DNA of 64,000 nucleotides. It comes from a virus. A model generated the notes under the pieces. The model was given only the letters and a program-made list of their open reading frames with translations. It did no database searches and was not told the DNA's origin. The position numbers and the translations under genes were made by a program. Positions 1-64,000 of the stretch are shown here, piece by piece (position 1 is the stretch's first letter; each line of letters begins with the position of its first letter). The DNA is taken from the IMG/VR virus record IMGVR_UViG_3300006076_000001, positions 29,787 through 93,786 of that record. One strand, 5' to 3'.

Positions 1-1105
1 ACTTTCTAGCATAGACTCTATTTTTAACTTTACCTAACTTTTGCCTAATAAAAGATTTAACTATATTATTTTTATATAACCACCAGTCTTCCCAAATGTG
101 TATAAGAGTTATACCTTTATTAGCAAAGTATAATGATTTTTCTTGATGATACTTTTTAGGTTTATTAATATCGGAATGCCAAAAAATACCATTATATTCA
201 AACCCTATGTTTAATTCTGGAATAAACACATCGATTTCATACTTATTATCTTTGTATTTAGTAGTGTTAAAGCCTAATGATTCAATAAATTGTCTAAGCT
301 CTTCTTCCCCTTTAGAATAATTACTAGCACATTTGGGACACCCATATCCAGATAAATGATTATCAATAATTTGTTTAAATTCTCCGTGAATAGGACAAAT
401 AATAGTAACTTCGGTATCTTTTCTTTTATTATAACTCCTATCCCACCAATTTTTACCAACAGGATAAGTGTATTTGTTATTATGAGTTCTAATAGCTCTT
501 TCAATAAACTCTTGATAGGATAATCGTTTGGAATCGTTTGATTTTTCTCTACCACACTCAGGACAACCCTCTCCTCTTAAATGAGCGTTCACACTCTGCA
601 TAAATTCTCCGTGAATAGGACAGATAATGGGGACTTTCTGACTATGATTTTTGTAATTTTCTTGCCACCAGTTATTATCAAAAGGGTATTGATACCTATT
701 ATTATGAACTCTTTTTGCTTTATTAATAAAGTCTTGGTATGATAATCTATGCTTTTTAATTGAGTTTATTCTACCACACTCAGGACAACCTTTACCACTT
801 AAATGACCTAAAATACTCTGTTTAAATTCTCCGTGAATAGGACAGATAATAGGTATCTTTGTATTTTTATCTTTATAATTAATAACAAACCAATCAAATG
901 TAAATTGAGAATAATTGTATCTATTATTATGAGTTTTTTCTAATTTTTCTCTAACCAAATAATATTGGAACTCTTTTGGCAACTTGGAAATAGTAATAGG
1001 GTTTATGGATTTAAGTTTTTCTATTGGTTGTTTGTCTAACCAATCAATCCACTTATTTATATCAGAAAGGTTATCTGTAAGTTGTTTTATTTCTGATAAC
1101 TTCAT
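1..1105 (-). CDS. Homing-endonuclease-like protein with zinc-ribbon repeats and Vsr-like nuclease domain, 3' end cut by window edge
   Basis: About 368 residues are visible and the frame is still open at base 2. The start is ATG at 1103-1105 behind AGGAG (1112-1116). After an N-terminal domain (about residues 1-75, beginning MKLSEIKQLTDN) come three copies of a ~60-residue repeat. Each has a WW or DWF pair, the phrase ICPIHGEF and a CPxC knuckle, as in phage DUF723-type repeats. A Vsr/EDxHD-like nuclease domain follows, with E-I-D-V-F-I-P and FEYNGIFWHSD. It closely matches the gene at 21770-23611, which shows what the missing C-terminus should look like. It follows the capsid gene but has its own promoter. 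Role as a selfish homing nuclease is inferred from the family. Confidence 0.85.
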   Translation of the reverse strand, partial: MKLSEIKQLTDNLSDINKWIDWLDKQPIEKLKSINPITISKLPKEFQYYLVREKLEKTHNNRYNYSQFTFDWFVINYKDKNTKIPIICPIHGEFKQSILGHLSGKGCPECGRINSIKKHRLSYQDFINKAKRVHNNRYQYPFDNNWWQENYKNHSQKVPIICPIHGEFMQSVNAHLRGEGCPECGREKSNDSKRLSYQEFIERAIRTHNNKYTYPVGKNWWDRSYNKRKDTEVTIICPIHGEFKQIIDNHLSGYGCPKCASNYSKGEEELRQFIESLGFNTTKYKDNKYEIDVFIPELNIGFEYNGIFWHSDINKPKKYHQEKSLYFANKGITLIHIWEDWWLYKNNIVKSFIRQKLGKVKNRVYARK

Positions 1106-1134
1106 ATTATTCTCCTATTTTTCTTTCTGACTCT

Positions 1135-1163
1135 TTTATAACAATAAATTAAATTGGATTTAA
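1135..1163 (-). promoter_or_regulatory. Phage-type promoter for the endonuclease gene
   Basis: On the minus strand this reads TTAAATC, 16 bases, then TATAAA, matching the consensus seen at more than ten other places in this window. It lies between the terminator after the capsid gene and the endonuclease start, so the endonuclease is its own transcription unit. Confidence 0.6.
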
Positions 1164-1178
1164 TAGTGAAAAGAAGAA

Positions 1179-1195
1179 AATCCTCAAAGAGGATT
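1179..1195 (-). terminator. Rho-independent terminator after the major capsid gene
   Basis: A perfect 7-bp stem AATCCTC/GAGGATT with a 3-base loop overlaps the capsid gene stop. In the minus-strand RNA it is followed by TTTTCTTCTTTTC. This is the clearest terminator in the window and ends the scaffold/decoration/capsid operon. Confidence 0.75.
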
Positions 1196-2060
1196 AGCTT
1201 AGTTTAATAGCTGCTACTGCGTGGTCTTGTAAGAAGATTCCAATAGCTTCAAATACACTGAAACCAATAGTTCTATTTGCAGGGTTATCTGCGTTAATGC
1301 TTGTTAAGCTAATAGCTTCTACTAATCTTCCTACATATTCAGGCTCTGCTGTTACGAAAATGTAATTAGTTGGAACTGCTCTACTTACATTAACTTTAGC
1401 ACCTAATACTGTTCCAACTACACCCGCTTGCACGATTTCACTCACAGTAACTGGTTCAAATAAGTCTTTTAGCACTTTTCTTAGAGTAGTTAATTGTGCT
1501 CCATTAATAAACATATTAACTACTTTATTTCCTCCGTGTCTTTCTACAAGGCTAAATAAGTCACTAATATGGTCTAAAGAAATTGTGTTGCTTTTTACTG
1601 GCATTACAGGGTTTGTAGCATTATTTGCTTCAACCGCTTTTTTCATCATACCAAAAATTCTTTTATCTTCTGCTAAGAAAATATCTTGTCTTGTTCTTTG
1701 TTTTACCCTGCTTTCAAGGTCGTATCTTTTTTGTTGAACTTCAGTGTATGGGATTTCAACTAAAGTTGCGATTTCAAAAGTTGGTACGAATACTCTATCT
1801 ACACCTGTTAAAATTTGTTTTACGCTTTCACCATCTTCTGCAATAACAAGAGCATTTGTATCAATATCTTTATCATAATATGGTAGTTCTCCCTTTCCAA
1901 GTGGGTCTACTACAAATGTTCTTCTACCTACAGCTTCATAATCTCTAAATTGTTTTAGCGGAGCATTCATTTCAGCCGCTAAAAGTTTTCTACCCTCTGC
2001 ACTTCTTAATAGAGAAGCGATTCTAGCTTTTCTTTGTTCTGCTGTTAATGTTTTTGGCAT
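1194..2060 (-). CDS. Probable major capsid protein (HK97-fold type)
   Basis: 288 residues. The layout fits a major capsid protein of a large myovirus: a basic helical N-terminus (MPKTLTAEQRKARIASLL), an E-loop-like segment, a long helical region with QKRYDLESRVKQRTRQD, and a C-terminal segment ending IFLQDHAVAAIKL. It is the last gene of an operon behind scaffold-like and decoration-like genes and is followed directly by a strong terminator, as expected for a highly expressed capsid gene. The call rests on overall pattern and gene order; no single catalytic motif can confirm it. Confidence 0.75.
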   Translation of the reverse strand: MPKTLTAEQRKARIASLLRSAEGRKLLAAEMNAPLKQFRDYEAVGRRTFVVDPLGKGELPYYDKDIDTNALVIAEDGESVKQILTGVDRVFVPTFEIATLVEIPYTEVQQKRYDLESRVKQRTRQDIFLAEDKRIFGMMKKAVEANNATNPVMPVKSNTISLDHISDLFSLVERHGGNKVVNMFINGAQLTTLRKVLKDLFEPVTVSEIVQAGVVGTVLGAKVNVSRAVPTNYIFVTAEPEYVGRLVEAISLTSINADNPANRTIGFSVFEAIGIFLQDHAVAAIKLS

Positions 2061-2071
2061 CTCTCAACTCC

Positions 2072-2530
2072 TTATATAAAGAATCTAATTTTTACTGTTT
2101 TGTCAGTAGCACTATTAGCACTTCTTGCTACCGCAACCGCAACTGAATTATTAGATGGTTTATTTTTAGTTAAAAGACCTTTATTATTATCTTTACCAAT
2201 GTAAAGTAGGTCTCCAGCTTTAATATCAGTTTCAACTACTTGGTCTGTTTCTGCAACACCACCACCCATTACAATAGCTAATTTACCAGTAGCTACTGAT
2301 GCTTGGTTAGTTCCATATTGAGATACTGCATCGTGAACGATGAAACCTGCATCTACATCTCCGTCTTCAGCTAATTCAACATAACCATTTTTTACAGTTG
2401 CAACTCTACCTGAAACCAAACTTCTTAGATAATCAGATTGTAAATCTGTATTTAAATCACCAGTTAATTTAGCTGGGTTAAGTTCATTGCTTCCGTCAAT
2501 TGCCCCAAATATATATGCTAACTTTAACAT
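2072..2530 (-). CDS. Probable capsid decoration / cement protein
   Basis: 152 residues, rich in Gly, Val and Asp, with a beta-strand-like pattern (GKLAIVMGGG, IKAGDLLYIG, VKIRFFI). Small beta-rich proteins between scaffold and major capsid genes usually coat or stabilise the head (DUF2190-like). Its ATG overlaps the stop of the upstream scaffold-like gene, and 11 bases separate it from the capsid gene, so the three should be co-translated. Function is inferred from position and fold pattern. Confidence 0.55.
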   Translation of the reverse strand: MLKLAYIFGAIDGSNELNPAKLTGDLNTDLQSDYLRSLVSGRVATVKNGYVELAEDGDVDAGFIVHDAVSQYGTNQASVATGKLAIVMGGGVAETDQVVETDIKAGDLLYIGKDNNKGLLTKNKPSNNSVAVAVARSANSATDKTVKIRFFI

Positions 2531-3270
2531 TATTTACCTCCTCCTATGAAATCGAATAATCCAGTTACACCACTTGTAGGCATTTTTTTATTAACTACTT
2601 TTTTAGCAACTGCTGGTTTTCTTTTAGTTGCTTTTGGTTTTTTTGATGCTGTAACTGCTGGTTGAGCTTCTTCATCTTCTTGGTCGTCTTCTTCGTCACC
2701 CTCTTCTTCAACCATTACATCATCACCATTGCCAAATAAATCTTCTGCGTCCTCGTGGTCTCCCTCAAAGTCTTCTGGAAGTTCTCCGTGACCCTCATCT
2801 ACATCTGCTACACCATCATTATCTTGGTCGTCTTCATCTGCATCTTCAACCATTACATCATCATTTTCATCATCTGCTGGTTGAGTTTCTTCATCACCAC
2901 CTAATTCTTGAAGCACATCATCAACTGTAACCTCTTCCCCGTCATCTTCTGCATCTTCTTCTGAAGTTTTACATTTAGCAATTGCTGATTTTAGTAAATC
3001 AACTTTTGTAGCAAGGATTGCTGTATCTTCAAGTAAATCTGCTGTTCCTTTATCTAAACTTGATAAAGCTTCAACTGTAGCAACTTTGTCTTTCACATTT
3101 GCATAAAGTCTTTGTAAGTCTGTAGCCATTTTATCTAATTCAGCTGAAATTTTTTTGTGGTCTTTTGCCACTTTTGCCACTGCTAACACTCTATCTAATT
3201 TTTTATCCATAGCTGTTAAAGCTTTTTGAGCTTTAGCCACTGTCCTTTTGGCAATCAATGGTTTTGGCAT
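2530..3270 (-). CDS. Highly acidic coiled-coil protein, probable scaffold / prohead core
   Basis: 246 residues. Residues ~1-105 are basic to neutral and helical (QKALTAMDKKLDRVLAVAK). Residues ~105-210 are extremely acidic, with two related DDVMVE blocks and the calcium-loop-like DQDNDGVADVDE. The tail is basic (KKPKATKRKPAVAKK) and ends LFDFIGGGK. Charged, low-complexity proteins just ahead of decoration and capsid genes are usually internal scaffolds. The N-terminus MPKPLIA resembles MPKTLTA of the capsid protein. It is the first gene of the capsid operon. Confidence 0.55.
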   Translation of the reverse strand: MPKPLIAKRTVAKAQKALTAMDKKLDRVLAVAKVAKDHKKISAELDKMATDLQRLYANVKDKVATVEALSSLDKGTADLLEDTAILATKVDLLKSAIAKCKTSEEDAEDDGEEVTVDDVLQELGGDEETQPADDENDDVMVEDADEDDQDNDGVADVDEGHGELPEDFEGDHEDAEDLFGNGDDVMVEEEGDEEDDQEDEEAQPAVTASKKPKATKRKPAVAKKVVNKKMPTSGVTGLFDFIGGGK

Positions 3271-3298
3271 TTTGATTACTCCTTTACTAAATTTTGAA

Positions 3299-3327
3299 TT
3301 TACATAACATATTGATTTAAAACTTAA
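3299..3327 (-). promoter_or_regulatory. Probable promoter of the capsid operon
   Basis: The minus strand reads TTAAGTT, 16 bases, TGTAAA. It is a one-step variant of the TTAAAAA-N16-TATAAA consensus and sits about 30 bases before the scaffold-like gene start. Confidence 0.5.
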
Positions 3328-3370
3328 AAAAGAAAGTTGTAGATTATTGGAAAAATAAGGAGGGACTGGC

Positions 3371-3985
3371 TCAGAGAGGGTTTATGTCTATTAACTCTCT
3401 CTTAAACCTACTTTTATCTGGTAAAACCAAAATTAATGTGTCTTTTCCTTTCTCTAAGGATTGTAATTTAGGTAATAATTTTATAAACTCATCATAAGAA
3501 TTAATAATTATTTCTTTTGTAATAGGCTTGGTTTGTTGATGTGTTTCTTCTTTATCTATATCAGAAGATATGTCTTCTTGTGTTTTTTCTTTGTCTTCCT
3601 TGCATTCTGTAGCATTATTAGCTATATTAGTAGCTGGATTATCTTTATGTGGCTCTTCTTGATTTTCTTTAAACCCATTTTCTAATAATTGCCACTTCAT
3701 AATCTCCAAATGATAAGTGTATGGATTTAAAGATGATGTAGCGGTGTAACTACCCCATTTATCATACTCCACATCAAATTTAAAAGTGATATACGGATAG
3801 CCAACTTGGTTAAACACTTTTTGTAATTCAATAATTCTAACCATTTGTAAAGCTAAAGGTTGATGTAAAAATCTATCCATTATATTCACGATTTCATCGT
3901 GCACCGAAAAATTATTAATAAATAAGTCCTGATGTAAATTTAACATAACCTCTTTCATTGTTTTATCTAACTTAATCAATGGCAT
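3371..3985 (-). CDS. Unknown protein carrying the dispersed in-frame repeat
   Basis: 204 residues; I do not recognise a family. The N-terminal ~105 residues (DEIVNIMDRFLHQPLALQMV, FKFDVEYDKWGSY) look globular. Residues ~117-142 (ATNIANNATECKEDKEKTQ and following) are encoded by a copy of the dispersed element also found at 41111 and 57579. The C-terminus has an EFIKLLPKLQSLEKGKDTLIL segment. The repeat sits between the two apparent domains, as if it were a tolerated linker. Confidence 0.75.
   Translation of the reverse strand: MPLIKLDKTMKEVMLNLHQDLFINNFSVHDEIVNIMDRFLHQPLALQMVRIIELQKVFNQVGYPYITFKFDVEYDKWGSYTATSSLNPYTYHLEIMKWQLLENGFKENQEEPHKDNPATNIANNATECKEDKEKTQEDISSDIDKEETHQQTKPITKEIIINSYDEFIKLLPKLQSLEKGKDTLILVLPDKSRFKRELIDINPL
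3561..3635. repeat. Dispersed palindromic element, copy A (in CDS)
   Basis: 75 bases, gap-free alignable with copies at 41111-41185 and 57579-57653. It ends in the 16-bp core AGCTATATTAGTAGCT (3620-3635), a hairpin with AGCTA/TAGCT arms, and is translated in frame. Confidence 0.8.
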
Positions 3986-4032
3986 TTTATTGTCTCCTTA
4001 ATAATTTTTTTTCTATTTCTTTGATTGTCATC

Positions 4033-4863
4033 TTAAAAAATCTTTTCTAAGTTCCATTTTTCTATAAAATCGACTGGGAATGATACCAATCTATCTAATT
4101 CTAAAATTACTTGTTCTCCGTCATAAACAATAAATTTATGTGAGCCATCTGGTAAAGCATCTAACTCTTTTTCTAACTGCTCTTTGTCTATCTTATCAAA
4201 TTTATCTTTAGATAGACCTATTATTCTTGTGTATGGTTTATAGGTATGTTTTAAGTCCCCAAACATTCTATTTAGTCTATTTTTTTCAATCCACTTATTT
4301 ATAGCCGTAATGATGAGAATCAATTGGATAGCTGATGCACTCTGAATTGGAAAGTTCATCGCTAATCTCTCAGCTTGGGATTTAAGAGACCAATATTTCT
4401 TTCTAAGTTTTGGGTCGGCTTTTTCCTCTGGAGTAATTTTTCTTGTAGCCATAGGTAAATATCTTTTTGAGCCAAAAATGTTATCTGTGTACCCCTCAGT
4501 TTTTACTCTTTCTTTTTGAAATTTATGTAATACTTTAAGTCTTGATAGATTAGAATAAAATCTATTAATAATTTCATTTGCTTCCTCTTTTGATATACCT
4601 ACTTTTTGAGAGACTGTGTATTCAGTTCCACCATATAATAAAGCTAACCCGACTGTTTTAGCAATAGCCCTCATTTCATTTTTGAATTTATGATATGCCT
4701 CTTTATTACCAGTTGCTTCATACTCCCTAACCAATTTATCAAACTCTTCTCCATAAATGGATAAAGCATTGGCACTATGGAAGTCTCCTATATAAGTTTT
4801 TGGAGTATCATCTTTATAATCTTTTAATTCCTCAAAAATCTTACTTAACTTAGCTTTATCCAT
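4033..4863 (-). CDS. Family A DNA polymerase, C-terminal fragment (motifs B and C)
   Basis: 276 residues. It begins at the segment after motif A (GDFHSANALSIYG, matching DIHTATA of Pol I). It has motif B as R65-AIA-K69-x7-YG and a Q/S-A-rich O-helix-side motif (FPIQSASAIQL). Motif C is VYDGE, where most relatives have HDE; the catalytic Asp is D248. The DxSxxE motif A is absent from both this fragment and the N-terminal fragment at 13881-15599. The start has AAAGGAGCAAATAATG. It may be DpoZ-like given the PurZ-like enzyme in this phage, but that is inference. Confidence 0.85.
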   Translation of the reverse strand: MDKAKLSKIFEELKDYKDDTPKTYIGDFHSANALSIYGEEFDKLVREYEATGNKEAYHKFKNEMRAIAKTVGLALLYGGTEYTVSQKVGISKEEANEIINRFYSNLSRLKVLHKFQKERVKTEGYTDNIFGSKRYLPMATRKITPEEKADPKLRKKYWSLKSQAERLAMNFPIQSASAIQLILIITAINKWIEKNRLNRMFGDLKHTYKPYTRIIGLSKDKFDKIDKEQLEKELDALPDGSHKFIVYDGEQVILELDRLVSFPVDFIEKWNLEKIF

Positions 4864-5242
4864 TATTTGCTCCTTTTACTCCTACATTTGTAATTTTATT
4901 TATCTCCCACATTTTATTTTCCGAATGAAAAGTAAATACATAGTTAATGTCTCTATCAAAGAAATATTGTTTATCTCTATCACAAACTGGTATTTTTTCT
5001 GGATTTAGATTTAAGAAAGAATACAAAGTGTAAATGTTAAGTGGGGTTATTTTTAACCCTCTTGTATCTTCATTAAATGAGACCTCAAAATCTAAATGAC
5101 TTTTATCATACCCTAAATCTAAACATACAGATAATAAATCAGAGTGTATTTGATGTATTAAAAAATTAGTATAAATGGCACATTCATACTTATTTAACAC
5201 TTTCTGAATCTCTAACCTTAACTGAAATTTAGTTTTATCCAT
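4856..5242 (-). CDS. Unknown 128-residue protein
   Basis: No family recognised. It begins MDKTKFQLRLEIQKVLNKYE and ends KGANNG. Its start junction GGAGCAAATAATGGATAAA is repeated exactly at the start of the next gene (polymerase C fragment). It overlaps the downstream start by 8 bases and the upstream endonuclease stop by 8 bases. I infer it entered or was duplicated together with the endonuclease upstream. Mixed alpha/beta look, cytoplasmic. Confidence 0.7.
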   Translation of the reverse strand: MDKTKFQLRLEIQKVLNKYECAIYTNFLIHQIHSDLLSVCLDLGYDKSHLDFEVSFNEDTRGLKITPLNIYTLYSFLNLNPEKIPVCDRDKQYFFDRDINYVFTFHSENKMWEINKITNVGVKGANNG

Positions 5243-6566
5243 TATTTGCTCCTATTTCTGATTTCACTAAATCAATAATTGTTTTCTTTATTTCCTCATC
5301 AGTCTTATAATATGGTATTCTAATTAATTTAATTTTGTTATCTTTTGCAAAAGTATCTTTAATTTTATCTCTTTGTTTAATTTTTTCAAATCCTATTTTT
5401 CCACCCCAATTATCAACTGGCTCAAAATGTTGTTTTCCGTCATACTCAATAAAGGTGTTATAATCTGGAAGATAGAAATCAAAATAATAATTTGAATCAT
5501 TAATTTTAACTCTGTATTGATGAATATAATTAACACCTAATTCATCTAAAATTGATTGAATAAATAACTCTCCTTTTGAAGTATTACATTTAGGACAGCC
5601 GTGATTGTTTAAATGATTGTCTATCCTTTGATAAAACAATTCGTGTTGAGGACAAACAATTGGGATTTTTTGTTTATTATTTTGATAATTACTCTGCCAC
5701 CAATCCAATGATGGATAGGTATATCTATCTCCGTGAGTTTGGATAGCACTCTTAATAAAGTCTTGATATGATAATCTATGATTGTTTTCCAGCTTTTCTC
5801 TACCACATTTGAGACAACCTCTACCCTGTAAATGACTTTCTACACTTTGATAAAATAAGCCGTGAATGGGACAGATAATAGGTATTTGGGTAGAGTTATT
5901 TTTGTAATTTTCTTGCCACCAATTAGCATCAATTGGGTAGATATAAAAATCATTATGGATTTTAGTGGCTTTATTAATAAACTCTTCATAAGATAATCGT
6001 TTAAAATCTTCTGATTTCTTTCTCCCACATTTGGGACAACCTCTACCCTGTAAATGTTTAGCTATTTTTTGTTTAAATTCTCCGTGAATAGAACAAACAA
6101 TTGGAATATAAGTTGATTGTAAAGTTTTGTAGTTTTCTTGCCACCAATTTTCATCAAAAGGATAGATGTATTTATTATTGTGAATCTTATTTGTTCTATC
6201 TATAAACTCTTTATAAGACATTTTTAAAGTGTTTTTACCACATTTAGGACAGCCATATAATTGATGGTTAGTAACACTTTGATAAAATAAGCCGTGAGTA
6301 GGACAAACAATTGGGACTTTAGTGTTTTTATCTTTATAATTGGAAATAAACCAATCCAATGTAAATTGAGAATAGTTGTATCTATTTTTATGAACTTTTC
6401 TAAATTTCTCTAAAATCAAATGGTATTGAAACTCTTTTGGTAATTTAGAAATGGTTGATGATTTTATTGATTTTAAATCATTAAAAGAGAGGTTTTGGAG
6501 AAGTCCTCTCCACTTATCTAAATTAGATAAGTTGTCTGTAAGTTGTTTAATTTCTTTCAAATTCAT
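5235..6566 (-). CDS. Homing-endonuclease-like protein with zinc-ribbon repeats and PD-(D/E)XK-like nuclease
   Basis: 443 residues. After the family N-terminal domain (MNLKEIKQLTDNLSNLDKW) come five repeats, each with WW or DWF, a CP.HG.F phrase and a CxxCG knuckle. The C-terminal nuclease domain has YYFDFYLPDY, FIEYDGKQHF and KLIRIPYYKTDEEI, a restriction-enzyme-like D...E-x-D-G arrangement. The same nuclease domain is fused to NrdB in the gene just upstream. Frame and knuckles are intact, so it is probably active. DNA cleavage specificity is unknown. Confidence 0.85.
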   Translation of the reverse strand: MNLKEIKQLTDNLSNLDKWRGLLQNLSFNDLKSIKSSTISKLPKEFQYHLILEKFRKVHKNRYNYSQFTLDWFISNYKDKNTKVPIVCPTHGLFYQSVTNHQLYGCPKCGKNTLKMSYKEFIDRTNKIHNNKYIYPFDENWWQENYKTLQSTYIPIVCSIHGEFKQKIAKHLQGRGCPKCGRKKSEDFKRLSYEEFINKATKIHNDFYIYPIDANWWQENYKNNSTQIPIICPIHGLFYQSVESHLQGRGCLKCGREKLENNHRLSYQDFIKSAIQTHGDRYTYPSLDWWQSNYQNNKQKIPIVCPQHELFYQRIDNHLNNHGCPKCNTSKGELFIQSILDELGVNYIHQYRVKINDSNYYFDFYLPDYNTFIEYDGKQHFEPVDNWGGKIGFEKIKQRDKIKDTFAKDNKIKLIRIPYYKTDEEIKKTIIDLVKSEIGANNG

Positions 6567-6576
6567 TTAAACTCTT

Positions 6577-7653
6577 TTAATCAAAGAGGTCATCTACATC
6601 TACTGCTTTTTTATTTCCAGTGCTTCTTTCGAAAGAATAATCAGTTACTGTATTAGTAAATGGGTTTGTATCTCTAACTTTCATTGATGATGAATCTTCT
6701 GCTTCAAATCTATCATCATATCTTTTGTAAGGGTTTTCTGTGTAAGAACTATAAGGGTTATTTGAAATACCTATCTCTCTAAGTCTTTTATTAGCTAAAA
6801 ATCTTGTATATTTTTCTATGATTGCATCAGAGAAACCTACAATTGGAGCAAGAATATCTTTACTAAATTGTTCTTCTAATTCTACTCCTTTTCTCATTTC
6901 TTCAATAACCATTTCCTCATCAAAGAAATCTGGGTATATTGCTCTTATCTCTTTAATTAAGTTTCTATATAGGATTAGATGTGAAACTTCGTCTCTATTG
7001 ATTAAGTAAATCATATCTGCGGTAGACCTCATTAGTCCTTTCTCAGCAAGAATGTAAAAGAACTTAAATCCATTATAAAAATAAAGTCCCTCTAAAATAT
7101 AATCACCAATAATAGCTCTAGCAAAAGTTCTATCAGTAGGGTTATCTGCGAAATCCTGATAAATTTGAGCTATATATCCATTTCTTTCTTTAAGTAATTC
7201 GTGAGTTCTCCAAAAGTCATAGATTTGTTTCTTCTCCTCTGGAGTAGGTATTACAGTCTCAATACAAGTAGAATAAGCCTGAGAATGTATGTCTTCTTGA
7301 AAAGCTTGGAAAACTAATAAAGATGTTACATCTGGAGCTGTGATGTATGAAGCAAACTGAAATGGATTGATTGTTTGAATTGAATCTAAAAACACTAAAA
7401 ATGACAGAATACCATTATATCCTCTTTGAACTTCTGGTAATAAGTTAGGATATTGTCTAGCATCTTCATAGAACTCTATATCCTCTGGAAACCAAATGTC
7501 CTTTCTCATTTTAGTTCTTAAATCTTGATACCATTTTTTATTTGCATATTTACCAAAGTTATGAGTAGCCAATCCAGTTGTATTAGCACCAATAATATCA
7601 TTTTTAAATGAATCTCCCTCTGGATTCCATAGTCTTCTTTTTTTAATCCTCAT
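6577..7653 (-). CDS. nrdB: Ribonucleotide reductase beta subunit, internal start within the fusion
   Basis: ATG at 7651-7653 follows AAAGGAG at 7662-7668 with 8 bases of spacing, a near-ideal ribosome site. It would give a 358-residue NrdB, the usual family size. The protein holds the di-iron and tyrosyl radical centre that NrdA (25343-27682) needs to reduce ribonucleoside diphosphates. Sequence alone cannot tell whether the fusion, the short form or both are made. Confidence 0.75.
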   Translation of the reverse strand: MRIKKRRLWNPEGDSFKNDIIGANTTGLATHNFGKYANKKWYQDLRTKMRKDIWFPEDIEFYEDARQYPNLLPEVQRGYNGILSFLVFLDSIQTINPFQFASYITAPDVTSLLVFQAFQEDIHSQAYSTCIETVIPTPEEKKQIYDFWRTHELLKERNGYIAQIYQDFADNPTDRTFARAIIGDYILEGLYFYNGFKFFYILAEKGLMRSTADMIYLINRDEVSHLILYRNLIKEIRAIYPDFFDEEMVIEEMRKGVELEEQFSKDILAPIVGFSDAIIEKYTRFLANKRLREIGISNNPYSSYTENPYKRYDDRFEAEDSSSMKVRDTNPFTNTVTDYSFERSTGNKKAVDVDDLFD

Positions 7654-8757
7654 AGCTCTATCTCCTTTCATCTTAATTAAATTTTTAATAGTGTGTTCCA
7701 CTTCTTCATCAGTTTTATAATATGGTATTCTAACCAATTTAATTTGGTTGTTTTTTGCAAAATCATTTTTAATTTTATCCCTCTGTTTTACCTTTTCAAA
7801 CCCTACCCTACCACCCCAACCCTTAATTGGTTTAAAGTGCTGTTCTCCGTCATACTCAATAAAAATGTTATAGTCTGGAAGATAAAAGTCAAAATAATAA
7901 TTTGAATCATTAATTTTAACTCTATATTGATAGATATAATTAACATCTAAATCGTCTAAAATTGATTTTATTTTGAGTTCTCCCTTAGACGATTTACAAA
8001 CAGGACAGCCGTGATTGTTTAAATGATTATTAACTGATTGATAAAATAGACCGTGAATAGGACAAATAATTGGGACTTTGGTGTTATCTTTTCCTTTATA
8101 ATTTTCTCGCCACCAGTTATTATCAAAAGGGTACTGATAGTAACTATTATGGATTTTAGTAGCTTTATCAATAAACCCTTTATAAGACAATTTTTGATTA
8201 TCAGTTGAACTCTTTTTTCCACACTTAGGACAGCCGTGATTATTTAAATGGTCGCCTACTCTCTGATAAAACAAACTATGAATAGGGCAAATAATAGGGG
8301 CTTTGGTATGTCTGTTTTTATAATTTTTATTCCACCAATTCTCATTAAATGGATACTGATATCTACCATTATGAATCTGAATAGCTTTTCTAATAAAATC
8401 TTGATAGGATAATTTTTTATTTCCAATACATTTAGAACAATTTTGCCCTCTCAAATGTCTATCTATCCTTTGATAAAACAATCCGTGTTGAGGACAAATG
8501 ATTGGAACTTTTTGTTTGTTATTTTGATAATTATCTATAAACCAATTTAAGGTAAATTTAGAATAATCATATCTATTTCCGTGAATCTTTCTAAACTTCT
8601 CTTTAACCAAATAATATTGGAACTCTTTTGGCAACTTGGAGATGGTTGTTGGTTTTATTAGTTTTAATTCCTCAAGAGAGGAATTTTTAATAAACCCTTT
8701 CCATTTGTATAAACTTTTGAAGTTGTCTGTAAGTTGTTTAATTTCTTTCAAATTCAC
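6577..8757 (-). CDS. nrdB: Endonuclease fused in frame to ribonucleotide reductase beta subunit
   Basis: 726 residues. Residues 1 to ~368 are a repeat-type endonuclease very similar to the next gene (5235-6566), with three complete zinc-ribbon repeats plus partial copies and a YYFDFYLPDY / FIEYDGEQHF nuclease. Residues 369-726 are class Ia NrdB. No stop separates them. NrdB begins MRIKKRRLWNPEGD and keeps the iron ligands and radical Tyr in E-D-I-H-S-Q-A-Y, plus EGLYFY and RDEVSH. An internal ribosome site before residue 369 suggests NrdB is also made alone. RNR genes are common homing targets; here the nuclease appears to have lost its stop at the insertion point. Confidence 0.85.
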   Translation of the reverse strand: MNLKEIKQLTDNFKSLYKWKGFIKNSSLEELKLIKPTTISKLPKEFQYYLVKEKFRKIHGNRYDYSKFTLNWFIDNYQNNKQKVPIICPQHGLFYQRIDRHLRGQNCSKCIGNKKLSYQDFIRKAIQIHNGRYQYPFNENWWNKNYKNRHTKAPIICPIHSLFYQRVGDHLNNHGCPKCGKKSSTDNQKLSYKGFIDKATKIHNSYYQYPFDNNWWRENYKGKDNTKVPIICPIHGLFYQSVNNHLNNHGCPVCKSSKGELKIKSILDDLDVNYIYQYRVKINDSNYYFDFYLPDYNIFIEYDGEQHFKPIKGWGGRVGFEKVKQRDKIKNDFAKNNQIKLVRIPYYKTDEEVEHTIKNLIKMKGDRAMRIKKRRLWNPEGDSFKNDIIGANTTGLATHNFGKYANKKWYQDLRTKMRKDIWFPEDIEFYEDARQYPNLLPEVQRGYNGILSFLVFLDSIQTINPFQFASYITAPDVTSLLVFQAFQEDIHSQAYSTCIETVIPTPEEKKQIYDFWRTHELLKERNGYIAQIYQDFADNPTDRTFARAIIGDYILEGLYFYNGFKFFYILAEKGLMRSTADMIYLINRDEVSHLILYRNLIKEIRAIYPDFFDEEMVIEEMRKGVELEEQFSKDILAPIVGFSDAIIEKYTRFLANKRLREIGISNNPYSSYTENPYKRYDDRFEAEDSSSMKVRDTNPFTNTVTDYSFERSTGNKKAVDVDDLFD

Positions 8758-8770
8758 TAAATCCCCTATT

Positions 8771-9214
8771 TTAATTTATTTCCCCGTCATCATCTATAAT
8801 GACATACTTTTTATTTCCAAAAAGGTTAGTATCCTCATCTTTTGATTTAGGTTTAGCTGGAGCAACTTTTAATTGTTCTTTCTTTTTTATATAAGTTTTA
8901 AGTAGAACACAATACCCTACTAAATCATTTATCGTATCTACTATCGTCTCATCGCTAACATTTATCTCTTCGCTTTTTGTTATAGATGCAAGTCTGGATA
9001 GTTTATCACCCATTCTACTAATAATAACTGATTCAACTGGAATGTCTAATAAGTCTGCAGATAGTTTAAAGTTTTTAAAAGTGTCTTCTTTACCAGAATA
9101 ATCTCTACCTTTTCTAACCAAAGTGTCCTTTAATTCAGAAAATGTTTTGTCTAATGTTTCAATCACTTCTTCTTGTGTAGCAAATACATTGTGATGAATT
9201 TTTCTTCTTTTCAT
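8771..9214 (-). CDS. DUF1599 / Nmad1-type nucleotide-modification-associated protein
   Basis: 147 residues using the ATG at 9212-9214, which has AAAGGAG upstream; a longer start at 9232 lacks one. The family pattern is clear: KGRDYSGKEDTFKNFKLSADLL, RMGDKLSRLASIT, then DETIVDTINDLVGYCVLLKTYI. Such all-helical proteins are found with phage genes for modified nucleotides (nucleotide modification associated domain 1, known by context). The acidic tail (YVIIDDDGEIN) is extra. It lies directly upstream of the NrdB fusion, among nucleotide genes. Exact reaction unknown. Confidence 0.7.
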   Translation of the reverse strand: MKRRKIHHNVFATQEEVIETLDKTFSELKDTLVRKGRDYSGKEDTFKNFKLSADLLDIPVESVIISRMGDKLSRLASITKSEEINVSDETIVDTINDLVGYCVLLKTYIKKKEQLKVAPAKPKSKDEDTNLFGNKKYVIIDDDGEIN

Positions 9215-9247
9215 TTGTTTTTCTCCTTTCATTATTTATGCCTTGTT

Positions 9248-9277
9248 TTTATAAGGTTATTTAGATTTTATGATTAA
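9248..9277 (-). promoter_or_regulatory. Possible phage-type promoter before the Nmad1 gene
   Basis: Minus strand: TTAATCA, 17 bases, TATAAA. CCTT/AAGG arms flank the -10 box. Weaker -35 and one base longer spacing than consensus. Confidence 0.4.
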
Positions 9278-9840
9278 TTTCCTCTGTATTCTTCCCACTG
9301 ATTGAGGGTAAAATCAAATTTATATCTAATTGGTTTTAATCGGTCTAAAAACATCATAATAGGCTTAACCTCTCTACCCTTCATTTCTAATAAAAGCTGA
9401 TAATCATCAATTTGAGATGGGACTGAAAGATAATATTGAACCACCTCTGTTTTAGACTCTTTTAATGGAAAATGCTTACTTTTTAAAATCATTAAATTAA
9501 CATTAAATTGTTTTTCAAATTGTTTAATTAACCTTTTTGCTATTGAAGAAAGCTCTTTTTTATTATCAATCTCAATAGTGTAATTACCTTTAACAAAAGT
9601 AATTTTAGAATCTGATTTGTCGTCCATTTTAAAGTTTTGCTCTTCTATCCATTTTATCCATTCATCTAACTTTCCCCCACAAAATTTATATCTGTATTCT
9701 ACATTGCCACCCTCTTTACCAAAGACAAACCACCATTTATATTGGTCTGCCTTTTCCAAATATACAAATGGGTCGGTAATTGATTCAAATAATTGAACTG
9801 CTCTTTCTTTACAACAAGGGTACTGAATAATTTTATCCAT
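9274..9840 (-). CDS. Unknown 188-residue protein
   Basis: The start chosen is ATG at 9838-9840 (MDKIIQYPCCKERAVQLF) behind AAAGGAG. It overlaps the ThyX stop by 8 bases. Aromatic-rich (YKWWFVFGKEGGNVEYRYKF) with a later KELSSIAKRLIKQFEKQF helix. No family recognised. It lies between ThyX and the Nmad1 protein, so a link to nucleotide metabolism is possible only by neighbourhood. Confidence 0.75.
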   Translation of the reverse strand: MDKIIQYPCCKERAVQLFESITDPFVYLEKADQYKWWFVFGKEGGNVEYRYKFCGGKLDEWIKWIEEQNFKMDDKSDSKITFVKGNYTIEIDNKKELSSIAKRLIKQFEKQFNVNLMILKSKHFPLKESKTEVVQYYLSVPSQIDDYQLLLEMKGREVKPIMMFLDRLKPIRYKFDFTLNQWEEYRGN

Positions 9841-10771
9841 TAATGTCTCCTTTATCTTCAAAATCTGGAGCTACTCCACTACCAATATTATTTAATATGG
9901 ATAAGTCTGTTTCCAGCAAGTCTTCCTCTACTTTTTTATAATGATTAACTATTTTATCATCAGTGAAAATAATTTCTTTAAATAAAGTTGGTAATGATTT
10001 AATCATTAAATAAGAAACTATTCTAAACTCCCAAAGAGCCTCTGGAGATAATCTTAGATGTAAAATGTGTAAAAACTCTCTAAAATTGACTGTAAATTGA
10101 AGTTCTGTTCTAAAAGACTCTGGGATTGAAAATTTAGCAATGTCGTTAGAAACTCCCACACTTATGCTTTGTCTTACATTTTCCAATGCTAAAATAGAGT
10201 TATGGTCTGTCCTATCATTACCTGTATAAATCAGATATTTAGAAGCCCTTTTACCTATTTCTGTTTCTTGACAACGGAAATCCGATTCTAAATAAAATGG
10301 CTTTTCATCTTTCAACTCTTTCAAAGTGTATCTGGTAGATTTAACAGTCGGACTAATTAACCTATGGCGTGAAAATTCCTGTAAGGTGGCTCTACTCATT
10401 CCAATATGGAATGACAAAGTGCTATGTTCTAACACTGATTCGTGTTTATATTTAAACCCAACTCTCTTAATGAGTTCTTTATCTTTATATCCTAAATGAT
10501 GATAAATTGGGACTCTGGTAAAACAATCATTACACTCTATCTCATCATTTTCATTCCTATAGATGTTAGTACCTCCACATTCTCCACAAGTCAATTGGTT
10601 TTTCTGATTATGTAAAACATTTATCATATATGAATCACTAAGTCTGTGATTATTATGTGAATATCTAATCCCGTTAGCTATAAGCCATAAAGGTTTATAA
10701 TCCAAAAGTTTAACATCGATGTTTGTGTCAATTGGTCTGCAACTTTCATAAGGTAAGTTAATTCTAATCAT
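9833..10771 (-). CDS. thyX: FAD-dependent thymidylate synthase ThyX with zinc-ribbon insert
   Basis: 312 residues. ThyX makes dTMP from dUMP with methylene-tetrahydrofolate and FAD. The signature RHR-x7-S is at R135-S145 (RHRLISPTVKS). HESVLEH precedes it, and FRTELQFTVNFREFLHILHLR with EALWEFR follows. Unusual is a four-Cys zinc ribbon (C62, C65, C80, C83) in the N-terminal part, making the protein longer than the ~220-250 typical. It lies in a run with Nmad1 and NrdB and complements the dUTPase and dCMP deaminase elsewhere in the window. Confidence 0.92.
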   Translation of the reverse strand: MIRINLPYESCRPIDTNIDVKLLDYKPLWLIANGIRYSHNNHRLSDSYMINVLHNQKNQLTCGECGGTNIYRNENDEIECNDCFTRVPIYHHLGYKDKELIKRVGFKYKHESVLEHSTLSFHIGMSRATLQEFSRHRLISPTVKSTRYTLKELKDEKPFYLESDFRCQETEIGKRASKYLIYTGNDRTDHNSILALENVRQSISVGVSNDIAKFSIPESFRTELQFTVNFREFLHILHLRLSPEALWEFRIVSYLMIKSLPTLFKEIIFTDDKIVNHYKKVEEDLLETDLSILNNIGSGVAPDFEDKGDING

Positions 10772-10784
10772 TTTTCTTCTCCTT

Positions 10785-10988
10785 TTATTTAAAGATTAAA
10801 TAATCAATGGGATAAAAAATGATAGCCCCTATAATTTGGACTATTACTAAATGAATAAACTCTTGATATTTACCAGAACAACATTTAATTTTAATAAGCA
10901 ACCATAATGGCAACATCATAACCAAAGCAGATAATATCCATCTACCTAAATAAAGTAAGAACTGAAAAGAAAAGTAATCTACAAACAT
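10785..10988 (-). CDS. Small membrane protein
   Basis: 67 residues from ATG 10986-10988, behind AAAGGA. It has two strongly hydrophobic segments (FLLYLGRWILSALVMMLPLW and FIHLVIVQIIGAIIFYPIDY) separated by a short KIKCCSGK loop, so two transmembrane helices are likely. It begins one base after the transglycosylase stop, so the two envelope proteins are probably co-translated. A holin-like or partner role is possible but unsupported. Confidence 0.7.
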   Translation of the reverse strand: MFVDYFSFQFLLYLGRWILSALVMMLPLWLLIKIKCCSGKYQEFIHLVIVQIIGAIIFYPIDYLIFK

Positions 10989-10989
10989 T

Positions 10990-11718
10990 TTATTTTCCTT
11001 TAACATCATTCAAATATAATTTAATTGACAGTAGATTTCCGATAAAGTTATTAACTTTATCTAAATAATAGGTTGGGTTTTTTGGTATCACCCCATAGTA
11101 TCTTATAATAGCTGACTCCATTGGTGTTTTAACTCCCTTTAAAATAGGTTTTTCTCTTAAAGTTTTAAGAATAAAAGCGGTTGCCTCTACATTTGTATCA
11201 ATGTTATACAAGTCTGACTTTGTAGTAGCGATTTTAGCTTTAATTAAGTCCCATTTCCACATTTCCCAAATAACACCACCTAAACCAATAGCTCTTGTAT
11301 GTATCTTAACAAACCTTGTTTTAGATTGATTAATAGGGACTGAAACATAAACTCTTGAATGTTTAATCCAAAATCTCATTGAACTCTCAGTATGTAACAC
11401 TGCAAACAAAATAATAGGAGAGATGTTATACTTTTTAGAATATTTTAAGATAGCATCATAAATTCTCATTTTAGATTTATTTGATAAAAAATTATAATGA
11501 GAGTATAAGTAATCTTTTAAATCGTCTTTTGTAATTCCAACAAGAGAACTATTAGAATCAATATAAACAGGAACTTTTTTTATCACTTTATTTTCAACTA
11601 TTTTAGTTATTGTTTTAACCTCAGGTTTAATGTGAGTTAGTTTATAAACCAAAAAACCAATCACAATAATACCAATTACCCAACTGGAAATAATTAAAAT
11701 AATGACTCTTTTATTCAT
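10990..11718 (-). CDS. Membrane-anchored lytic transglycosylase-like protein
   Basis: 242 residues from ATG 11716-11718 with GGGGAG upstream. One N-terminal transmembrane helix (VIILIISSWVIGIIVIGFLV) is followed by a periplasmic part. An SLT-like domain has NISPIILFAVLHTESSMRF (Glu as catalytic acid) and RAIGLGGVIWEMW, matching the A-x-G-L segment, then a late Y-Y-G motif. Cleaves peptidoglycan glycan strands if active. It sits away from the lysis cassette, so entry or wall remodelling rather than final lysis is possible. Confidence 0.7.
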   Translation of the reverse strand: MNKRVIILIISSWVIGIIVIGFLVYKLTHIKPEVKTITKIVENKVIKKVPVYIDSNSSLVGITKDDLKDYLYSHYNFLSNKSKMRIYDAILKYSKKYNISPIILFAVLHTESSMRFWIKHSRVYVSVPINQSKTRFVKIHTRAIGLGGVIWEMWKWDLIKAKIATTKSDLYNIDTNVEATAFILKTLREKPILKGVKTPMESAIIRYYGVIPKNPTYYLDKVNNFIGNLLSIKLYLNDVKGK

Positions 11719-12229
11719 TTGACTCCCCTTTAATAAAATAAAAATCATCTGGTTTAGATAAGAACTGGTCTAAAGTAATAATCATATTATCTTTATAATA
11801 AAGGATTGGAGAAAAGTCTTTATTTAAAGTATTAGGTAGGATACAAAATGGATTAACTAAGTTATATTTAACTATAACTACCCAATAAGGTTTGCCAGAA
11901 GTTTTATTATCCAATTTAGCTTGTTCTATCCATTTATCCCATTGAGTAATTTTTTGCTCTAAAAATGATTTAAAAGATGGTGGGTTTCCGTAAAATTTAC
12001 ACTCTATATTAAATTTAAAGTTTTTTGGAGTAACTATGTCTCCAACAACTTTTGCATCGTCCGCTACCATCATAGCAACTCTGGCATTTTTACCACCAAA
12101 TCTAGACCCACTTCCTAAATTTCTAAGAAACCCTTTTTTAACTTTAAGATAAGAAGCAAACCTATCAGAAAGAAGATTTGCTATCTTTCTTTCAAAATTA
12201 TCCCCCTTAGCTTTAGAATTAATTGCCAT
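11711..12229 (-). CDS. PD-(D/E)XK nuclease, Holliday-junction-resolvase-like
   Basis: 172 residues. The N-terminus KAKGDNFERKIANLLSDRF supplies the first Glu. GSGSRFGGKNA and VVGDIVTPKNFKFNIECKFY give the D...E-x-K core of resolvases and related nucleases. It would resolve branched DNA before packaging or in recombination. The start is one base after the stop of the upstream coiled-coil gene. A restriction-like nuclease with another role cannot be excluded. Confidence 0.7.
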   Translation of the reverse strand: MAINSKAKGDNFERKIANLLSDRFASYLKVKKGFLRNLGSGSRFGGKNARVAMMVADDAKVVGDIVTPKNFKFNIECKFYGNPPSFKSFLEQKITQWDKWIEQAKLDNKTSGKPYWVVIVKYNLVNPFCILPNTLNKDFSPILYYKDNMIITLDQFLSKPDDFYFIKGESNE

Positions 12230-12230
12230 T

Positions 12231-12842
12231 TTATAACTCCATTTGAATTATATTTTGACCTGAAGCCATTATTTCATTTATAGCTGATGAGTCTAAGATT
12301 TTTTGTTTTAATCTGATTGATGACTCTAATCTCATCAAATAATCGTTTTGCTTATCAAGGAACTTGACAAGCTCTTTTATTGAGTTATAAACTCTTTCTA
12401 TCCTCTTAAATTGATTAGACAAAGGAAGAGTAATGTAATTAACCTCTCTTTCTCTTTCTGCATTTGAATTGGTTAAATGATACAGAGTTTCATCAACCAA
12501 TAATTCCTGTTGAGTAGTAGATAATGTTATTTTAGCATCATTGTAAAGTTTATTTACCTCTGGCATAATATAAACAGCATTTTTAGTCAAAATGTCATTC
12601 AATTTATAAATGGCTTTATGGATTAATGCTAAAGCATCTAATTGAGGTAGATTTTTCTCTACTAATTCAGAAGCTATTTTATAAGGAATGTAAGGTGAAT
12701 CTACAAATTCAAGGACTTGTTTTCTAAGTTTAGTTTGGTATTCGCTAAGTTCTTTTTCTACTTCTTTAAATTCCTCTACCATTGGCTCTATTTCTTTTCT
12801 CTTATCTCTTCTAAAAGAAAAAATTGTTTTAACTTTTTGCAT
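12231..12842 (-). CDS. Coiled-coil protein of unknown function
   Basis: 203 residues, largely helical with heptad-like stretches (EPMVEEFKEVEKELSEYQTKLRKQVLEF; KRIERVYNSIKELVKFLDKQ; SIRLKQKILDSSAINEIMASG). Basic start MQKVKTIFSFRRDKRKE. It overlaps the upstream gene by 14 bases and is followed directly by the resolvase-like nuclease. No family recognised; a structural or DNA-associated role is possible. Confidence 0.75.
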   Translation of the reverse strand: MQKVKTIFSFRRDKRKEIEPMVEEFKEVEKELSEYQTKLRKQVLEFVDSPYIPYKIASELVEKNLPQLDALALIHKAIYKLNDILTKNAVYIMPEVNKLYNDAKITLSTTQQELLVDETLYHLTNSNAEREREVNYITLPLSNQFKRIERVYNSIKELVKFLDKQNDYLMRLESSIRLKQKILDSSAINEIMASGQNIIQMEL

Positions 12843-13125
12843 CTTCTGACTCCTTTCCTGCTATGTTTTCAACATTGTTTGCATAGTATATTTCAAAGTC
12901 CTCTTTAGAAACTTCCATAATATTTATTATAACAATATTATCAAAATCTACTTTCAATGATTTTGCTATATCTTCAACCAGAGTTTTTCTATTTACAAAT
13001 AGTCCGTTACCAGTAATTATGGAGATTTCTCCGTATTGTTTATCAAATGAACTCATTCCTAAAGGACTAACAAACTCTCTTGTATAAACAAAAGAAATTA
13101 TAAAATATCTTTTATTCACTTTCAT
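12829..13125 (-). CDS. Unknown 98-residue protein
   Basis: Begins MKVNKRYFIISFVYTREF, with alternating strands and helices (VDFDNIVIINIMEVSKEDFEIYYANNVENI). No family recognised. Overlaps both neighbours by 14 bases, typical of translational coupling in this operon. Confidence 0.75.
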   Translation of the reverse strand: MKVNKRYFIISFVYTREFVSPLGMSSFDKQYGEISIITGNGLFVNRKTLVEDIAKSLKVDFDNIVIINIMEVSKEDFEIYYANNVENIAGKESEDAKS

Positions 13126-13492
13126 CTGATTTACCTTTTTCTTTTTTATAATAAGCTGTAATAAGTTTAGCTAAATTAGAAATCATTTCACCTTTATGAT
13201 ACAAATAATCACTATAGTTAATTACCCCGTCAATTACAAATGATTGATAATGGTTTATTCTGTTTATAGTTTGCAATGTTTGAATAACTGGCATTTTATC
13301 AGAAGCAATTGTGTATCTGATTTCAAGTCTGCCTCCTTTTGATGAGTAGTCGTCTCTAAGTGGATTTTTATAATCAGATGCAACAATTACTTCCACTGGT
13401 TTTAAATTAGCTTCTTCAATGTCTTTTAGATATTTATCTTTGTATTGACTTGGTAGTTTATCTAAAATCTCTTTAATAACTAAACTAAGCAT
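13112..13492 (-). CDS. Unknown 126-residue protein
   Basis: MLSLVIKEILDKLPSQYKDKYL start, a beta-rich middle (GRLEIRYTIASDKMPVIQTL) and a charged tail (YYKKEKGKSDESE). Ribosome site AAGGAGTCGGAG. No family recognised. Part of the run of small genes downstream of the polymerase N-terminal fragment. Confidence 0.75.
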   Translation of the reverse strand: MLSLVIKEILDKLPSQYKDKYLKDIEEANLKPVEVIVASDYKNPLRDDYSSKGGRLEIRYTIASDKMPVIQTLQTINRINHYQSFVIDGVINYSDYLYHKGEMISNLAKLITAYYKKEKGKSDESE

Positions 13493-13513
13493 CTCCGACT
13501 CCTTTCTGATTTA

Positions 13514-13858
13514 TTATTTTAAATAAGTATCCACAACAGGTGTGTATCTTTTGTAACTAGGTGAAGAAAATAATAACTCTAATTGAGTTGTTTTGTTCTC
13601 CTCACTTTTAATTTTAATATCATTAATAATTTGCCATCTGCTTTGCTCTGCCTCATCAGGATTACCATAAACAAATTCAATTTCTTCTACTCTTGTATCT
13701 GATAATTTCACTGTAACTGAATAAACATAACTGACTTCTTTTTGTTTCTTAAAAAATCCCCCTGTAACTTCTACCCTTTCTTCCACTGGAGAAATCATTA
13801 AAATATTATTATAATCTCCAACCAATGTGCCATCTGGCAATAAAATTGCTTTATCCAT
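13514..13858 (-). CDS. Unknown beta-rich 114-residue protein
   Basis: ATG at 13856-13858 with AGGAGG 7 bases upstream is preferred over a TTG two codons earlier. Strand-rich (ILLPDGTLVGDYNNILMISP, YVYSVTVKLSDTRVEEIEFVYG), resembling a small beta-barrel. No family recognised. Immediately downstream of the polymerase N-terminal fragment. Confidence 0.75.
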   Translation of the reverse strand: MDKAILLPDGTLVGDYNNILMISPVEERVEVTGGFFKKQKEVSYVYSVTVKLSDTRVEEIEFVYGNPDEAEQSRWQIINDIKIKSEENKTTQLELLFSSPSYKRYTPVVDTYLK

Positions 13859-13880
13859 TTTCAAACCTCCTAATATAAGA

Positions 13881-15599
13881 TTAATTCTTGCTTTTATATT
13901 CCCAAGAAATTAAAGTGTTAATTATTCTTTGTTCTGCTTCTCTCTCTAACTCTTCCATTTGTGGGAGTTTAGTAACGACTTTTTTTAATTTAACCAATTT
14001 TGGTGATTCTGACGGCATACCCTGAGTATTTAAAGAGTGGGTAATACCATTACCTAATTTTAATTTACAATTTGTTTTAGTTTTAAGTTTATTAAAAGTT
14101 GCATATCTTGGGTGTCCTGACCCTTTTTCATTTGCAAATCTTAGGGTATCAGTACCGATGTATCTCAAATTAATATTAACAAAAAAATGGTTTCTGTCAT
14201 CAATGTAAAGGTTATATAAAATACCATAATAAATTGCTATATCTTTAACTAAAGACCTATATAAAGAAATAATACTTAATAAAGTTTGAATATCTTGTTT
14301 AGTATCCTCTGGTAAGAACTCTGCTTCCATAACAGCTGATTTAAATTTAGATAAAATGGAGTCATCCATATTGAACTGCTCTTTAATTGCACCACTTTTT
14401 AATTTATCTACTTTTCTAACCAATCCAAAATAGTCCTCTATATACTTATAGAAGTTATTTTCATCTCCTTTCCATAAAGGTTTTAGTATATAATTAACTA
14501 TTATCACAGACACCATAGGACTGACTACTGATATCTCCTCTTCATAACCATACTTTTTAAGTGTATTAATAAATTTTTGCTCTAAAAGTATCATTCTAAT
14601 GTTAATTGTTTTGATTGTCCTAACCAATCTGTCTTTATCGATTAAAAGCCCGTATTGTAAAGATGAAATTACATAATACAAAGCTTGATGAACTATTTTA
14701 GTTGTAGTAGGTTGCTCTTTATATGGGTTTCTACCATAAATGTCGTCTATCACAAATGCTTTAAACAAACCATAGGTATTAGTAGCATCTGACCCAGCAT
14801 ATGTTAAAGCATTTGAAACTGGCAACCTGTTAAAAGAAATGTGATTTTTAGTGGGTAAATTTAAAATTTCATTAATTTCAAGCATCTTTCTATTAAGTAC
14901 ATACTCTGATAATGCTTTAAGCCCATGACCTATATTCATAGGCATAAACTCTTGATTATTCATCAATTTTGAAACCAACATTGTATCTGTTATTGGGATA
15001 TTACCTATTTTAATTCCCCAGTTAGATAAATGAGCTAAGTCAAATTGTGCGTTATGTAAAACAATATGGAAATTGTCTATCAACCATTGTAAAAATGGTT
15101 TGACTTGTGTCTCCCAATCTAAATTTTTTATGCCATCTGTTTCTGTATGTTTAACTGGTAAAATAAACCCCTCTTTATCAGAAATAGCTAACGGAACTGA
15201 AACGATTTCTGTATCTGGAACAAACCTACCTTTAATCAATTTACCTTTAGTAGATAACCCCGAAGTTTCTAAATCCAATGCAATAACAGGTTTATTGAAG
15301 CCGTCATAAGTAACTGCTTTCTCTTTAATATAACTTTTGAATTTATCTAAATCTTTATCTACAACTTCTACATAATCAGCAATTGGAGTAAATAATTTAT
15401 CCTTATCAATCTCAGTTGTAATAATTTTAAAAGAACATTCCTTTACCCAGTCGTGCATTTTAGCAAAATTATGAGGTAAAAATACCTCTGACGGCTCTAA
15501 TGGAGAAAAGTCTTTTTCTAATTTACTATCAATTAATTCCTGATAATTTGGGATTTCAACAGGAACTTTATCATAAACAAAAAAATCTTTATACTTCAA
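13881..15599 (-). CDS. Family A DNA polymerase, N-terminal fragment (3'-5' exonuclease plus start of polymerase)
   Basis: 572 residues. The start is TTG at 15597-15599 with AGGAG five bases upstream; no ATG fits. The proofreading exonuclease motifs are complete: ALDLETSG (D109, E111), HNAQFDL (N183, D187) and YAGSD (Y267, D271). A thumb-like helical region leads to LRYIGTDTLRFA (~479-489), equal to the Pol I T-G-R-L-S-S region, and SLNTQGMPS, equal to NLQNIP. It ends before motif A. The rest of the polymerase lies 9 kb further on at 4033-4863. No visible gene supplies motif A. Confidence 0.87.
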   Translation of the reverse strand: MKYKDFFVYDKVPVEIPNYQELIDSKLEKDFSPLEPSEVFLPHNFAKMHDWVKECSFKIITTEIDKDKLFTPIADYVEVVDKDLDKFKSYIKEKAVTYDGFNKPVIALDLETSGLSTKGKLIKGRFVPDTEIVSVPLAISDKEGFILPVKHTETDGIKNLDWETQVKPFLQWLIDNFHIVLHNAQFDLAHLSNWGIKIGNIPITDTMLVSKLMNNQEFMPMNIGHGLKALSEYVLNRKMLEINEILNLPTKNHISFNRLPVSNALTYAGSDATNTYGLFKAFVIDDIYGRNPYKEQPTTTKIVHQALYYVISSLQYGLLIDKDRLVRTIKTINIRMILLEQKFINTLKKYGYEEEISVVSPMVSVIIVNYILKPLWKGDENNFYKYIEDYFGLVRKVDKLKSGAIKEQFNMDDSILSKFKSAVMEAEFLPEDTKQDIQTLLSIISLYRSLVKDIAIYYGILYNLYIDDRNHFFVNINLRYIGTDTLRFANEKGSGHPRYATFNKLKTKTNCKLKLGNGITHSLNTQGMPSESPKLVKLKKVVTKLPQMEELEREAEQRIINTLISWEYKSKN

Positions 15600-15623
15600 A
15601 CTGACTCCTTTCTTCTAATTTAT

Positions 15624-15902
15624 TTAATTACCGAGCAAATCAACTAATGCAAATCTAACATCATCGATTGTAAAGTTTTCTGGAATCGACACCTCTTTGT
15701 CATCTGTTTTTAAAATAACTTCACCATCTTTATTAACACTAAATATTATGATTCTACCATCATTTAATCTAAACAAAGGTATTGATTTACCAATAAACAT
15801 TTTAATTTTATCTTTTAAAGATAATCTACCTAATTTAATTTTAAGTAGATTATAAATTGAATTAACTGCTCTTTCGTCTATCTGAGAAACAATATTTTTC
15901 AT
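15624..15902 (-). CDS. Unknown 92-residue protein
   Basis: MKNIVSQIDERAVNSIYNLL start, basic middle (KIKLGRLSLKDKIKMFIGK), strand-rich end (GRIIIFSVNKDGEVILKTDD). No family recognised. Its ribosome site lies inside a 9-bp hairpin with the end of the upstream gene, so translation is probably coupled to that gene. Confidence 0.75.
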   Translation of the reverse strand: MKNIVSQIDERAVNSIYNLLKIKLGRLSLKDKIKMFIGKSIPLFRLNDGRIIIFSVNKDGEVILKTDDKEVSIPENFTIDDVRFALVDLLGN

Positions 15903-15904
15903 TT

Positions 15905-15935
15905 AATCACTCCTTTTTATCTTTTTGGAGTGATT
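15905..15935 (-). promoter_or_regulatory. Hairpin hiding a ribosome-binding site
   Basis: A 9-bp perfect inverted repeat AATCACTCC/GGAGTGATT with a 13-base loop. In the minus-strand RNA the 3' arm contains the AAGGAG of the gene at 15624-15902, while the 5' arm is in the last codons of the upstream gene. A ribosome finishing the upstream gene would open it. Confidence 0.55.
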
Positions 15936-16257
15936 TTAATAAAACAAAAATTGAAGAAGTAATACTGCTAACTTGTGCTGAATCCCATTTAGAAATTAAA
16001 TCTTCTAAAGTTTTTTCAGGCTCAATAAATACAACATTATCTTTACAAACTAAAATAATAGCAATAGCTAATAATAAATTTTGAGGTAAATCAGCCATTG
16101 TATCCTCATCTGGAGTAGCCCTTAAAATAGCTTTAGTTTTATCAATTAAATCATTGCACTCCTCATTCTCAGTCAAAAAATCGATTTGAGACTTAACATC
16201 TTTCACTTTCACTTTATTAGTAAGTAATTCAATTACTTTATCTTTAACAATATCCAT
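15907..16257 (-). CDS. Unknown 116-residue protein
   Basis: Helical: MDIVKDKVIELLTNKVKVKD, then PQNLLLAIAIILVCKDN, hydrophobic but with a charged end, then SSITSSIFVLLKSLQKDKKE. First gene after a phage-type promoter at 16287-16315. No family recognised. Confidence 0.75.
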   Translation of the reverse strand: MDIVKDKVIELLTNKVKVKDVKSQIDFLTENEECNDLIDKTKAILRATPDEDTMADLPQNLLLAIAIILVCKDNVVFIEPEKTLEDLISKWDSAQVSSITSSIFVLLKSLQKDKKE

Positions 16258-16286
16258 TTGTGTCCTCCTTTTCTTTTTTGTACCAC

Positions 16287-16315
16287 TTTATAGGTAGAAG
16301 AAAAAAAGGATTTAA
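16287..16315 (-). promoter_or_regulatory. Phage-type promoter
   Basis: Minus strand TTAAATC, exactly 16 bases, TATAAA, with TACC/GGTA arms around the -10 box. It shares the pyrimidine tract CTTTTTTTCTTCTA with the recA promoter at 50358-50387. Confidence 0.65.
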
Positions 16316-16320
16316 TAATT

Positions 16321-16773
16321 TTAAAGATAGATTGGAGATGGTAAGTAAGACTCTACAATAGTATTAATTTCTCTTGTAGATTTATTATAAGCGGTATTTA
16401 TAATCAACTTTTCTATTACCAAAGGTGGGATTTTTAAATTGAAACTTCTAAATAATTTAATTAATTCTGTAATTTTAGTGTCTTTAGCTTGAGTATTATT
16501 AGAAAATTGAATGCCATAATTTGTATAGATGTATTCTACTGCCTCTTGATAAGAAAACCCTTTAAGTTCCATTAAAAAAGTAGTAGGGAGATAAGCTTTA
16601 CCAGTTCCGAAATCATAAGCCGACCCAAAGTCATTTTCATCTTTTGGTTTGTAAATTCTAAATGATGGATTTGAGTCGCTTCTGAATGGAGAGGAAATAG
16701 TATAATCTCTCCACTCTGGAATCTCCTCTCCCAATTCATCACTAACTATTTTAGCAAAAAGGTTAATTGCCAT
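16321..16773 (-). CDS. Primase zinc-domain-like protein lacking its cysteines
   Basis: 150 residues. The segment SPFRSDSNPSFRIYKPKDEN, YDFGTGKAYLPTTFLMELKG and FSYQEAVEYI follows the DnaG-type primase N-terminal domain (CPFHxExxPSF, CFGCGxxGD, FxEAV) but without the zinc Cys/His. A Toprim domain that could complete the primase is encoded separately at 43245-43874. I infer a split primase or a relic that still binds DNA or the helicase. The start MAINLF has a standard ribosome site. Confidence 0.6.
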   Translation of the reverse strand: MAINLFAKIVSDELGEEIPEWRDYTISSPFRSDSNPSFRIYKPKDENDFGSAYDFGTGKAYLPTTFLMELKGFSYQEAVEYIYTNYGIQFSNNTQAKDTKITELIKLFRSFNLKIPPLVIEKLIINTAYNKSTREINTIVESYLPSPIYL

Positions 16774-16776
16774 TAA

Positions 16777-17373
16777 TTACACCTTAAGATTTTTCCAATC
16801 TTTCCATCTGTAGTATCTATAAGTCTTATCATTATCTTTAATAATATAGTGTAATTTTTCTACTGGAACTCCACAAAATTCTAAATTAGAGTATTCTTCT
16901 ACCTTTTCTTCCGCCCATTTCTCAATTTTATCCATTGAATAGTCATCTACATAAAATGGGTATTCCTTAATAAACTCTTCTACTAAATTTAGTGACCCCT
17001 CTTTATATCCTAAAACAAATGCTTGTGCCTCTTTAATATACTCTTCTATAGAATTAATTATCCACATTGGAGGTAGCCCCTCTAATGGCACATTTTTATC
17101 ATCAGAAGTCCTTGCGAAGTATCTCCATAAAGGAATGCCTTTAATTGTATTATAGCCTAACATTTCTCCGTGTCTTGTTTTATTAAAGAATGCAACATCA
17201 TAAACTGGAATATCTCCGTCATCTTCTTTACCAACAACAATAACAGGTGTAATTATTTTTCTATCTGATTCTACACCTATATCTGTTAAATCAAAGATAC
17301 CAATATTACAAATTAAACCTACTTCTATAGTATCTATTCCTCTTTCAAAAGGAATCATTTTGTCTTTTTTCAT
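16777..17373 (-). CDS. Unknown 198-residue acidic protein
   Basis: No family recognised. Begins MKKDKMIPFERGIDTIEVGL; strand-rich first half (GIFDLTDIGVESDRKIITPV), helical acidic middle (YSMDKIEKWAEEKVEEY), ends YRYYRWKDWKNLKV. Transcribed from a phage-type promoter 30 bases upstream. Confidence 0.75.
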   Translation of the reverse strand: MKKDKMIPFERGIDTIEVGLICNIGIFDLTDIGVESDRKIITPVIVVGKEDDGDIPVYDVAFFNKTRHGEMLGYNTIKGIPLWRYFARTSDDKNVPLEGLPPMWIINSIEEYIKEAQAFVLGYKEGSLNLVEEFIKEYPFYVDDYSMDKIEKWAEEKVEEYSNLEFCGVPVEKLHYIIKDNDKTYRYYRWKDWKNLKV

Positions 17374-17404
17374 TTAAACCTCCTTTTAATGATTTTTGGA
17401 CTTA

Positions 17405-17433
17405 TTTATAATAAGAGTTAAAGTTTATTTTAA
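17405..17433 (-). promoter_or_regulatory. Phage-type promoter
   Basis: Minus strand TTAAAAT, 16 bases, TATAAA. The -10 box is the loop of CTTAT/ATAAG. It overlaps the last codons of the gene upstream. Confidence 0.65.
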
Positions 17434-17661
17434 CTTTATATCAACCTCAATTGGGATAGGGGGTATAGGTTTAGGCTTTATAATTATTTCACCTGCCCCA
17501 ATGTATTTAAATTCAACTGCACTACTATCAATATTTAAAGAATCGACCATATCTGAAATTTCAGACTCTATTCTGTTTATGTTTTCTACTCTTTCTGTAA
17601 CCTTTTTAAGTTCTTCTATAATTTTAATCATATCTAAAGATATGCTATTTTTTGTACCCAT
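17425..17661 (-). CDS. Unknown 78-residue protein
   Basis: Helical, coiled-coil-prone first half (IIEELKKVTERVENINRIESEISDMV) and a proline-rich strand at the end (IIIKPKPIPPIPIEVDIKLK). No family recognised. Downstream of a small membrane protein and dUTPase. Confidence 0.7.
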   Translation of the reverse strand: MGTKNSISLDMIKIIEELKKVTERVENINRIESEISDMVDSLNIDSSAVEFKYIGAGEIIIKPKPIPPIPIEVDIKLK

Positions 17662-17673
17662 TTAAATTTCCTT

Positions 17674-17832
17674 TCACAAAAATAAATTAATTATTGCTAT
17701 TATGATTGCACCAATCCCTAATAATAAAAAATGAGGAAAATTATTGAATCTAGGTATATCCGATTTTGTAAAGAAAGCCATCACAAAGAAAAAGACGGAT
17801 AAAAATATTAAACCTATCGTTGCATTATTCAT
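17674..17832 (-). CDS. Small two-helix membrane protein
   Basis: 52 residues, too short for routine calling. ATG at 17830-17832 overlaps the dUTPase stop in an ATGA arrangement. Two hydrophobic stretches, TIGLIFLSVFFFVMAFF and FLLLGIGAIIIAIINLFL, are separated by TKSDIPRFNNFPH, so a hairpin of two transmembrane helices is likely. No family recognised. Confidence 0.65.
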   Translation of the reverse strand: MNNATIGLIFLSVFFFVMAFFTKSDIPRFNNFPHFLLLGIGAIIIAIINLFL

Positions 17833-18275
17833 TTTCCAGTACTCCCAAATCCATTATGTCCTCTATCAGACCAAACAGGTAATTCGTCTACTTCCTCTAA
17901 TTCTGTATGAATCATAGGGACTGGAATAAGCACTCCCTGAGCTATTTTATCCCCTACTTCAATTTTTGGTGGTTTTCCAGAGCCTAAATACCATAATAAA
18001 AATGTTACCTCCCCTTGATAACCAGAATCAATAACACTATGAAACACGGCTATGTGTTTATTAAAAAGCATACTACTTCTTGGAGCTGTAGATAGATAAT
18101 AACCCATCGGAACTTCTACTGCTACATCTGTCCTAGCAATTGCAAACCATAAATTGTTATCATTTTTAATCCATTCTAATGGTCGTGATAATTTAAAATC
18201 AATCCCTGCATCTGTAACTCTTGACTTAACTGGACTAAACGCTTTATCTGATAATTTTTTAAATTTAATTTTCAT
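17829..18275 (-). CDS. dut: dUTPase (trimeric type)
   Basis: 148 residues, the family's normal size. All five motifs are visible: TDAGIDF, APRSSM, VIDSGYQGEV, GDKIAQGVLIPV and RGHNGFGSTG. Hydrolyses dUTP to dUMP, keeping uracil out of DNA and feeding ThyX. Overlaps both neighbours by 4 bases. A second enzyme of the all-alpha dUTPase-like fold is at 58212-58898. Confidence 0.95.
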   Translation of the reverse strand: MKIKFKKLSDKAFSPVKSRVTDAGIDFKLSRPLEWIKNDNNLWFAIARTDVAVEVPMGYYLSTAPRSSMLFNKHIAVFHSVIDSGYQGEVTFLLWYLGSGKPPKIEVGDKIAQGVLIPVPMIHTELEEVDELPVWSDRGHNGFGSTGK

Positions 18276-18745
18276 ATCTCTACCTCCTCTTTATTTAAAG
18301 GTTTATTTTCTGTAAAATAGATTTTATTACAAGACATTAATAAAGCATCAGAACTAAAAATAACTTCAATAAAATCACCGAATATCTTTATTTTTTGATT
18401 AGGTGTGATACTAAATGGTTTACCAATAGGAATGTGTATTTTAGTTCCAGAAGAGATTTTAAATTGATTATCTGATAATTTTTCTATTGTTCCCTCTATT
18501 AAAATACATTCCATAGACTCTTTAGTATTAAAATCGATTCCTAATTGAGAAAGTAAATGGTTTATACCTCTTCCTGTAGATTTCTCTCCGTCCCAATGAA
18601 CTTTACCTGATGATGGATAAAAGTTTATCCATTTTTGTTTTTCATCACTCCATATTTTTATATGTGTCCCACTGTTAAGCCTCTTATACATTATGAAGTT
18701 TTCATCAAGTATCCTAAATAAAGTTTCTAATTCTTTAGGCATCAT
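18272..18745 (-). CDS. Unknown 157-residue protein
   Basis: MMPKELETLFRILDENFIMY start, a WSDEKQKWINFYPSSGKVHW segment that looks like a small RNase-H-like or zinc-free hairpin, then a strand-rich C-terminus (IPIGKPFSITPNQKIKIFG). No family recognised. Overlaps dUTPase by 4 bases, so probably coupled to it. Confidence 0.75.
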   Translation of the reverse strand: MMPKELETLFRILDENFIMYKRLNSGTHIKIWSDEKQKWINFYPSSGKVHWDGEKSTGRGINHLLSQLGIDFNTKESMECILIEGTIEKLSDNQFKISSGTKIHIPIGKPFSITPNQKIKIFGDFIEVIFSSDALLMSCNKIYFTENKPLNKEEVEI

Positions 18746-19083
18746 TTATCCTCCGAATCATTTAAGATTTCTATTATGGTAGCTAACTCAACTAAATTTT
18801 CTAATTTATCTCTATCAATTTCTGGAAGTATATCGTCTCTAACCCATAAATTATATAAGATATGGCTGTCATCTGAAACAATTAAATCACAAAATTGATT
18901 AAACACTTGAATTTTTCTTTTTGAAGATAAGTCTTTAGATTGTTTAATTAAGTCTTTTGCGTATAAAACAATGTTTTTATAATTAGAATCACAATTATCA
19001 AATGGTCTTTTGAAACCGAAATGGCTACACCTTTGATGTAATCTATCCCAATAAATACAATCATTACATCTTTTCTGATTCAT
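18742..19083 (-). CDS. Small zinc-binding-like protein
   Basis: 113 residues. The N-terminus has four Cys in CNDCIYWDRLHQRCSHFGF and FDNCDSN, a likely zinc knuckle. The rest is helical (NIVLYAKDLIKQSKDLSSKR). No family recognised. It is the first gene after the structured intergenic region 19084-19315. Confidence 0.75.
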   Translation of the reverse strand: MNQKRCNDCIYWDRLHQRCSHFGFKRPFDNCDSNYKNIVLYAKDLIKQSKDLSSKRKIQVFNQFCDLIVSDDSHILYNLWVRDDILPEIDRDKLENLVELATIIEILNDSEDK

Positions 19084-19100
19084 TTTTATTGACTCCTTTC

Positions 19101-19205
19101 TCTAATCTGAGATTAGATTTAAAAGATACATCTTCTTGGCTCTTTCTGGTATTTCTCTTGCATCAGAAAGATGCTTAAGCTACTAATATAGCTAATAATG
19201 TTGTA
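19101..19205. repeat. Dispersed palindromic element, copy D (intergenic)
   Basis: Alignable without gaps from 19101 (TCTAATC) to the 16-bp core at 19178-19193 with the coding copy at 47521-47623. The core and its flank are inverted relative to copies A-C: 28 bases (19178-19205) are identical to the reverse complement of 57626-57653. It also holds a perfect hairpin GCATC/GATGC (19160-19174) and TCTAATC/GATTAGA (19101-19117). Confidence 0.8.
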
Positions 19206-19219
19206 AAAATGCCTTTTCT

Positions 19220-19319
19220 GGCTTCTCTTTAAATAGTTCTTATTCCAGCCTCCTAAATCAATAAGAGAACAAAGAAAAGAGACTGGAGTAAGAACTAAGA
19301 GGAAAGGAAGCCCTCTTAG
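19220..19319. ncRNA. Structured intergenic RNA candidate after the ssDNA-binding protein gene
   Basis: A 15-bp inverted repeat (19234-19248 with 19283-19297, one non-Watson-Crick pair) is enclosed by GGCTTC/GAAGCC (19220-19225, 19307-19312). An alternative 8-bp hairpin CTAAGAGG/CCTCTTAG (19295-19319) overlaps both and the ssb stop. The odd pair is G-U only in a plus-strand RNA and C-A in a minus-strand RNA, so strand is open. No open frame explains it. Confidence 0.5.
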
Positions 19320-20035
19320 ATATCGTCTAAATCATCGATATCTACATCTGTTACAGTGCTTCCACTAGCTTCCTCTGGTTTTGGAGTTGATGGAGATGCC
19401 AATAACCCTGCATTAACTAAAATGCTTCTTAAATTAGCACAGCTTGTCTCAGTTGCAACTGCTTTATGCATATCTTTCGCTACTTCTTGCACTTGAGCTT
19501 GAATTGCATCTTTTAATTTTTCGTGTCTCCATACTGCTTCTTTATTTGTAGGTAAGATTGTTAGATTTTGATATTTTGGGTCTGTTCCCTCTTTTAATGA
19601 AACCAATAAATCGTGTTCTGCTAAAGGAAACTCTTCATTAATTGCTTTTAAATCTGCTAAGATGCCATCTGCAAATACAAATGGTAATACTTTAAAATTA
19701 ATTGGTTTAATTAATCTACCATCTTTTTCTGTGCCATAAACCACAATTGTAGTTACATATCTGTAAATCGGCTCTCCTAACACCTCAATAAATTTGCCAA
19801 ATGTCTCTTCATCACAGTCTTCAGGAACAATGAATTTGCCTTTAAAGTTATCATCAAATCTGTTGAAATAAAACACTCTGTCAATTCTCACTTTACCATT
19901 TTCATTTAATAGTGGAAAACCGATTCTGTATTTATGGTTTGGCTCTGCTTTGAATTTTTCAACTGTTCTTCTCTCTGGCTCTACCTCATCTAAAGTCGCT
20001 GTTTGTTTTCCTAAAAATTTTTTGTAATCTGCCAT
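19316..20035 (-). CDS. Single-stranded DNA-binding protein (T4 gp32-like)
   Basis: 239 residues from ATG 20033-20035, which has AAAGGAG; an upstream ATG at 20089 lacks a ribosome site. Pattern of phage gp32-like proteins: basic N-terminus, FKVLPFVFADGILADLKAIN, a KYQNLTILP strand, and the typical acidic tail DVDIDDLDDI that recruits partners. Coats ssDNA at the fork. A 130-base GC-rich structured leader precedes it. Followed by the structured region 19084-19315. Confidence 0.8.
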   Translation of the reverse strand: MADYKKFLGKQTATLDEVEPERRTVEKFKAEPNHKYRIGFPLLNENGKVRIDRVFYFNRFDDNFKGKFIVPEDCDEETFGKFIEVLGEPIYRYVTTIVVYGTEKDGRLIKPINFKVLPFVFADGILADLKAINEEFPLAEHDLLVSLKEGTDPKYQNLTILPTNKEAVWRHEKLKDAIQAQVQEVAKDMHKAVATETSCANLRSILVNAGLLASPSTPKPEEASGSTVTDVDIDDLDDI

Positions 20036-20165
20036 TGTTTCTTCTCCTTTTCGTTTAATTTGTCTTTGGCTTTTGGGTCTTTCGCCCAATGAGCGGAGAC
20101 CAGTTTAACGACTTAACTCCAATGGGTCGAATTGCTTCAGTGTTTTTGCCCTCCCAGTGGCTTCA
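20036..20165 (-). promoter_or_regulatory. GC-rich structured 5' leader of the ssb gene
   Basis: Between the upstream stop and the ssb start, the base composition is clearly richer in G and C than the rest of the window. In the minus RNA, GGTCT/AGACC encloses CGCTC/GGGCG with a 3-base loop (20076-20101; one pair is a G-U wobble only in this strand). A second hairpin AGTTAA/TTAAACT (20102-20118) sits before it. T4 gene 32 has a structured leader used for autoregulation; the analogy is inference. Confidence 0.55.
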
Positions 20166-20834
20166 TTATTTTATACAGTCGGCAACTTCTGCTTTTAATA
20201 CCTCTTTCATTTTTTCTTCGTATTCTTTAGATAACTTTGTTCTATCATCATCAGATGAAGTGTCTTTAAGTTTCGCATAATATTCATCTTTAATTTTTTC
20301 AATTGCTTGTTGCACTTTATTATGGCAACTTTTAAATGTTTCAATATTCCAATTTAAATAAATGTCTTCTTGAACTGCTTTTTTAAAATCACCGCCATTT
20401 TTAGCAACTATAGCATCTATGTAAGCATACAAAATGTCTCTATAAATAGTAGTCCCATCAAGACCTAATAATTTTTTAAGTTTCCAATATGATATTTTAT
20501 TATCATAAAGGTTTTTAAAAGTTAGATAAAATCTAACTGAATCAGACCATTTTTCAAGAGTTTTATATTTATCTTTATAAGAATTAACTTTAGATTTTAA
20601 TAACTTAACTTGTTCTCTAAGTTCTTTAACTTCTGAAAATAGGTCTGTTGTTCTTCTATTTGCATCAACTGGGTTGTAACCATCTGCTACCAATTCAGCT
20701 CTTTTATCTTTTAATTCTTTTTCTTTTTCAACTAATTTTGTTGTTAAAGCTTCTAATTCTTTTTTAGCTTCAGCCCATTGCTCTTTTAAAGCTTCCAATT
20801 CTTTAACTTTTACTTGATTAATTGTTTTTGCCAT
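20166..20834 (-). CDS. Coiled-coil protein of unknown function
   Basis: 222 residues. Long N-terminal coiled coil (VKELEALKEQWAEAKKELEA; LREQVKLLKSKVNSYKDKYK), then a globular part (NLYDNKISYWKLKKLLGLDG) and a charged helical tail. No family recognised. Own promoter upstream (20864-20892); its last codons contain the promoter of the ssb gene. Confidence 0.8.
   Translation of the reverse strand: MAKTINQVKVKELEALKEQWAEAKKELEALTTKLVEKEKELKDKRAELVADGYNPVDANRRTTDLFSEVKELREQVKLLKSKVNSYKDKYKTLEKWSDSVRFYLTFKNLYDNKISYWKLKKLLGLDGTTIYRDILYAYIDAIVAKNGGDFKKAVQEDIYLNWNIETFKSCHNKVQQAIEKIKDEYYAKLKDTSSDDDRTKLSKEYEEKMKEVLKAEVADCIK
20170..20198 (-). promoter_or_regulatory. Promoter of the ssb gene, inside the upstream gene
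   Basis: Minus strand TTAAAAG, exactly 16 bases, TATAAA, in the last codons of 20166-20834. It would give a leader of about 125 bases that contains the hairpins at 20076-20118. Confidence 0.6.
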
Positions 20835-20863
20835 TTTCTGACTCCTTTTTCTGATTTCATTTA

Positions 20864-20892
20864 TTTATAATAATGAAACTTTCATCTTTTAA
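20864..20892 (-). promoter_or_regulatory. Phage-type promoter
   Basis: Minus strand ATATTAAAAG, 16 bases from TTAAAAG to TATAAA. Arms TTTCATT/AATGAAA flank the -10. The short leader has the common ATCAGAAAAAGGAGTCAGA. Confidence 0.7.
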
Positions 20893-20894
20893 TA

Positions 20895-21623
20895 TTAGAT
20901 AAGTTTTAAAGCTTTTTTAAGAATGTAATTGTCACTTTCTTGTGCCACCTCTTTAATAGCTTCTTTAATAGGTTTTAATAAATGAGTTATTCTCACTGCT
21001 GACACACCTAACGCTTTAGCAATTTCTGATTTAGAATACCCTAATAATAGCATATCCATAATAGTTTTTAATGTATCATAGTTTTGTTTAACTTTTAATT
21101 TATTAAGAATTTTATCTTGTAATTGTTCCCACTCTGCTACTTCGTCTGGTTTGTATTCATCATACATTTGACTAACAACATAATCAAGTAAATCGTCTAA
21201 ACCACCCTCACCCTCTGAATTTTCATTAAAGTGAGTAGAATCTACTTCAACATCAAATTTTTTAATATATTTTTGAGATAATGCTGATAACTCTCTTTGA
21301 AACATTAAATGTAATAATTGTTCTAAACCTGCACCACCTTTTGTTTTTCTTTCTTCTCTTGTTCTAAAATTTTTAAATGGGTCTCTTTGTAACATAATGT
21401 TTGTAAAAGCTTCTACCAAGATATCCCAAGCTTTATCATAATCACCATTACCTATTACCCAAGCTAATTCTTTTTGAACTAATTTAGATAAGTTTTTAGT
21501 AAAGAAATGTGGGTCGTTTTGGTTATTTTTTGTTAATTCATCAATTAAACCTCTTTTTTTAAGCACTTCGTAAATTGATTCACTGATTTTATTAATGTTT
21601 TTATTAAATTCATAAGCTGTCAT
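20895..21623 (-). CDS. Sigma-factor-like transcription protein
   Basis: 242 residues from ATG 21621-21623 with AAAGGAG. The C-terminus has a sigma region 4-type helix-turn-helix: MLLLGYSKSEIAKALGVSAVRITHLLKPIKEAI. The middle is helical with FRTREERKTKGGAGLEQLLHLMFQREL, possibly region 2-like. Phage sigma-like proteins redirect host RNA polymerase to middle or late promoters. It has a host-like TTGACA promoter and a phage-type promoter upstream, consistent with an early regulator that then sustains itself. Confidence 0.65.
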   Translation of the reverse strand: MTAYEFNKNINKISESIYEVLKKRGLIDELTKNNQNDPHFFTKNLSKLVQKELAWVIGNGDYDKAWDILVEAFTNIMLQRDPFKNFRTREERKTKGGAGLEQLLHLMFQRELSALSQKYIKKFDVEVDSTHFNENSEGEGGLDDLLDYVVSQMYDEYKPDEVAEWEQLQDKILNKLKVKQNYDTLKTIMDMLLLGYSKSEIAKALGVSAVRITHLLKPIKEAIKEVAQESDNYILKKALKLI

Positions 21624-21662
21624 TCCCAGTCTCCTTTCATTTGTTCTCTTTAATTTCACTTT

Positions 21663-21691
21663 TTTATAGTTATGAAATTTTCATTTTTTAA
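21663..21691 (-). promoter_or_regulatory. Phage-type promoter of the sigma-like gene
   Basis: Minus strand ATATTAAAAA, 16 bases, TATAAA. TTTC/GAAA arms around the -10. Confidence 0.65.
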
Positions 21692-21723
21692 TATATTTAG
21701 AATTAAAGACTCTCTCTAATAAA

Positions 21724-21753
21724 ATTAAAGCACACCAAAGGGTATTTTGTCAA
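21724..21753 (-). promoter_or_regulatory. Host sigma-70-like promoter of the sigma-like gene
   Basis: Minus strand TTGACA, 18 bases, TTTAAT, preceded by TGC as in an extended -10. It differs in kind from the TTAAAAA/TATAAA promoters and is the only good TTGACA promoter I saw. Confidence 0.5.
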
Positions 21754-21769
21754 GATATGTGAAATTGAC

Positions 21770-23611
21770 TCAACCCTCCCATTCCCATTTAAAATTACCA
21801 GAATTATAAACCCGATACCACCCAGCTAAATCCATAATTTCCCGTTCTGTGTAATCACCTTTAGCTTCAAAAACTTTAGAAATAATAGGCTTTAAATAAT
21901 CATAATTTAATAATTTATGTTTTTGAAAATGATTTCTACTGTATCTCTTAGTCTTATCTGGACTGATATAAAAATAAGATGGGTCAGTTATACTAATCAA
22001 TTTAAATCCCGCTTTATAATAAACCGAATCAGTCTCAAGATTGTTTAAATCTATTGCCGAAAAGGTTATGATTTTATCAGGATTATTTTCTCTTAAAAAG
22101 TGTTTAAATAATTTAGAGAACCCACCGACTACTGAATAATTTCTCTCCGTAGCAAATCTATCTATTTCCCAATAATCCTTTTTCTTGATAAAAGTCAGAA
22201 CTTGAATCAATTTGTCTTGATAAAATAAGCCATAATATAAATTGGACGATTTAGTCCCCTGAAAATGATTTCTATCTAAAAAGTCTTTAACATCTTTATA
22301 TTTAAGTTGTCTAATTTCACATTTTCTAGCATAAACCCTGTATTTTGATTTACCTAATTGATTCCTTATAAAAGCAAATACTAAGTCTCTCTTATTCAAC
22401 CACCAATCCTCCCAGATATGTACTAACTTAATTCCTTTTTCTGCAAAATACAATGACTTTTCTTGATGATACTTTGGATGTTTAAATTGGTCTGAATGCC
22501 ACCTAATCCCGTTAAACTCAAAGCCTATATTAAGTTCTGGAATAAAGATGTCTATTTCATATTTACTGTCTTTGTATTTAGTAGTATTAAATCCAAAAGA
22601 TTCTATATATCTTCTTATCTCTTCCTCCCCATTTGAAAAAGTATTCCCACATTTAGGACAACCCTCACCCTGCAAATGAGAATTAACCTGTTGATGGAAT
22701 AAGCCGTGTTGAGGACAAATAATTGAAACTTTTTCTTTACTATTTCTATAATGTTGTTTCCACCAATCTAATGATGGGTAAATATATTTATTTCCGTGAA
22801 TTTGTGTAGCTTTTTCTATAAACTCTTGATAAGAAAGTCTATTTTTATCTCCCATTGTTTCATAACCACATTTAAGACAGCCTTTACCACTTAGATGACT
22901 ACCCACACCCTGCATAAATTCTCCGTGTTGAGGACAAATAATTGGTACTTTGGTATCTTTATTTTTATAATTCTCTTGCCACCACTCTTCATTAAAAGGG
23001 TATTGATACCTGTTTTTATGGATTTTGGTAGCTTTACTAATAAAGTCTTGATAAGATAACTTTTTATTATTAGCACATTCGGGACAGCCTAAACCTTTTA
23101 AATGATTTTCTGCTTTTTGATAAAATAACCCGTGTTGAGGACAAATGATAGGGACTTCACTTTTCATCCCTCTATAGTTATTACACCACCAATCATTATC
23201 AAAAGAGTAATTATATAAATTATTATGGACTTTAGTGGCTTTTCTTATAAAGTCTTGATAAGAAAGTTTTCTATTTTTAGCACATTTAGGACAGCCGTGA
23301 TTATTAAGATGGTCGTTTATTCTTTGATAAAATAAGCCGTGAATGGGACAGATAATAGGTATTTTAGTTGCACTCCCACCAAAATTATCTATAAACCAAT
23401 CTAATGTAAATTGAGAGTAATCGTATCTGTTATTATAAATTTTGATTAATTTCTCTAAAATTAAATAATATTGGAACTCTTTTGGTAATCTTGAAATAAC
23501 AGCGGAATTTATAGACTTTAATTCCTCAAGAGAGGAATTATTGAGAAATTGTTTCCATTTATTTAAATTAGTTAGATTATCTGTAAGTTGTCTAATATCT
23601 GACAATCTCAT
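21770..23611 (-). CDS. Homing-endonuclease-like protein with zinc-ribbon repeats, Vsr-like nuclease and C-terminal domain
   Basis: 613 residues. N-terminal family domain (MRLSDIRQLTDNLTNLNKW), then five zinc-ribbon repeats (ICPIHGLF ... CPKC). A Vsr/EDxHD-like nuclease follows (YEIDIFIPELNIGFEFNG, WHSDQF, HIWEDWW). The ~190-residue C-terminal domain has RNHFQGTKSSNLYYGLFYQD and YYKAGFKLISITDPSYFY, seen in many phage free-standing endonucleases. It shows the full form of the truncated gene at 1-1105. It lies between portal and sigma-like genes; its stop is not followed by an obvious target scar. Confidence 0.87.
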   Translation of the reverse strand: MRLSDIRQLTDNLTNLNKWKQFLNNSSLEELKSINSAVISRLPKEFQYYLILEKLIKIYNNRYDYSQFTLDWFIDNFGGSATKIPIICPIHGLFYQRINDHLNNHGCPKCAKNRKLSYQDFIRKATKVHNNLYNYSFDNDWWCNNYRGMKSEVPIICPQHGLFYQKAENHLKGLGCPECANNKKLSYQDFISKATKIHKNRYQYPFNEEWWQENYKNKDTKVPIICPQHGEFMQGVGSHLSGKGCLKCGYETMGDKNRLSYQEFIEKATQIHGNKYIYPSLDWWKQHYRNSKEKVSIICPQHGLFHQQVNSHLQGEGCPKCGNTFSNGEEEIRRYIESFGFNTTKYKDSKYEIDIFIPELNIGFEFNGIRWHSDQFKHPKYHQEKSLYFAEKGIKLVHIWEDWWLNKRDLVFAFIRNQLGKSKYRVYARKCEIRQLKYKDVKDFLDRNHFQGTKSSNLYYGLFYQDKLIQVLTFIKKKDYWEIDRFATERNYSVVGGFSKLFKHFLRENNPDKIITFSAIDLNNLETDSVYYKAGFKLISITDPSYFYISPDKTKRYSRNHFQKHKLLNYDYLKPIISKVFEAKGDYTEREIMDLAGWYRVYNSGNFKWEWEG

Positions 23612-23648
23612 CTGACTCCCTTTATATTATCTTTACTTTTTATAATAA

Positions 23649-25331
23649 TTACATTTCATCTTCTAAGTCTCCAAGAATTTCTTTTTTAATTTTTGCTTCC
23701 TCTTTTATTTTTCTTAATGTCTCTTCATAATCCATTCCAAGATAATCTTCAATTAAAATGCTAACTGGTAATTTACCATCACTAATAAGGTCACTAATTT
23801 TATCAATATAATCTTCTATGATTACACTACCTTTATAATAACCTATTCTTGGATAAATAGGTTGAGGCTTTCCTAAAGTGTTAAAATAATAAAATCCTTT
23901 TTTAATAGCAATAGGGATAACAATTCTATCTCTGATTATACTCATTATATGAGAGGTAATAGTGTTAAACTCAGTTTGTAACATTTGAAGACTAATAAAA
24001 CTATTTCCATATGAATCGTCTCCACTAATAAGTGCTGTAGGGACACCTAACCCACTAGCAACTGCTTCTATTAATTCACCTTTATCATCATCAGATAAAC
24101 TATCCTTAATTGCAAAGTCTATATCTGTTACGGATACATCATAATTAGTTCCTATAATAGATATATCATTTTGTTGAGCCATTTCTGTAATGTCATCTAC
24201 CAAAAGATTTATTTCGTCTGGAGTGCTTTCAGTAGAAGTAACTATCTTTACATTTTTATCAATTGCATTAATTTTCTTTCTTCTTTTTAATTTTGCTGTA
24301 TGTAAATCTATTAACTCCTCTAAAATAGAAATTAAAGTGGTAGATTTATCATCAGTTGCTATCTCTACAAAGTAGATTGGCTCTGATGTATCATTAGTAA
24401 TAGTTATTGTTTCCCTACCCTCAAAAATAGCATCTACATTTAAAGAAGCGAATGTAGAAGTATATCCCATTCTTACTAGCTTAGATACAATCTGTTTTTT
24501 AATGTTATGTTGTGCTTCTTCAGAATAACCAAATTCTGACATTAATTTAGGTTTATTTGACTCTATGTATTTTTTGATATATGGAGAAACTGGGATTTCA
24601 ATTTCCATAAAGTCGATTTCTGTATTTTCTGAAATAGAATTTATCTCAAACACTGAAAGGACTTGTATTCTTTCTATACCTGAAAAATTAGCATCAAACA
24701 TAGGCATTATTTTTTGAATAACCCATTTAATATCTTTATAAACTACTTCCTCTGGATTTATATTATACTTTTCTACAATCTGATTAATTTTTACCAAATC
24801 ATCTTTTATATAGGTAACTATTTTAGTATCATCTAAATAATCAAAGTTACTGTATGCTTTATTGTCTATTTGCTCTGTATCTACAATAACGAATGCTCTT
24901 CCATAAACATAATAATTAAAAAAGATTTTATGTAATTTATCTATAAAATTAATTTTTTCAAAATTTTGAGAAAAGAAATCATAGACTACATCTTGTATAA
25001 TATCATTATCAGGGTTTTTAGGTTTAATAATTGAAACCGCCGATAATGGTATCTTAATTTTAAGATTAATAGCTCTCCTAACAATATGATTCTTTTTGTA
25101 AAAATAATATGCTAACAAAGCCTGATGATATGAGCTTAGTATGTCTAAATTTAATGACCCCTCAGATAACCTTGCTATTAATGCTGAAGCTTCTACCAAT
25201 AAAGGGTCATTGTCATATTCAATATCATCTTCATCACCGCTTAAAATCTCTTCCTCTATAAGTTTATTATTACTTTTAACAAAAGAGAAAAGAGAAGCTG
25301 TCATATGAGTTTTTTCTGTTTTTTCAGCCAT
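23649..25331 (-). CDS. Portal protein
   Basis: 560 residues, a normal portal length for large myoviruses. Pattern: acidic N-terminus, SSYHQALLAYYFYKKNHIVRRAI, wing-like beta segments, the stem-type segment around LGVPTALISGDDSYGNSF with LQMLQTEFNTITSHIMSIIRD, and a C-terminal helical tail (EEAKIKKEILGDLEDEM). It forms the dodecameric DNA gate of the head. It lies downstream of terminase and the putative protease, with NrdA inserted between. Confidence 0.8.
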   Translation of the reverse strand: MAEKTEKTHMTASLFSFVKSNNKLIEEEILSGDEDDIEYDNDPLLVEASALIARLSEGSLNLDILSSYHQALLAYYFYKKNHIVRRAINLKIKIPLSAVSIIKPKNPDNDIIQDVVYDFFSQNFEKINFIDKLHKIFFNYYVYGRAFVIVDTEQIDNKAYSNFDYLDDTKIVTYIKDDLVKINQIVEKYNINPEEVVYKDIKWVIQKIMPMFDANFSGIERIQVLSVFEINSISENTEIDFMEIEIPVSPYIKKYIESNKPKLMSEFGYSEEAQHNIKKQIVSKLVRMGYTSTFASLNVDAIFEGRETITITNDTSEPIYFVEIATDDKSTTLISILEELIDLHTAKLKRRKKINAIDKNVKIVTSTESTPDEINLLVDDITEMAQQNDISIIGTNYDVSVTDIDFAIKDSLSDDDKGELIEAVASGLGVPTALISGDDSYGNSFISLQMLQTEFNTITSHIMSIIRDRIVIPIAIKKGFYYFNTLGKPQPIYPRIGYYKGSVIIEDYIDKISDLISDGKLPVSILIEDYLGMDYEETLRKIKEEAKIKKEILGDLEDEM

Positions 25332-25342
25332 TTTATTCCTCC

Positions 25343-27682
25343 TTAATTAGCACAACCTACACAAATATAACTAGTAGGTCTTGCGTAATAGGTTGTTTTA
25401 ATACCTTTTTGCCAAGCTTTGATATAAAATTTAGCTAAATAATTTGAATCGTGTTTATTACTAAAATAAGGAACTTCCATAGAAATACCCATATCTACCC
25501 ATTTTTGGAATAAAGCATAAGTATCTAAGTATTGAGTAAAGATGTCAATGTTATAAAGAGAACTTGCATTATAGACCCATCTATATTTATCATATTCAGG
25601 AACTACTACTGTCTCTGTTCCAAAAATACCTGTTTTTTCATAAATTGGAGATTTAATAGGCATAATTGATGCTGTTTCTCCCATAACTGCTGAAGTTCCA
25701 GTATTAGGAGCTATAGCAAAAAGTCCAGTGTTTGCCATTCCTTTTTCTTTAATAAGATTATGAAGTTCAATCCATTTATTACCTAATTTACCATTTTTAG
25801 CGATTTCTTCTACAGGTCTACCAAAGAATACACCTCTTTCCCAATCTGAGCCATAAAATGCTGGAGCTACTCCAAAAAATCCAGTAGCTTTAACTGATGC
25901 TTTAATTACATAATAAGCTACTCTCTCAAGAACTTCTTCAGTCCATTTTAAAGCTTCTGGTGTCCCATAAACTAAGTTATGTCTAGCTAATGCATGAGCG
26001 TAACCAATATAACCTATACCGATTTTTCTAAACTTTTTATCGAATTTAGTTGATTGAGGATTTGATGAATGAGTTAAACTCATTACTGCGTTTAATTGTA
26101 ATACTATGGTATCAGCTACATCCCCTAACTCTTCATCTGATAAATCACAGATTTTATTAAAGTTTAAAGATGATAAATGACAAGTAGCCGCAAATGAATC
26201 TTTTAAATTCCATTTAATAGTTTCGATGTCATTTTCAAATAAATGTTCTTGTGGATTAATGTCATCATTAAATGGAGTATGTATCCCTAAAAATTCCATA
26301 CATAAATTACCAGAATAAATTACACCTTTATGTTTATTTGCATTTGCTCTATTAACTGCATCTCTATAAAAGAAAAACGGGTCACCTATTTCTGGGACTC
26401 TGTCTATAATTTCCATATAAAATGACAGAGCGTCCACTTGTTTAAATAGTCTTAATTTACCCTCAATCCCCATTTGTTCCAGCATTTTATACTTTTCTTC
26501 AAACTCTTCGCCATAAAAATCAGATAAATCTTTACCCAAAATCTGTTTAATTTCATAAGGGTCAAATAAAGACCATTTTCCTTTTTGTTTTATTCTCTTA
26601 AAGAATAAATCAGGAACTGAAACACTTCTGAAAATCGTAGTAGCTTTCTTTTTAACATCACCATTAATGTCTTTCAACTGAATAAAATCACCAATGTCAA
26701 AATGCCATAAATCCATAGTAACATTAGCATTACCTTGTCTTATGTCTAATTGGTCTGTTGCTGATACACAAGCATCTACAATCCTAATGTATGGTATTGA
26801 CCCACCAGCAACTCCCCATTTTCCTTTAATTGCTGAGCCTCTTGCCCTAATTTTCCCCATATAAACACCGAAACCTCTACCCATAGATAAGTCTTCAGTT
26901 AATTTAACAATCGAATAATTTATTGATTTCAAACTATCACCAATAGCAAGAACTTCACAAGATGTCCCATTAAAGTTATTTGTTCTTAAATTAGATAGTA
27001 TTGGAGTAGCTGGAGAAATTGTTCTTTCTTTAACAAAATGTTTAAATAGTTTTTTTACCATTAGATTTCTAAAGTCTTTAGATTTAAACACAGAAGCAAT
27101 TGCCATTGCAACACCAAGATACATCTCTTGTGGTAACTCAACTACCTTATTACCTTTATTAGCTAAATATTGAGACTCCATAGACCTCAAAACAACTGGT
27201 TCTAATTCATTTTCCCAATTTTCATTATACATTGAAACAAACTCTTTTAAGTCATCATCTGAATAACAGCTAAACAACTCTTTATTCCAAACACCTAATT
27301 CCATAAGCTTTTTAATAACTTCTATTCTTGTATCAATAGAGCCATACCCAAATTTCCTATTTACTTTAGTCCCTAAAATTTTTGCCGTATTGTATCTAAT
27401 CCTTTTATTTAAGTCCATATTAATTAAACGACCTTTTACATAAGTCCAATTAGGATTATCAGAATCAATTAATTGTTCTGCTGTATCAATTAACATTTGC
27501 TGAATTTCTATTGTTTTAATACCATCTTTTATTAATAAAGAAAATTTTTCTTCTAACACCTGAGGGTCTACCCCATCAATCCCCTCTGTAGCCCATTTAA
27601 TTGTTCTTCTAATTTTAGAACTATTCCATTCCACTTTAGAGCCATCTCTTTTTTCTACAAAGACTTTTCTATTACCTACCAT
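25343..27682 (-). CDS. nrdA: Ribonucleotide reductase alpha subunit, class Ia
   Basis: 779 residues. N-terminal ATP-cone (VEKRDGSKVEWNSSKIRRTI), substrate-site Cys in NGTSCEVLAIGDSL, catalytic N-L-C-M-E, partner Cys in TCHLSSLNF, NTGTSAVMGETASIMPI, and a redox C-terminus ending CVGCAN. Reduces ribonucleotides together with NrdB at 6577-7653. The two subunits lie 17 kb apart, and NrdA sits inside the head/packaging module next to portal. Confidence 0.95.
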   Translation of the reverse strand: MVGNRKVFVEKRDGSKVEWNSSKIRRTIKWATEGIDGVDPQVLEEKFSLLIKDGIKTIEIQQMLIDTAEQLIDSDNPNWTYVKGRLINMDLNKRIRYNTAKILGTKVNRKFGYGSIDTRIEVIKKLMELGVWNKELFSCYSDDDLKEFVSMYNENWENELEPVVLRSMESQYLANKGNKVVELPQEMYLGVAMAIASVFKSKDFRNLMVKKLFKHFVKERTISPATPILSNLRTNNFNGTSCEVLAIGDSLKSINYSIVKLTEDLSMGRGFGVYMGKIRARGSAIKGKWGVAGGSIPYIRIVDACVSATDQLDIRQGNANVTMDLWHFDIGDFIQLKDINGDVKKKATTIFRSVSVPDLFFKRIKQKGKWSLFDPYEIKQILGKDLSDFYGEEFEEKYKMLEQMGIEGKLRLFKQVDALSFYMEIIDRVPEIGDPFFFYRDAVNRANANKHKGVIYSGNLCMEFLGIHTPFNDDINPQEHLFENDIETIKWNLKDSFAATCHLSSLNFNKICDLSDEELGDVADTIVLQLNAVMSLTHSSNPQSTKFDKKFRKIGIGYIGYAHALARHNLVYGTPEALKWTEEVLERVAYYVIKASVKATGFFGVAPAFYGSDWERGVFFGRPVEEIAKNGKLGNKWIELHNLIKEKGMANTGLFAIAPNTGTSAVMGETASIMPIKSPIYEKTGIFGTETVVVPEYDKYRWVYNASSLYNIDIFTQYLDTYALFQKWVDMGISMEVPYFSNKHDSNYLAKFYIKAWQKGIKTTYYARPTSYICVGCAN

Positions 27683-27707
27683 TGTCTTGTTACTCCTTTC
27701 TTACTTT

Positions 27708-28064
27708 TTAAGCTAATTTTTCTAACTGAGAAACTATTTCATCATCTTCAATGATTTCTAATAAAGCATCCCTGTATGTTTTAATATGTATATCTGCTTG
27801 TTCTAACTGATTCTGAATCATATTAATTAAAAATAAATACTCTCTCTTAAGGTTTTCATCTGTATTAATACAATCATCATCATAAAGACAATCATAATTT
27901 ATTTGAGACAGAAACTTTTCTACAATTGGTCTAAGTCTTTCTAAAAGTATGTAATATTTATCTGTCTCAACTTCTCTATCTGAAAAATCAACTAATGGTA
28001 TATCATTATCTGAATTTTGTCTTTCTTCCATAAAAAGAGGAACAAAAGAAAATAAATTAGCCAT
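27708..28064 (-). CDS. Unknown acidic 118-residue protein
   Basis: MANLFSFVPLFMEERQNSDN start, then helical acidic segments (YYILLERLRPIVEKFLSQIN, YLFLINMIQNQLEQADIHIK). No family recognised. Lies between the packaging genes and NrdA. Confidence 0.75.
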   Translation of the reverse strand: MANLFSFVPLFMEERQNSDNDIPLVDFSDREVETDKYYILLERLRPIVEKFLSQINYDCLYDDDCINTDENLKREYLFLINMIQNQLEQADIHIKTYRDALLEIIEDDEIVSQLEKLA

Positions 28065-28076
28065 CTTAGTTCCTTT

Positions 28077-28358
28077 TTATCTAAATGAAATTCCACTATA
28101 TGATTCTCTTACTTTAATCCCGTTTTTCTTACCTTTTTTAATCTCTTCTACACAGCTACATTTTTTACCATTTTTCTTAAACCCGAAGTTATAAGCAAAT
28201 ACAGCTTCTCTTACTCTTTCTGTGTTTCCTGATTTTAAAGCCTCACAAATACACTCACAAGTAACTCCCTTATACCCTTTAGATTTACAATAATGTGTGA
28301 ATTTACCTTTATTTTTTGGGTCAATATGAATATTAGAATTAGCAATTAAATGAATCAT
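28077..28358 (-). CDS. Small conserved phage protein with MIHL-A leader
   Basis: 93 residues. After the MIHLIANSNIHIDPKNKG start comes FTHYCKSKGYKGVTCECICE and NTERVREAVFAYNF, a pattern I associate with small proteins near head genes of large phages (KGKFTxYCKSKGY...RRAxFAxNA); role unknown. Five Cys. It shares the MIHL-x-A N-terminus with three unrelated proteins in the window. Confidence 0.75.
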   Translation of the reverse strand: MIHLIANSNIHIDPKNKGKFTHYCKSKGYKGVTCECICEALKSGNTERVREAVFAYNFGFKKNGKKCSCVEEIKKGKKNGIKVRESYSGISFR

Positions 28359-28370
28359 TTTTATCTCCTT

Positions 28371-29186
28371 TTATTTTAAGATTTCTAACTGGTTTTTTCT
28401 TTCAAAACTTTTTAATGCTGAAAATTTTGTTCTTGTATAAGCTCTTGCTGGTAAAGATAATTTAACTACCCCCTTAGATAAAATAGTTTGTGGAAAATGA
28501 TACAAGAAACTATTCGTTACTCCTGCATATGCTGGAGGGTGGTCGTAAGATAAAAGAGAGTTTTCAATAAAAGTCATAGGATAAGAATCATAATCGTCTT
28601 CATCATACTCTGGTATCTCTCTATTTTTATTCAATGGTGATGCGATATCAGCAATAACTGATTTATACCCATATGGAGTAATGTATTTATCTCCTAAATG
28701 AAATATAATATGATGACATTCATCAGTATCAGAAACAGAAATATTACCACACAAACTACAAATAGTAGAAGTTGATAATACACCCATTGATGTTTTAACT
28801 TCTCCTGTTTCTTCTATTTGTTTAACAAAATCTACATCTGGACTAACCTCTTTATTTATAGCCATAAGCAACTCAACTATAAATCTATACTTACCATTTT
28901 CCTTAACTTTTCTTAAAGCCACATCAGCCACAAACCCATAAATAAAGTTCATATCTTGATTATGGTCTCTAAAAATAGGTGCACCAAAATATGTTTTTGC
29001 AAATTGAAGTAAGTCTTCATTTATAAAAGTATTACCATTGTCATTTACATACTTATCAAATCCCTCAGCGATGGTATGTCCGTCCTCCATTATTGGAACT
29101 GATGATAAAGCGGAATTTTGTAAGAAAAACCATTTATCAGTTGGCAATAAAATGTCAATCTTATTTGGGTTTTTAACAAAAGCCAT
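28371..29186 (-). CDS. Putative head maturation (prohead) protease with zinc knuckle
   Basis: 271 residues between terminase/basic peptide and portal, the usual place for the protease. It has FGAPIFRDHNQD (possible catalytic His) and EVKTSMGVLSTS (possible Ser in S-M-G), followed by CSLCGN and DECHHI, a C2HC-type zinc site. A S-M-G plus CxxCG plus C-H combination occurs in head-gene proteins of large phages as I recall; catalytic roles here are inference. The C-terminus is basic (RAYTRTKFSALKSFERKNQ). Confidence 0.5.
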   Translation of the reverse strand: MAFVKNPNKIDILLPTDKWFFLQNSALSSVPIMEDGHTIAEGFDKYVNDNGNTFINEDLLQFAKTYFGAPIFRDHNQDMNFIYGFVADVALRKVKENGKYRFIVELLMAINKEVSPDVDFVKQIEETGEVKTSMGVLSTSTICSLCGNISVSDTDECHHIIFHLGDKYITPYGYKSVIADIASPLNKNREIPEYDEDDYDSYPMTFIENSLLSYDHPPAYAGVTNSFLYHFPQTILSKGVVKLSLPARAYTRTKFSALKSFERKNQLEILK

Positions 29187-29278
29187 TATTTTCTCCTCCT
29201 TTTATATTTATTAGAATAAGGTGCTGACTTAGTATTTGGATACTTACTTCTATAAATTTTTGGTTTTTTTCTAGCCAT
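29186..29278 (-). CDS. 30-residue strongly basic peptide
   Basis: Fits exactly between terminase (2 bases away) and the putative protease (TAATG overlap). ATG at 29276-29278 follows AGGGAG. Sequence begins MARKKPKIYRSKY and ends KYKRRRK, with no acidic residue at all. The tight fit and its own ribosome site argue that it is real. A DNA- or scaffold-binding role is possible. Confidence 0.6.
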   Translation of the reverse strand: MARKKPKIYRSKYPNTKSAPYSNKYKRRRK

Positions 29279-29280
29279 TC

Positions 29281-31110
29281 TTATCTCCCTCTTTTTGTTA
29301 TCTTATTTAACAACCTCTTATTTTGTCTATATACTACTCTTGATTTCACATAATTCGTAGAAATCATTTGATTTTTAAAATCCTCAAAATACTTATGACC
29401 TAAATATAAAGCTTTAGTAGCCGCTGAAAATCTATCATCGTGTTTCCCGTTTGGAGCTTCTACTTTTAAAAAGCCCCCACTAACTTTTTTAACTTGTAAA
29501 TCTATGATTTCTTCTGTAAAAGAAATAGTTTGAATGGTTTCTTCTTCTCCTTTCAATGTAACTCTTTCCTCTATTGCATATGGAGACCAAACCAATCTAC
29601 CATTTAATAATTCTCTACTAAATAATTTAGCGACTTCATTATTGAATGCCACAGTAGGGTTGATAACCTCTAATTGTCTATGATAACCTCTATGATTAAA
29701 ATACTTGACAAAAAACTCTTTAGCCCAATTGTCTATACCTATTTTAACCACTCTAAAGTTTCTCAAAATGGATAATAACTCTTCCATTATTATATCAGGG
29801 TCTAATGGCTTACCTTTAATAGGAGTCCAAGAATGGATAAAATCATAAACAAAAGCTGGTTTAGAGTCATCTACCTCTAAATAAGGTAATAAAGTTTCAT
29901 CTGGTAATTGTCTATTATGAATAATATTATAATCAAAATGTCCTATAGCTAAAGCAAATCCGTCTGATGTTAAAGCTGGGTCTACTCCTACAAAGTAAGG
30001 GGTATTAGGACTACCGATTGGTTGATTAGGCACTTGTAAATCCTCACATACTTTCACTTTATTAGGAATAGGTATGAAAGAAGAAGATGATGATGTAAAT
30101 TCAGCAAGAAATTCTTGTTTATATTTAAACGGAGATTTTTTATACTCAGATTTCAAAAATAATGGTGATAAAGTTGGATTAGTCCAATGTGATGGGACAT
30201 TAATCATAATAACATTAGGATTATCAAAAGACTCTTTGTATAATTCGTATCCTTTACCTTTTTTACCATTAGGTGATGATGCTATAAGAATTAAACCTGC
30301 TGGTGTCCCATCTTCATATTTGAAACCAGAAACAGATGGAGTAGAAGCCGTATAAACTAATTCATCTAATGGCTCACTCTTTGTAGATTTATTACTATCT
30401 ATAAAATGACAGAACTCATCAAGAGCTACCACTATGTTGTTTCCTCCCCTAATAGATGGACTAGCGGCTGAAACTTTTACTTTCAATAAACCATATTTTT
30501 TAGTCCTGTCTTCTAATTGTTTCTTAACAAATAAATCAAACCCACTATTTGAATACTCTTTAGGATTAACTAGGTATGGCTTAAAAAAATCAGTAGAATA
30601 AACCATATTACCTATTTCTTGTGCTTGTTTAGTAGCATTATCCTCTTTATTTGAAATAACCGAAACGGAAATCTCAGAATAAGGTATGACTTTAAAATAT
30701 TCTTGTGGTGTAGGCTCTAACATTTCTAATTCATAAAGTTTATGAGAAGATAGAATAGACATCATTGTAGTTTTAGTACCTCTTCTACCTACAAAAAATC
30801 TAACTTCAAAAATCCTTGAATCTGGTTGTTTATCTACATTAATTCTACCCTCTTTATATAGAAATCTAAGAAAATCAAACTCAGAATCAAAAATGTGAAT
30901 AACTTTTTCATTAAATTCATCTTTTATAATAATAGGGTCTTCCAATTTATCAGATAACGGAATGTTATACATCATTTTAAATATAAATCTCTGAACTGGA
31001 AAAAGTTTAAGCCCCAAAAATTTAGGGGACTCTGCAAACTCTATAACATTTAGAAGTCTATTAGAGTCTTCATCAGCTAAGTTCTTTCTGACTAAATCGA
31101 CTAAAGCCAT
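29281..31110 (-). CDS. terL: Terminase large subunit
   Basis: 609 residues. ATPase: variant Walker A VGRRGTKTTMMS and Walker B NNIVVALDEFCHF, then a motif III-like LILIASSPNGKKG. Nuclease: FVGVDPALTSDGFALAIGH, KIGIDNWAKE and the late KHDDRFSAATKAL with paired Asp. Cuts and pumps DNA into the head through the portal at 23649-25331. The gene upstream (31123-31560) may be the small subunit. Confidence 0.93.
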   Translation of the reverse strand: MALVDLVRKNLADEDSNRLLNVIEFAESPKFLGLKLFPVQRFIFKMMYNIPLSDKLEDPIIIKDEFNEKVIHIFDSEFDFLRFLYKEGRINVDKQPDSRIFEVRFFVGRRGTKTTMMSILSSHKLYELEMLEPTPQEYFKVIPYSEISVSVISNKEDNATKQAQEIGNMVYSTDFFKPYLVNPKEYSNSGFDLFVKKQLEDRTKKYGLLKVKVSAASPSIRGGNNIVVALDEFCHFIDSNKSTKSEPLDELVYTASTPSVSGFKYEDGTPAGLILIASSPNGKKGKGYELYKESFDNPNVIMINVPSHWTNPTLSPLFLKSEYKKSPFKYKQEFLAEFTSSSSSFIPIPNKVKVCEDLQVPNQPIGSPNTPYFVGVDPALTSDGFALAIGHFDYNIIHNRQLPDETLLPYLEVDDSKPAFVYDFIHSWTPIKGKPLDPDIIMEELLSILRNFRVVKIGIDNWAKEFFVKYFNHRGYHRQLEVINPTVAFNNEVAKLFSRELLNGRLVWSPYAIEERVTLKGEEETIQTISFTEEIIDLQVKKVSGGFLKVEAPNGKHDDRFSAATKALYLGHKYFEDFKNQMISTNYVKSRVVYRQNKRLLNKITKRGR

Positions 31111-31122
31111 TTTTTATCTACC

Positions 31123-31560
31123 TTATTGTTTATCTTTTGCTTTATCAATTACCTCTTTAGCAAATGGATTAACAATTTGGTCTATCATAGATAATTTAAC
31201 ACCTTTAAGTGTTTTATTAAGTTTTTCTTCAAATCCAACCAAATTAAATGTTAATTGATTAAGAACTTTTCTCTTTGTATTTTCATCTACACCTACTTCG
31301 TCCATTGAAAAAATAAAAGTTTCTACTAAAAAATAAAAAGCTTTTTGAATTTTAGGGTTTGTAAAATCTACATCTCCTCCTCTTAATTCAAATTCTTTTT
31401 CTTTATATGCATTAGATGATTTAACTTGCAAAAGTTTAGATATAGAGTTAGTTACCGATACCAGCTCTTTAATTGTTAATTGCTCTTCTCCATTAATAAG
31501 CTTATCTAATTTTACTACTAGGTCATCTATTTTTCTATTAATATCTTTAAACATTACCAC
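31123..31560 (-). CDS. Unknown helical protein, possible terminase small subunit
   Basis: 145 residues, almost wholly helical (INRKIDDLVVKLDKLINGEE; KRKVLNQLTFNLVGFEEKLN). It directly precedes terL with 12 bases between. Position and size fit a small subunit, but no helix-turn-helix is obvious, so the call is by context only. Confidence 0.7.
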   Translation of the reverse strand: MVMFKDINRKIDDLVVKLDKLINGEEQLTIKELVSVTNSISKLLQVKSSNAYKEKEFELRGGDVDFTNPKIQKAFYFLVETFIFSMDEVGVDENTKRKVLNQLTFNLVGFEEKLNKTLKGVKLSMIDQIVNPFAKEVIDKAKDKQ

Positions 31561-32429
31561 TCCTCACCAGATAAATCAGAATTTAACTCTAAAATTCTTT
31601 TAACTTTTCTGTATTTATCTTCACTAACACATTTAGCCACTTTATCTATGTCTAAGTCTCCCTCTAAAATCATTTCTACTATTTCAAGTGGGGTAAATAC
31701 TTCTAATTCCATTCCTTCACATTCACTTTTTTCTTTTAAGATTTCCATACCATTTACAATTTCATCAATGATGTTTCTGTTATATTTTAATGCAAAAAAT
31801 TCTGACGCTACAGCATCTATTGTAGTTTTTTTCAAATTAGTAATAATTGGTTTATTAGCCCAGATATATACTGTCCCTCTTCTTAAAATAGGTTTACCTA
31901 ACCAATTTGATAGAACTCCTCCTCCTGTTGCAAACATATTATATGGAATATAAATCAAACATACACCTACTGGAAATAGTCTTGAAAAGTCTGGTTTTAC
32001 TAAATAGACTTTAGGTGTTCTAACCAATCCAGACCATAATCCGACCATTAAATTAAATGTATCTGGGTAACTTTCTCTATTTTCTCTAAGTAAATTCACT
32101 AAGTCCACCTCAATCATTGCATTTTCAAGTAACATTTCTTGGATACCTAAAATCATTGCCTCTTCAGAATCTGCTTTAATAACTATGTCTGGATTATCCT
32201 CTACCACAGTATAAATTGCATTTACCATTGAGGCATCATCGATTTCTTCAATCTCTGGCTCTTCTTCAATAGAAACCACACCATTATCAAATAATAAATC
32301 TCCCATTGCAAATGGAGATTCAGTAAAATCCATTTCTTCATCAACCATATTATCATCATATTGAATAATTTCGTCTGCCATTCTATCTAACCCAGTATTA
32401 GGGTCAAATAAATTAAAATTTTCGTTCAT
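31554..32429 (-). CDS. Unknown acidic protein in the packaging module
   Basis: 291 residues. The first ~80 are very acidic (IIQYDDNMVDEEMDFTESPF, EEEPEIEEIDD). A globular part follows with GLWSGLVRTPKVYLVKPDF and LFPVGVCLIYIPYNMFATGG, then a charged helical end. No family recognised. Overlaps both neighbours. Confidence 0.75.
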   Translation of the reverse strand: MNENFNLFDPNTGLDRMADEIIQYDDNMVDEEMDFTESPFAMGDLLFDNGVVSIEEEPEIEEIDDASMVNAIYTVVEDNPDIVIKADSEEAMILGIQEMLLENAMIEVDLVNLLRENRESYPDTFNLMVGLWSGLVRTPKVYLVKPDFSRLFPVGVCLIYIPYNMFATGGGVLSNWLGKPILRRGTVYIWANKPIITNLKKTTIDAVASEFFALKYNRNIIDEIVNGMEILKEKSECEGMELEVFTPLEIVEMILEGDLDIDKVAKCVSEDKYRKVKRILELNSDLSGEEW

Positions 32430-32776
32430 TATCTTCCTCCCTTTCTAATAATAAGAAATGAGCCATCAGTAAGTTGTTCAATTTCCCATAGGTTTTCTTC
32501 TGCTTGTTGTTGTAATTCACATTCTTCTCCAGTGCATTCCATTATTACTTTTTTAATAAAATCAGTACCAGCTATTCCCATCAATTTAGCTTTCAATTGT
32601 TTTTTAACTGGTTTTACTTTAAATGTGCCGTTCCCTCTATCTATTACTTTAAATCCAGCCCTAGCCAATTTAGCTGTATTTAAAACACTCCCTTTTGATA
32701 ACCCACATTCATTAGAATTACAATTAGAAGTATTATCAAGGAAATCTAAATCTACATCATTTGTTAAAAATTCCAT
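32429..32776 (-). CDS. Unknown 115-residue protein
   Basis: MEFLTNDVDLDFLDNTSNCN start, several Cys (CNSNEC, CTGEEC), a basic centre (KVKPVKKQLKAKLMGIAG). No family recognised. Overlaps the upstream gene by 20 bases. Confidence 0.7.
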   Translation of the reverse strand: MEFLTNDVDLDFLDNTSNCNSNECGLSKGSVLNTAKLARAGFKVIDRGNGTFKVKPVKKQLKAKLMGIAGTDFIKKVIMECTGEECELQQQAEENLWEIEQLTDGSFLIIRKGGR

Positions 32777-33389
32777 TTTGCCTCCTTAAGCTACTAGCAT
32801 ATTTAAATAATTGTTTATTACAGATAAAAACCTTAGAAACTCCATTTAACACTGAAACTTCTAAAACTTTTTTAGTTGGGTTAATTATAAAATTACATTT
32901 ATTTATGAATGTGAATAGTCTTTCTTTGGTTATTTTTATTTTATTTTTAGTAGGAAATGTAACTGGATAAAAATTAATTATATATTTATCTTCATTAACC
33001 AAGTAGAGATTAGTAAAATGATGTTTGAAAAGAGGATTACCTAAAGTCGGCATAAAAACACTATTAATCCAATGAGGTAGTTCCTTTCTGGTAAATAAAA
33101 AGAACTCTCTTCCCTCTAAAAGGTTAGAAATCAACCATATGTTATTAACATAATCAATCCATTGTTTTTCTTCTCCGATATAAACTTTTTTTGCACCACA
33201 CACTTTACATAAATAATTTTCTTCGTCCCATATATGTTTGCAATTAAGTTGGTCTTTATTAAAAGCTATGATATCTGGAATCCTAAATTGATTAGACCAT
33301 AAATCAATAAAAATCCTACCAGACAAACCATTTTGATTGATTAATTTAACTGAATTGATAACTGATTTATCTATAATAATTTCACTCAT
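32757..33389 (-). CDS. Unknown 210-residue protein with a zinc-ribbon-like pair
   Basis: CKHIWDEENYLCKVCGAKK (residues ~50-68) looks like a zinc ribbon. The rest is strand-rich with aromatic residues (NIWLISNLLEGREFFLFTRK; YIINFYPVTFPTKNKIKI). No family recognised. The start has the common GGAGTCAGAAA leader. Confidence 0.75.
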   Translation of the reverse strand: MSEIIIDKSVINSVKLINQNGLSGRIFIDLWSNQFRIPDIIAFNKDQLNCKHIWDEENYLCKVCGAKKVYIGEEKQWIDYVNNIWLISNLLEGREFFLFTRKELPHWINSVFMPTLGNPLFKHHFTNLYLVNEDKYIINFYPVTFPTKNKIKITKERLFTFINKCNFIINPTKKVLEVSVLNGVSKVFICNKQLFKYASSLRRQNGIFNK

Positions 33390-33403
33390 TTTCTGACTCC
33401 TTT

Positions 33404-34069
33404 TTATTCAAAGATAACTTTATCGTCAAAATTAAATCTACCCTCATACTCTTTAGTCTTAAATAAAAAGTTACCTGTAAGTTGTGTATTAACTGAAAAT
33501 TCTAAATAGTCTCTAACCCTACATAGAAGTAATTTATCTTTAAGTGTAGCTTTTTGATACCTTTTAATAAACTCCTCATCTGACAAACTACATATATCTG
33601 TCATATGTTTAATTGCATTTCTCAAAACAGCTGAAATAGTTGTATATTTAACATTAAATAAAATCCTATTAGTCATAGAAAATAACCCGATAGAATAAAA
33701 AACTATTATAGGCTCTATTTCTTTATTTGGAAAAAATTTTTCTAATAACTCTCTAAGTTTGTCATTACTATGAATAGGTCTATTAAGTATGATTTTTATT
33801 TTATTTTTAGAACTCCTATATCTCTTAGACACACCAAATTGGCTTATATTAAGCAATTTAGCTATATTTGTTTGAGATAAACCGCAATAAACATTTAAAT
33901 ATAACACCATTGCATTCACCCAAAATAATTTATCAATTATTTTCTCTGCTATATCAGGAAAGGTATCCATTAAAGCCGACTTAAAAGGGTCTTTTTCTTT
34001 CTTTTGATTATTATTAGCTCTAACCGAAACATAATCCCAATAATTTTTATTCTCTTCATATTGAGCCAT
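33404..34069 (-). CDS. Helix-turn-helix protein resembling sigma region 4
   Basis: 221 residues from ATG 34067-34069 with AAAGGAG, preferred over a start seven codons earlier. The HTH is VYCGLSQTNIAKLLNISQFGVSKRYRSSKNKIK, like region 4 of sigma factors. The rest is helical without a recognised domain. It may be the second regulator working with or after the sigma-like protein at 20895-21623. Overlaps the end of the upstream gene by 14 bases. Confidence 0.6.
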   Translation of the reverse strand: MAQYEENKNYWDYVSVRANNNQKKEKDPFKSALMDTFPDIAEKIIDKLFWVNAMVLYLNVYCGLSQTNIAKLLNISQFGVSKRYRSSKNKIKIILNRPIHSNDKLRELLEKFFPNKEIEPIIVFYSIGLFSMTNRILFNVKYTTISAVLRNAIKHMTDICSLSDEEFIKRYQKATLKDKLLLCRVRDYLEFSVNTQLTGNFLFKTKEYEGRFNFDDKVIFE

Positions 34070-35144
34070 AGATTCTCCTTTGTTTAACATTATAAATTAA
34101 ATCAAAATAGTAATAAAAGTTCTCAACCATCCATTTCCAACCCACTTTTTCTAATTTTGATAGTATCTCCTGAGGAGAAACTCTACCAGCTTCCGACTCA
34201 AAGTATGGTAATGATTTATTTTTTAATTTTTGTAAAATCCTCTTACCCTCTGGAAATTTAGAAAGTTTTTCTTCAAAGTTATCCAAATTTAAACTATTAA
34301 TAAATTTATTAGTTATCCTAATTCCAAAAATGTTTTGTTGTTGTAATTTCCACAGCTCTTTTTTAACAAAATCTAATACAGAATAATTAACTCTAATCAA
34401 TGTTCCAAGAGACGAATCAAACATCAAAGTATCTTGAAATGTTCTGTTAAGTTGATAGAACTGGTCGGTTAAGTATAACTTACCTATTACCATATGATTG
34501 ATTATGGGTAAATCCAATAAATTTTTAAATACAGACTCTATCATTTTATTTCTCCAACCAACCCAAATAACTTGATATTCAGGGTACAAAGACCTAATTC
34601 TAAAAATAAGGTTTATAGTATTAAAAGTAGAAAAGCTTTCTCCAAATAGTTGCTTGATATAATCGCCGTCTATAATTACAGCATTATTAGAAGAGACTAT
34701 TTGTTTATAAATTTGTTTTGATGAGGCTACCCCATAAATGTAGAAACGCTCTGTATCTATTGGGGTAAGAAGATTAATATCCACTTCCTCTTTTATAAAA
34801 GTTTTACCTTTGAAATCAAACTTGATAACAGCTTTATTGTCTTTAATTTCTTCCACAATAAAAGGAACTTTTTTCCATTTAGATAAATTCCAAACGAAAC
34901 TACCTTTTTTAATACCTTTTTCACGCTTTTTTTGTAGTTTTCTTTGCACTTCTTCGTATGGTATGCTATAATTATAGCTAACCATATTTTTCTGAATAAA
35001 AGTTGGTAAATGAAAGCCCTCTTTAACATACACTAAATCAATCTTGCCATCAATCATATCTGGGACTACTACATTAACATTATCCACATACTCTAAAATA
35101 GAAGTATCGTTAGGGTCTATCATAGTATAAACATTATATTTCAT
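34056..35144 (-). CDS. Unknown 362-residue protein next to the clamp loader
   Basis: No family recognised. Begins MKYNVYTMIDPNDTSILEYV; contains FIVEEIKDNKAVIKFDFKGK, a NAVIIDGDYIKQLFG segment and YQVIWVGWRNKMIESVFKNL. The V-I-I-D-G-D phrase resembles the start of FEN-type 5' nucleases, but the metal-binding clusters are not clear, so I make no call. Downstream of DnaX and a 61-residue gene, both overlapping. Confidence 0.75.
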   Translation of the reverse strand: MKYNVYTMIDPNDTSILEYVDNVNVVVPDMIDGKIDLVYVKEGFHLPTFIQKNMVSYNYSIPYEEVQRKLQKKREKGIKKGSFVWNLSKWKKVPFIVEEIKDNKAVIKFDFKGKTFIKEEVDINLLTPIDTERFYIYGVASSKQIYKQIVSSNNAVIIDGDYIKQLFGESFSTFNTINLIFRIRSLYPEYQVIWVGWRNKMIESVFKNLLDLPIINHMVIGKLYLTDQFYQLNRTFQDTLMFDSSLGTLIRVNYSVLDFVKKELWKLQQQNIFGIRITNKFINSLNLDNFEEKLSKFPEGKRILQKLKNKSLPYFESEAGRVSPQEILSKLEKVGWKWMVENFYYYFDLIYNVKQRRIYGSI

Positions 35145-35326
35145 AATCCACCCTTTTCACAATGTAATGTTGGTTTAATTGCTACAATGTCTGCATACTT
35201 CTCCTCTCCGTTATACATCTGTTTTATCTTTTTCAATGCCAAACTTCTAACCATTGCATAACTTTCACTATAGATTTCTAAAAAATAATGTTGTTTATCC
35301 ACTATTACCTCAACCAACCATTTCAT
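35141..35326 (-). CDS. Unknown 61-residue protein
   Basis: MKWLVEVIVDKQHYFLEIYS then SYAMVRSLALKKIKQMYNG. Overlaps DnaX by 17 bases and the downstream gene by 4, so coupled translation is likely. No family recognised. Confidence 0.65.
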   Translation of the reverse strand: MKWLVEVIVDKQHYFLEIYSESYAMVRSLALKKIKQMYNGEEKYADIVAIKPTLHCEKGGL

Positions 35327-36413
35327 TTTCTATCTCCTTGAATCCTAATTCTTTTAATTGAGACTTCATCAAATCTAAATTATTATCCTCTTTATCAAAT
35401 AAAGAATAGTCTAAGAATAAAAATCTTGAGAAATCTAAAAAAGATAACATTAAAATAAACTCTCTAATATTAGTAGGTTTATATTTTAAGTAGTTTTCAG
35501 CTAAATAGTCTATTACTTTATCAATAAACACTTTTTTATAAATTGGGTCTAAAACATTAATAAACTTACCATATTTAATTCCAACTAATAATTTAGGCAA
35601 GTTGTGTATTATATTATCAGGAAAATTATAAAAGGTTTGTTCTGTTTTATTTATACCAATTACCAAAGTTTTACCGATTAACTCCAAGAAGTTTTTTATT
35701 TCTGATGAGTAATTAGTTATCTCACCAAAAGCTATAATGTATTTTTCCATTTTAGAAATAGCCTCTCTTAAAGAGCCATTTGCTTCCAAAGCAATTAATC
35801 TAAGTTGATTTAAGTCATACTTAATTTGTTCTTTTTTAACAATTAATTCAAGATAACTAATTATTTCTGAATCGGATAGTGGATTAAAATCCAAATTAAT
35901 CATTCTTGTAACCAAAGGTTGAATTATTTTCTCTTTATTTGTAGTTGTAAAAATAAAAATTGTCCTATTAGTAGAAAATTCAAACAAATTAAGAAACTCT
36001 GACAATGCCTGAGGACTCATTCTCTGTATTTCATCAATAACAATTACTTTATATTTACCATAAATCGGTAATTGTTTAGCTAAATTAATTATAGGTTTTA
36101 TTTTATCTACTTGATTATACTCCGCCCCGTCCAATGAAACAAAGTCTTTAAAAGAATTATTATCAAATGCTTTACAATTATCACAACTATTGCACGGATT
36201 ACCATTTATAGGTTGTTTGCAATTAATGGCTTTAGCCAAAATTCTAGCCGATGTAGTTTTACCAACTCCTCCTATTTTTGGTGAAGTAAATAGGAACTCT
36301 CTTCTGATTTCAAAGCCTCTATTCTTAACCAATGATTTAAGATAATTTTTATTAAAATCATTACCGACTAATTCGTCAAAGACTTTTGGTCTATATTTAT
36401 TATACAGATTCAT
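35310..36413 (-). CDS. DnaX-type clamp-loader ATPase
   Basis: 367 residues. Starts LYNKYRPKVFDELVGND as in bacterial gamma/tau. P-loop GGVGKTTSARILAKAINC, zinc module with C-x8-C-x2-C-x2-C (PCNSCDNC), Walker B VIVIDEIQRM, sensor I IFTTTN. Loads the sliding clamp (probable at 44982-46115). Most large phages use a T4 gp44/62 loader; this one is bacterial-type. The C-terminal third is helical and shorter than tau. Confidence 0.9.
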   Translation of the reverse strand: MNLYNKYRPKVFDELVGNDFNKNYLKSLVKNRGFEIRREFLFTSPKIGGVGKTTSARILAKAINCKQPINGNPCNSCDNCKAFDNNSFKDFVSLDGAEYNQVDKIKPIINLAKQLPIYGKYKVIVIDEIQRMSPQALSEFLNLFEFSTNRTIFIFTTTNKEKIIQPLVTRMINLDFNPLSDSEIISYLELIVKKEQIKYDLNQLRLIALEANGSLREAISKMEKYIIAFGEITNYSSEIKNFLELIGKTLVIGINKTEQTFYNFPDNIIHNLPKLLVGIKYGKFINVLDPIYKKVFIDKVIDYLAENYLKYKPTNIREFILMLSFLDFSRFLFLDYSLFDKEDNNLDLMKSQLKELGFKEIENEMVG

Positions 36414-37029
36414 TTTTACTCACCTTTAAATCGTAATATAGTATAAATTCTTCTTTACTCTCTGCCTTTATAAGAAAATTTGCTAAAGCTATTAATTGTC
36501 TTTTATGAGAGTGAATAATAGTCAAATAATAATTTGATAAATTAATCATTCCCTCAAGTAAGTCTTCTACAAATTTAGAAAATAGATAATAATTGGAATC
36601 AATAAAGGATATCATCGTTTCATCTAATGGTTGAAAAGTAACAAAATTAACAATAAACTCTTTAAGTAAAGATAAATAAGTTTTATCATCAGAAAGTGGG
36701 AGACCTACTTCTTTTTTGTAAAAGAAGTCTGGGTCAGTTATAACCTCTGGCAATGATTTTATAGTTTTATTTTCAATTCTTTCAAACCAAACTCTAAAAT
36801 GATTGGGATTATGTAAATCTATTAAATGAAAATCTGGTCTTTCTATTGTAGAAATTACCACTACATATTTAGTAGGTTTAATTTTATTTGAAACAAAAAT
36901 ACCTTTACCAAAAGTAGAGTTAATTAAGTATCCTTTATCTGTGTATTCTTTTATTAATTGCCTAATTACTAAATTTTTGAAAAGAACAGAGTCTCCTATT
37001 ATAGAATAACCTCTTATTTCATTTTGCAT
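36400..37029 (-). CDS. Unknown 209-residue protein upstream of DnaX
   Basis: Begins MQNEIRGYSIIGDSVLFKNL; contains YVVVISTIERPDFHLIDLHN and ends EEFILYYDLKVSKNESV. Overlaps DnaX by 14 bases. By position it could be a delta-like partner of the clamp loader, but the sequence shows no recognisable delta domain. Confidence 0.75.
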   Translation of the reverse strand: MQNEIRGYSIIGDSVLFKNLVIRQLIKEYTDKGYLINSTFGKGIFVSNKIKPTKYVVVISTIERPDFHLIDLHNPNHFRVWFERIENKTIKSLPEVITDPDFFYKKEVGLPLSDDKTYLSLLKEFIVNFVTFQPLDETMISFIDSNYYLFSKFVEDLLEGMINLSNYYLTIIHSHKRQLIALANFLIKAESKEEFILYYDLKVSKNESV

Positions 37030-37138
37030 TTTTCAATTCCTCCAAAAAAACAATAAGGGACTTAATCAATTTACCCTTTTGTGGTTTTTTAACCATAAAG
37101 AATTTCAATTTATTGATTGTCATATCAATCTTTTTCAT
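37019..37138 (-). CDS. Possible 39-residue basic protein
   Basis: Fills an otherwise empty gap. ATG at 37136-37138 overlaps the end of the upstream gene, and its stop overlaps the start of the next. Begins MKKIDMTINKLKFF and ends FLEELKNAK. The ribosome site is weak (AAAAGG), which lowers confidence. Confidence 0.45.
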   Translation of the reverse strand: MKKIDMTINKLKFFMVKKPQKGKLIKSLIVFLEELKNAK

Positions 37139-37553
37139 TTAAAAGACCTTTTTTACTGACATCTAACAGGATTTGCATTGTTAAATAATTAATTAAGTAT
37201 AAATGGTTATTATTGAAAGGGTTTTTCATTGTAGGGTAGTATAACTTCAAATGACTATCTGGATTTATGATGCTGTCTTTATATGTTTTAATAAAAGCAA
37301 CGATGTATTTTTTATGGTCGTCAAATAAATTTTGGTTTATGCTTTTATTAAGCACTTTACAAGCTACAAAGAAATCACCAGTTTTAGGATTATAATCTAA
37401 TGGGTATGAACTACCAGAAATGTGAGTATGACCTATAGCTGGAGAATAATCACTATCAATGAAGTGAATAGTAACATTGTCATCTTTGTATGTTTCTTTT
37501 AGTTTATCGATTTGATGCATCAAAATCATAGCTTGATGTCCCATTCCGTCCAA
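37125..37553 (-). CDS. Unknown 142-residue protein
   Basis: The start is uncertain: TTG at 37551-37553 or ATG three codons later. Contains NVTIHFIDSDYSPAIGHTHI and FFVACKVLNKS. No family recognised. Upstream gene ends 5 bases before the TTG. Confidence 0.7.
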   Translation of the reverse strand: MDGMGHQAMILMHQIDKLKETYKDDNVTIHFIDSDYSPAIGHTHISGSSYPLDYNPKTGDFFVACKVLNKSINQNLFDDHKKYIVAFIKTYKDSIINPDSHLKLYYPTMKNPFNNNHLYLINYLTMQILLDVSKKGLLNEKD

Positions 37554-37557
37554 TAAA

Positions 37558-37782
37558 TCATTTATTGCTTTTTTTTCTATTTGTCTCTTTCTCTTTAAGC
37601 TCTTTTATTTTAGCATCAATTAAAGCTTTATTATCTTTAATCCACTTACCTGCTTTAGATGCTGACGAAATTTTATTACCTGTAACCACTTTATGTAATA
37701 ATTCTCTATCAACTAATATTTCAGTTATCCAATTGTTACCCTCTTGATAAGTAACTCTCTCTACTTGAATATCTTTTTTCAT
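37558..37782 (-). CDS. Unknown small basic protein
   Basis: 74 residues, MKKDIQVERVTYQEGNNWIT start and a lysine-rich helical end (DAKIKELKEKETNRKKSNK). Driven by the promoter at 37813-37842, with a 5' hairpin directly before the ribosome site. Confidence 0.75.
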   Translation of the reverse strand: MKKDIQVERVTYQEGNNWITEILVDRELLHKVVTGNKISSASKAGKWIKDNKALIDAKIKELKEKETNRKKSNK

Positions 37783-37793
37783 TCAGACTCCTT

Positions 37794-37812
37794 ACACTGA
37801 TTTTGTCAGTGT
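37794..37812 (-). promoter_or_regulatory. 5' leader hairpin
   Basis: ACACTGA/TCAGTGT, 7 bp with a 5-base loop, lying between the -10 box of the promoter at 37813-37842 and AAGGAG. It would form the very 5' end of the mRNA. Confidence 0.5.
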
Positions 37813-37842
37813 TTTATAATGAAATTATTTATTATTCTTTAA
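37813..37842 (-). promoter_or_regulatory. Phage-type promoter
   Basis: Minus strand ATATTAAAGA, 17 bases from TTAAAGA to TATAAA. Overlaps the 3' end of the gene upstream. Confidence 0.6.
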
Positions 37843-38343
37843 TATTTTAGTCTCAAAAAGTGGTATAAAAGTTTCAGTTAGTTTTGGCATCTTTTTTATT
37901 AAAAGTTTAAGGTTTTTTGAAAATAAAGGTCTTGCTGGTATATATTTAGTCCCATACTCAAGGAAATCAATAATATCTGATGCCTTAACTTTTTTATTTT
38001 TATATTTAATATATTTTGGGATACCAACATACCAATGTCTGTATTTCCATACTCTAAATAAAGACATAAGTGTTCCCGTGTTTATCCAAAAATCCTTACG
38101 ATGTTTAGGATTTTTTCTTTTTTTGTATTTGGGAGATAAGGGTTTATATAATAGCTTCATAGGAGTATTACCTATTTTCTGAGTTTGTATAGACTTTTTA
38201 ATCATATTTAAATATACATTAGCAATAAAATGAGAGTAGTGATATAAGACGAAGTCTAAATCCAGATTTTTATCTTTTGCATACTGTTCCAATCGAACAA
38301 ATTGTTTTGAATGGAGGAGAAGAGAGGTTATATCAATTTTCAT
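37825..38343 (-). CDS. Tail-completion-like protein (HK97 gp10-type)
   Basis: 172 residues. FWINTGTLMSLFRVW and FLEYGTKYIPARPLFSKNL are the hallmark segments of HK97 gp10-like neck/tail completion proteins (YGT..IPARP). Basic overall. It would join head and tail. It stands apart from other structural genes, most of which must lie outside the window. Confidence 0.65.
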   Translation of the reverse strand: MKIDITSLLLHSKQFVRLEQYAKDKNLDLDFVLYHYSHFIANVYLNMIKKSIQTQKIGNTPMKLLYKPLSPKYKKRKNPKHRKDFWINTGTLMSLFRVWKYRHWYVGIPKYIKYKNKKVKASDIIDFLEYGTKYIPARPLFSKNLKLLIKKMPKLTETFIPLFETKILKNNK

Positions 38344-38370
38344 CTCATTCCTCTCTTCCCTTACTTAAAA

Positions 38371-38970
38371 TCAGTAATCGTAACTAAGGTCTGCATTTTC
38401 TGAATATGGGTCAAACCAAATGTTTTTAGCAAAAGTTCTGTATGTTTTAGGACATTTTTTACCACGAGTCCAGAAACCTAATGACATTTCAAATCCACGA
38501 TATCTTGAATCTAAGTATTGTCCGTCAGACAATGACTGCACATAAACTGGAATTAATTTTCCTTTATTGTAAAGTTCTACAAGCACTTTTGCCATTGTTT
38601 TAACAAATGATTCTTTATCTTGTGGAAGTTCTTTAACTTTAATTTTAGCTCTTGATTTAGATTGAATGTCTTCAATCAATTCTTCAAATAGGCTGTCAAA
38701 TCCATCTTCTTCACCAATGTAATCCCATTCTCTAGCTTTCATCCATTTTTCAACAAACTTCTCTGGGTCATCATACTTTAAGCCCATCATTACCGCATCT
38801 ACACCTCTGTCAAAGAAGTTTTTTCCTACACAAATAAATGTTTTATCTGGAGAAACTCCAGCATCTTTCATATCACTTTCATTGAAATCAGCTTCCACTA
38901 ATTCAGCAATGTATCCAACATCTGGCTCTTCAGCCTTAATACTCTTAAAAGCCACCTTAATTTTAGCCAC
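38371..38970 (-). CDS. Unknown protein with MAKI-x-VAF leader
   Basis: 199 residues. The start is GTG at 38968-38970 with GAGGGG seven bases before. N-terminus MAKIKVAFKS is shared with four unrelated proteins here. The rest is acidic (DYIGEEDGFDSLFEELIEDI) with YRGFEMSLGFWTRGKKCPKT near the end. No family recognised. Confidence 0.75.
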   Translation of the reverse strand: MAKIKVAFKSIKAEEPDVGYIAELVEADFNESDMKDAGVSPDKTFICVGKNFFDRGVDAVMMGLKYDDPEKFVEKWMKAREWDYIGEEDGFDSLFEELIEDIQSKSRAKIKVKELPQDKESFVKTMAKVLVELYNKGKLIPVYVQSLSDGQYLDSRYRGFEMSLGFWTRGKKCPKTYRTFAKNIWFDPYSENADLSYDY

Positions 38971-39020
38971 TCCTACACCCCTCTTTCTAAAATTTTAACA
39001 TCACTAAAAATGCAAAAAAC

Positions 39021-40391
39021 CTAAATGTAATAAACATCTAAAATGTCTTTACCAAATTGAGCTAATGCAAATCTATAATTAGAATCTTTTAAGCTATCAT
39101 CAGGGACATTCTTTCTGAATGCTTTACCAAAAATGATTTCTACACTATCCTTAAATTTTAAAAATTCAGGGTCGTTAGGATTTTTAAACCCTTTATAATT
39201 AAGAAATGTCATAGATAAAATGTTAAATCCAGTAGTCATAACTGCCCTATTTAACAATATAGCACTAACTACATCATTTTTTGGTTTTGCTATTCTTCTT
39301 GGTAATTTAGTTAAAGTAGTAAGTTCCAATAAATCTGGAACAGGGACTCCCAAATTATCTGCTATTTCTCTCCAAGATACTTCTCTTTCATCTGGCATAA
39401 ATGCTCCAGATGTACCTACATAACCCTCAATAATATCTACCACAATAAAATCATCGAAACCATATGGTGTAACTGGTTTTTTATTTTCCATTATTTCATA
39501 GGCAATTGAATTAACATCGCTATAGGTTAAACCTACTTCAGATGGGGTAACTATTTTCTCTTCTCCTGTATTTTTATCCATTATTAAAAGTTTAACTTTA
39601 TCCATTGAATTATTAACAAATCTATTAGACACTCTAATAGGATAAACTCTCAAATTACCGATTGAGTTACCCATATAAAATTGATTTAAACCAATATCAG
39701 ACATCGCTTGTAATGGGTTTATGTTTCTAAAAGTTGATTTTCTTCTTTCTGGAGAATAATCGATAGACAACATATACCCCTGAGGCATTTCATAAAGTGC
39801 TATTTCTCCTCTATCTAAATGTTCTTTTATCATCTCTGTAAATTCAGGATAATCCACCACTGTAGCAAACTCTTCAATCTCTGGTCTGTCTCCAGCCCAT
39901 TTATAACATTTGTCCCTACTAATTTTATCATAAAATCCAGCTGATTGACCTGATGAAGTAGAGCCTAAATGAGTAACTCCTCCGTCCATCCATTTGCCAC
40001 AATTTGCTTTTTGATTTTCTCTAATTTTATGCTCTTCTTCTACTACAAATGCCCTTGCCGAAACAATTATCTTATCTTTAGGTAATTTACACCATTCAAT
40101 TTCTTTTCTAAGTTGTTCTATTTCAAACCCTGCTGACGGAGCAATAAAAACAATTGGTTCATACCCTAATAAATCATATCTATTTAAAGCTGATGCAACT
40201 GGTAACACTTTAAACACAAAAGTTTCTCCAAATCCAGTAAATGTATGAGAAGCTGAATTTGCCGAATTACTTATTAATACTTTTGGTCTTTCTCTTAATG
40301 CAATAGCTGATGCTATTTGACCTTTACCACTACTACCCGCTCCTATATCAAATAGGAAATTTACTTTTCCTGACTTTAATACACCTTGCAT
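39021..40391 (-). CDS. purZ: Adenylosuccinate synthetase superfamily enzyme, PurZ-like
   Basis: 456 residues. The N-terminal GTP/IMP loop reads FDIGAGSSGKGQIA where PurA has GTQWGDEGKGKIVD, so the catalytic Asp13 of PurA is Ser20 here. SNSANSASHT keeps the general-acid His (H49). GSTSSGQSAGFYDK matches GTTGRGIGPAYEDK, and YEMPQGYMLSID matches the EGAQG region. The Asp-to-Ser change is the known mark of PurZ, which makes the precursor of 2-aminoadenine from dGMP and Asp. A divergent PurA with ordinary function remains possible. ATG overlaps the upstream stop. Confidence 0.75.
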   Translation of the reverse strand: MQGVLKSGKVNFLFDIGAGSSGKGQIASAIALRERPKVLISNSANSASHTFTGFGETFVFKVLPVASALNRYDLLGYEPIVFIAPSAGFEIEQLRKEIEWCKLPKDKIIVSARAFVVEEEHKIRENQKANCGKWMDGGVTHLGSTSSGQSAGFYDKISRDKCYKWAGDRPEIEEFATVVDYPEFTEMIKEHLDRGEIALYEMPQGYMLSIDYSPERRKSTFRNINPLQAMSDIGLNQFYMGNSIGNLRVYPIRVSNRFVNNSMDKVKLLIMDKNTGEEKIVTPSEVGLTYSDVNSIAYEIMENKKPVTPYGFDDFIVVDIIEGYVGTSGAFMPDEREVSWREIADNLGVPVPDLLELTTLTKLPRRIAKPKNDVVSAILLNRAVMTTGFNILSMTFLNYKGFKNPNDPEFLKFKDSVEIIFGKAFRKNVPDDSLKDSNYRFALAQFGKDILDVYYI

Positions 40392-40675
40392 TAGTTGTCT
40401 CCTTTCTTAGTTGGAATAAATTCAGAACAGAAATCCATTTCTGGATTTACTTCTTTATTTAGTAAAGAACACCACTTTCTTGAATATTCTGTAACAAGGC
40501 ATTCGCAATTTCTACATTTAATCAAAGCATCATCTGCCATAAATTTAAGTAAGTCTTCTAACATTGTTATTTCTTTAGCAAACATTTCTTTATTTTCATT
40601 ATCTATATTAGGGTCATTCAGTGCCTGACTATAGGTATGAATTAATCTTTCTACATCTGAAATTGTATATTGCAT
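40391..40675 (-). CDS. Unknown 94-residue protein with Cys motif
   Basis: CRNCECLVTEYSRKWC and a later Cys (DFCSEF) give a probable zinc site in the C-terminal half; the N-terminal half is helical. Its stop overlaps the start of the PurZ-like gene, so it is translated with it. No family recognised. Confidence 0.75.
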   Translation of the reverse strand: MQYTISDVERLIHTYSQALNDPNIDNENKEMFAKEITMLEDLLKFMADDALIKCRNCECLVTEYSRKWCSLLNKEVNPEMDFCSEFIPTKKGDN

Positions 40676-40676
40676 T

Positions 40677-41009
40677 TTAATCCTCCTTTTTCAATTCAGC
40701 GTTTGTTAGTTTATCTTTAATCATTTCTAATAATTCAAATCTATAAGCTTTATTATCTGACTCTGCCATCTGATATAGCATCTGTAATAATTCATCATCT
40801 ATTCCAGCCGCAAATTTAACTCTATGTACCAATGATTTAAAAATATTATTTTTTGCCATTTCTTCTATATCAAAATCAACTAAACCCCTCTCATAATCAT
40901 TAATAATGATATCTGACTCAAAAATTAATTTACCAGTTATTTTGGTAGCAAATTGGTCTTTTAACTTTTCTTTCTCCCATTCTACTGTAAATAATCTATC
41001 TTTATTCAT
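40677..41009 (-). CDS. Unknown 110-residue protein
   Basis: MNKDRLFTVEWEKEKLKDQF start, central FKSLVHRVKFAAGIDDELLQ, helical charged end. No family recognised. One base separates it from the next gene. Confidence 0.75.
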   Translation of the reverse strand: MNKDRLFTVEWEKEKLKDQFATKITGKLIFESDIIINDYERGLVDFDIEEMAKNNIFKSLVHRVKFAAGIDDELLQMLYQMAESDNKAYRFELLEMIKDKLTNAELKKED

Positions 41010-41022
41010 TGTTTAATCTCCT

Positions 41023-41577
41023 TTACACTCTTAAATCAATTTGATTAATTCTTTCTCTTAATTCTTTAAGAGTTTTAGGCACACCATTATCTTGTGACCC
41101 TTTATTGTTATCAGAAGATACCTCTTCTTGGCTTTTTCTGATATCTTTCTTGCATTCTGTTACATTATCACCTATATTAGTAGCTGAGATATCCTCTGAA
41201 TTAAAAGAAGACACTTCTTTAATCCATCTCTCTGTATGTTTATCTAAATCAACTTTGTTACATTTTTTCCTCATTTTATCAAACTCACTTAGGTATAAGT
41301 GTTCCAACTCCTGATAATAAAAGATTATTTTATCTCTCTTTTCTAATTCTGAAAGAAGATAATTGACTTGTCTTTGCAACTCTTTATTTTTATCCTCTAC
41401 AAAATTTATCCAATCAAATTGTTTAAATTCAGATATATCAGCAAAAGGGATATTTAAAGATTTAAGCCAATTCAATTTGTCTCTTAATTGTTTATTTTCT
41501 AATTCGAGTAGTTCAATTTTGCTCTCTAATTTATCTTCGTTACACTTACTGAAAAGTTTTGAGAAAAAAGAAAACAT
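41023..41577 (-). CDS. Coiled-coil protein carrying the dispersed in-frame repeat
   Basis: 184 residues. N-terminal ~90 residues are a coiled coil (CNEDKLESKIELLELENKQL; NKELQRQVNYLLSELEKRDK). Residues ~131-155 (SATNIGDNVTECKKDIRKSQ and following) are encoded by repeat copy B. Short helical tail (TLKELRERINQIDLRV). No family recognised. Own phage-type promoter. Confidence 0.75.
   Translation of the reverse strand: MFSFFSKLFSKCNEDKLESKIELLELENKQLRDKLNWLKSLNIPFADISEFKQFDWINFVEDKNKELQRQVNYLLSELEKRDKIIFYYQELEHLYLSEFDKMRKKCNKVDLDKHTERWIKEVSSFNSEDISATNIGDNVTECKKDIRKSQEEVSSDNNKGSQDNGVPKTLKELRERINQIDLRV
41111..41185. repeat. Dispersed palindromic element, copy B (in CDS)
   Basis: 75 bases, gap-free with copies A and C, core at 41170-41185 (one arm base changed). 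Distance from the AGATAC box to the core (57 bases) is the same as in the intergenic copy D, where the core is inverted. Confidence 0.8.
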
Positions 41578-41608
41578 CTTCTGACTCCTTTCTGATTTAA
41601 GTCACATT

Positions 41609-41637
41609 TTTATAATGTGATAATTTGAAATTTTTAA
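41609..41637 (-). promoter_or_regulatory. Phage-type promoter with strong dyad
   Basis: Minus strand TTAAAAA, 16 bases, TATAAA. TCACAT/ATGTGA arms enclose the -10 box. Confidence 0.7.
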
Positions 41638-42014
41638 CTTTTGCAAACAGACGGGCATTTTTTACAACAATCTTCAATTTCTTTTTTGTATTCATTAATT
41701 ACTTTTTTAAGTGATTCCTTTCTTGCCTCTTCATATTTAGGTGAAACCTTTTTACCCTTAATTTTTGGATTTTTAATAGAATACTTAATGTCTTTATCCA
41801 CTTTCGATAAATATTTTTTAACTTCTAATCTGAAAATGTCATTAACTAATCCCCATTCGTTATCTTTAGGTTTGCATCGTTTCTTCCCATCTTTAATAAC
41901 AGCACAAATGGCTCTCTTCCATAATGTTACTAAATAGCTCTCTGGTATATTGTATTTTTTAGAATAACCTTTAACCAAAGTTGAATTAGTCTTTAAGGCT
42001 TGTAAATGTATCAT
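41634..42014 (-). CDS. Unknown basic protein with MIHL-A leader
   Basis: 126 residues, MIHLQALKTNSTLVKGYSKK start. KYNIPESYLVTLWKRAICAV followed by NEWGLVNDIFRLEVKKYL resembles a short domain common in large-phage virion proteins (LWxxA...Vxxifkxm), as far as I recall. Very Lys-rich C-terminus with four Cys (DCCKKCPSVC). Function unknown. Confidence 0.75.
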   Translation of the reverse strand: MIHLQALKTNSTLVKGYSKKYNIPESYLVTLWKRAICAVIKDGKKRCKPKDNEWGLVNDIFRLEVKKYLSKVDKDIKYSIKNPKIKGKKVSPKYEEARKESLKKVINEYKKEIEDCCKKCPSVCKS

Positions 42015-42033
42015 TTATATTACCTCCTCTTAT

Positions 42034-42309
42034 TTAAAATGGTAGTTGTTCTTCCTCTTCGTCTTTTAAAATTAAATCTGGTATATATGTAACCACAATA
42101 CTCTTTTTCTTTATCTCATAAGAATAAATTATTTTGTAACCTTTTTGTCTTAATTTGGTAATACTATCTTCCATAGATTTAGAGTATTTATAATCTGCCG
42201 AAAAAATTATGGTATTAGGTTTAACACCAACCTTAGTGATATAAGAACGAAACTTAGATTTAAGAATGTTAGAAAGAGAAAAAGATTTAGTAGAAACTTC
42301 CAAAGACAT
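42034..42309 (-). CDS. Unknown 91-residue protein
   Basis: Basic first half (NILKSKFRSYITKVGVKPNT), strand-rich second half (YSYEIKKKSIVVTYIPDLIL), acidic tail. One-base overlap with the upstream gene. No family recognised. Confidence 0.7.
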   Translation of the reverse strand: MSLEVSTKSFSLSNILKSKFRSYITKVGVKPNTIIFSADYKYSKSMEDSITKLRQKGYKIIYSYEIKKKSIVVTYIPDLILKDEEEEQLPF

Positions 42310-42638
42310 TAAAAAATGTCTCCGATATTAATATTATTTTCTATTTCCCTAATTTCACTATCACTAATTACCTCAGGAAATTTAGATAAGATTACAAAGT
42401 TGTATTTATCTCCCTTTTTATAAATATAGAAATTATACTTATTATTAGTGATAACTGGTAATTTATTAATCAAACTTCTATAAAGAACTTCATTAAATGA
42501 TTTTTTAAACACTAAGTATAATTTATCTTTATCTTCATAAGCTACAACAAAGTATCTATACAATGGTGGAATCACTTGTTTTATTTTAACTCCGTAATTA
42601 AACATAGAACTACCAAAAGCTAACCTTATTTTTGCCAT
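42309..42638 (-). CDS. Unknown protein with MAKI-x-LAF leader
   Basis: 109 residues. MAKIRLAFGSSMFNYG start, then basic strand-rich sequence (YRYFVVAYEDKDKLYLVFKK, YNFYIYKKGDKYNFVILSKF). No family recognised beyond the shared leader. Confidence 0.75.
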   Translation of the reverse strand: MAKIRLAFGSSMFNYGVKIKQVIPPLYRYFVVAYEDKDKLYLVFKKSFNEVLYRSLINKLPVITNNKYNFYIYKKGDKYNFVILSKFPEVISDSEIREIENNINIGDIF

Positions 42639-42657
42639 AGAATTACTCCTTTTTATT

Positions 42658-43248
42658 TTATTTATCGAATCTTGTCAAAACTTTAAACTCATTAAAAAGT
42701 TTTCTCAAATATAGAGATGTATTAAATTCAAATACCGCTTTTACATCTTTATTCCAAAAATGTATTGGTTTCACAGTAACAAACTCCTCTTCATAACATT
42801 TTCTTAATACCTCTGGATTATCATCAATAATAATTGACGGATATAATAACCATTTTTCCCTCATAGTTATCATATGAGTGTCATCTATAAATTTTGGAAA
42901 ATGTTTTCTTAATGATTTGATTTTACCATAATAAGTATCTCTATTTGGAACAACAATGTGTGTAACAAATCTAAATTCAAAATCGTCCCAAAAGTCATTT
43001 ATTACTTCAACCATACCCTCATAAGGCTTCATATTCTCAAAAAAGTCTTCATTTAAGTATTTATATCTCTCTTCCTCTGATAATCCAAAAATTTCGTGAA
43101 AATGATACTTAGAACATTGATTTTCTGTAACTGAAATTTTTTCTCCTGTAGCTTTAAAATAAGCCTCCTCAAAAGCACTTATATAATCAAAAATCGTTGA
43201 ATCCATATCTACATAAATCAATGGCTTACCATTAATAATCTTTATCAT
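42658..43248 (-). CDS. 5'(3')-deoxyribonucleotidase-like HAD phosphatase
   Basis: 196 residues. HAD motif I is VDMDST (D14, D16, T18), motif II is around FVTHIV, and the late acidic motif is SIIIDDNPEV. Members remove phosphate from deoxynucleoside monophosphates. With the other nucleotide enzymes it may adjust dNMP pools. Overlaps the primase Toprim gene by 4 bases. Confidence 0.75.
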   Translation of the reverse strand: MIKIINGKPLIYVDMDSTIFDYISAFEEAYFKATGEKISVTENQCSKYHFHEIFGLSEEERYKYLNEDFFENMKPYEGMVEVINDFWDDFEFRFVTHIVVPNRDTYYGKIKSLRKHFPKFIDDTHMITMREKWLLYPSIIIDDNPEVLRKCYEEEFVTVKPIHFWNKDVKAVFEFNTSLYLRKLFNEFKVLTRFDK

Positions 43249-43874
43249 CTAAGTCCTCCTTTAAATAATAACAATTTATTACTAACAAACATTTTAAATT
43301 GGTTTTCTCTCTTACATAAAAAGTCATTAAAGTCTTTATAAGGATAAGAAATTATACCAACTTTCTGATTATAATCTCTCTCTGCCTTTTTAATAAACCT
43401 TTCTGTAGCCTTTTTACCCGCTTCATCATTATCGAATGCTAAATATATTTCAAAGTTAAAATAAAATGATAAATACATTAAATAATGAAACTGAACTAAA
43501 GTAAAAGAAGCTCTACTAAAAGCAATAGAATAAACATCTGATAACTTTGTGTATTGATTAAAAGATTCAGAATCTAAAATAGATTCGGTAACAATAACTT
43601 TATTTATTTTATCGCTAAGGTTGTTTATACCATAAATAGCAATGTTATCTGGGTCGGAATAAATAATCTGCCAACCCTCTTTAGTTCTATTATCTATTTT
43701 AACTATCTTAGATTTGGTTATATTAGTTATGATTGTAACTAGTCCAGTAACTAATTTATCATTTATTAATATTGGTTTAGCAAACCAATAACTACCATCA
43801 AATGGCTTTAACTTTCTTGAGGCTAAATAATTTTCTAATAAAGTGCTATCTGATTCTTCAATAGGAATTAACAT
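43245..43874 (-). CDS. Primase Toprim-domain fragment
   Basis: 209 residues. Toprim motifs are clear: KVIVTESILDSESF (catalytic Glu), LAFDNDEAGKKATERF (D-x-D) and a late FNDFL. The zinc-binding domain expected at the N-terminus is absent; a Cys-less relative of it is encoded at 16321-16773. Would make RNA primers for the replisome. Driven by its own promoter. Confidence 0.8.
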   Translation of the reverse strand: MLIPIEESDSTLLENYLASRKLKPFDGSYWFAKPILINDKLVTGLVTIITNITKSKIVKIDNRTKEGWQIIYSDPDNIAIYGINNLSDKINKVIVTESILDSESFNQYTKLSDVYSIAFSRASFTLVQFHYLMYLSFYFNFEIYLAFDNDEAGKKATERFIKKAERDYNQKVGIISYPYKDFNDFLCKRENQFKMFVSNKLLLFKGGLR

Positions 43875-43893
43875 TATCTGACTCCTTTTGTCT

Positions 43894-43922
43894 TATATAC
43901 TGACACGGAGGAAAGAGTTTAA
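43894..43922 (-). promoter_or_regulatory. Possible phage-type promoter
   Basis: Minus strand TTAAACT, 16 bases, TATATA, with TGTC/GACA arms around the -10. The -10 has one change from consensus. Confidence 0.45.
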
Positions 43923-44347
43923 TATAATTTAGTAGCTGGGTCTACAAGAATAATTGTATTTTTGAATTTAAAATAATAGTTGTATTTACCAGATATATTT
44001 GAAATCAGTCTTTTTAATGCATAAATGTTATTGTATTTTCTACCTACAACCAATGGAAATCTTTCTTCTTTTATTTTCATAAAAATAACGAAAGAATTTT
44101 CACTAAGAATATCAAAATAGATGGCATCAAACACTTGATTTACTGAAAAAGGTGATAAAGTTTTAACAAACACCTCTATTAATTCCTTAACTTCCTTAAA
44201 AATAAAGTAGGTGTATTTATGCAAATTAATGTGACTATCAACAGGAACTCTTATATTGAAAAGCCCCTCTTTATTTACAACAGACATCTTATGATAAGTG
44301 TCTTTCCATTTCTCTATTAAAAATTGTCTTCTATCTTCTTGCATCAT
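43919..44347 (-). CDS. Unknown 142-residue protein
   Basis: MMQEDRRQFLIEKWKDTYHK start, HINLHKYTYFIFKEVKELIE, strand-rich end (YYFKFKNTIILVDPATKLY). No family recognised. It begins inside the end of the SbcC C-terminal gene and sits among replication genes. Confidence 0.75.
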   Translation of the reverse strand: MMQEDRRQFLIEKWKDTYHKMSVVNKEGLFNIRVPVDSHINLHKYTYFIFKEVKELIEVFVKTLSPFSVNQVFDAIYFDILSENSFVIFMKIKEERFPLVVGRKYNNIYALKRLISNISGKYNYYFKFKNTIILVDPATKLY

Positions 44348-44957
44348 TGTTTCTTTCCTCCCTGATTAATTTTAATTCACCATTAACTTTATCAAAGACT
44401 AAATTAATTTCAGCATTGTTTAAAAACTGCTCTTGATGAGTAATTAAAATTATAGATAAGTTATATTTCTTAGATATAACTTTAAATAATTCAGATAATT
44501 TAGAATGATAATTAGATGATAAATGATTTAATGACTCATCTAAAATTATAAATGATTCTTTTTGAGTCATAATATGTAAAATTATTCTAAATAAAGTAGA
44601 AATTAAAGCCATCAAACCTCCACCAAATGTATCAATACCACCCTCTACTTTACCCTGCTTTACTGAAAAATACCAAAATGTACCAGATGGCTTTTCATCT
44701 TGAATAATAGAGCATTTTATAGAAGAATCATTAAGCAAGAACTCTAAAGATTTATTTATAAAGTCTTCAATTATGTTTTTCTTTTTAGATATAATTTCAG
44801 AAACAAACTTTTCATTTATTTTTATAGCTTTAGTCAATTTTTGATTTTCTTCCTCAAGTGATTGTTTTGACTTTTCTTTAGAATTTAGTTGAGAGGTAAG
44901 GACTTTTAATTCTCCTCTCAACTCTGTCATTCTTTCTTCAAATCTACTCTTTCTCAT
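44331..44957 (-). CDS. SbcC/Rad50-like ATPase, C-terminal half
   Basis: 208 residues. N-terminal coiled coil (LRGELKVLTSQLNSKEKSKQ), then the ABC-type signature GGGLMALISTLFRI, Walker B SFIILDESLNHLS and H-loop ILITHQEQF. This is exactly the half missing from 47356-48552. Ends in TAG. The two halves should assemble, with SbcD, into a gp46/47-like end-processing nuclease. Confidence 0.85.
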   Translation of the reverse strand: MRKSRFEERMTELRGELKVLTSQLNSKEKSKQSLEEENQKLTKAIKINEKFVSEIISKKKNIIEDFINKSLEFLLNDSSIKCSIIQDEKPSGTFWYFSVKQGKVEGGIDTFGGGLMALISTLFRIILHIMTQKESFIILDESLNHLSSNYHSKLSELFKVISKKYNLSIILITHQEQFLNNAEINLVFDKVNGELKLIREERNNDARR

Positions 44958-44981
44958 TCTGACTCCTAATAAATTTAAAAA

Positions 44982-46115
44982 TTAAACCATTACTTTAGGT
45001 AAAATGTGAGTAGCCCCAAATCCATCAACTGATTTAGACTCCATAATAATTGCTACTTCCCTCTCATCTAAAATTATAGAAGCTGAACTTTTTATAACCT
45101 TTTCAAATGGCTCTTCAAATAAAGAATAGTTAATTACTTCTTCACTATTTTTAGTAATCATTGCTGAAATTATTACATAAGACTCAAGTCCTGAAATGTC
45201 TTCTACTGAAAATTTAACAAATGATTTCTTGTCTGTTTCTTTCACTGTAATAATTTTGTCATCTTGAGTCATCAATGGGATTGATAATTTTTCTAGCCCA
45301 GAAATAGCCGAACTTAGATTATCACCTAAATCAATAATAGATTTGGTTTCTGACTCTAAAACAGCTGAATAATTTGGCATATCTACATCTACCTCTGCTC
45401 CTATATAAAAGAAGTTATTATCAACTTGAATTTTAATTGCACTATCTTTTTTATAGATTTTAACTTCGCCATTAACATAACCACTTGTTTTATTCAATAA
45501 ACTACTATGAAAATTAATATTCTCTGGTAAATTATCATCAAAAATTTCTGGTGTGATAACAATGTGGTTATTGTTACCAAAGATTATTGCTTTTTTATCT
45601 TTATCTATTACCGCTACCTCATAGCCACCGATTTTGTAATTTGTTCTTGGTATCATTAAATGCTTTAATGCAAACTTAGCTTTATCCTCTGGGATTGTGA
45701 TTATAGGGTCTACCCCTGCAAAAGCTAAAGCTTCATCAATTAAATTTTCAATAACTTGTTTATCTTTATCCACATAAATGTAAGCAACCTCAATTTCCGC
45801 TTTATCCTCAAATACACACTCTAAGTATGTATTATTAAAGTTAATTGCTTTAACATCATCAAACTTTAAACATTTTTGCAATGTTTTTATTTTTATACCA
45901 ACCACTTCATCTGGTGCGTTTTCTTGATACCCACCTATTACAAAATAAGACACTGATGGTAATACATCTTCATCTATAATAAACCCACAAAAGTCTTTTT
46001 CCTTATTATTAACAAAATATACATCAGTAGCTAATACAGCTGATTTAAGAAATCCTGATAACTTCTCTTTTAAATCATAAGCTGTTAAATTCAAAACAAA
46101 AGTGTTACTATTCAT
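44982..46115 (-). CDS. Probable DNA sliding clamp (DnaN-like)
   Basis: 377 residues, close to the ~366 of bacterial beta clamps. Three similar beta/alpha parts with the final IILDEREVAIIMESKSVDGF and a last strand HILPKVMV where DnaN ends with the MPMR strand. MPNYSAVLE resembles the FPDY segment of DnaN. Lies in the T4-like order with gp46/47 genes, and a bacterial-type loader is at 35310-36413. The call rests on length, end motif and context. Confidence 0.6.
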   Translation of the reverse strand: MNSNTFVLNLTAYDLKEKLSGFLKSAVLATDVYFVNNKEKDFCGFIIDEDVLPSVSYFVIGGYQENAPDEVVGIKIKTLQKCLKFDDVKAINFNNTYLECVFEDKAEIEVAYIYVDKDKQVIENLIDEALAFAGVDPIITIPEDKAKFALKHLMIPRTNYKIGGYEVAVIDKDKKAIIFGNNNHIVITPEIFDDNLPENINFHSSLLNKTSGYVNGEVKIYKKDSAIKIQVDNNFFYIGAEVDVDMPNYSAVLESETKSIIDLGDNLSSAISGLEKLSIPLMTQDDKIITVKETDKKSFVKFSVEDISGLESYVIISAMITKNSEEVINYSLFEEPFEKVIKSSASIILDEREVAIIMESKSVDGFGATHILPKVMV

Positions 46116-46362
46116 TTGACTCCTCCTTTTCTAATTTTTCCAACTCTGCCTCCAATGTTTTAAGTTCTGCCTCTAACTTTGAAATCTCCTCTTTAACCTT
46201 ATTTTCATCATTTAAAAATTCTTCATCATAACCCATTTCTTTAAGTTTTTCAATAACTTCAGACAGTTTATCTTCCATCTCTGCCTTTTTAGATGAAGCA
46301 ATTGCTAATTGCTTTTCATACTCAGACTTTTTTTGTTTTAGTTCTTTAATATCTAAAGACAT
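46108..46362 (-). CDS. Small acidic coiled-coil protein
   Basis: 84 residues, one continuous coiled coil (LKQKKSEYEKQLAIASSKKA; EISKLEAELKTLEAELEKLE). Lies between SbcD and the clamp and overlaps the clamp start by 8 bases. It might be a detached piece of the SbcC coiled coil or an adapter; unproven. Confidence 0.75.
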   Translation of the reverse strand: MSLDIKELKQKKSEYEKQLAIASSKKAEMEDKLSEVIEKLKEMGYDEEFLNDENKVKEEISKLEAELKTLEAELEKLEKEESNE

Positions 46363-46382
46363 AATTACTCCTTTTTACTGAT

Positions 46383-47363
46383 TTATTTATCTACTTTTTC
46401 TAAATAGGAAATAACGATTTCTTTAATTTCTTTATCTTCTATACTATTAATTAAATTTTGAATTGAACTCTCCATCTTAGAAATGGAAAAATCAAAAGTG
46501 GAATCTACAAACTCTGTTACTGATTCCTCATCTTCAACTACTATTTTTGATTGAAAAACTTCTTTAAAAGAATTATGGTCTATTATAATAGATTCTGCCT
46601 CTTTATTATCCAAATCAAGAATTACTAATTCTGGTTTATGCAAATCTAAAGATGAATAGTAATTTCTAGCCAAACGATATAAAGACCATTGATTAATAAA
46701 AATTTGAGACTCACCAGACTCATATTCATACTTTTTGATAGGTATACCTCTATGTAAATGCCCTAATATAAATCCGTCTATGTTTTTATATTGCATCAAC
46801 TCTGTATATCTGTAAAAGTGTGTATATTTTAGGTCATCTAATTCAGCATCAAAAGGAATAAAATGTTCGTGTATGACAACAAATTTATTACCACTAGTTT
46901 TCTCTTTATTAATTTTATCTAATTCTGAAAAGATTTTATCTTTATCTTCTAAATAAGGGACACCATAAATGTAATTATCCCCTATCTGGACTTTAGAAAA
47001 AGAGATGTCTTTAATTAAACCTAATTTAGTTACCAAACCATACAGACTGTCATCTAAATTTTCATAACTATTATATGGCAAGTCGTGATTCCCAGCAATA
47101 GAAACTAAGTTTATACCACTTTCTTTAATATATTTAAGTAATTCTATATTTTCTTTAACTGCTATAGAGGAATAATGTTTAAGATACTTTTTATCAAACA
47201 AATCTCCAGTGCTAATCAATGTATCGATTTTTCTCTTTTGACATTCATTTATAATAAAATCCACCTTTTTATAAATGGTAGATTTATAATCATCTTTTCT
47301 TGAAATTGGCGGAGGAAACCCTAATCTAAAGTGTGGGTCTTTAATTGTAGCTACTTTACTCAT
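46383..47363 (-). CDS. SbcD/Mre11-like nuclease (gp47-like)
   Basis: 326 residues. Metallophosphoesterase motifs in order: KDPHFRLG, GDLFD, GNHD, VVIHEHF and GHLHRG. Partner of the two SbcC-like halves in DNA end processing and recombination. Overlaps the SbcC N-terminal gene by 8 bases. Confidence 0.9.
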   Translation of the reverse strand: MSKVATIKDPHFRLGFPPPISRKDDYKSTIYKKVDFIINECQKRKIDTLISTGDLFDKKYLKHYSSIAVKENIELLKYIKESGINLVSIAGNHDLPYNSYENLDDSLYGLVTKLGLIKDISFSKVQIGDNYIYGVPYLEDKDKIFSELDKINKEKTSGNKFVVIHEHFIPFDAELDDLKYTHFYRYTELMQYKNIDGFILGHLHRGIPIKKYEYESGESQIFINQWSLYRLARNYYSSLDLHKPELVILDLDNKEAESIIIDHNSFKEVFQSKIVVEDEESVTEFVDSTFDFSISKMESSIQNLINSIEDKEIKEIVISYLEKVDK

Positions 47364-48552
47364 TATCTGACTCCTTTATATTATGGATTGGTTGTCCGCA
47401 ACAAGGACATATGTTATTTTCTTTAATTTGACTATCAACTTCTGATAAACTTTGCTTCATATTAATAATAGAATTATTAATAGAGTTAATTTTACTCTTA
47501 ACTGCAACATAAACTTTCAATCTAATCAGAGATGTTAATAAAGATATTACTCTTTGAAGCTCTCTCTGGTATTTTTCTTGCATTCTGAAAGCATTTAGGC
47601 TATTAATATAGCTAACCATATTCTCAAATTTAAAGAAAAGGTCTTCTTTAGATAAAAGTGACACTATTTTTGTTAAATAGTTGATTTTATCATTTAAACC
47701 ACTTAGTTGATTGAATAATTCACTTGCTTCTATTAATTGCTGTTTTTTATTAAGAACAGCTTCCATATCACTAAGTAATTTTATTCTTTCTTGACCTTTT
47801 TGAATCAAATCTGATAGGTTATCTGCCTGATTCATTAAATAAAGTGTGTCTGATAAATGAATCAGTTTATTAATTGAATGAATGATTGAATTAATTTTAG
47901 TTATTTGACGAGTTTGTCTATTTACCTTATCTTTTAATTCAATTAAATCATACAAATTATTTATTTTAGTTTCTATTTCAACTGCTTTTTCATACTTTTT
48001 ATATAAATCTTGTTTTCTTTTTATAATTAGTTTATGTTTATTAATTTCCTCTGTAAGTTCATTTATTTTACGAGTATTAATCAATTTATCTCTCTTCATC
48101 AACTTAACTGCTTCAGCCAGTCTATCTACACCAAAAATAGATTTAAAAATCTTAGTTTGTGTTTGTTTATTTTCATCTACTAAAAAGAATGGTTTGTATT
48201 GAGGGATAGCCAATAAGTTTTCTTCTCCCCCATCATAAACAAATGGTTTCATAGAGTCTGGTAAGTATTGAAATGGCTGATTACCTACTTTGTCAAACTC
48301 TTTATCTGCAACGATGTATTTATTTTCTTTATTAGACCTAATTCTTTTTACATTATTAACTTTAATTTCACATTTAGTAGCACCAACTCTAATGAACTCT
48401 TTATTTAAAGAGTTTTCTAAAAGGGCGGTAACCGCTCTTCTAATAGCCGATTTACCGATGTTAGACCTACCAGAAATGGTATAAAAATGATTAGAAAAAG
48501 AGTATTTTAAATTTTTAATAGATTGAAAGTTTTTTATCTCTAAATCAAGCAT
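47356..48552 (-). CDS. SbcC/Rad50-like ATPase, N-terminal half ending at the zinc hook
   Basis: 398 residues. MLDLEIKNFQSIKNLKYSFS and Walker A SGRSNIGKSAIRRAV, Q-loop region, then a long coiled coil that ends in CPCCGQP, the zinc hook, 13 residues from the C-terminus. The rest (signature, Walker B) is in 44331-44957. Residues ~311-333 (SYINSLNAFRMQEKYQREL) are encoded by dispersed repeat copy E. Confidence 0.88.
   Translation of the reverse strand: MLDLEIKNFQSIKNLKYSFSNHFYTISGRSNIGKSAIRRAVTALLENSLNKEFIRVGATKCEIKVNNVKRIRSNKENKYIVADKEFDKVGNQPFQYLPDSMKPFVYDGGEENLLAIPQYKPFFLVDENKQTQTKIFKSIFGVDRLAEAVKLMKRDKLINTRKINELTEEINKHKLIIKRKQDLYKKYEKAVEIETKINNLYDLIELKDKVNRQTRQITKINSIIHSINKLIHLSDTLYLMNQADNLSDLIQKGQERIKLLSDMEAVLNKKQQLIEASELFNQLSGLNDKINYLTKIVSLLSKEDLFFKFENMVSYINSLNAFRMQEKYQRELQRVISLLTSLIRLKVYVAVKSKINSINNSIINMKQSLSEVDSQIKENNICPCCGQPIHNIKESDNE
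47521..47623. repeat. Dispersed palindromic element, copy E (in CDS)
   Basis: About 103 bases collinear with intergenic copy D, with TCTAATC 77 bases before the core in both. Core GGCTATTAATATAGCT at 47598-47613 is in the D orientation, inverted relative to A-C. It lies in frame in the SbcC-like coiled coil. Confidence 0.7.
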
Positions 48553-48590
48553 AATCCGACTCCTTTTTTCTGAATTAAAAACAATAATAA

Positions 48591-49103
48591 CTATAAATAA
48601 ATTAATACATCAACATCCATAATTATAGTAACACTTTCTAAATTAGATTGGAAATTTCTTTTAACTTCTAAAGATGGAATTAGTAAATAAGGTGTATCCC
48701 CATTAAATGCTCTTTGGATTTCAATTTTCATTCTATCTTGCATAAAGTCTTTAATATCCATAAGAACTTTATTGACTGTAAGATTATCAGACCAATCTAC
48801 TCTGGTTTCACCGAATTTCATAGCACTCATTAATGCTTCATCATAAGCTTCTGGAATGGATAACATTGAGAAATCAGGATTATTAGCAAAATCTTCGATA
48901 GAAATAGGTAGTGGATTTTTCCCGCTCATTAAGATAGACTCTTCTACATCAAAGAACTTTTTGAACTCTTGAAACTCCATTATTTCTTTAAAGGTTAGTA
49001 CCCCCTGCATTAGTTGATGTTTGTATCTTTTTGTAGCTGTGTCTCTTAGAATGTTATATAAAGTTTTAATGTCTTTACTATTAATCAACATACCCATACT
49101 CAT
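48591..49103 (-). CDS. Unknown 170-residue protein
   Basis: MSMGMLINSKDIKTLYNILR start; FDVEESILMSGKNPLPISIE; strand-rich end (TIIMDVDVLIYL). No family recognised. Between the recombinase gene and SbcC, so a recombination role is possible. Confidence 0.75.
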   Translation of the reverse strand: MSMGMLINSKDIKTLYNILRDTATKRYKHQLMQGVLTFKEIMEFQEFKKFFDVEESILMSGKNPLPISIEDFANNPDFSMLSIPEAYDEALMSAMKFGETRVDWSDNLTVNKVLMDIKDFMQDRMKIEIQRAFNGDTPYLLIPSLEVKRNFQSNLESVTIIMDVDVLIYL

Positions 49104-49147
49104 ATCCTTTTACATATTTTTGTGAAGAAAAGAAAGGAAAACCTAAT

Positions 49148-50320
49148 TTATAGTTCTGTTTCATCTGAGATTTCAAAGTCTTCACTCTCTGTAGTAGATT
49201 CTTCATTAAGAGTATTAGAAACTTTATCATCAGAAACATTTAAAGAAATAAATTGTTTTTTCATATCTTCAAAATAATCTTTTTTAAGTAACTCTATAAA
49301 AGCTGTTCTACCTAAAGCTTTTATCTCTTCCCCGTTACTTGTTTTATAAAATAGAAAACTTCCTTTATTGTAAATGATTCCTACAGCTTTTAATGCATCA
49401 AAAATAATTGGAAAATCGTCTGTTCCCTCTCCGTATCTAACCACAAACTTAGTTGAAATGTAAGGCTTTTTAATTTTATTTTTTATATTCATAATTTTAA
49501 AAACATTAGCAACTCTAACTTCTTCAATTGCTCCAGTAATTGGGTCTTCCACCTGCTCTTTCAAAGTAGAAACAAACTTAGTAACATATCTAACAGACAA
49601 ATAATATCTAATTGCATTACCACCTGTAGTAGATAATGAAGTCTCCATATTAGAATAACCCTGACCTATACCTGTATTAGCAAGAGAAAATTGACTATTT
49701 CTATCAATCATTGGTTTAGCCCTAAATTGATTTATTAAAATCATAGCGATGTTATGGTTTGCAACTATATTCATAAGCTTAGGTGTGATTTCACTCCAAG
49801 CTGAAGCGTGTTGGGACTTTTGAGCTGAGTTATCTTCCATATCGATGGATGCCATAGGTCTAGCCGCTGCTACCGAATCTATAACAATGGTAGAAATTTT
49901 ACCAGCTAATTTAGCCCCTTTCTTTTTAGAAAATCCCATAGTTAGAACTTTCATCATATCTTCAATACAGTCTGGAGTAAATACCATTACCCTCTCATCT
50001 GAAAAATCCATACCAAGAGATTTGCAATAAACTGGGTCTAATGATTTCTCAAAATCAAAATAAATAATACCCTCATCTGGATACTTTTTCAAAGCTTCAG
50101 CACAAGACTGGATAGCTATTGTAGTTTTTGCACCTGATTCGAAACTTGCAATTTCTCCCATTGCTCCCCTATAAAATAACCCCCCATCAAAGACTTTATC
50201 TATAACAAGAGACCCTGATGGAATAGGCTCTTTCACATTGTCTGCATCAAACACTATATTTTTCTTAGCTTTTTTAAACTCTTTTTGGATTTGTTCTTTA
50301 AAATCACCAAATAGTCCCAT
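49148..50320 (-). CDS. RecA/UvsX-like recombinase
   Basis: 390 residues. GALxxD-type start (SGSLVIDKVFDGGLFYRGAM), P-loop region ASFESGAKTT, then IIYFDFEKSLD, VIDSVAAARP (Walker B side), ILINQFRAKP and TGGNAIRYYLSVRY. The P-loop departs from GxxxxGKT at both glycines (SFESGAKT), as in some UvsX-type proteins. Acidic C-terminus (TESEDFEISDETEL). Strand exchange in recombination-dependent replication. Own promoter at 50358-50387. Confidence 0.92.
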   Translation of the reverse strand: MGLFGDFKEQIQKEFKKAKKNIVFDADNVKEPIPSGSLVIDKVFDGGLFYRGAMGEIASFESGAKTTIAIQSCAEALKKYPDEGIIYFDFEKSLDPVYCKSLGMDFSDERVMVFTPDCIEDMMKVLTMGFSKKKGAKLAGKISTIVIDSVAAARPMASIDMEDNSAQKSQHASAWSEITPKLMNIVANHNIAMILINQFRAKPMIDRNSQFSLANTGIGQGYSNMETSLSTTGGNAIRYYLSVRYVTKFVSTLKEQVEDPITGAIEEVRVANVFKIMNIKNKIKKPYISTKFVVRYGEGTDDFPIIFDALKAVGIIYNKGSFLFYKTSNGEEIKALGRTAFIELLKKDYFEDMKKQFISLNVSDDKVSNTLNEESTTESEDFEISDETEL

Positions 50321-50357
50321 TCTGACTCCTTGTCTTAAGTTTATTTTATAGCATTAC

Positions 50358-50387
50358 TTTATACGATAGAAGAAAAAAAGGGATTAA
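50358..50387 (-). promoter_or_regulatory. Phage-type promoter of the recombinase gene
   Basis: Minus strand TTAATCC, 17 bases, TATAAA. Spacer has the same TTTTTTTCTTCTA tract as the promoter at 16287-16315. Confidence 0.55.
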
Positions 50388-50758
50388 CCTCCCATTATAA
50401 ACTCTGTCATCTCTCCTATTAGCTTTTTATTTTTAACATACTCAGAAAGTAACCCTGCAATGTGTTCTTCGATTGCTTCGCTATCACAATCTTTTAAATC
50501 ATCTGTTATGACATCCATAATTTTAACTAATTTTTGGTCTAATTCATCAGAAAATTCACCCTTTTGAATATCACCCCACTCTTTTATAATCTGCTTAATG
50601 AATTTAGCATCAATTAATTTATCTAATTCCTCAAAATCACATTCATTTTCTTCATAACCACCATCTAAGTATTCGTCCAATTGTTTGTCTCTTAACCTTT
50701 GAAGTTTAACTGCATCTGATACTCCATAGCCTCTAAATGCTAATCTTATTTTTGCCAT
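50384..50758 (-). CDS. Unknown acidic protein with MAKI-x-LAF leader
   Basis: 124 residues. MAKIRLAFRGYGVSDAV start, then highly acidic helices (YEENECDFEELDKLIDAKFI; AIEEHIAGLLSEYVKNKK). No family recognised. Lies between the helicase and recombinase genes. Confidence 0.75.
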   Translation of the reverse strand: MAKIRLAFRGYGVSDAVKLQRLRDKQLDEYLDGGYEENECDFEELDKLIDAKFIKQIIKEWGDIQKGEFSDELDQKLVKIMDVITDDLKDCDSEAIEEHIAGLLSEYVKNKKLIGEMTEFIMGG

Positions 50759-50781
50759 AATGTCACTCCTTTCAGTTGTTT

Positions 50782-52299
50782 TTAATCTTTCGGTATTTTA
50801 ATTTTAATACCGAACTCTTTTTCTAACTGAGATTTAACCCAGTCATCATCAAACTTATCTGAAATAGTGTCTAATAAATACTTATCAAACAACTCCTTTT
50901 CTAACTGAGATTCGTTAGATTTAATTAGTAAAGATGCCATTGAATGTAAATTAAACCATTTCTTTTCAGATACCAACCCTTTAATAATAGGGACAACTAT
51001 ATTGATGTTGTTAAAATTAAACCCCGTTCTGTATAACCTACCTATTAACTGAGTATATTGTCCCACTGTGTTAGGTAAGTTTAAAAGAATAATTGTATCC
51101 GCTACTTTCTGTAATCCATCAAACCCTGTAGCAATAGTATCAGTAGCAAAAAGTATCTTATACTTATCATCAGATAAAAATTGTTCTTTTATTTGTTTTA
51201 TCTGTTTGGTTTCCTCACCAGAAACCACCAAAGAGTCTGTATCATAATACTTCTTAACAAACTTTTGAGAGTATTTAACCACCAATTTATATGGAGAATA
51301 AACAAGGATTTTTTTATCCACATTATCATTAATGAAGTCCATAATCAAATCGATTTTAGGAGCTTTTTTCTTCTCTTTTAAAATCAGATAAGGAGCTGTT
51401 TCAGCTATATCAATTAAAGATAAAGGAATAGAAGTGTCTTTTTCAAAAAGATAACTTACTTTTAATCTTTCAATTGCTTCTTTTATATCTTTATGTATTT
51501 TATTAATTCTTAAAGTGTGAATAGAAACTGGAGGCATTTCCATTATATCTTTTTTTCTTCTAAAGAAAGTTTTATTTGAAATATACCCATAAAACTCTTT
51601 AACATTTTTATACCCGACAAACTGCATAACCTGTTTAATAATTTTATTACCTTTTTTTATAGGTTTTATTCTAATAGGTTTATAATAACAAAATCGATTT
51701 TTAAACCAATTTGGATTGATTTCCATAATATGAGTAATATTAAGAATATTGACTAAGTCCCATAAGTCTCTCATAACTGGAGTAGCTGTTAAAGCTAGTA
51801 ACCTTTTTGCATTTTTAGTAAGTAAAATAACAGCTTTACCTGTTTGAGAATTTGGATTTTTAGCTTTTTGAACTTCGTCCAAAATAACTAACATTTGGTC
51901 TGTAAGATAAGGCAAAAAGTAATCTATATCTGTCCTTAGTTTCTCATAATTAATTATAATAAAATTATATTCATCAAAATGAGAATAAATCTGATGTCGT
52001 TGATTTTTGGATTTAGAAGTTAAATCTACCAATTTGAAGTTGGAATTATAGAAATCTTCATCAATAAACTCTTCAATTGTTTCTTCTACTTGATAAGAAA
52101 TTGATGGGATAGTGACCCAAACTATTTTATTAATAATCCCTCTTTTAAATAATTCCATTGCATATACAATAGACATAAGGGTCTTACCAGACCCAGTCGG
52201 CAAAGCTATAAGCCCCTTTTTACTACCAGACATAAACTTAATTGCTTCTATTTGATGAGTAAATAATTTTATATTGGATTTAACAAATTCGAATGCCAT
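50782..52299 (-). CDS. Superfamily 2 helicase (UvsW/SNF2-like)
   Basis: 505 residues. Motif I ALPTGSGKT, Ia region VWVTIPSISY, II VILDEVQKAK, III LALTATP, V FATDTIATGFDGLQ, VI QLIGRLYRTG. Likely remodels replication or recombination intermediates, like T4 UvsW. It precedes the recombinase and SbcCD-like genes in one direction, consistent with a recombination module. Confidence 0.9.
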   Translation of the reverse strand: MAFEFVKSNIKLFTHQIEAIKFMSGSKKGLIALPTGSGKTLMSIVYAMELFKRGIINKIVWVTIPSISYQVEETIEEFIDEDFYNSNFKLVDLTSKSKNQRHQIYSHFDEYNFIIINYEKLRTDIDYFLPYLTDQMLVILDEVQKAKNPNSQTGKAVILLTKNAKRLLALTATPVMRDLWDLVNILNITHIMEINPNWFKNRFCYYKPIRIKPIKKGNKIIKQVMQFVGYKNVKEFYGYISNKTFFRRKKDIMEMPPVSIHTLRINKIHKDIKEAIERLKVSYLFEKDTSIPLSLIDIAETAPYLILKEKKKAPKIDLIMDFINDNVDKKILVYSPYKLVVKYSQKFVKKYYDTDSLVVSGEETKQIKQIKEQFLSDDKYKILFATDTIATGFDGLQKVADTIILLNLPNTVGQYTQLIGRLYRTGFNFNNINIVVPIIKGLVSEKKWFNLHSMASLLIKSNESQLEKELFDKYLLDTISDKFDDDWVKSQLEKEFGIKIKIPKD

Positions 52300-52337
52300 A
52301 AACCCGACTCCTTTTTCTGAATCATCTTTTTTATTTT

Positions 52338-52778
52338 TTAAATGATTTCTTTTTCAACTTTAATTTTATTTAGTTCCACTATTAAGTTTTTTACCAGTTT
52401 ATCTATCTCCACTTTTTTATCATAAGTAAGTTTATCTATATCAAATTTAATGCTAACTTTTTCATAATCATAGGTTTGACTAATTCTTTCAAATAAAGAA
52501 ATAGACCAACCATAAAATTCATCTATGTTGTATTTATCATTTAAATTAATTTGAGCTTTATATTCAATGTAGTATTTATCATCTACATTTTGTCTGACTG
52601 TAACTGACAAAATAATTGAAATTCTATTTCCACAACCAATTGGTGTAACTCTAAAAGTAAAGTTATCTACTTCACAAGTCCCATTGATTGTATCTGGGAT
52701 TTTAAAGTTATCTGTAATTACTCCAGAAAAGTAATCTTTAATTAAATTTTTTAATTTAGGTGTAATTTTTATTTTCAT
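52338..52778 (-). CDS. Unknown 146-residue protein
   Basis: Strand-rich centre (CEVDNFTFRVTPIGCGNRIS; IILSVTVRQNVDDKYYIEYK) and helical end with KLVKNLIVELNKIKVEKE. No family recognised. Leader with poly-A run upstream (52800-52810). Confidence 0.75.
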   Translation of the reverse strand: MKIKITPKLKNLIKDYFSGVITDNFKIPDTINGTCEVDNFTFRVTPIGCGNRISIILSVTVRQNVDDKYYIEYKAQINLNDKYNIDEFYGWSISLFERISQTYDYEKVSIKFDIDKLTYDKKVEIDKLVKNLIVELNKIKVEKEII

Positions 52779-52817
52779 TTACGACTCCTTGTTATAACTA
52801 AAAAAAAAAAGAGAGGG

Positions 52818-53009
52818 TTATTTTTTCATAGCTTTTTTAATTTTATTAATAACTTCTTTATAGCTATCTTTTATATCCCAACCCCCATTATTATGAACTC
52901 CATCTGCAAGTCTGCATCCACCATCATCTTTTTCATAAACCACGAAATTTCCACTTAACCCTATTGTAGCTTTTCTTCCGCTTTTTAGTGTTACTTCAAT
53001 TAGTATCAT
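52818..53009 (-). CDS. Small unknown protein
   Basis: 63 residues, MILIEVTLKSGRKATIGLSG start with strand pattern, GGWDIKDSYKEVINKIKKAM end. No family recognised. Has a phage-type promoter and the common leader upstream. Confidence 0.75.
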   Translation of the reverse strand: MILIEVTLKSGRKATIGLSGNFVVYEKDDGGCRLADGVHNNGGWDIKDSYKEVINKIKKAMKK

Positions 53010-53047
53010 TTTCCGACTCCTTTCTTCTGATTTCTTTTTCTTACTTT

Positions 53048-53076
53048 TTTATAGGAAGCCAATTTCTAATTTTTAA
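53048..53076 (-). promoter_or_regulatory. Phage-type promoter
   Basis: Minus strand ATATTAAAAA, 16 bases, TATAAA; exact match to consensus. Confidence 0.7.
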
Positions 53077-53341
53077 TATTATCCCTTATCATAAACCCAT
53101 AAATGTTATTCTCTGCTATATGCACCAATTTAGAGACATCCACATCTTTTATGTAAGGAAAAAGATTAATTACTTCTTCATTTTGTTTTAGTTTTTTTAC
53201 TGCTTCAGGTATTTCCTCTGTAACCTCTTCAGCCAAAGGCTTAACTATCAAATCACCCTCTTTTATTGCTTTACCATAAAGAATAGGTGATTTCATTTTA
53301 TTAAATGAGTCATAAACTTTAAAAAATTCAACCCAAACCAT
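53066..53341 (-). CDS. Unknown 91-residue protein
   Basis: MVWVEFFKVYDSFNKMKSPI start, EEVTEEIPEAVKKLKQNEEV middle. No family recognised. Its ATG overlaps the stop of the secreted nuclease gene by one base, so the pair may act together. Confidence 0.7.
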   Translation of the reverse strand: MVWVEFFKVYDSFNKMKSPILYGKAIKEGDLIVKPLAEEVTEEIPEAVKKLKQNEEVINLFPYIKDVDVSKLVHIAENNIYGFMIRDNIKN

Positions 53342-53880
53342 TATTTTACCTCCTGTTTTACTGTATAATTATACTCTTTATCATCACAATAAAAATGGTA
53401 ATTTATCTTTTTTGGAATAACAGAACAATTAGGACTTATTCTTTTATCAGATGGGTAGATTCTTATTATAACCACTTTAAGATAATTACATTTCATTTCG
53501 TCTATTTTTCTTTCAATTTTAGCTACCACTACTCTATTTATTCTTGGATATTCAGGAATTATATTAGTGTATTCATAAGTGGTATATAACAAAGACTTAT
53601 TAAAATCAAACCATCTATCTGCAACAATATGTCCTCTGTCTATATGTTTTTTATAATAACACTTTTTATTAGATTGTAAGTTATGAGGCAAGTCTGGGTC
53701 GTAATGGAAAGCTGGTCTTCTCTTTATAGATAAATTAGAATCTGGCATTAAATCTGCAACCACTAAAATAGAAATTTTTTTGTCTGTATCATATAATCTA
53801 ATTTGTCTGGGTTTGTATAAATAAACCAATTCGGCTAAAGAAAAAGTAACTAATAATAGAATTAAAAATAGTTTTTTCAT
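53341..53880 (-). CDS. Secreted DNA/RNA non-specific endonuclease (DRGH motif)
   Basis: 179 residues. Signal peptide MKKLFLILLLVTFSLAE. The NUC-family active-site motif is HIDRGHIVADR (D81-H84), and the metal-binding Asn is in YTNIIPEYPRINR. It would act in the periplasm or outside the cell on DNA and RNA. This is an uncommon phage gene; the immediate downstream 91-residue protein might be its partner, but there is no evidence for an inhibitor. Confidence 0.8.
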   Translation of the reverse strand: MKKLFLILLLVTFSLAELVYLYKPRQIRLYDTDKKISILVVADLMPDSNLSIKRRPAFHYDPDLPHNLQSNKKCYYKKHIDRGHIVADRWFDFNKSLLYTTYEYTNIIPEYPRINRVVVAKIERKIDEMKCNYLKVVIIRIYPSDKRISPNCSVIPKKINYHFYCDDKEYNYTVKQEVK

Positions 53881-53899
53881 ATTAACTTACCTCCCAACT

Positions 53900-54436
53900 T
53901 TATTTAAATATTATATCTTTTCTAAAATCGTGTTTGTTTTTATTCATAAAGTCTCTTGATATCATATGTAGATATTTTAGATTTTCTCTTGTAATTTGTG
54001 ATTTAGCTTTACCCTTTAACCAATCAATGAAGACTCTTAAATCATCATCACTAAAATTTGACAGCCATTTAGGAATAACAGACAATAACTCTTCTTTGTG
54101 TTGTTTAGCCAAAGATGCTCTATTTTTGGAGTTGTAAATTTTTTTCATAAAGTCTCTAAGTTTGATTATATCAAGACAACCATCATAGTTAGAATTATTT
54201 GCTACCACTCTTAAAATTTTTGGAGTAAGAGCTATAGGATAGAAAGCATTTTCCCAATATAGGTATGTAATAACAGACCTTATTTCTACTGAGGTAGTAT
54301 TTCTAAATTCATTAAATCTTCTATTTTGTTGTGATGGCAACGACCTAATGTATTTTATACTATCTATGAGGTCTTTAATTGCACTCTCTTTTAAACACAT
54401 TGATTTTAATTTATAATTAGCCTCTAAATGAATCAT
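53900..54436 (-). CDS. Unknown protein with MIHL-A leader
   Basis: 178 residues. MIHLEANYKLKSMCLKES start, helical and basic afterwards (IKYIRSLPSQQNRRFNEFRN; KWLSNFSDDDLRVFIDWLKG). No family recognised. Confidence 0.75.
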   Translation of the reverse strand: MIHLEANYKLKSMCLKESAIKDLIDSIKYIRSLPSQQNRRFNEFRNTTSVEIRSVITYLYWENAFYPIALTPKILRVVANNSNYDGCLDIIKLRDFMKKIYNSKNRASLAKQHKEELLSVIPKWLSNFSDDDLRVFIDWLKGKAKSQITRENLKYLHMISRDFMNKNKHDFRKDIIFK

Positions 54437-54447
54437 TTTCTTCTCCT

Positions 54448-54744
54448 TTATATAATTACTTGGATGTGAATATTATTACCAGCAAGTCTGTTTTTATGTC
54501 TAGCCTTAAAAGTAAATAACTCCTCTATTTCTTCATAAAGCAAGTTATATAAATCGTGGATGTTTGATGTATGTTTTGCTTCTTTGATATAACCATCAAT
54601 TAAATTAAAAATTTTGTTTATTGATTTGTCTGGTGAGTAACCTCTTTTATTTGGGATTTTAATATGAACTTCAAGAGAGTCTATTTCATCTACCAAAAGG
54701 CTATTTGGGACATTAAATGTTTTTTCAAATCTAATAACTCTCAT
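54448..54744 (-). CDS. Unknown 98-residue protein
   Basis: MRVIRFEKTFNVPNSLLVDE start, IEELFTFKARHKNRLAG near the end. No family recognised. Overlaps the upstream zinc-type protein by 4 bases. Confidence 0.7.
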   Translation of the reverse strand: MRVIRFEKTFNVPNSLLVDEIDSLEVHIKIPNKRGYSPDKSINKIFNLIDGYIKEAKHTSNIHDLYNLLYEEIEELFTFKARHKNRLAGNNIHIQVII

Positions 54745-55004
54745 CTTTCTCTCCTATCATCAAAATTAATGTAATCAGAAATTATATCAATAAGAGTTAA
54801 AATTGCTTCTTTACTATTTATCTTGTCTGTTTCCACATCTAATCTAAATGATGTTAATTTAGATATAGTAAATTCTTTAATAAAACAACTTTTATGATAA
54901 TCGTTATTTTTATATTTAACATACTCAGCACTAAAAGGGATTGAACGACCACATCTCTCACAAAACAACATAGTGTCTGCAATTTTGATTTTATATTCCA
55001 TCAC
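54741..55004 (-). CDS. Small zinc-finger protein
   Basis: 87 residues with CERCGRSIPFSAEYVKYKN and DYHKSCF, a C2HC zinc finger like half a LIM domain. C-terminus helical (SKEAILTLIDIISDYINF). Four-base overlaps on both sides. Function unknown. Confidence 0.75.
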   Translation of the reverse strand: MMEYKIKIADTMLFCERCGRSIPFSAEYVKYKNNDYHKSCFIKEFTISKLTSFRLDVETDKINSKEAILTLIDIISDYINFDDRRER

Positions 55005-55252
55005 TGACTCCTATTAACTATCCAAACTTTAATGCCAAAATTATTTAAAATAGTAAATAGTCTTTTAAACTCTTCTTCACAAGAAAGACCAAACTCACAT
55101 TTAAAATTCATAATAATGTTTGGTAAAATAAATTTTATTCTATCACCAATGATTTCTACTCTTAAATCGGTAATTTTAAATTTAATAGCAATAATATAAT
55201 CAATGATTTCTGATTTAGAATAATAAATGTCATCTCTTAAAATAGGTCTCAT
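55001..55252 (-). CDS. Unknown 83-residue protein
   Basis: ATG at 55250-55252 with GAGGGG is preferred, since a longer start would run deep into the upstream gene. Strand-rich (ITDLRVEIIGDRIKFILPNI) with a CEFGLSCEEEFKRLF helix. No family recognised. Confidence 0.7.
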   Translation of the reverse strand: MRPILRDDIYYSKSEIIDYIIAIKFKITDLRVEIIGDRIKFILPNIIMNFKCEFGLSCEEEFKRLFTILNNFGIKVWIVNRSQ

Positions 55253-55283
55253 ATCAGTTACCCCTCTTTTAAAAAATAGGAGC

Positions 55284-55538
55284 TTATAGAAGCCCCTCCC
55301 TTTCCATACCATCAATCCAGTTTTTAATTTCCTCTGCTTCACATTCACTAACTTCCTCTAAATTAGCAATGATTAAATCGTTTATTTCTTCTTCTAATTC
55401 TTTAATAGCAATCTGAGTATCTACTATATCAGAATCAAAAACATCATCATCATTTTCTCTATACCATTGCTCTTCTTTAACCATTAATTGTTTTCTTTCT
55501 TTAATCTTACTTAAAATGTCGCTACAAATGTCAAACAT
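55284..55538 (-). CDS. Unknown acidic 84-residue protein
   Basis: ATG at 55536-55538 overlaps the dCMP deaminase stop and has AAAGGAG, so it is chosen over an earlier ATG. Helical and acidic (DTQIAIKELEEEINDLIIAN; EVSECEAEEIKNWIDGM). No family recognised. Confidence 0.7.
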   Translation of the reverse strand: MFDICSDILSKIKERKQLMVKEEQWYRENDDDVFDSDIVDTQIAIKELEEEINDLIIANLEEVSECEAEEIKNWIDGMEREGLL

Positions 55539-56142
55539 TGACTGCTCCTTTAAGGTAATTTGATACATCTTCTTCATTTATTTTATAGTGAGGATAGTTA
55601 ATTCTTTTAAATAGTTCTATACCCTCTTTTGTTCTATATTCTCTCATATAATAGACCTCTTTAATTCCAGATTGGACTATAAGTTTAGCACATTGTCCGC
55701 ACGGAGCATCTGTAACAAATATAGTAGCACCCTCAATTGCAATCCCCATTTTAGCTGCCCACACAATGGCATTTTGTTCTGCGTGTACCACTATTGTATG
55801 GTCTGTCTTTGGATTACTTTCTAAATCAGAAAAATGCTCTTTAGATATTTTATGTTTGGTTCTACAATGAGGACATATGAAAGACATTATACCATTTGAT
55901 GATGTATAAACTACACCCATATTTATTAAAGATGTTATATTTATAGAAGTTTTGCAATTAGGACATTCAAGAATAGGGTATTCACATTGATTTGGAGTAC
56001 CTGTAATTGTTCCATTATACCCATTAACCAAAATCCTATTATCTTTAACAAGAACGACACCGACTTGTCTTCTCTTACAGTATGATAATTTTGAAGTTAG
56101 CAATGCATTTGCCATAAAAAACACTTGTTTTTTCTTATCCAT
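55531..56142 (-). CDS. dCMP deaminase with zinc-ribbon insert
   Basis: 203 residues. Catalytic zinc site: HAEQNAI (H120, E122) and PCGQCAKLIVQSGIKEVYY (C148, C151). A second zinc ribbon (C60-PN-C63, C90-PH-C93) lies between the start of the fold and the active site, as in some phage deaminases. Converts dCMP to dUMP for ThyX. Confidence 0.9.
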   Translation of the reverse strand: MDKKKQVFFMANALLTSKLSYCKRRQVGVVLVKDNRILVNGYNGTITGTPNQCEYPILECPNCKTSINITSLINMGVVYTSSNGIMSFICPHCRTKHKISKEHFSDLESNPKTDHTIVVHAEQNAIVWAAKMGIAIEGATIFVTDAPCGQCAKLIVQSGIKEVYYMREYRTKEGIELFKRINYPHYKINEEDVSNYLKGAVNV

Positions 56143-56180
56143 AATCTGACTCCTTTTTCTGAATTAAAATAGAAATAAGA

Positions 56181-56219
56181 AAAGAGTTATTGTTTTTTGT
56201 ATAATGTGTATAACTCTTT
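56181..56219 (-). terminator. Terminator-like hairpin
   Basis: Perfect 10-bp AAAGAGTTAT/ATAACTCTTT with a 19-base loop, followed in the minus RNA by TTCTTATTTCTATTTT. It sits just after the stop at 56231 and before the dCMP deaminase gene. Confidence 0.5.
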
Positions 56220-56230
56220 TGCTTTTTTAG

Positions 56231-56386
56231 CTATATCTGGTACATATTTTTTATTCTGCTATCAATTTTACCACCATTAGGTAGTTGTCTAACCATTTCA
56301 TCAAGAGCTTTTTTATATAAACCATCGATTTCTTGAGAAAGTTGAGCTATTTGTCTTTCTATATTTTGTTTTTTAATGTCAAACAT
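56231..56386 (-). CDS. Unknown 51-residue protein
   Basis: ATG at 56384-56386 overlaps the upstream stop. Helical: QNIERQIAQLSQEIDGLYKK. The ribosome site is not obvious, so translation probably depends on the upstream gene. No family recognised. Confidence 0.55.
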   Translation of the reverse strand: MFDIKKQNIERQIAQLSQEIDGLYKKALDEMVRQLPNGGKIDSRIKNMYQI

Positions 56387-56753
56387 TTTTGTAAATTTTT
56401 GACAATGATACATCTGCATTTTCAAATAATTTTTTAGCATACCCACCATTAATTTTACCCCAACCTAATTCTGGGTCATAAATCCAAATCATTTGTTTTT
56501 TAGGGTCTAATGCTGAATCTTTAGGAATAGCAACTAATAATGCATCACCTGCTTTTAATTTAAGCACTTTTTGATTATTGAATTTTAATTTTTTAAGTTC
56601 AAAATCTCTTGGAATAGAGTCTATTTTTTGAGATGGGAAAAATGCTTGAACTGTAACATTATTTTTTACATCAACTCTTGAAACTAAATAATCTGAATAT
56701 TTAGCTGTCTCTCTTAACACCTTTGTTAAATTAGTTGCTGTTAAATGAATCAT
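56379..56753 (-). CDS. Unknown protein with MIHL-A leader
   Basis: 124 residues. MIHLTATNLTKVLRETAK start, then VQAFFPSQKIDSIPRDFELK and IWIYDPELGWGKINGGYAKK. No family recognised. It follows directly after a MAKI-x-VAF protein. Confidence 0.75.
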   Translation of the reverse strand: MIHLTATNLTKVLRETAKYSDYLVSRVDVKNNVTVQAFFPSQKIDSIPRDFELKKLKFNNQKVLKLKAGDALLVAIPKDSALDPKKQMIWIYDPELGWGKINGGYAKKLFENADVSLSKIYKNV

Positions 56754-56771
56754 CTTTTATCTCCTTTTATT

Positions 56772-57080
56772 TTATTGACAATCTCCATTATCAGTAGTCC
56801 AATAATAAACAATTAATTTATTATCTTGCATTTCAATACCCACATTTTCAATAGAATCACCTACACTGTCTATCATACTTTTAGAAACTATTTGTAAAAA
56901 TGTTTCCATCTCTTTACCATTAATTGATTTGGCTTCTGCTTTAACAAACATACCATCAGCACACTTAGCCTCCACATTTGAATATTTAATTCCACTTTGG
57001 TCTAAAGCTCTTTTAAAAGCATTTTTTAATTGGTCTAATGATTGAATTGAATTTCCAAAAGCCACTTTAATTTTTGCCAT
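56772..57080 (-). CDS. Unknown protein with MAKI-x-VAF leader
   Basis: 102 residues. MAKIKVAFGNSIQSLDQL start; LKNAFKRALDQSGIKYSNVE; strand-rich end (IEMQDNKLIVYYWTTDNG). No family recognised. Confidence 0.75.
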   Translation of the reverse strand: MAKIKVAFGNSIQSLDQLKNAFKRALDQSGIKYSNVEAKCADGMFVKAEAKSINGKEMETFLQIVSKSMIDSVGDSIENVGIEMQDNKLIVYYWTTDNGDCQ

Positions 57081-57113
57081 TAGTTATCTCCTTTTTTTTT
57101 GTTTGCATTTGAA

Positions 57114-57138
57114 AAGAGAAGGAATCAAAACTTCTCTT
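57114..57138 (-). terminator. Possible terminator hairpin
   Basis: 8-bp AAGAGAAG/CTTCTCTT with a 9-base loop immediately after the stop at 57137. Followed by TTCAAATG rather than a long T run, so weak. Confidence 0.4.
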
Positions 57139-57769
57139 ATTTTAGAAATTTTGATGGTATACCTAATTTAACCCTACCATTTAAAACTTTAAAAAATTTA
57201 TCACCTAACTCTGGGTCTAACATAGGAACTACACTAGCTAATTTAGCGAATTCATCTTTATTTAATACAACTTTTTTTACTGTGTTATTTTCTGTTAATT
57301 CATCGATTACTTTTCTTAATTGATAAAGGTTAATTTCTTCACTGTCTATTGGATTTATACCAAAATCTTTTGCATCTTTAACAAATCTTTTATAATAAGC
57401 ACCGATTCTATAACCTTGTCTAGTTAGGTCTATAAACCATCTAACTAATGCTGGGGCATTTTCATATAATGCAACTTTTTCTTTAACTGATTTAGTTTCT
57501 GCTATTTTATAAATGTAATCAATCACATCTCTTAAGTCTGAAACTGATATTATCATATCTTTTAAATTAGCATCTATTTCAGAAGACACTTCTCTTTGGC
57601 TTTCTTGTATATTTTCTTTGTTTTCTACAACATTATTAGCTATATTAGTAGCTGAAGTATCTTTTTGTGCTTCTTCTTGGCTTCTTTCATAAGCTTCAAT
57701 TGCATCTAAAGCTACTGATTTAGAAATTCTTTTACCATCAACATAAAAATGAGTTCCTTTATCATTCAT
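57137..57769 (-). CDS. Unknown protein carrying the dispersed in-frame repeat
   Basis: 210 residues. Short N-terminal part (GTHFYVDGKRISKSVALDAI), then the repeat-encoded segment (SATNIANNVVENKENIQESQ), then a helical domain (YRIGAYYKRFVKDAKDFGIN; DEFAKLASVVPMLDPELGDK). The ribosome site is poor (AAAAAGAAATCAGAATG). No family recognised. Confidence 0.75.
   Translation of the reverse strand: MNDKGTHFYVDGKRISKSVALDAIEAYERSQEEAQKDTSATNIANNVVENKENIQESQREVSSEIDANLKDMIISVSDLRDVIDYIYKIAETKSVKEKVALYENAPALVRWFIDLTRQGYRIGAYYKRFVKDAKDFGINPIDSEEINLYQLRKVIDELTENNTVKKVVLNKDEFAKLASVVPMLDPELGDKFFKVLNGRVKLGIPSKFLK
57579..57653. repeat. Dispersed palindromic element, copy C (in CDS)
   Basis: 75 bases, gap-free with copies A and B. 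Its last 28 bases are identical, in reverse complement, to 19178-19205. Confidence 0.8.
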
Positions 57770-57848
57770 TCTGATTTCTTTTTCTGATTTCTTTTTCTTA
57801 TTTTTTTAATATTTAATTTTTTATTATCTCTTTTTCTTATCTCAAACT

Positions 57849-57877
57849 TTTATAGGAAAGGGGGTCGAAATTTTTAA
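57849..57877 (-). promoter_or_regulatory. Phage-type promoter
   Basis: Minus strand ATATTAAAAA, 16 bases, TATAAA; exact consensus. The leader to the start at 57769 is ~70 bases and A-rich. Confidence 0.7.
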
Positions 57878-57885
57878 TATTTATG

Positions 57886-58215
57886 TTAAGAAACTCTTTG
57901 AGAATGGAAGAAGATAATTTTCGGAGTAACACCTTTGAAGAAGAAAGCTTTACAAGTCTTACCCTTTTTATGAGTACAGATTTTAATTGTCTTTTTAGGG
58001 TCATACTCCACTGCCATAGAGTATAAATAGTCCATTTTGTTATTTTTAGAATGAGTTTCGCCTCTCTGAGTAGCTACCTTATACTGAAAAACAGAATCGA
58101 GGTCATTAGAAAAATAAGGGGTGCGATTAGAAGAAAGAGTAGGAAAAATACCTTTTTTGTATAACTCTCTTTCTTCTTTATTACCCAATCTGTAAATAGT
58201 CTCTCTTACTTTCAT
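57886..58215 (-). CDS. Unknown basic 109-residue protein
   Basis: MKVRETIYRLGNKEERELYK start, TPYFSNDLDSVFQYKVATQR, KGKTCKAFFFKGVTPKIIFF. No family recognised; the shape (R.G, Y.S, strand-rich) is loosely like small toxin or ADP-ribosyl-type folds, but no catalytic set is visible. 4-base overlap upstream. Confidence 0.7.
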   Translation of the reverse strand: MKVRETIYRLGNKEERELYKKGIFPTLSSNRTPYFSNDLDSVFQYKVATQRGETHSKNNKMDYLYSMAVEYDPKKTIKICTHKKGKTCKAFFFKGVTPKIIFFHSQRVS

Positions 58216-58898
58216 TTTTTACAAACCTTATCAATAGTAGTAATTACTTTATATCTATCACTCAATTGAGCTTTAACTAATTGGGTGAACTCCACAGTAG
58301 AACTTGAAACTAAGTCATCTTTATTATCTAAATACCATTTAAAAATGAAATGATTATCCTCTTCATCGCCCCACATTTTTTGGTATCTACCCTCTTTGTA
58401 TCCATTATCTTTTCTAAAACTATTTAAAGTCTTTTTAACCAAATAAAGAGAATATAAATCTATTATGTTATCAACTCCTGCCAACTTAGTTAATTTTACC
58501 AATGCCTCATAATTTATCATTTCAGCTAAAGATGAATGTAAAAATACATCTACAACAAGATATCTAACATTAGCCTCAAAAGAGTCTTTTTCTAATTGTA
58601 AAGGGTTATTAAAAAATAAATTAATTCTATCAAAAATCACATTTCTGGTTATTTCTGGGTGATAAGCTAATGAAGAAAGGAAGAAATGCCACGCATCTAT
58701 TATTTCAATTAAAAAATTAATTTTATCCTCTTTACCTTTAGCCCACCATTTATGATTGATTGATTCCATTGCCTCCATTAACTCTGCCATTATTTCAGCA
58801 TACCAATCTTTAATGGTTAAAGACTCTTTCCAATTAGGCAATAACTTATCATTCAATTCATATTGCTCTTTAAACATTTCTTCTAATAAATATGTCAT
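58212..58898 (-). CDS. All-alpha NTP pyrophosphohydrolase (dimeric dUTPase / MazG superfamily)
   Basis: 228 residues. Metal motifs E-x-x-E (E39, E42) and E-x-x-D (E65, D68) in EIMAELMEAMESINHKWW and LIEIIDAWHFFLSSL. NGYKEGRYQKMWGDEEDN is a further family segment. Usually hydrolyses dUTP. This phage already has a trimeric dUTPase, so another substrate is likely; dGTP, as for MazZ of Z-genome phages, is one candidate (inference). Confidence 0.8.
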   Translation of the reverse strand: MTYLLEEMFKEQYELNDKLLPNWKESLTIKDWYAEIMAELMEAMESINHKWWAKGKEDKINFLIEIIDAWHFFLSSLAYHPEITRNVIFDRINLFFNNPLQLEKDSFEANVRYLVVDVFLHSSLAEMINYEALVKLTKLAGVDNIIDLYSLYLVKKTLNSFRKDNGYKEGRYQKMWGDEEDNHFIFKWYLDNKDDLVSSSTVEFTQLVKAQLSDRYKVITTIDKVCKK

Positions 58899-59187
58899 AA
58901 TAATCCTCCTTTGACAAGATACGCTCTATTTTTTGTTTAATATAAAAAATTGAAAAGTAGATTTTTATTGACAAATCAAAAATGTGATAGTCTTTTATGA
59001 ATTCATAATTTTTGTCTATTTGATGAAATTGAGATAGCATAATATTTACCCATCTAGCATAAGATTTAACCTGATTATAAGGTATTGAAGAAAAGTCTTT
59101 GCATTCTATTTCTTGAAGTTTTCTATGCCATCTTTTGAGAAACTCTAATAATTGTTCTCTGTTTTCAAAAGAAAGAGGAAAAACCAT
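58870..59187 (-). CDS. Unknown 105-residue protein
   Basis: Helical and aromatic (EQLLEFLKRWHRKLQEIECK; HIFDLSIKIYFSIFYIKQKI). Overlaps the pyrophosphohydrolase start by 29 bases. No family recognised. Confidence 0.7.
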   Translation of the reverse strand: MVFPLSFENREQLLEFLKRWHRKLQEIECKDFSSIPYNQVKSYARWVNIMLSQFHQIDKNYEFIKDYHIFDLSIKIYFSIFYIKQKIERILSKEDYYDIFIRRNV

Positions 59188-59188
59188 T

Positions 59189-59746
59189 TTATTGTTCCTC
59201 TAACTCTTCAGTTATTACTTTTAGCATTTCGTCCATACCTAAACAATTTTTAACAAGAATAAACTCAAGCATAGCAAAATACTCAACAACAGATTCATTA
59301 TCTAACACCATTGAAACTGCTTCGGCTGTCATTGTTTTTTTAGGGTATTTTTCATCAATGTCAATTATTATCTCAGCTAATGCTAAAAATCCTTTATTTC
59401 CAGTTTTAAAATAATGAGTCATCACCATAGTAACAATTGACTCATAATGGGAATAAGCTACTGAATTAAAAATGTTAATAACAAATGCTCTTTGCACTTC
59501 ACTTAATTCATTTAGTTTAGATAAAAAGTATCCTCTAGCACTTGGTTGTAATAAAACACTTCCCACTGTCAATAAATCTGATGTTATATTATCAATAAAT
59601 TTTGAATCTACACCATAAGCTTTTGGAATAGATTCAACACTGTGATTTATAACATCTACTGTCACATTATCCTTAATTTTGTTAAACACTTCGTTAATTT
59701 TTGCTTTTACTTCATTTACTGGAACTTTTTTAGGTCTGATTTCCAT
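59189..59746 (-). CDS. Unknown 185-residue helical protein
   Basis: VKAKINEVFNKIKDNVTVDV start, DLLTVGSVLLQPSARGYFLS, ALAEIIIDIDEKYPKKTMTA, acidic tail. No family recognised. First gene after an exact phage-type promoter. Confidence 0.75.
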   Translation of the reverse strand: MEIRPKKVPVNEVKAKINEVFNKIKDNVTVDVINHSVESIPKAYGVDSKFIDNITSDLLTVGSVLLQPSARGYFLSKLNELSEVQRAFVINIFNSVAYSHYESIVTMVMTHYFKTGNKGFLALAEIIIDIDEKYPKKTMTAEAVSMVLDNESVVEYFAMLEFILVKNCLGMDEMLKVITEELEEQ

Positions 59747-59777
59747 TTTCTGACTCCTTTTTGATTTATTTCGTATC

Positions 59778-59806
59778 TTTATACGAAAATCGCTTCTTAT
59801 TTTTAA
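59778..59806 (-). promoter_or_regulatory. Phage-type promoter with palindrome over the -10
   Basis: Minus strand ATATTAAAAA, 16 bases, TATAAA. An 8-bp TTTCGTAT/ATACGAAA hairpin with a 4-base loop covers the -10 box. Confidence 0.7.
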
Positions 59807-59808
59807 TA

Positions 59809-60582
59809 TTATTCAACTATTATTTTAGAAAAGTTATCTTCAGCCCATTTATAAAAATCTGTAGTTATCAAGACATCATTTTTAATATAAGATTTAATTA
59901 TAATTTTATCTCTTGAAAATTTAACACCATTTTCTTCCAATAATTTAATTCTTCTTTTAAGTATATTTAGAGTAGAATCTATTTCTAATAACATATCATC
60001 TACATAAACAACAGGAAATTTATCTTTAACAATTAAAGCGTTATCCAATTCATAAACCTCAAATAAAGTTAAGTTCAAGATGTTTATTAATTTAGATACA
60101 AGAGCAACAAAATAATTAGTAGAATTAGAAAAATACTTAGTTATAATAAACTCAAATAAGAACTTTTCTACATCTTTGTGATATTCCAACCACAAATCAA
60201 AATACTTTTTGTCCCATTTATTAATTTTAATATACCTATTAATAATATTTGTGTATTGATTTTTAATCTGAACGGCTTTTGTTTTAACTTTTTGTTTAAT
60301 TTCCTCAATTTCTTTAACTGAAAGTTGATTTTCTTCTTCCTGTGTATGCACTCTTAATAAAAAGTTTTCCAACCATAGTATAAATATAAACCATAAGTTA
60401 TACTTCAATAAAACAACCTCTTTTGCAAGAGGCGAAAATTGATGATTAGGTGCATTATAAATAATCTCAGAAAGAGTTTCTGATTGTTTAAGCTTAAAAA
60501 CTCCCAACCATTTACTAGTGATAATCCTATACTCTATATTATTAGGTTTATATTCGGAACACTCATTCAAAATGCTAAACAT
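59809..60582 (-). CDS. Unknown 257-residue protein
   Basis: Helical, basic and aromatic (FSPLAKEVVLLKYNLWFIFI; IKQKVKTKAVQIKNQYTNII) with a strand-rich end (KFPVVYVDDMLLEID). No family recognised. No phage-type promoter seen upstream. Confidence 0.75.
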   Translation of the reverse strand: MFSILNECSEYKPNNIEYRIITSKWLGVFKLKQSETLSEIIYNAPNHQFSPLAKEVVLLKYNLWFIFILWLENFLLRVHTQEEENQLSVKEIEEIKQKVKTKAVQIKNQYTNIINRYIKINKWDKKYFDLWLEYHKDVEKFLFEFIITKYFSNSTNYFVALVSKLINILNLTLFEVYELDNALIVKDKFPVVYVDDMLLEIDSTLNILKRRIKLLEENGVKFSRDKIIIKSYIKNDVLITTDFYKWAEDNFSKIIVE

Positions 60583-60600
60583 TTTACAAACTCCTTTTTA

Positions 60601-61128
60601 TTATTTCAATCGTTTGTTACCAACACCAATTATGGTATTAATTAAATCTTTAATAAAAGAAAAGTCTTTATCTATTTCTTTTTCAATTAATTGTAATTTA
60701 GTAAGTAAATTTGATAATAAGTCTTCTAACCCATCTAAACTTTTTTCAAATTGACCTATTCTGGCATCGGATTTAACTAATCTGGTTTCTAAATCGTAGG
60801 TTTGTTTTCTCAAAGCTTCAATTGTATCTTTTATATCTTTTACACTAACATCTATTAAATTAGTTTTAGTTTCCAAAGATGACAAAATCTCTTTTAATTT
60901 ATCTACCACCTCTTTAGTAGATTTATTTAAATTATGAGTTTCATCTAAAGTAGATTTTATAGCTTTATTATCATTTAATGCCCTTTTCCTAAAAAAGAAT
61001 AAAAAAGTCCAAATAGAACTTAAACCAAATATAACAATTATCATTACTTGATGAAAGTTTAAATTGTGTATTAGTTTTTCTGCGTGTGAAAGTACCCATA
61101 CAAAAAATGATGAAAATATGCCATCCAT
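60601..61128 (-). CDS. Membrane-anchored coiled-coil protein
   Basis: 175 residues from ATG 61126-61128 with GGAGG. One or two hydrophobic segments (FFVWVLSHAEKLIHNL; VMIIVIFGLSSIWTFLFFF), then a long coiled coil (ALRKQTYDLETRLVKSDARI; LLSNLLTKLQLIEKEIDKDF). It follows the endolysin gene and could be part of the lysis or envelope machinery. Confidence 0.7.
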   Translation of the reverse strand: MDGIFSSFFVWVLSHAEKLIHNLNFHQVMIIVIFGLSSIWTFLFFFRKRALNDNKAIKSTLDETHNLNKSTKEVVDKLKEILSSLETKTNLIDVSVKDIKDTIEALRKQTYDLETRLVKSDARIGQFEKSLDGLEDLLSNLLTKLQLIEKEIDKDFSFIKDLINTIIGVGNKRLK

Positions 61129-61148
61129 CGTCCAATTACCTCCATTTA

Positions 61149-61730
61149 TCAAACCATAATTTTATCTCTTAATATATCTATAAATTTTAAAACTCGCTTA
61201 TTTATCCAACCTTTTAAATATTTTAAATTTTTAGGTCTTTTTATAGTAATCAATATATAATATTTAGCTCTGAGAATAAGTAAATACATTCTAAGTAATG
61301 TTAAATCAGATTTAAATAACATAGATAGAGTGTGATTCCCTATGATGTTATCTTCTATTAAAATCTTCTTACCAAAAGTAGAGTTGATTGCTTTCTGTAG
61401 CAACTTACCACCAAGACCTGTATTAATATGTGTATCTAAAATATAGAGAGCTACCCATTTGTCATACTTTACTAATTCATCTCCTTTAATAGGTAGCCAA
61501 AAGTGTTTATAATAGATTTCCTTAGCTTTTTCTTTTGTTAAAGATTTAATATCATCTTTATTAATAATCCCATCTTTAGTTAAATCAAGACTGTGAAATT
61601 TTAAAAATGATAAAGAGATACCATATTTAGTAGTACCCCCTTTATCATCTGGGTCATCTACAAACCCACCCTCAAAATTATCAATAATAAACTCAATAGC
61701 CCAATCAAAAAATGTTTTATTTGAGTCCAT
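61149..61730 (-). CDS. Endolysin, glycoside hydrolase family 108
   Basis: 193 residues. FEGGFVDDPDDKGGTTKYGIS has the catalytic Glu (E20) and the family's D-D-P-D-D-x-G-G-x-T-x-x-G-I. ALYILDTHINTG follows, and a C-terminal PG_binding_3-like part ends YLKGWINKRV. Degrades peptidoglycan at lysis. No signal peptide, so it needs the holin. Overlaps the NlpC/P60-like gene by 14 bases. Confidence 0.92.
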   Translation of the reverse strand: MDSNKTFFDWAIEFIIDNFEGGFVDDPDDKGGTTKYGISLSFLKFHSLDLTKDGIINKDDIKSLTKEKAKEIYYKHFWLPIKGDELVKYDKWVALYILDTHINTGLGGKLLQKAINSTFGKKILIEDNIIGNHTLSMLFKSDLTLLRMYLLILRAKYYILITIKRPKNLKYLKGWINKRVLKFIDILRDKIMV

Positions 61731-62232
61731 TTTTTATCTTTTTAAATAATTTTTTAAAGAAACATTTAACCACATTACCACAATAAGACTGATTAAGTAA
61801 AATGGCTTTCAATCTAGCTGGACTTATTCTATAAGGCTCTTTATCAAATAATTCTGACACTCCTACTATCATAAGAAACTTTGAGTCCCATTCAGAACAA
61901 AAATACCTATCTTCTCTATCCTTAAATGGAGAAATAAATCCAAGGATACCCATCCAATCATATTTACAATGTTTTGTTTTCTCAAAGAAAGTAAGACCTC
62001 TAAGTAAATCTTTATCTAAAATCTCCATTTCTAAGTATTGCCAAGCCTGATAATCGATTTTATGTGGGACTTTTCTAACTCCTCCATCTCTTGGTGATGA
62101 TGAGTATTGATACCCATCAATCACTATCTCTGTATGACAAACATCAGAATTAGTCCACCAAGCTACTAATTTATCATAAAAAGTAGCTTTAGGAGCGGTT
62201 TTTTTATAAAAAGCTACTTGTATTTTAGCCAT
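61717..62232 (-). CDS. Permuted NlpC/P60-like (papain-fold) protein with MAKI-x-VAF start
   Basis: 171 residues. Catalytic pattern of permuted papain-like enzymes: His in VCHTEIVIDG (H33), YSSSPRDGGVR, and Cys in RYFCSEW (C112). Members cleave peptide or lipid bonds in the envelope. The N-terminal strand MAKIQVAFYK is natural for this fold, which matters for the shared-leader question. Basic tail (KCFFKKLFKKIKNGLK). Confidence 0.75.
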   Translation of the reverse strand: MAKIQVAFYKKTAPKATFYDKLVAWWTNSDVCHTEIVIDGYQYSSSPRDGGVRKVPHKIDYQAWQYLEMEILDKDLLRGLTFFEKTKHCKYDWMGILGFISPFKDREDRYFCSEWDSKFLMIVGVSELFDKEPYRISPARLKAILLNQSYCGNVVKCFFKKLFKKIKNGLK

Positions 62233-62478
62233 TTATACCCTCCTCTTCATATAGAATATTAGCTAAAATAATTTTAGTATTATTAAACTCTTCTAACCTA
62301 AACTTTTTCTTCCATCACCTATATGTACAAAAAAGTCAGACACCTTAAAATAAGTTTTAATATCACCATCTAATTTATCATTACCAATAACCATTCTAAT
62401 ATTTTTCCTCTAATTTAAATAATATTCAGAATCTACTACCATTTTATATGAATCAGCTAATACGACTGCCTTTGTCAT
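62225..62478 (-). pseudogene. Decayed ~80-residue gene
   Basis: From ATG 62476-62478 (ATGA overlap with the lipoprotein stop) the frame reads MTKAVVLADSYKMVVD, meets one in-frame TAG, continues MVIGNDKLDGDIKTYFKVSD and FFVHIGDG. Then a one-base shift near a run of A gives KFRLEEFNNTKIILANIL to a stop overlapping the next gene. One nonsense and one frameshift fit recent decay, or a sequencing error at the A run. No family recognised. Confidence 0.5.
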
Positions 62479-62819
62479 TTCAAAACTTTTATTGATTGAT
62501 TTTTATCTAAAAAGTTTTTTCTAAAATCAAGATAATTTTCTATTTTAGTATTACATCTAACCAAATGTAACTTTAAATCTTTAATATAAGAAATTAGTTC
62601 TATCATTTTGTCTTTAGGTATGCAAACATCTCCCCATTCTTTAACACAAACTTTGTTACCTTTATTATAAAAAGTGTAACTCAAAGATTTATTGAACTCT
62701 TCAGTTGCATATGTAGGTAATGATGGTTTAACCATAATGTATTTAGTTTTAACTACTACCTCTGGTTTAGTAGAACAAGCAATAAATAAAAATGGTATTA
62801 AAAGTAATAACTTTTTCAT
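62475..62819 (-). CDS. Lipoprotein, probable outer spanin
   Basis: 114 residues. Lipoprotein signal MKKLLLLIPFLFIAC with the lipobox Cys at 15, then a periplasmic part with EFNKSLSYTFYNKG and a helical end. Starts with an ATGA overlap on the inner-spanin-like gene. Outer spanins bridge the outer membrane at the last step of Gram-negative lysis. Longer than many Rz1 proteins. Confidence 0.65.
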   Translation of the reverse strand: MKKLLLLIPFLFIACSTKPEVVVKTKYIMVKPSLPTYATEEFNKSLSYTFYNKGNKVCVKEWGDVCIPKDKMIELISYIKDLKLHLVRCNTKIENYLDFRKNFLDKNQSIKVLK

Positions 62820-63151
62820 AATTCCACCTTATACTCTGTATTGTCTGGTTTAGTTGCTATGTTTTCTACAATTTCCTCTTTTTCTTTAAGAACTTGACTT
62901 GTTTTTTTAGATATATCTTTTTGTAGTTTTTCTTGGCTCTCTTTTAATTTTCTTTCATTCTCAGCTATATTAATAGCTACTTTACTTTTAGATTCAAAAG
63001 AATCAGCTCTTGCTGTTTCTTTTTTTAATTGATTTTCTTTTTCCTCTAATTCTTCCTCTTTTTGTTGATTTTTAAAAGCAAAAAAGATAGCCATTGCTGA
63101 TGCTATCATAGCACCAAAACCGAATATAATTTCTTTTATTTTACCAAACAT
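62816..63151 (-). CDS. Membrane-anchored coiled-coil protein, probable inner spanin
   Basis: 111 residues. N-terminal transmembrane helix (IIFGFGAMIASAMAIFFAF), then a charged coiled coil (NQQKEEELEEKENQLKKETA). Dispersed repeat copy F encodes KVAINIAENERKLKESQEKL within it. Position between holin-like and lipoprotein genes fits an i-spanin. Confidence 0.65.
   Translation of the reverse strand: MFGKIKEIIFGFGAMIASAMAIFFAFKNQQKEEELEEKENQLKKETARADSFESKSKVAINIAENERKLKESQEKLQKDISKKTSQVLKEKEEIVENIATKPDNTEYKVEL
62911..62978. repeat. Dispersed palindromic element, copy F (diverged, in CDS)
   Basis: Core AGCTATATTAATAGCT at 62963-62978 in the A-C orientation. The upstream TCTTGGCT...TTTCATTC part matches the same positions of copy B with more changes. 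It is in frame. Confidence 0.55.
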
Positions 63152-63152
63152 T

Positions 63153-63458
63153 TTAATTTCCTTTATTTTGACTCTGACCTATTTTAATATCTCTATAAAC
63201 TTCGGCTAAATGAATAAGAGTATTAGCACCAACCACAGTAGTAATAAATGCTACTAATACAATCCAAGAAGATGTGTGTAAAATCTCAATGTAAATTTGA
63301 TCGTTTGCTTTAATGTTAAAGATTAATGGATAAATAGAAGTAATAATGTAGATGATTATAAATGTAATCATAGCAAATCTTGACCCGATTTTATGCTTAC
63401 CATACCAATCTGCATAAGTATCCAAAGCTTTGTTTGCAACTTGCTCTATATTTGGCAT
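63153..63458 (-). CDS. Holin-like membrane protein
   Basis: 101 residues from ATG 63456-63458 with GAAGGAG. Two transmembrane segments (FAMITFIIIYIITSIYPLIF; HTSSWIVLVAFITTVVGANT) with a charged helical N-terminus and a hydrophilic tail. First gene of the lysis run, two bases before the spanin-like gene. Holin by size, topology and context. Confidence 0.65.
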   Translation of the reverse strand: MPNIEQVANKALDTYADWYGKHKIGSRFAMITFIIIYIITSIYPLIFNIKANDQIYIEILHTSSWIVLVAFITTVVGANTLIHLAEVYRDIKIGQSQNKGN

Positions 63459-63502
63459 TTTAATCTCCTTCAAATTAATTTATTGTAAAAGTTTCCAGAA
63501 CC

Positions 63503-63531
63503 TTTATAGAAAACAACTTTTACCATACAAT
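63503..63531 (-). promoter_or_regulatory. Possible promoter of the lysis cassette
   Basis: Minus strand TTGTAT, then 16 bases, TATAAA. The -10 and spacing match the phage class; the -35 is different. It overlaps the end of the upstream tail-fibre-type gene. Confidence 0.4.
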
Positions 63532-64000
63532 AGCCTCCAGTTCATCTATTGAAGTAGCAGAGTTAATTTTATCTTCCAATGCTTGTCTTTTACCTATCGC
63601 AGAACCAGCAATTAATGAATATGTGTCAGCTTTTTTAACTATTTTTTGTGCTAATTCAGTTTTATCCACACCCCTTGCAGTAGCTATTGAATCTAACAAA
63701 GGTGTTGCAACTGTGTTATCAGCTAAATAAGCTCTTGCTTCTCTTTCTTGTTTATCCCAAGATAGTTTTTCAATTTCAGGGTATTGTGCTGTAATAGCTT
63801 CCATAGCTGATTCAAATGCTTGATTTATTTCGTCTAATTTTTTAGCTTTAGCCTCAATAAATTTAAGTTCTCTTACTTTTGCATCTATTTCTTCTTGAGT
63901 CGGTTGTTTTAAATCTTGTCTATACCATTTAACTATCTTTCCATTTTCGTCTAAATCAAATTGAGCTACTTCAGGTTTACATAATTCTGAAATAGCTTTA
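63520..64000 (-). CDS. Tail-fibre-assembly / DUF4376-like protein, 5' end outside the window
   Basis: About 160 C-terminal residues; the frame is open past base 64000, and an internal ATG at 63804 is not the true start. KPEVAQFDLDENGKIVKWYR, then QEEIDAKVRELKFIEAKAKK and EKLSWDKQEREARAYLADN with LLDSIATARGVDKTELAQKI and ALEDKINSATSIDELEAI. This is the usual C-terminal pattern of DUF4376-type tail fibre accessory proteins. It lies just ahead of the lysis genes. Confidence 0.75.
   Translation of the reverse strand, partial: KAISELCKPEVAQFDLDENGKIVKWYRQDLKQPTQEEIDAKVRELKFIEAKAKKLDEINQAFESAMEAITAQYPEIEKLSWDKQEREARAYLADNTVATPLLDSIATARGVDKTELAQKIVKKADTYSLIAGSAIGKRQALEDKINSATSIDELEAIVW

What the first reader, a model, noticed from the sequence alone, without database searches (positions are those of the whole stretch)
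4033..15599. Family A DNA polymerase split into two genes 9 kb apart, with motif A missing
The exonuclease and the T-G-R-L-S-S-like region end at 13881; the polymerase resumes after motif A at 4863. The DxSxxE catalytic motif is in neither piece, and no gene in the window shows it. Either a third fragment lies outside the window, trans-splicing joins the pieces, or the polymerase is dead. Twelve genes, two of them with endonuclease domains, lie between.
Basis: partly seen in the sequence, partly recalled or inferred. Interest (0 to 1): 0.75.

Follow-up and report, generated by a model that had tools for sequence, protein, structure and literature searches.

The report
DNA polymerase encoded in four genes
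This bacterial virus appears to encode its DNA-copying enzyme as four separate proteins, with the two essential active-site residues on two different proteins, so an active site that is normally made from one chain must be assembled from parts.

Summary
The window belongs to a 93,786-nt phage record with an exact 99-nt terminal repeat (apparently complete) and no intact polymerase A, B or C. The 4033-4863 piece lacks motif A and also motif C; it covers only the fingers (its model aligns to Bst polymerase residues 672-821). The missing motifs lie in two further genes: window 3371-3985, the next gene, carries motif C (VHDE), and a gene outside the window (genome 22330-23148) carries motif A (GDIANQEP). 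When all 59 genes conserved with a diverged relative (G002) are compared with an intact-polymerase profile, these four rank first and tile it in order without overlap. All four occur in G000 and G002; fingers and motif C genes also occur in the partial G001. G002 additionally breaks its N gene with a split intein. So this is a conserved four-gene family A polymerase, not an assembly error and probably not dead. Best mechanism: non-covalent assembly of four subunits, like the N4 RNA polymerase II heterodimer but cut further. Homology is shown by sequence; assembly and activity are inferred.

The parts
13881..15599 (-). N subunit (572 aa): 3'-5' exonuclease (D109, E111, D187, D271), thumb, T-x-R element (R487) and N-x-Q element (N524, Q526); ends before motif A
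   Evidence: PF01612 E=9e-14; phrog_17 E=4e-23; hhalign to intact polymerase positions 173-529 of 792; residues
4033..4863 (-). Fingers subunit (276 aa): motif B R65/K69/Y77 and helix Q N170/Q174, plus a C-terminal tail of about 80 aa without a polymerase counterpart; no motif A, no motif C
   Evidence: PF00476 E=5e-22; AF2 model pLDDT 74.7 aligned to Bst polymerase 672-821, Z 14.3; hhalign 588-730
3371..3985 (-). Motif C subunit (204 aa): H29-D30-E31 and the last palm strand region FKFDVEYD. (The fourth part, the motif A subunit, 272 aa, lies OUTSIDE the window at genome 22330-23148, minus strand = L003:7330-8148, i.e. 6638-7456 nt before window base 1.)
   Evidence: hhalign of the G000/G002 pair to the motif C profile 39.0, prob 90%, next unrelated pair 18.0, 0 of 300 shuffles; HDE invariant in three phages. 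Motif A subunit: hhalign 34.7, prob 85.5%, next pair 18.0, 0 of 300 shuffles
5235..6566 (-). free-standing endonuclease-like ORF near the fingers gene (same family as the ORF directly upstream of the motif A gene, genome 23150-23989, and as the one between the halves of the G002 split intein); probable agent of the fracture
   Evidence: BLASTP to G002 78256-79104 E=4e-26, which matches homing endonuclease PHROGs

Best explanation
This phage lineage encodes one family A DNA polymerase as four proteins: N (exonuclease, thumb), A (motif A aspartate D147), F (fingers, motif B) and C (motif C HDE). The four associate without covalent joining into one replicative polymerase whose two metal-binding aspartates come from two different chains; lineage-specific extensions on A, F and C probably provide the contacts. 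The breaks most likely arose when homing endonucleases and split inteins fractured the gene. Shown: gene set, residues, tiling, conservation. Inferred: association, activity, route of origin.
For: Genome-wide ranking of 59 G000/G002 conserved pairs against a 16-sequence intact polymerase profile: N 173-529 (score 207), F 588-730 (194), C 736-785 (38.9), A 541-585 (34.7); next 21. Against motif-only profiles A 34.7 (85.5%) and C 39.0 (90%), next unrelated pair 18.0, 0 of 300 shuffles each. A second polymerase profile gives the same top four in the same order. Catalytic residues invariant. All four genes have Shine-Dalgarno sites. Record has a 99-nt terminal repeat. No PolB or DnaE in G000 or G002, yet a clamp loader, DnaB-like helicase and primase domains are encoded. 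Capsid relatives with an intact polymerase lie outside the split clade. The G002 N gene carries a split intein flanking an endonuclease.
Against: The A and C subunit matches are weak as single sequences: Pfam, PHROGs and PDB profile searches find no polymerase, and against single-sequence templates the scores are at noise level. With the second polymerase profile A scores 27.4 against a shuffle maximum of 27.2. AF2 of the C subunit is uninformative (pLDDT 38.5). No complex was modelled. G001 is partial, so N and A are seen in two phages only. The motif C gene sits beside capsid genes.
Confidence: 0.8

Rival explanations
1. Pseudo-polymerase: the polymerase function is lost; N works as an exonuclease and F as a DNA-binding protein, while the host polymerase copies the phage. 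The A and C matches are chance.
For: F itself lacks both catalytic aspartates; A and C are weak as single sequences.
Against: O-helix R, K, Y and helix Q N, Q stay invariant in three phages, as expected for a working enzyme; A and C fill exactly the two gaps and beat all other conserved genes and all shuffles; the phage keeps its own clamp loader and primase domains.
Confidence: 0.12
2. The pieces are joined covalently before use, by protein trans-splicing with unrecognised split inteins or by RNA trans-splicing.
For: G002 does carry a split intein in its N gene; endonuclease genes sit beside the A and F genes.
Against: No intein ends on the G000 pieces; no Rfam group I or II intron; each gene has its own ribosome site, start, stop and a non-polymerase extension.
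Confidence: 0.06
3. Assembly or sequencing error.
For: The record is metagenome-derived.
Against: Same arrangement in three diverged assemblies; terminal repeat.
Confidence: 0.01

Closest known systems
Phage N4 RNA polymerase II (gp15 + gp16), PMC4496689
   Same: Right-hand polymerase split into separately encoded chains that associate as a heterodimer; gp15 holds the N-terminal and thumb part.
   Different: Two chains; motifs A, B and C all stay on gp16 (two relatives have gp16 in two genes). It is an RNA polymerase. Here motifs A, B and C are each on a different chain.
Fractured genes with split inteins and free-standing endonucleases (Dassa et al. 2009, cited in PMC6892783; PolB of phage MIJ3)
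   Same: G002's N gene has exactly this form: Int-N, endonuclease ORF, Int-C.
   Different: In the window phage no intein halves remain; the breaks look permanent and some pieces lie about 9 to 11 kb apart, out of order.
Herelleviridae polymerase genes with group I introns (e.g. Moonbeam, PMC11878797)
   Same: Family A phage polymerase in several ORFs with endonucleases between.
   Different: There the exons are adjacent, in order and rejoined by RNA splicing; here the genes are out of order and no intron is found.
Split DNA polymerase III alpha in jumbo phages (PMC7824862)
   Same: Replicative polymerase in separate N and C units.
   Different: Family C, two units.

Membership tests
Family A (PolA) DNA polymerase | 3'-5' exonuclease domain with its acidic motifs | tested here: met
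   N subunit PF01612 E=9e-14, residues D109/E111/D187/D271
Family A (PolA) DNA polymerase | T-x-R and N-x-Q elements before motif A | tested here: met
   N subunit R487, N524, Q526
Family A (PolA) DNA polymerase | Motif A DxxxxE | tested here: met
   Not in N or F; D147...E152 on a separate gene outside the window, motif A profile prob 85.5%, 0 of 300 shuffles
Family A (PolA) DNA polymerase | Motif B R-x3-K-x7-Y | tested here: met
   F subunit R65/K69/Y77, PF00476 E=5e-22
Family A (PolA) DNA polymerase | Motif C HDE | tested here: met
   Absent from F (YTR); H29-D30-E31 on gene 3371-3985, prob 90%, invariant in three phages
Family A (PolA) DNA polymerase | DNA polymerase activity | not testable with these tools
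   needs purified proteins
Split-intein fractured gene | Int-N and Int-C at the break, endonuclease ORF between | tested here: not met
   Not seen at any of the three breaks in G000; met at an additional break inside the G002 N gene
Intron-split polymerase gene | group I or II intron at the break | tested here: not met
   Rfam at gathering cut-off: none in the whole record

The most novel reading that the evidence does not exclude
A replicative DNA polymerase whose single active site is assembled from four separately translated proteins, the two catalytic aspartates and the dNTP-binding helix each on a different chain, without any splicing.
Probability: 0.65. Interest if true: 0.88.

Novelty: new variant of a known kind. 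Interest (0 to 1): 0.8.

Why it matters
Motifs A, B and C of right-hand polymerases normally sit on one chain, and in N4 RNA polymerase II on one subunit. A conserved, non-spliced four-chain version would show how far such an active site can be divided, would explain why family searches miss polymerases in such phages, and gives a natural template for split or controllable polymerases. It also makes testable the idea that homing endonucleases and inteins fragment genes permanently.

Tried and rejected
Regex for D[YF]SxxE[LIV]R in six frames: none. Reading the N tail 'ISWEYKSKN' as a degenerate motif A: rejected, because the G002 counterpart ends in an unrelated helix. Reading 'VYDGE' in the fingers piece as motif C: rejected, the D is not conserved and the structural match ends before motif C. 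G002 76016-76414 'ADLSQMEY' as motif A: rejected, low score and no counterpart in G000. Single-protein scans of IMG/VR with either piece and a TYKPYTRI pattern scan found no member beyond G001. Scans with the A and N alignments found only G002 and an intact distant polymerase. AF2 of the motif C subunit was poor. PDB sequence searches with the A and C profiles found no polymerase. The A and C subunits have no match in 50,697 phage records.

Full report
WHAT THE WINDOW IS. The window is bases 29787-93786 of a 93,786-nt virus record, called G000 here. The record's first and last 99 nt are identical and its G+C is 28.8%, so it is very likely the complete genome of a tailed phage. Its genes include a terminase, capsid, NrdA and NrdB, ThyX, a DnaX-like clamp loader, a UvsX-like recombinase, SbcC/SbcD-like proteins, a DnaB-like helicase and primase domains.

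CHECK OF THE OBSERVATION. The exonuclease part lies at 13881-15599 and the polymerase part at 4033-4863, both on the minus strand, and neither has motif A. PF00476 finds nothing else in the record even at E=10; PolB and DnaE are absent. Aligned with intact relatives, its HDE column reads YTR. Its AF2 model (pLDDT 74.7) matches Bst polymerase only from residue 672 to 821 (Z 14.3, 148 residues, 2.6 A). That lies strictly between the two catalytic aspartates of Bst polymerase (D653 and D830, from my own knowledge).

THE SPLIT IS CONSERVED. A relative, G001 (62 kb, partial), has the same truncated fingers gene, 37% identical, in the same gene neighbourhood. Capsid relatives gave G002 (126 kb), again with a truncated fingers gene and with a separate N gene 59 kb away. 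G002's N gene is itself broken by a split intein: it reads ...NLNGTD|CVIKDT...TNHKQL, then a free-standing endonuclease, then MKRYDYIANGFVCHN|TGRYSNA..., and the C-extein ends before motif A just as the window's N protein does. Other capsid relatives (G012, G013) have single-gene polymerases of 903 and 792 aa with motifs A and C. On the capsid tree the three split phages form one side of a branch with 100/98 support. Assembly error is therefore excluded.

FINDING THE MISSING MOTIFS. Profiles of the motif A and motif C regions of intact polymerases were searched against six-frame translations of the three phages. Motif C hit the gene next to the fingers gene in G000 (window 3371-3985, E=0.0014) and its homologues in G002 (E=0.005) and G001 (E=0.06), with H-D-E invariant in all three. 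Motif A's best non-control hit was G002 71371-72195 (E=0.048); its homologue in G000, genome 22330-23148, outside the window, is hit at the same place (E=5.5) and shares an invariant D-I-x-x-Q-E-P.

UNBIASED TEST. All 59 genes conserved between G000 and G002 were turned into pair alignments and compared with an intact polymerase profile by hhalign. Four stand out: N covers positions 173-529, A 541-585, F 588-730, C 736-785 of 792; motif A is at 562, motif B at 611 and motif C at 740. The next best pair scores 21 against 34.7 for the weakest of the four. Against motif-only profiles the A gene scores 34.7 (probability 85.5%) and the C gene 39.0 (90%), with the next unrelated pair at 18.0 and no shuffle of 300 reaching 18. 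A second profile, from giant phage polymerases of about 1,200 aa, gives the same four in the same order. Most of those giant enzymes carry a C-x4-C-x2-C cluster shortly before motif A; the A gene carries the same spacing. Limits: with that second profile the A gene scores 27.4, only just above the best shuffle (27.2), and single-sequence comparisons are at noise level. The claim rests on profiles, position and conservation together.

HOW IT MOST LIKELY WORKS. All residues expected of a working family A polymerase are present, but on four chains: exonuclease D109/E111/D187/D271 and template-primer residues R487, N524, Q526 on N; D147 and E152 on A; R65, K69, Y77, N170, Q174 on F; H29-D30-E31 on C. 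Each gene has a Shine-Dalgarno-like site. No intron is found and none of the G000 pieces carries an intein half. The simplest mechanism is non-covalent assembly, as shown for the two-chain N4 RNA polymerase II (PMC4496689). The extra parts of A, F (about 80 aa, mostly confidently modelled) and C may hold the chains together. This step is inferred.

HOW IT AROSE (INFERRED). Endonuclease ORFs of one family lie directly upstream of the A gene (genome 23150-23989), near the F gene (5235-6566), fused to NrdB (6577-8757) and inside the G002 split intein. A distant 485-kb phage has an intein-interrupted single polymerase ORF of 1,763 codons. Inteins and endonucleases that first split the gene and were later lost would leave the present state.

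NOVELTY. Split polymerases are known (N4 RNA polymerase II, split Pol III alpha, fractured PolB of MIJ3, intron-split PolA). I found no report in the searched library of a polymerase whose motifs A, B and C lie on three different proteins; subscription journals and most preprints were not searched. I rate it a new variant of a known kind.

Noticed in passing
39021-40391: PurZ-like gene (NF038379 E=3e-29, below its cut-off; phrog_1211 E=5e-17) with a GSSGKG signature, 44% identical in G002 and 25% in G001: possibly 2-aminoadenine (Z) in the phage DNA. The N subunit's best NCBIfam hit is DpoZ, tied with another family (E=1e-4).
   Followed up: partly
16321-16773 and 43245-43874: Primase zinc domain and Toprim domain are encoded by two genes 27 kb apart, also separate in G002.
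   Followed up: partly
44331-44957 and 47356-48552: An SbcC/gp46-like ATPase seems split into a Walker A and zinc-hook half and a Walker B half, as in G002.
   Followed up: partly
6577-8757: One open frame joins an endonuclease-like region (about 360 aa) to a complete NrdB.
   Followed up: no
L064:5407-7710: G002's Dda/UvrD-like helicase gene carries a complete mini-intein near its N terminus (CVAYDTPI...NIISHN|SG).
   Followed up: no
G006 (record of L047), 191933-194437: DnaE of a 330-kb capsid relative is matched in three separate open frames; its polymerase may also be fragmented or intein-split.
   Followed up: no
L074:5815-11106: LR745208 (485 kb) has a polymerase ORF of 1,763 codons with a large intein just before or in the motif B region.
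   Followed up: no

Follow-up and report, generated by a model that had tools for sequence, protein, structure and literature searches.

Known phage homing endonucleases near essential genes occur as separate frames, in introns, in inteins or as gene-splitting frames. In T4, mobE lies between nrdA and nrdB, and in Aeh1 mobE splits nrdA (PMC2988022, PMC3653736). The locus analyzed here is similar in having a mobile-type nuclease at a ribonucleotide reductase (RNR) gene, overlapping gene ends, and a host enzyme expected to be functional. However, the mobE genes are separate or gene-splitting HNH frames, whereas the nuclease here is Vsr/EDxHD-like and continues without a stop, in the same phase, into an intact nrdB. 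Its catalytic fold, as found by Foldseek on a predicted model, is shared with Vsr (1vsr) and with I-Bth0305I (3r3p), an example of the EDxHD homing endonucleases (PMC3943268). The literature lists I-Bth0305I with intron homing endonucleases, while the nuclease modeled here is joined to NrdB and is predicted to carry DUF723/DUF4379-like zinc units. In phage homing endonucleases, zinc fingers of the DUF723-like and related types have been described as DNA-binding parts (PMC10448857).

Other described arrangements resemble the locus in part. In HEG islands (PMC10448857), two nuclease genes enclose an essential gene of nucleotide metabolism, as they do here. The islands are high-identity blocks shared by otherwise different phages, whereas none were found in this case because the collections contain no close relative. 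'Fractured genes' combine split inteins with a homing endonuclease (Dassa et al. 2009, as cited in PMC10448857). As far as that citation describes them, the likeness lies in a relative of the phage (G001), which has a same-family nuclease between apparent split-intein halves at the N part of polA. The difference is that the nuclease-NrdB join has no intein sequence and NrdB is whole. The ShiLan insertion (PMC11855218) is comparable as an endonuclease insert with no stop when read in the frame of the host gene and with no splicing detected, but its nuclease sits within a methylase and out of frame, whereas the one studied here is N-terminal and in frame. Based on sequence features, we file the locus as a variant of the known association between homing-type nucleases and phage RNR genes, and not as an intein. 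None of about 160 relatives showed a nuclease without a stop running in phase into a complete essential gene, and the locus offers a natural experiment on how such a fusion is tolerated by an essential gene that has its own start.

Organization and predicted products of the locus

The window (the whole 64,000 nt stretch analyzed) comprises bases 29787-93786 of a 93,786-base IMG/VR virus record from an uncultured phage. Features at the locus, in window positions, are as follows.

6577-8757, minus strand: fused open reading frame, GTG start, 726 codons (726 aa), no internal stop
7654-8757, minus strand: nuclease part, 368 codons, GTG start, without a stop
6577-7653, minus strand: NrdB part, complete class I ribonucleotide reductase small subunit, 358 aa
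7662-7668, minus strand: nrdB ribosome site AAAGGAG, inside the last nuclease codons, 8 nt upstream of the ATG
7651-7653, minus strand: nrdB ATG, in phase with the nuclease; the next base is A
8755-8767, minus strand: ribosome site and GTG of the fused frame, AGGGGATTTAGTG
5235-6566, minus strand: free sister nuclease (the neighbor), directly downstream of nrdB; stop codon overlapping the following start (8 nt)
8771-9232, minus strand: gene upstream of the nuclease, DUF1599-like, phrog_1485 (family matches)

An earlier note on this DNA had claimed that an endonuclease frame enters NrdB without a stop, and that AAAGGAG and the ATG of a full-size NrdB lie at the join. Both statements hold: the minus-strand frame at 6577-8757 is uninterrupted over 726 codons, and the ribosome site (7662-7668) and ATG (7653-7651) precede 358 aa of NrdB. 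Residues 1-368 of the fused protein match phage endonuclease families, and residues 369-726 are the full NrdB. Near the NrdB ATG, the other two frames stop within a few bases (at TAG and at the TGA of ATGA). The GTG start is credible, as VNLKEIKQLTDN of the fused copy matches MNLKEIKQLTDN of the neighbor and AGGGGA lies 4 nt before the GTG. A free-standing homing endonuclease gene would have both a start and a stop of its own; the nuclease here has its own GTG but no stop before NrdB. Sister nucleases flank nrdB on both sides (7654-8757 and 5235-6566), as in an HEG island, and NrdA is encoded separately (25343-27682).

The NrdB part is a class I RNR small subunit (NrdB/R2) by its ligands, tyrosine, and fold. 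It matches PF00268 (E=1.7e-59) and contains the metal ligands D90, E120, H123, E188, E222, and H225 and the radical tyrosine Y127. Its model has the R2 fold (6zjk, target TM 0.93), and the closest solved structures are the R2 proteins of Clostridium botulinum and Aquifex. M1 falls where other R2 proteins begin, giving a normal N terminus, and the C terminus is a free acidic tail (DVDDLFD). R2 is dimeric, and in known R2 proteins the C terminus is the R1-binding part.

The nuclease part matches the phage endonuclease families phrog_559 and phrog_9084 ('homing endonuclease'). An N-terminal helical region is followed by three CxxH...H...CxxC zinc units (residues 88-110, 157-179, and 232-254), with weak DUF4379/DUF723 matches on both the fused and neighbor proteins, and then by a Vsr/EDxHD-like catalytic domain (about 256-365). 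Across 38 sequences, D290, E301, G304, H307, D327, and K330 are invariant, and E260 and D303 are conserved in at least 90%. In the fused copy, neither a frameshift nor an internal stop interrupts the frame, and every invariant catalytic and zinc residue is retained. Searching PDB sequences with the nuclease profile gave no useful match, so we used a fold search. Foldseek of the predicted structure (mean pLDDT 89) against the PDB returned 3r3p (I-Bth0305I, target TM 0.63) and 1vsr (Vsr, 0.56), both with probability 1.00 but a weak E of about 0.035. The features of EDxHD/Vsr-like enzymes are present, namely a catalytic fold with acidic residues and a histidine, and a coupled DNA-binding region. 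Our best reading of sequence and model is a homing-type, Vsr/EDxHD-like endonuclease with a zinc array, in which homing is putative.

Predicted SD pairing was -8.7 kcal/mol for the NrdB ATG, compared with a median of -8.2 for genes in the window and -6.4 for the GTG of the fused frame. Only 7 of 281 internal in-frame ATGs have an SD as good as that of NrdB. Since its pairing is slightly above the window median, normal NrdB can be made from the internal start, and it is probably a more abundant product than the fusion. Given the missing stop, any nuclease from this gene would be a nuclease-NrdB protein. The separately makeable product is predicted to be NrdB, and a free nuclease cannot, on this reading frame, be made from it. 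The suggestion that one transcript could give two products thus stands in a refined form: NrdB, which keeps its own SD and ATG, would be the free one, and not the nuclease. The fusion model consists of two well-folded units connected by a low-confidence linker (residues 365-374). A promoter scan around the join gave 25 matches against 26.5 expected by chance.

The join and the sister nucleases

Two sister nucleases in the genome share the catalytic domain of the fused copy, and each stops where the next gene has its ribosome site. The neighbor terminates there with an 8-nt overlap (AAATAGGAGCAAATAATGGATAA). The other paralog (L016:8250-9089) ends NLIKGDK*, with its stop between the SD and ATG of the next gene (AAAGGAGACAAATAAAATG). 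At the equivalent position, the fused copy has NLIKMKGDRA-M (DNA AAAGGAGATAGAGCTATG), remains in the same frame as this paralog through the SD, and reads AAAGGAGATAGAGCTATGAGG without a stop, with NLIKMKGDRAMR as the predicted peptide across the join. After the last strand of the catalytic domain, 22 residues precede NrdB M1. Among distinct viral-contig relatives, tails after the catalytic domain were ≤30 residues in 150 of 157 and ≤43 in 156 of 157. Because the 22-residue tail is within these usual lengths, the join sits at the natural 3' end of the nuclease, the stop being the sole thing missing. An intein at the join was considered and rejected, as the junction (..GDRA|MRIK) has no HN and no C/S/T, and no intein family was among the Pfam matches. 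Decay of a further copy (G000:C1:23513-24004) was also rejected, its in-frame TAA lying five codons upstream of that copy's ATG.

The neighbor is a free nuclease, as had been proposed, although describing its nuclease domain as almost the same was an overstatement: the fused copy and the neighbor share 64% amino acid identity over 366 codons, 82 of 111 residues of the catalytic part, and 81% nucleotide identity over a 300-nt 3' stretch. Exact matches between them reach at most 37 nt, at the gene starts, and none crosses the join. The proposal that the fusion state is recent was not supported by comparison of the copies (dN about 0.25, dS about 1, dN/dS about 0.25), which puts an age on a duplication or on separate insertions and not on the loss of the stop. 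These values indicate long divergence of the two nuclease copies under constraint, and would not give the timing of stop loss.

A 34-nt direct repeat (88%; window 4847-4880 and 5226-5259) takes in, for both the polA C part and ORF 4856-5242, the start and its ribosome site. Because of this repeat, the neighbor nuclease and ORF 4856-5242 both end in ..GANNG*.

Relatives and alternative explanations

Fusion of the nuclease into another gene was found in 0 of 157 distinct related nucleases. No real N-terminal NrdB extension of >51 codons was present in 163 NrdB loci (83 viral, with a few records counted twice, and 80 bacterial). A candidate bacterial extension (L250, 549 aa) was discarded as NrdA read across a run of masked N, and the 245-residue tail of a long nuclease (L023) was an extra nuclease-type module rather than a host gene. 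In a search with the whole fusion, none of 50,697 phage records covered 80%. In L001, the closest relative found, nrdA and nrdB lie side by side and no nuclease separates them.

By script count, about 49 of 175 distinct nuclease ends overlap the start of the next gene; 17 do so by ATGA, and in-phase overlaps are absent. When the neighbor and fused copy are added, 1 of 51 overlaps is in phase, whereas random phase (one third) would give one or fewer at a probability near 3e-8. This comparison is not a formal test, since the starts were called by script and ATGA overlaps have other reasons to be favored. In-phase joins between the nuclease and the next gene thus seem to be avoided, and their being far rarer than the one third expected at random phase suggests selection against such fusions.

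We consider it fairly probable that a free-standing homing-type nuclease gene upstream of nrdB lost its stop and now continues in phase into NrdB, with both products made from one transcript. The gene would have arrived as a mobile gene immediately upstream of nrdB, its natural 3' end lying at the nrdB ribosome site, and its former stop would later have been lost. Ribosomes starting at GTG 8757 would then produce a 726-residue nuclease-NrdB, and those starting at ATG 7653 the normal 358-residue NrdB, which may suffice to keep the phage RNR working. Direct support comes from the single frame, the active-site residues in both domains, the internal start with its SD, the position of the join at the end typical of the family, and the absence of such a fusion elsewhere in the sample. 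Counting against this explanation, there is no before/after pair for the insertion or the stop loss: neither a nearby phage nor an empty site was found by searches of viral_contigs with NrdB, the nuclease, and the upstream gene or of genome_contigs with NrdB. In-phase joins are also otherwise absent among about 50 overlaps, and a one-base error on an ATGA overlap would produce the same frame.

Such an assembly or sequencing indel seems unlikely to us, but it is the main doubt. The real nuclease gene would then overlap nrdB by ATGA, the frames having been joined by a single wrong base near 7654-7690. Since nrdB starts ATGA, the commonest overlap of the family (17 of about 49), a single base, mutated or misassembled, separates the fusion from the ordinary arrangement. 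The shifted frame would end ..KEIEL*, a usual tail length, and the copies flanking nrdB are 81% alike in part. However, there is no homopolymer beyond AAA/TTT between 7654 and 7681 (the last 28 bases before the ATG), the fused frame agrees with the paralog at L016:8250-9089 through NLIK and the KGD of the SD, and the longest exact copy-to-copy match lies at the gene starts and not across the join. We give little credence to a decaying nuclease, in which stop loss was neutral, the nuclease having fallen out of use and NrdB alone being of consequence. Instability between isolates has been described for phage homing endonuclease genes, in the form of frameshifts, variable stops, and in-frame deletions (PMC10448857), and the fused nuclease may be inactive. 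Against this, the fused copy is free of frameshifts and internal stops and retains its invariant catalytic and zinc residues.

The fusion could instead be a selected bifunctional protein, in which two nucleases are brought together by the R2 dimer or RNR is anchored to DNA through the zinc array; this we regard as improbable. Both halves contain all of their conserved catalytic residues, and the dN/dS between the two nuclease copies is low enough to be counted in its favor, although it averages over time preceding any fusion. I-Bth0305I, the structural match of the catalytic domain, dimerizes on its target (PMC3943268), and R2 is itself dimeric. However, no relative has the fusion, and the kept SD and ATG argue for a need for unfused NrdB. 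Equally improbable is that the nuclease exists only as the N-terminal half of R2, alongside free NrdB, with the R2 dimer pairing nucleases or the nuclease holding RNR on DNA. If true, the enzyme of a mobile element and a host enzyme would be mutually dependent.

Other nuclease and polA arrangements

DNA polymerase A is encoded in two genes 9 kb apart in the window, an exonuclease/N part (13881-15599, minus strand) and a C part (4033-4863, minus strand), and a pattern search of the whole record for motif A gave no convincing match. The two polA parts are likewise far apart in relative G001. There, at L270:1351-4316 (around 76-79 kb), the end of the polA N part resembles a split-intein N half (CVIKDTPINI..TRHRFM); a same-family nuclease comes next, and then YDYIANGFVCHN-TGRYSN, which resembles an intein C half with extein. 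By its sequence, this region looks like a 'fractured gene' arrangement. In another record (G002, L023:714-4153), a homolog of the polA N part is joined by an ATGA overlap to a same-family nuclease with a second C-terminal module.

Two more nucleases were observed, at 21770-23611 (minus strand) and in an ORF ending near L016:14351 that reaches into the first 1.1 kb of the window. Both share the zinc-unit N part, have a different C-terminal module (..GGFSKLFKHF..YNSGNFKWEW), and end at normal stops, a pattern that in sequence comparison is one of nuclease-domain swapping on a single predicted DNA-binding array.
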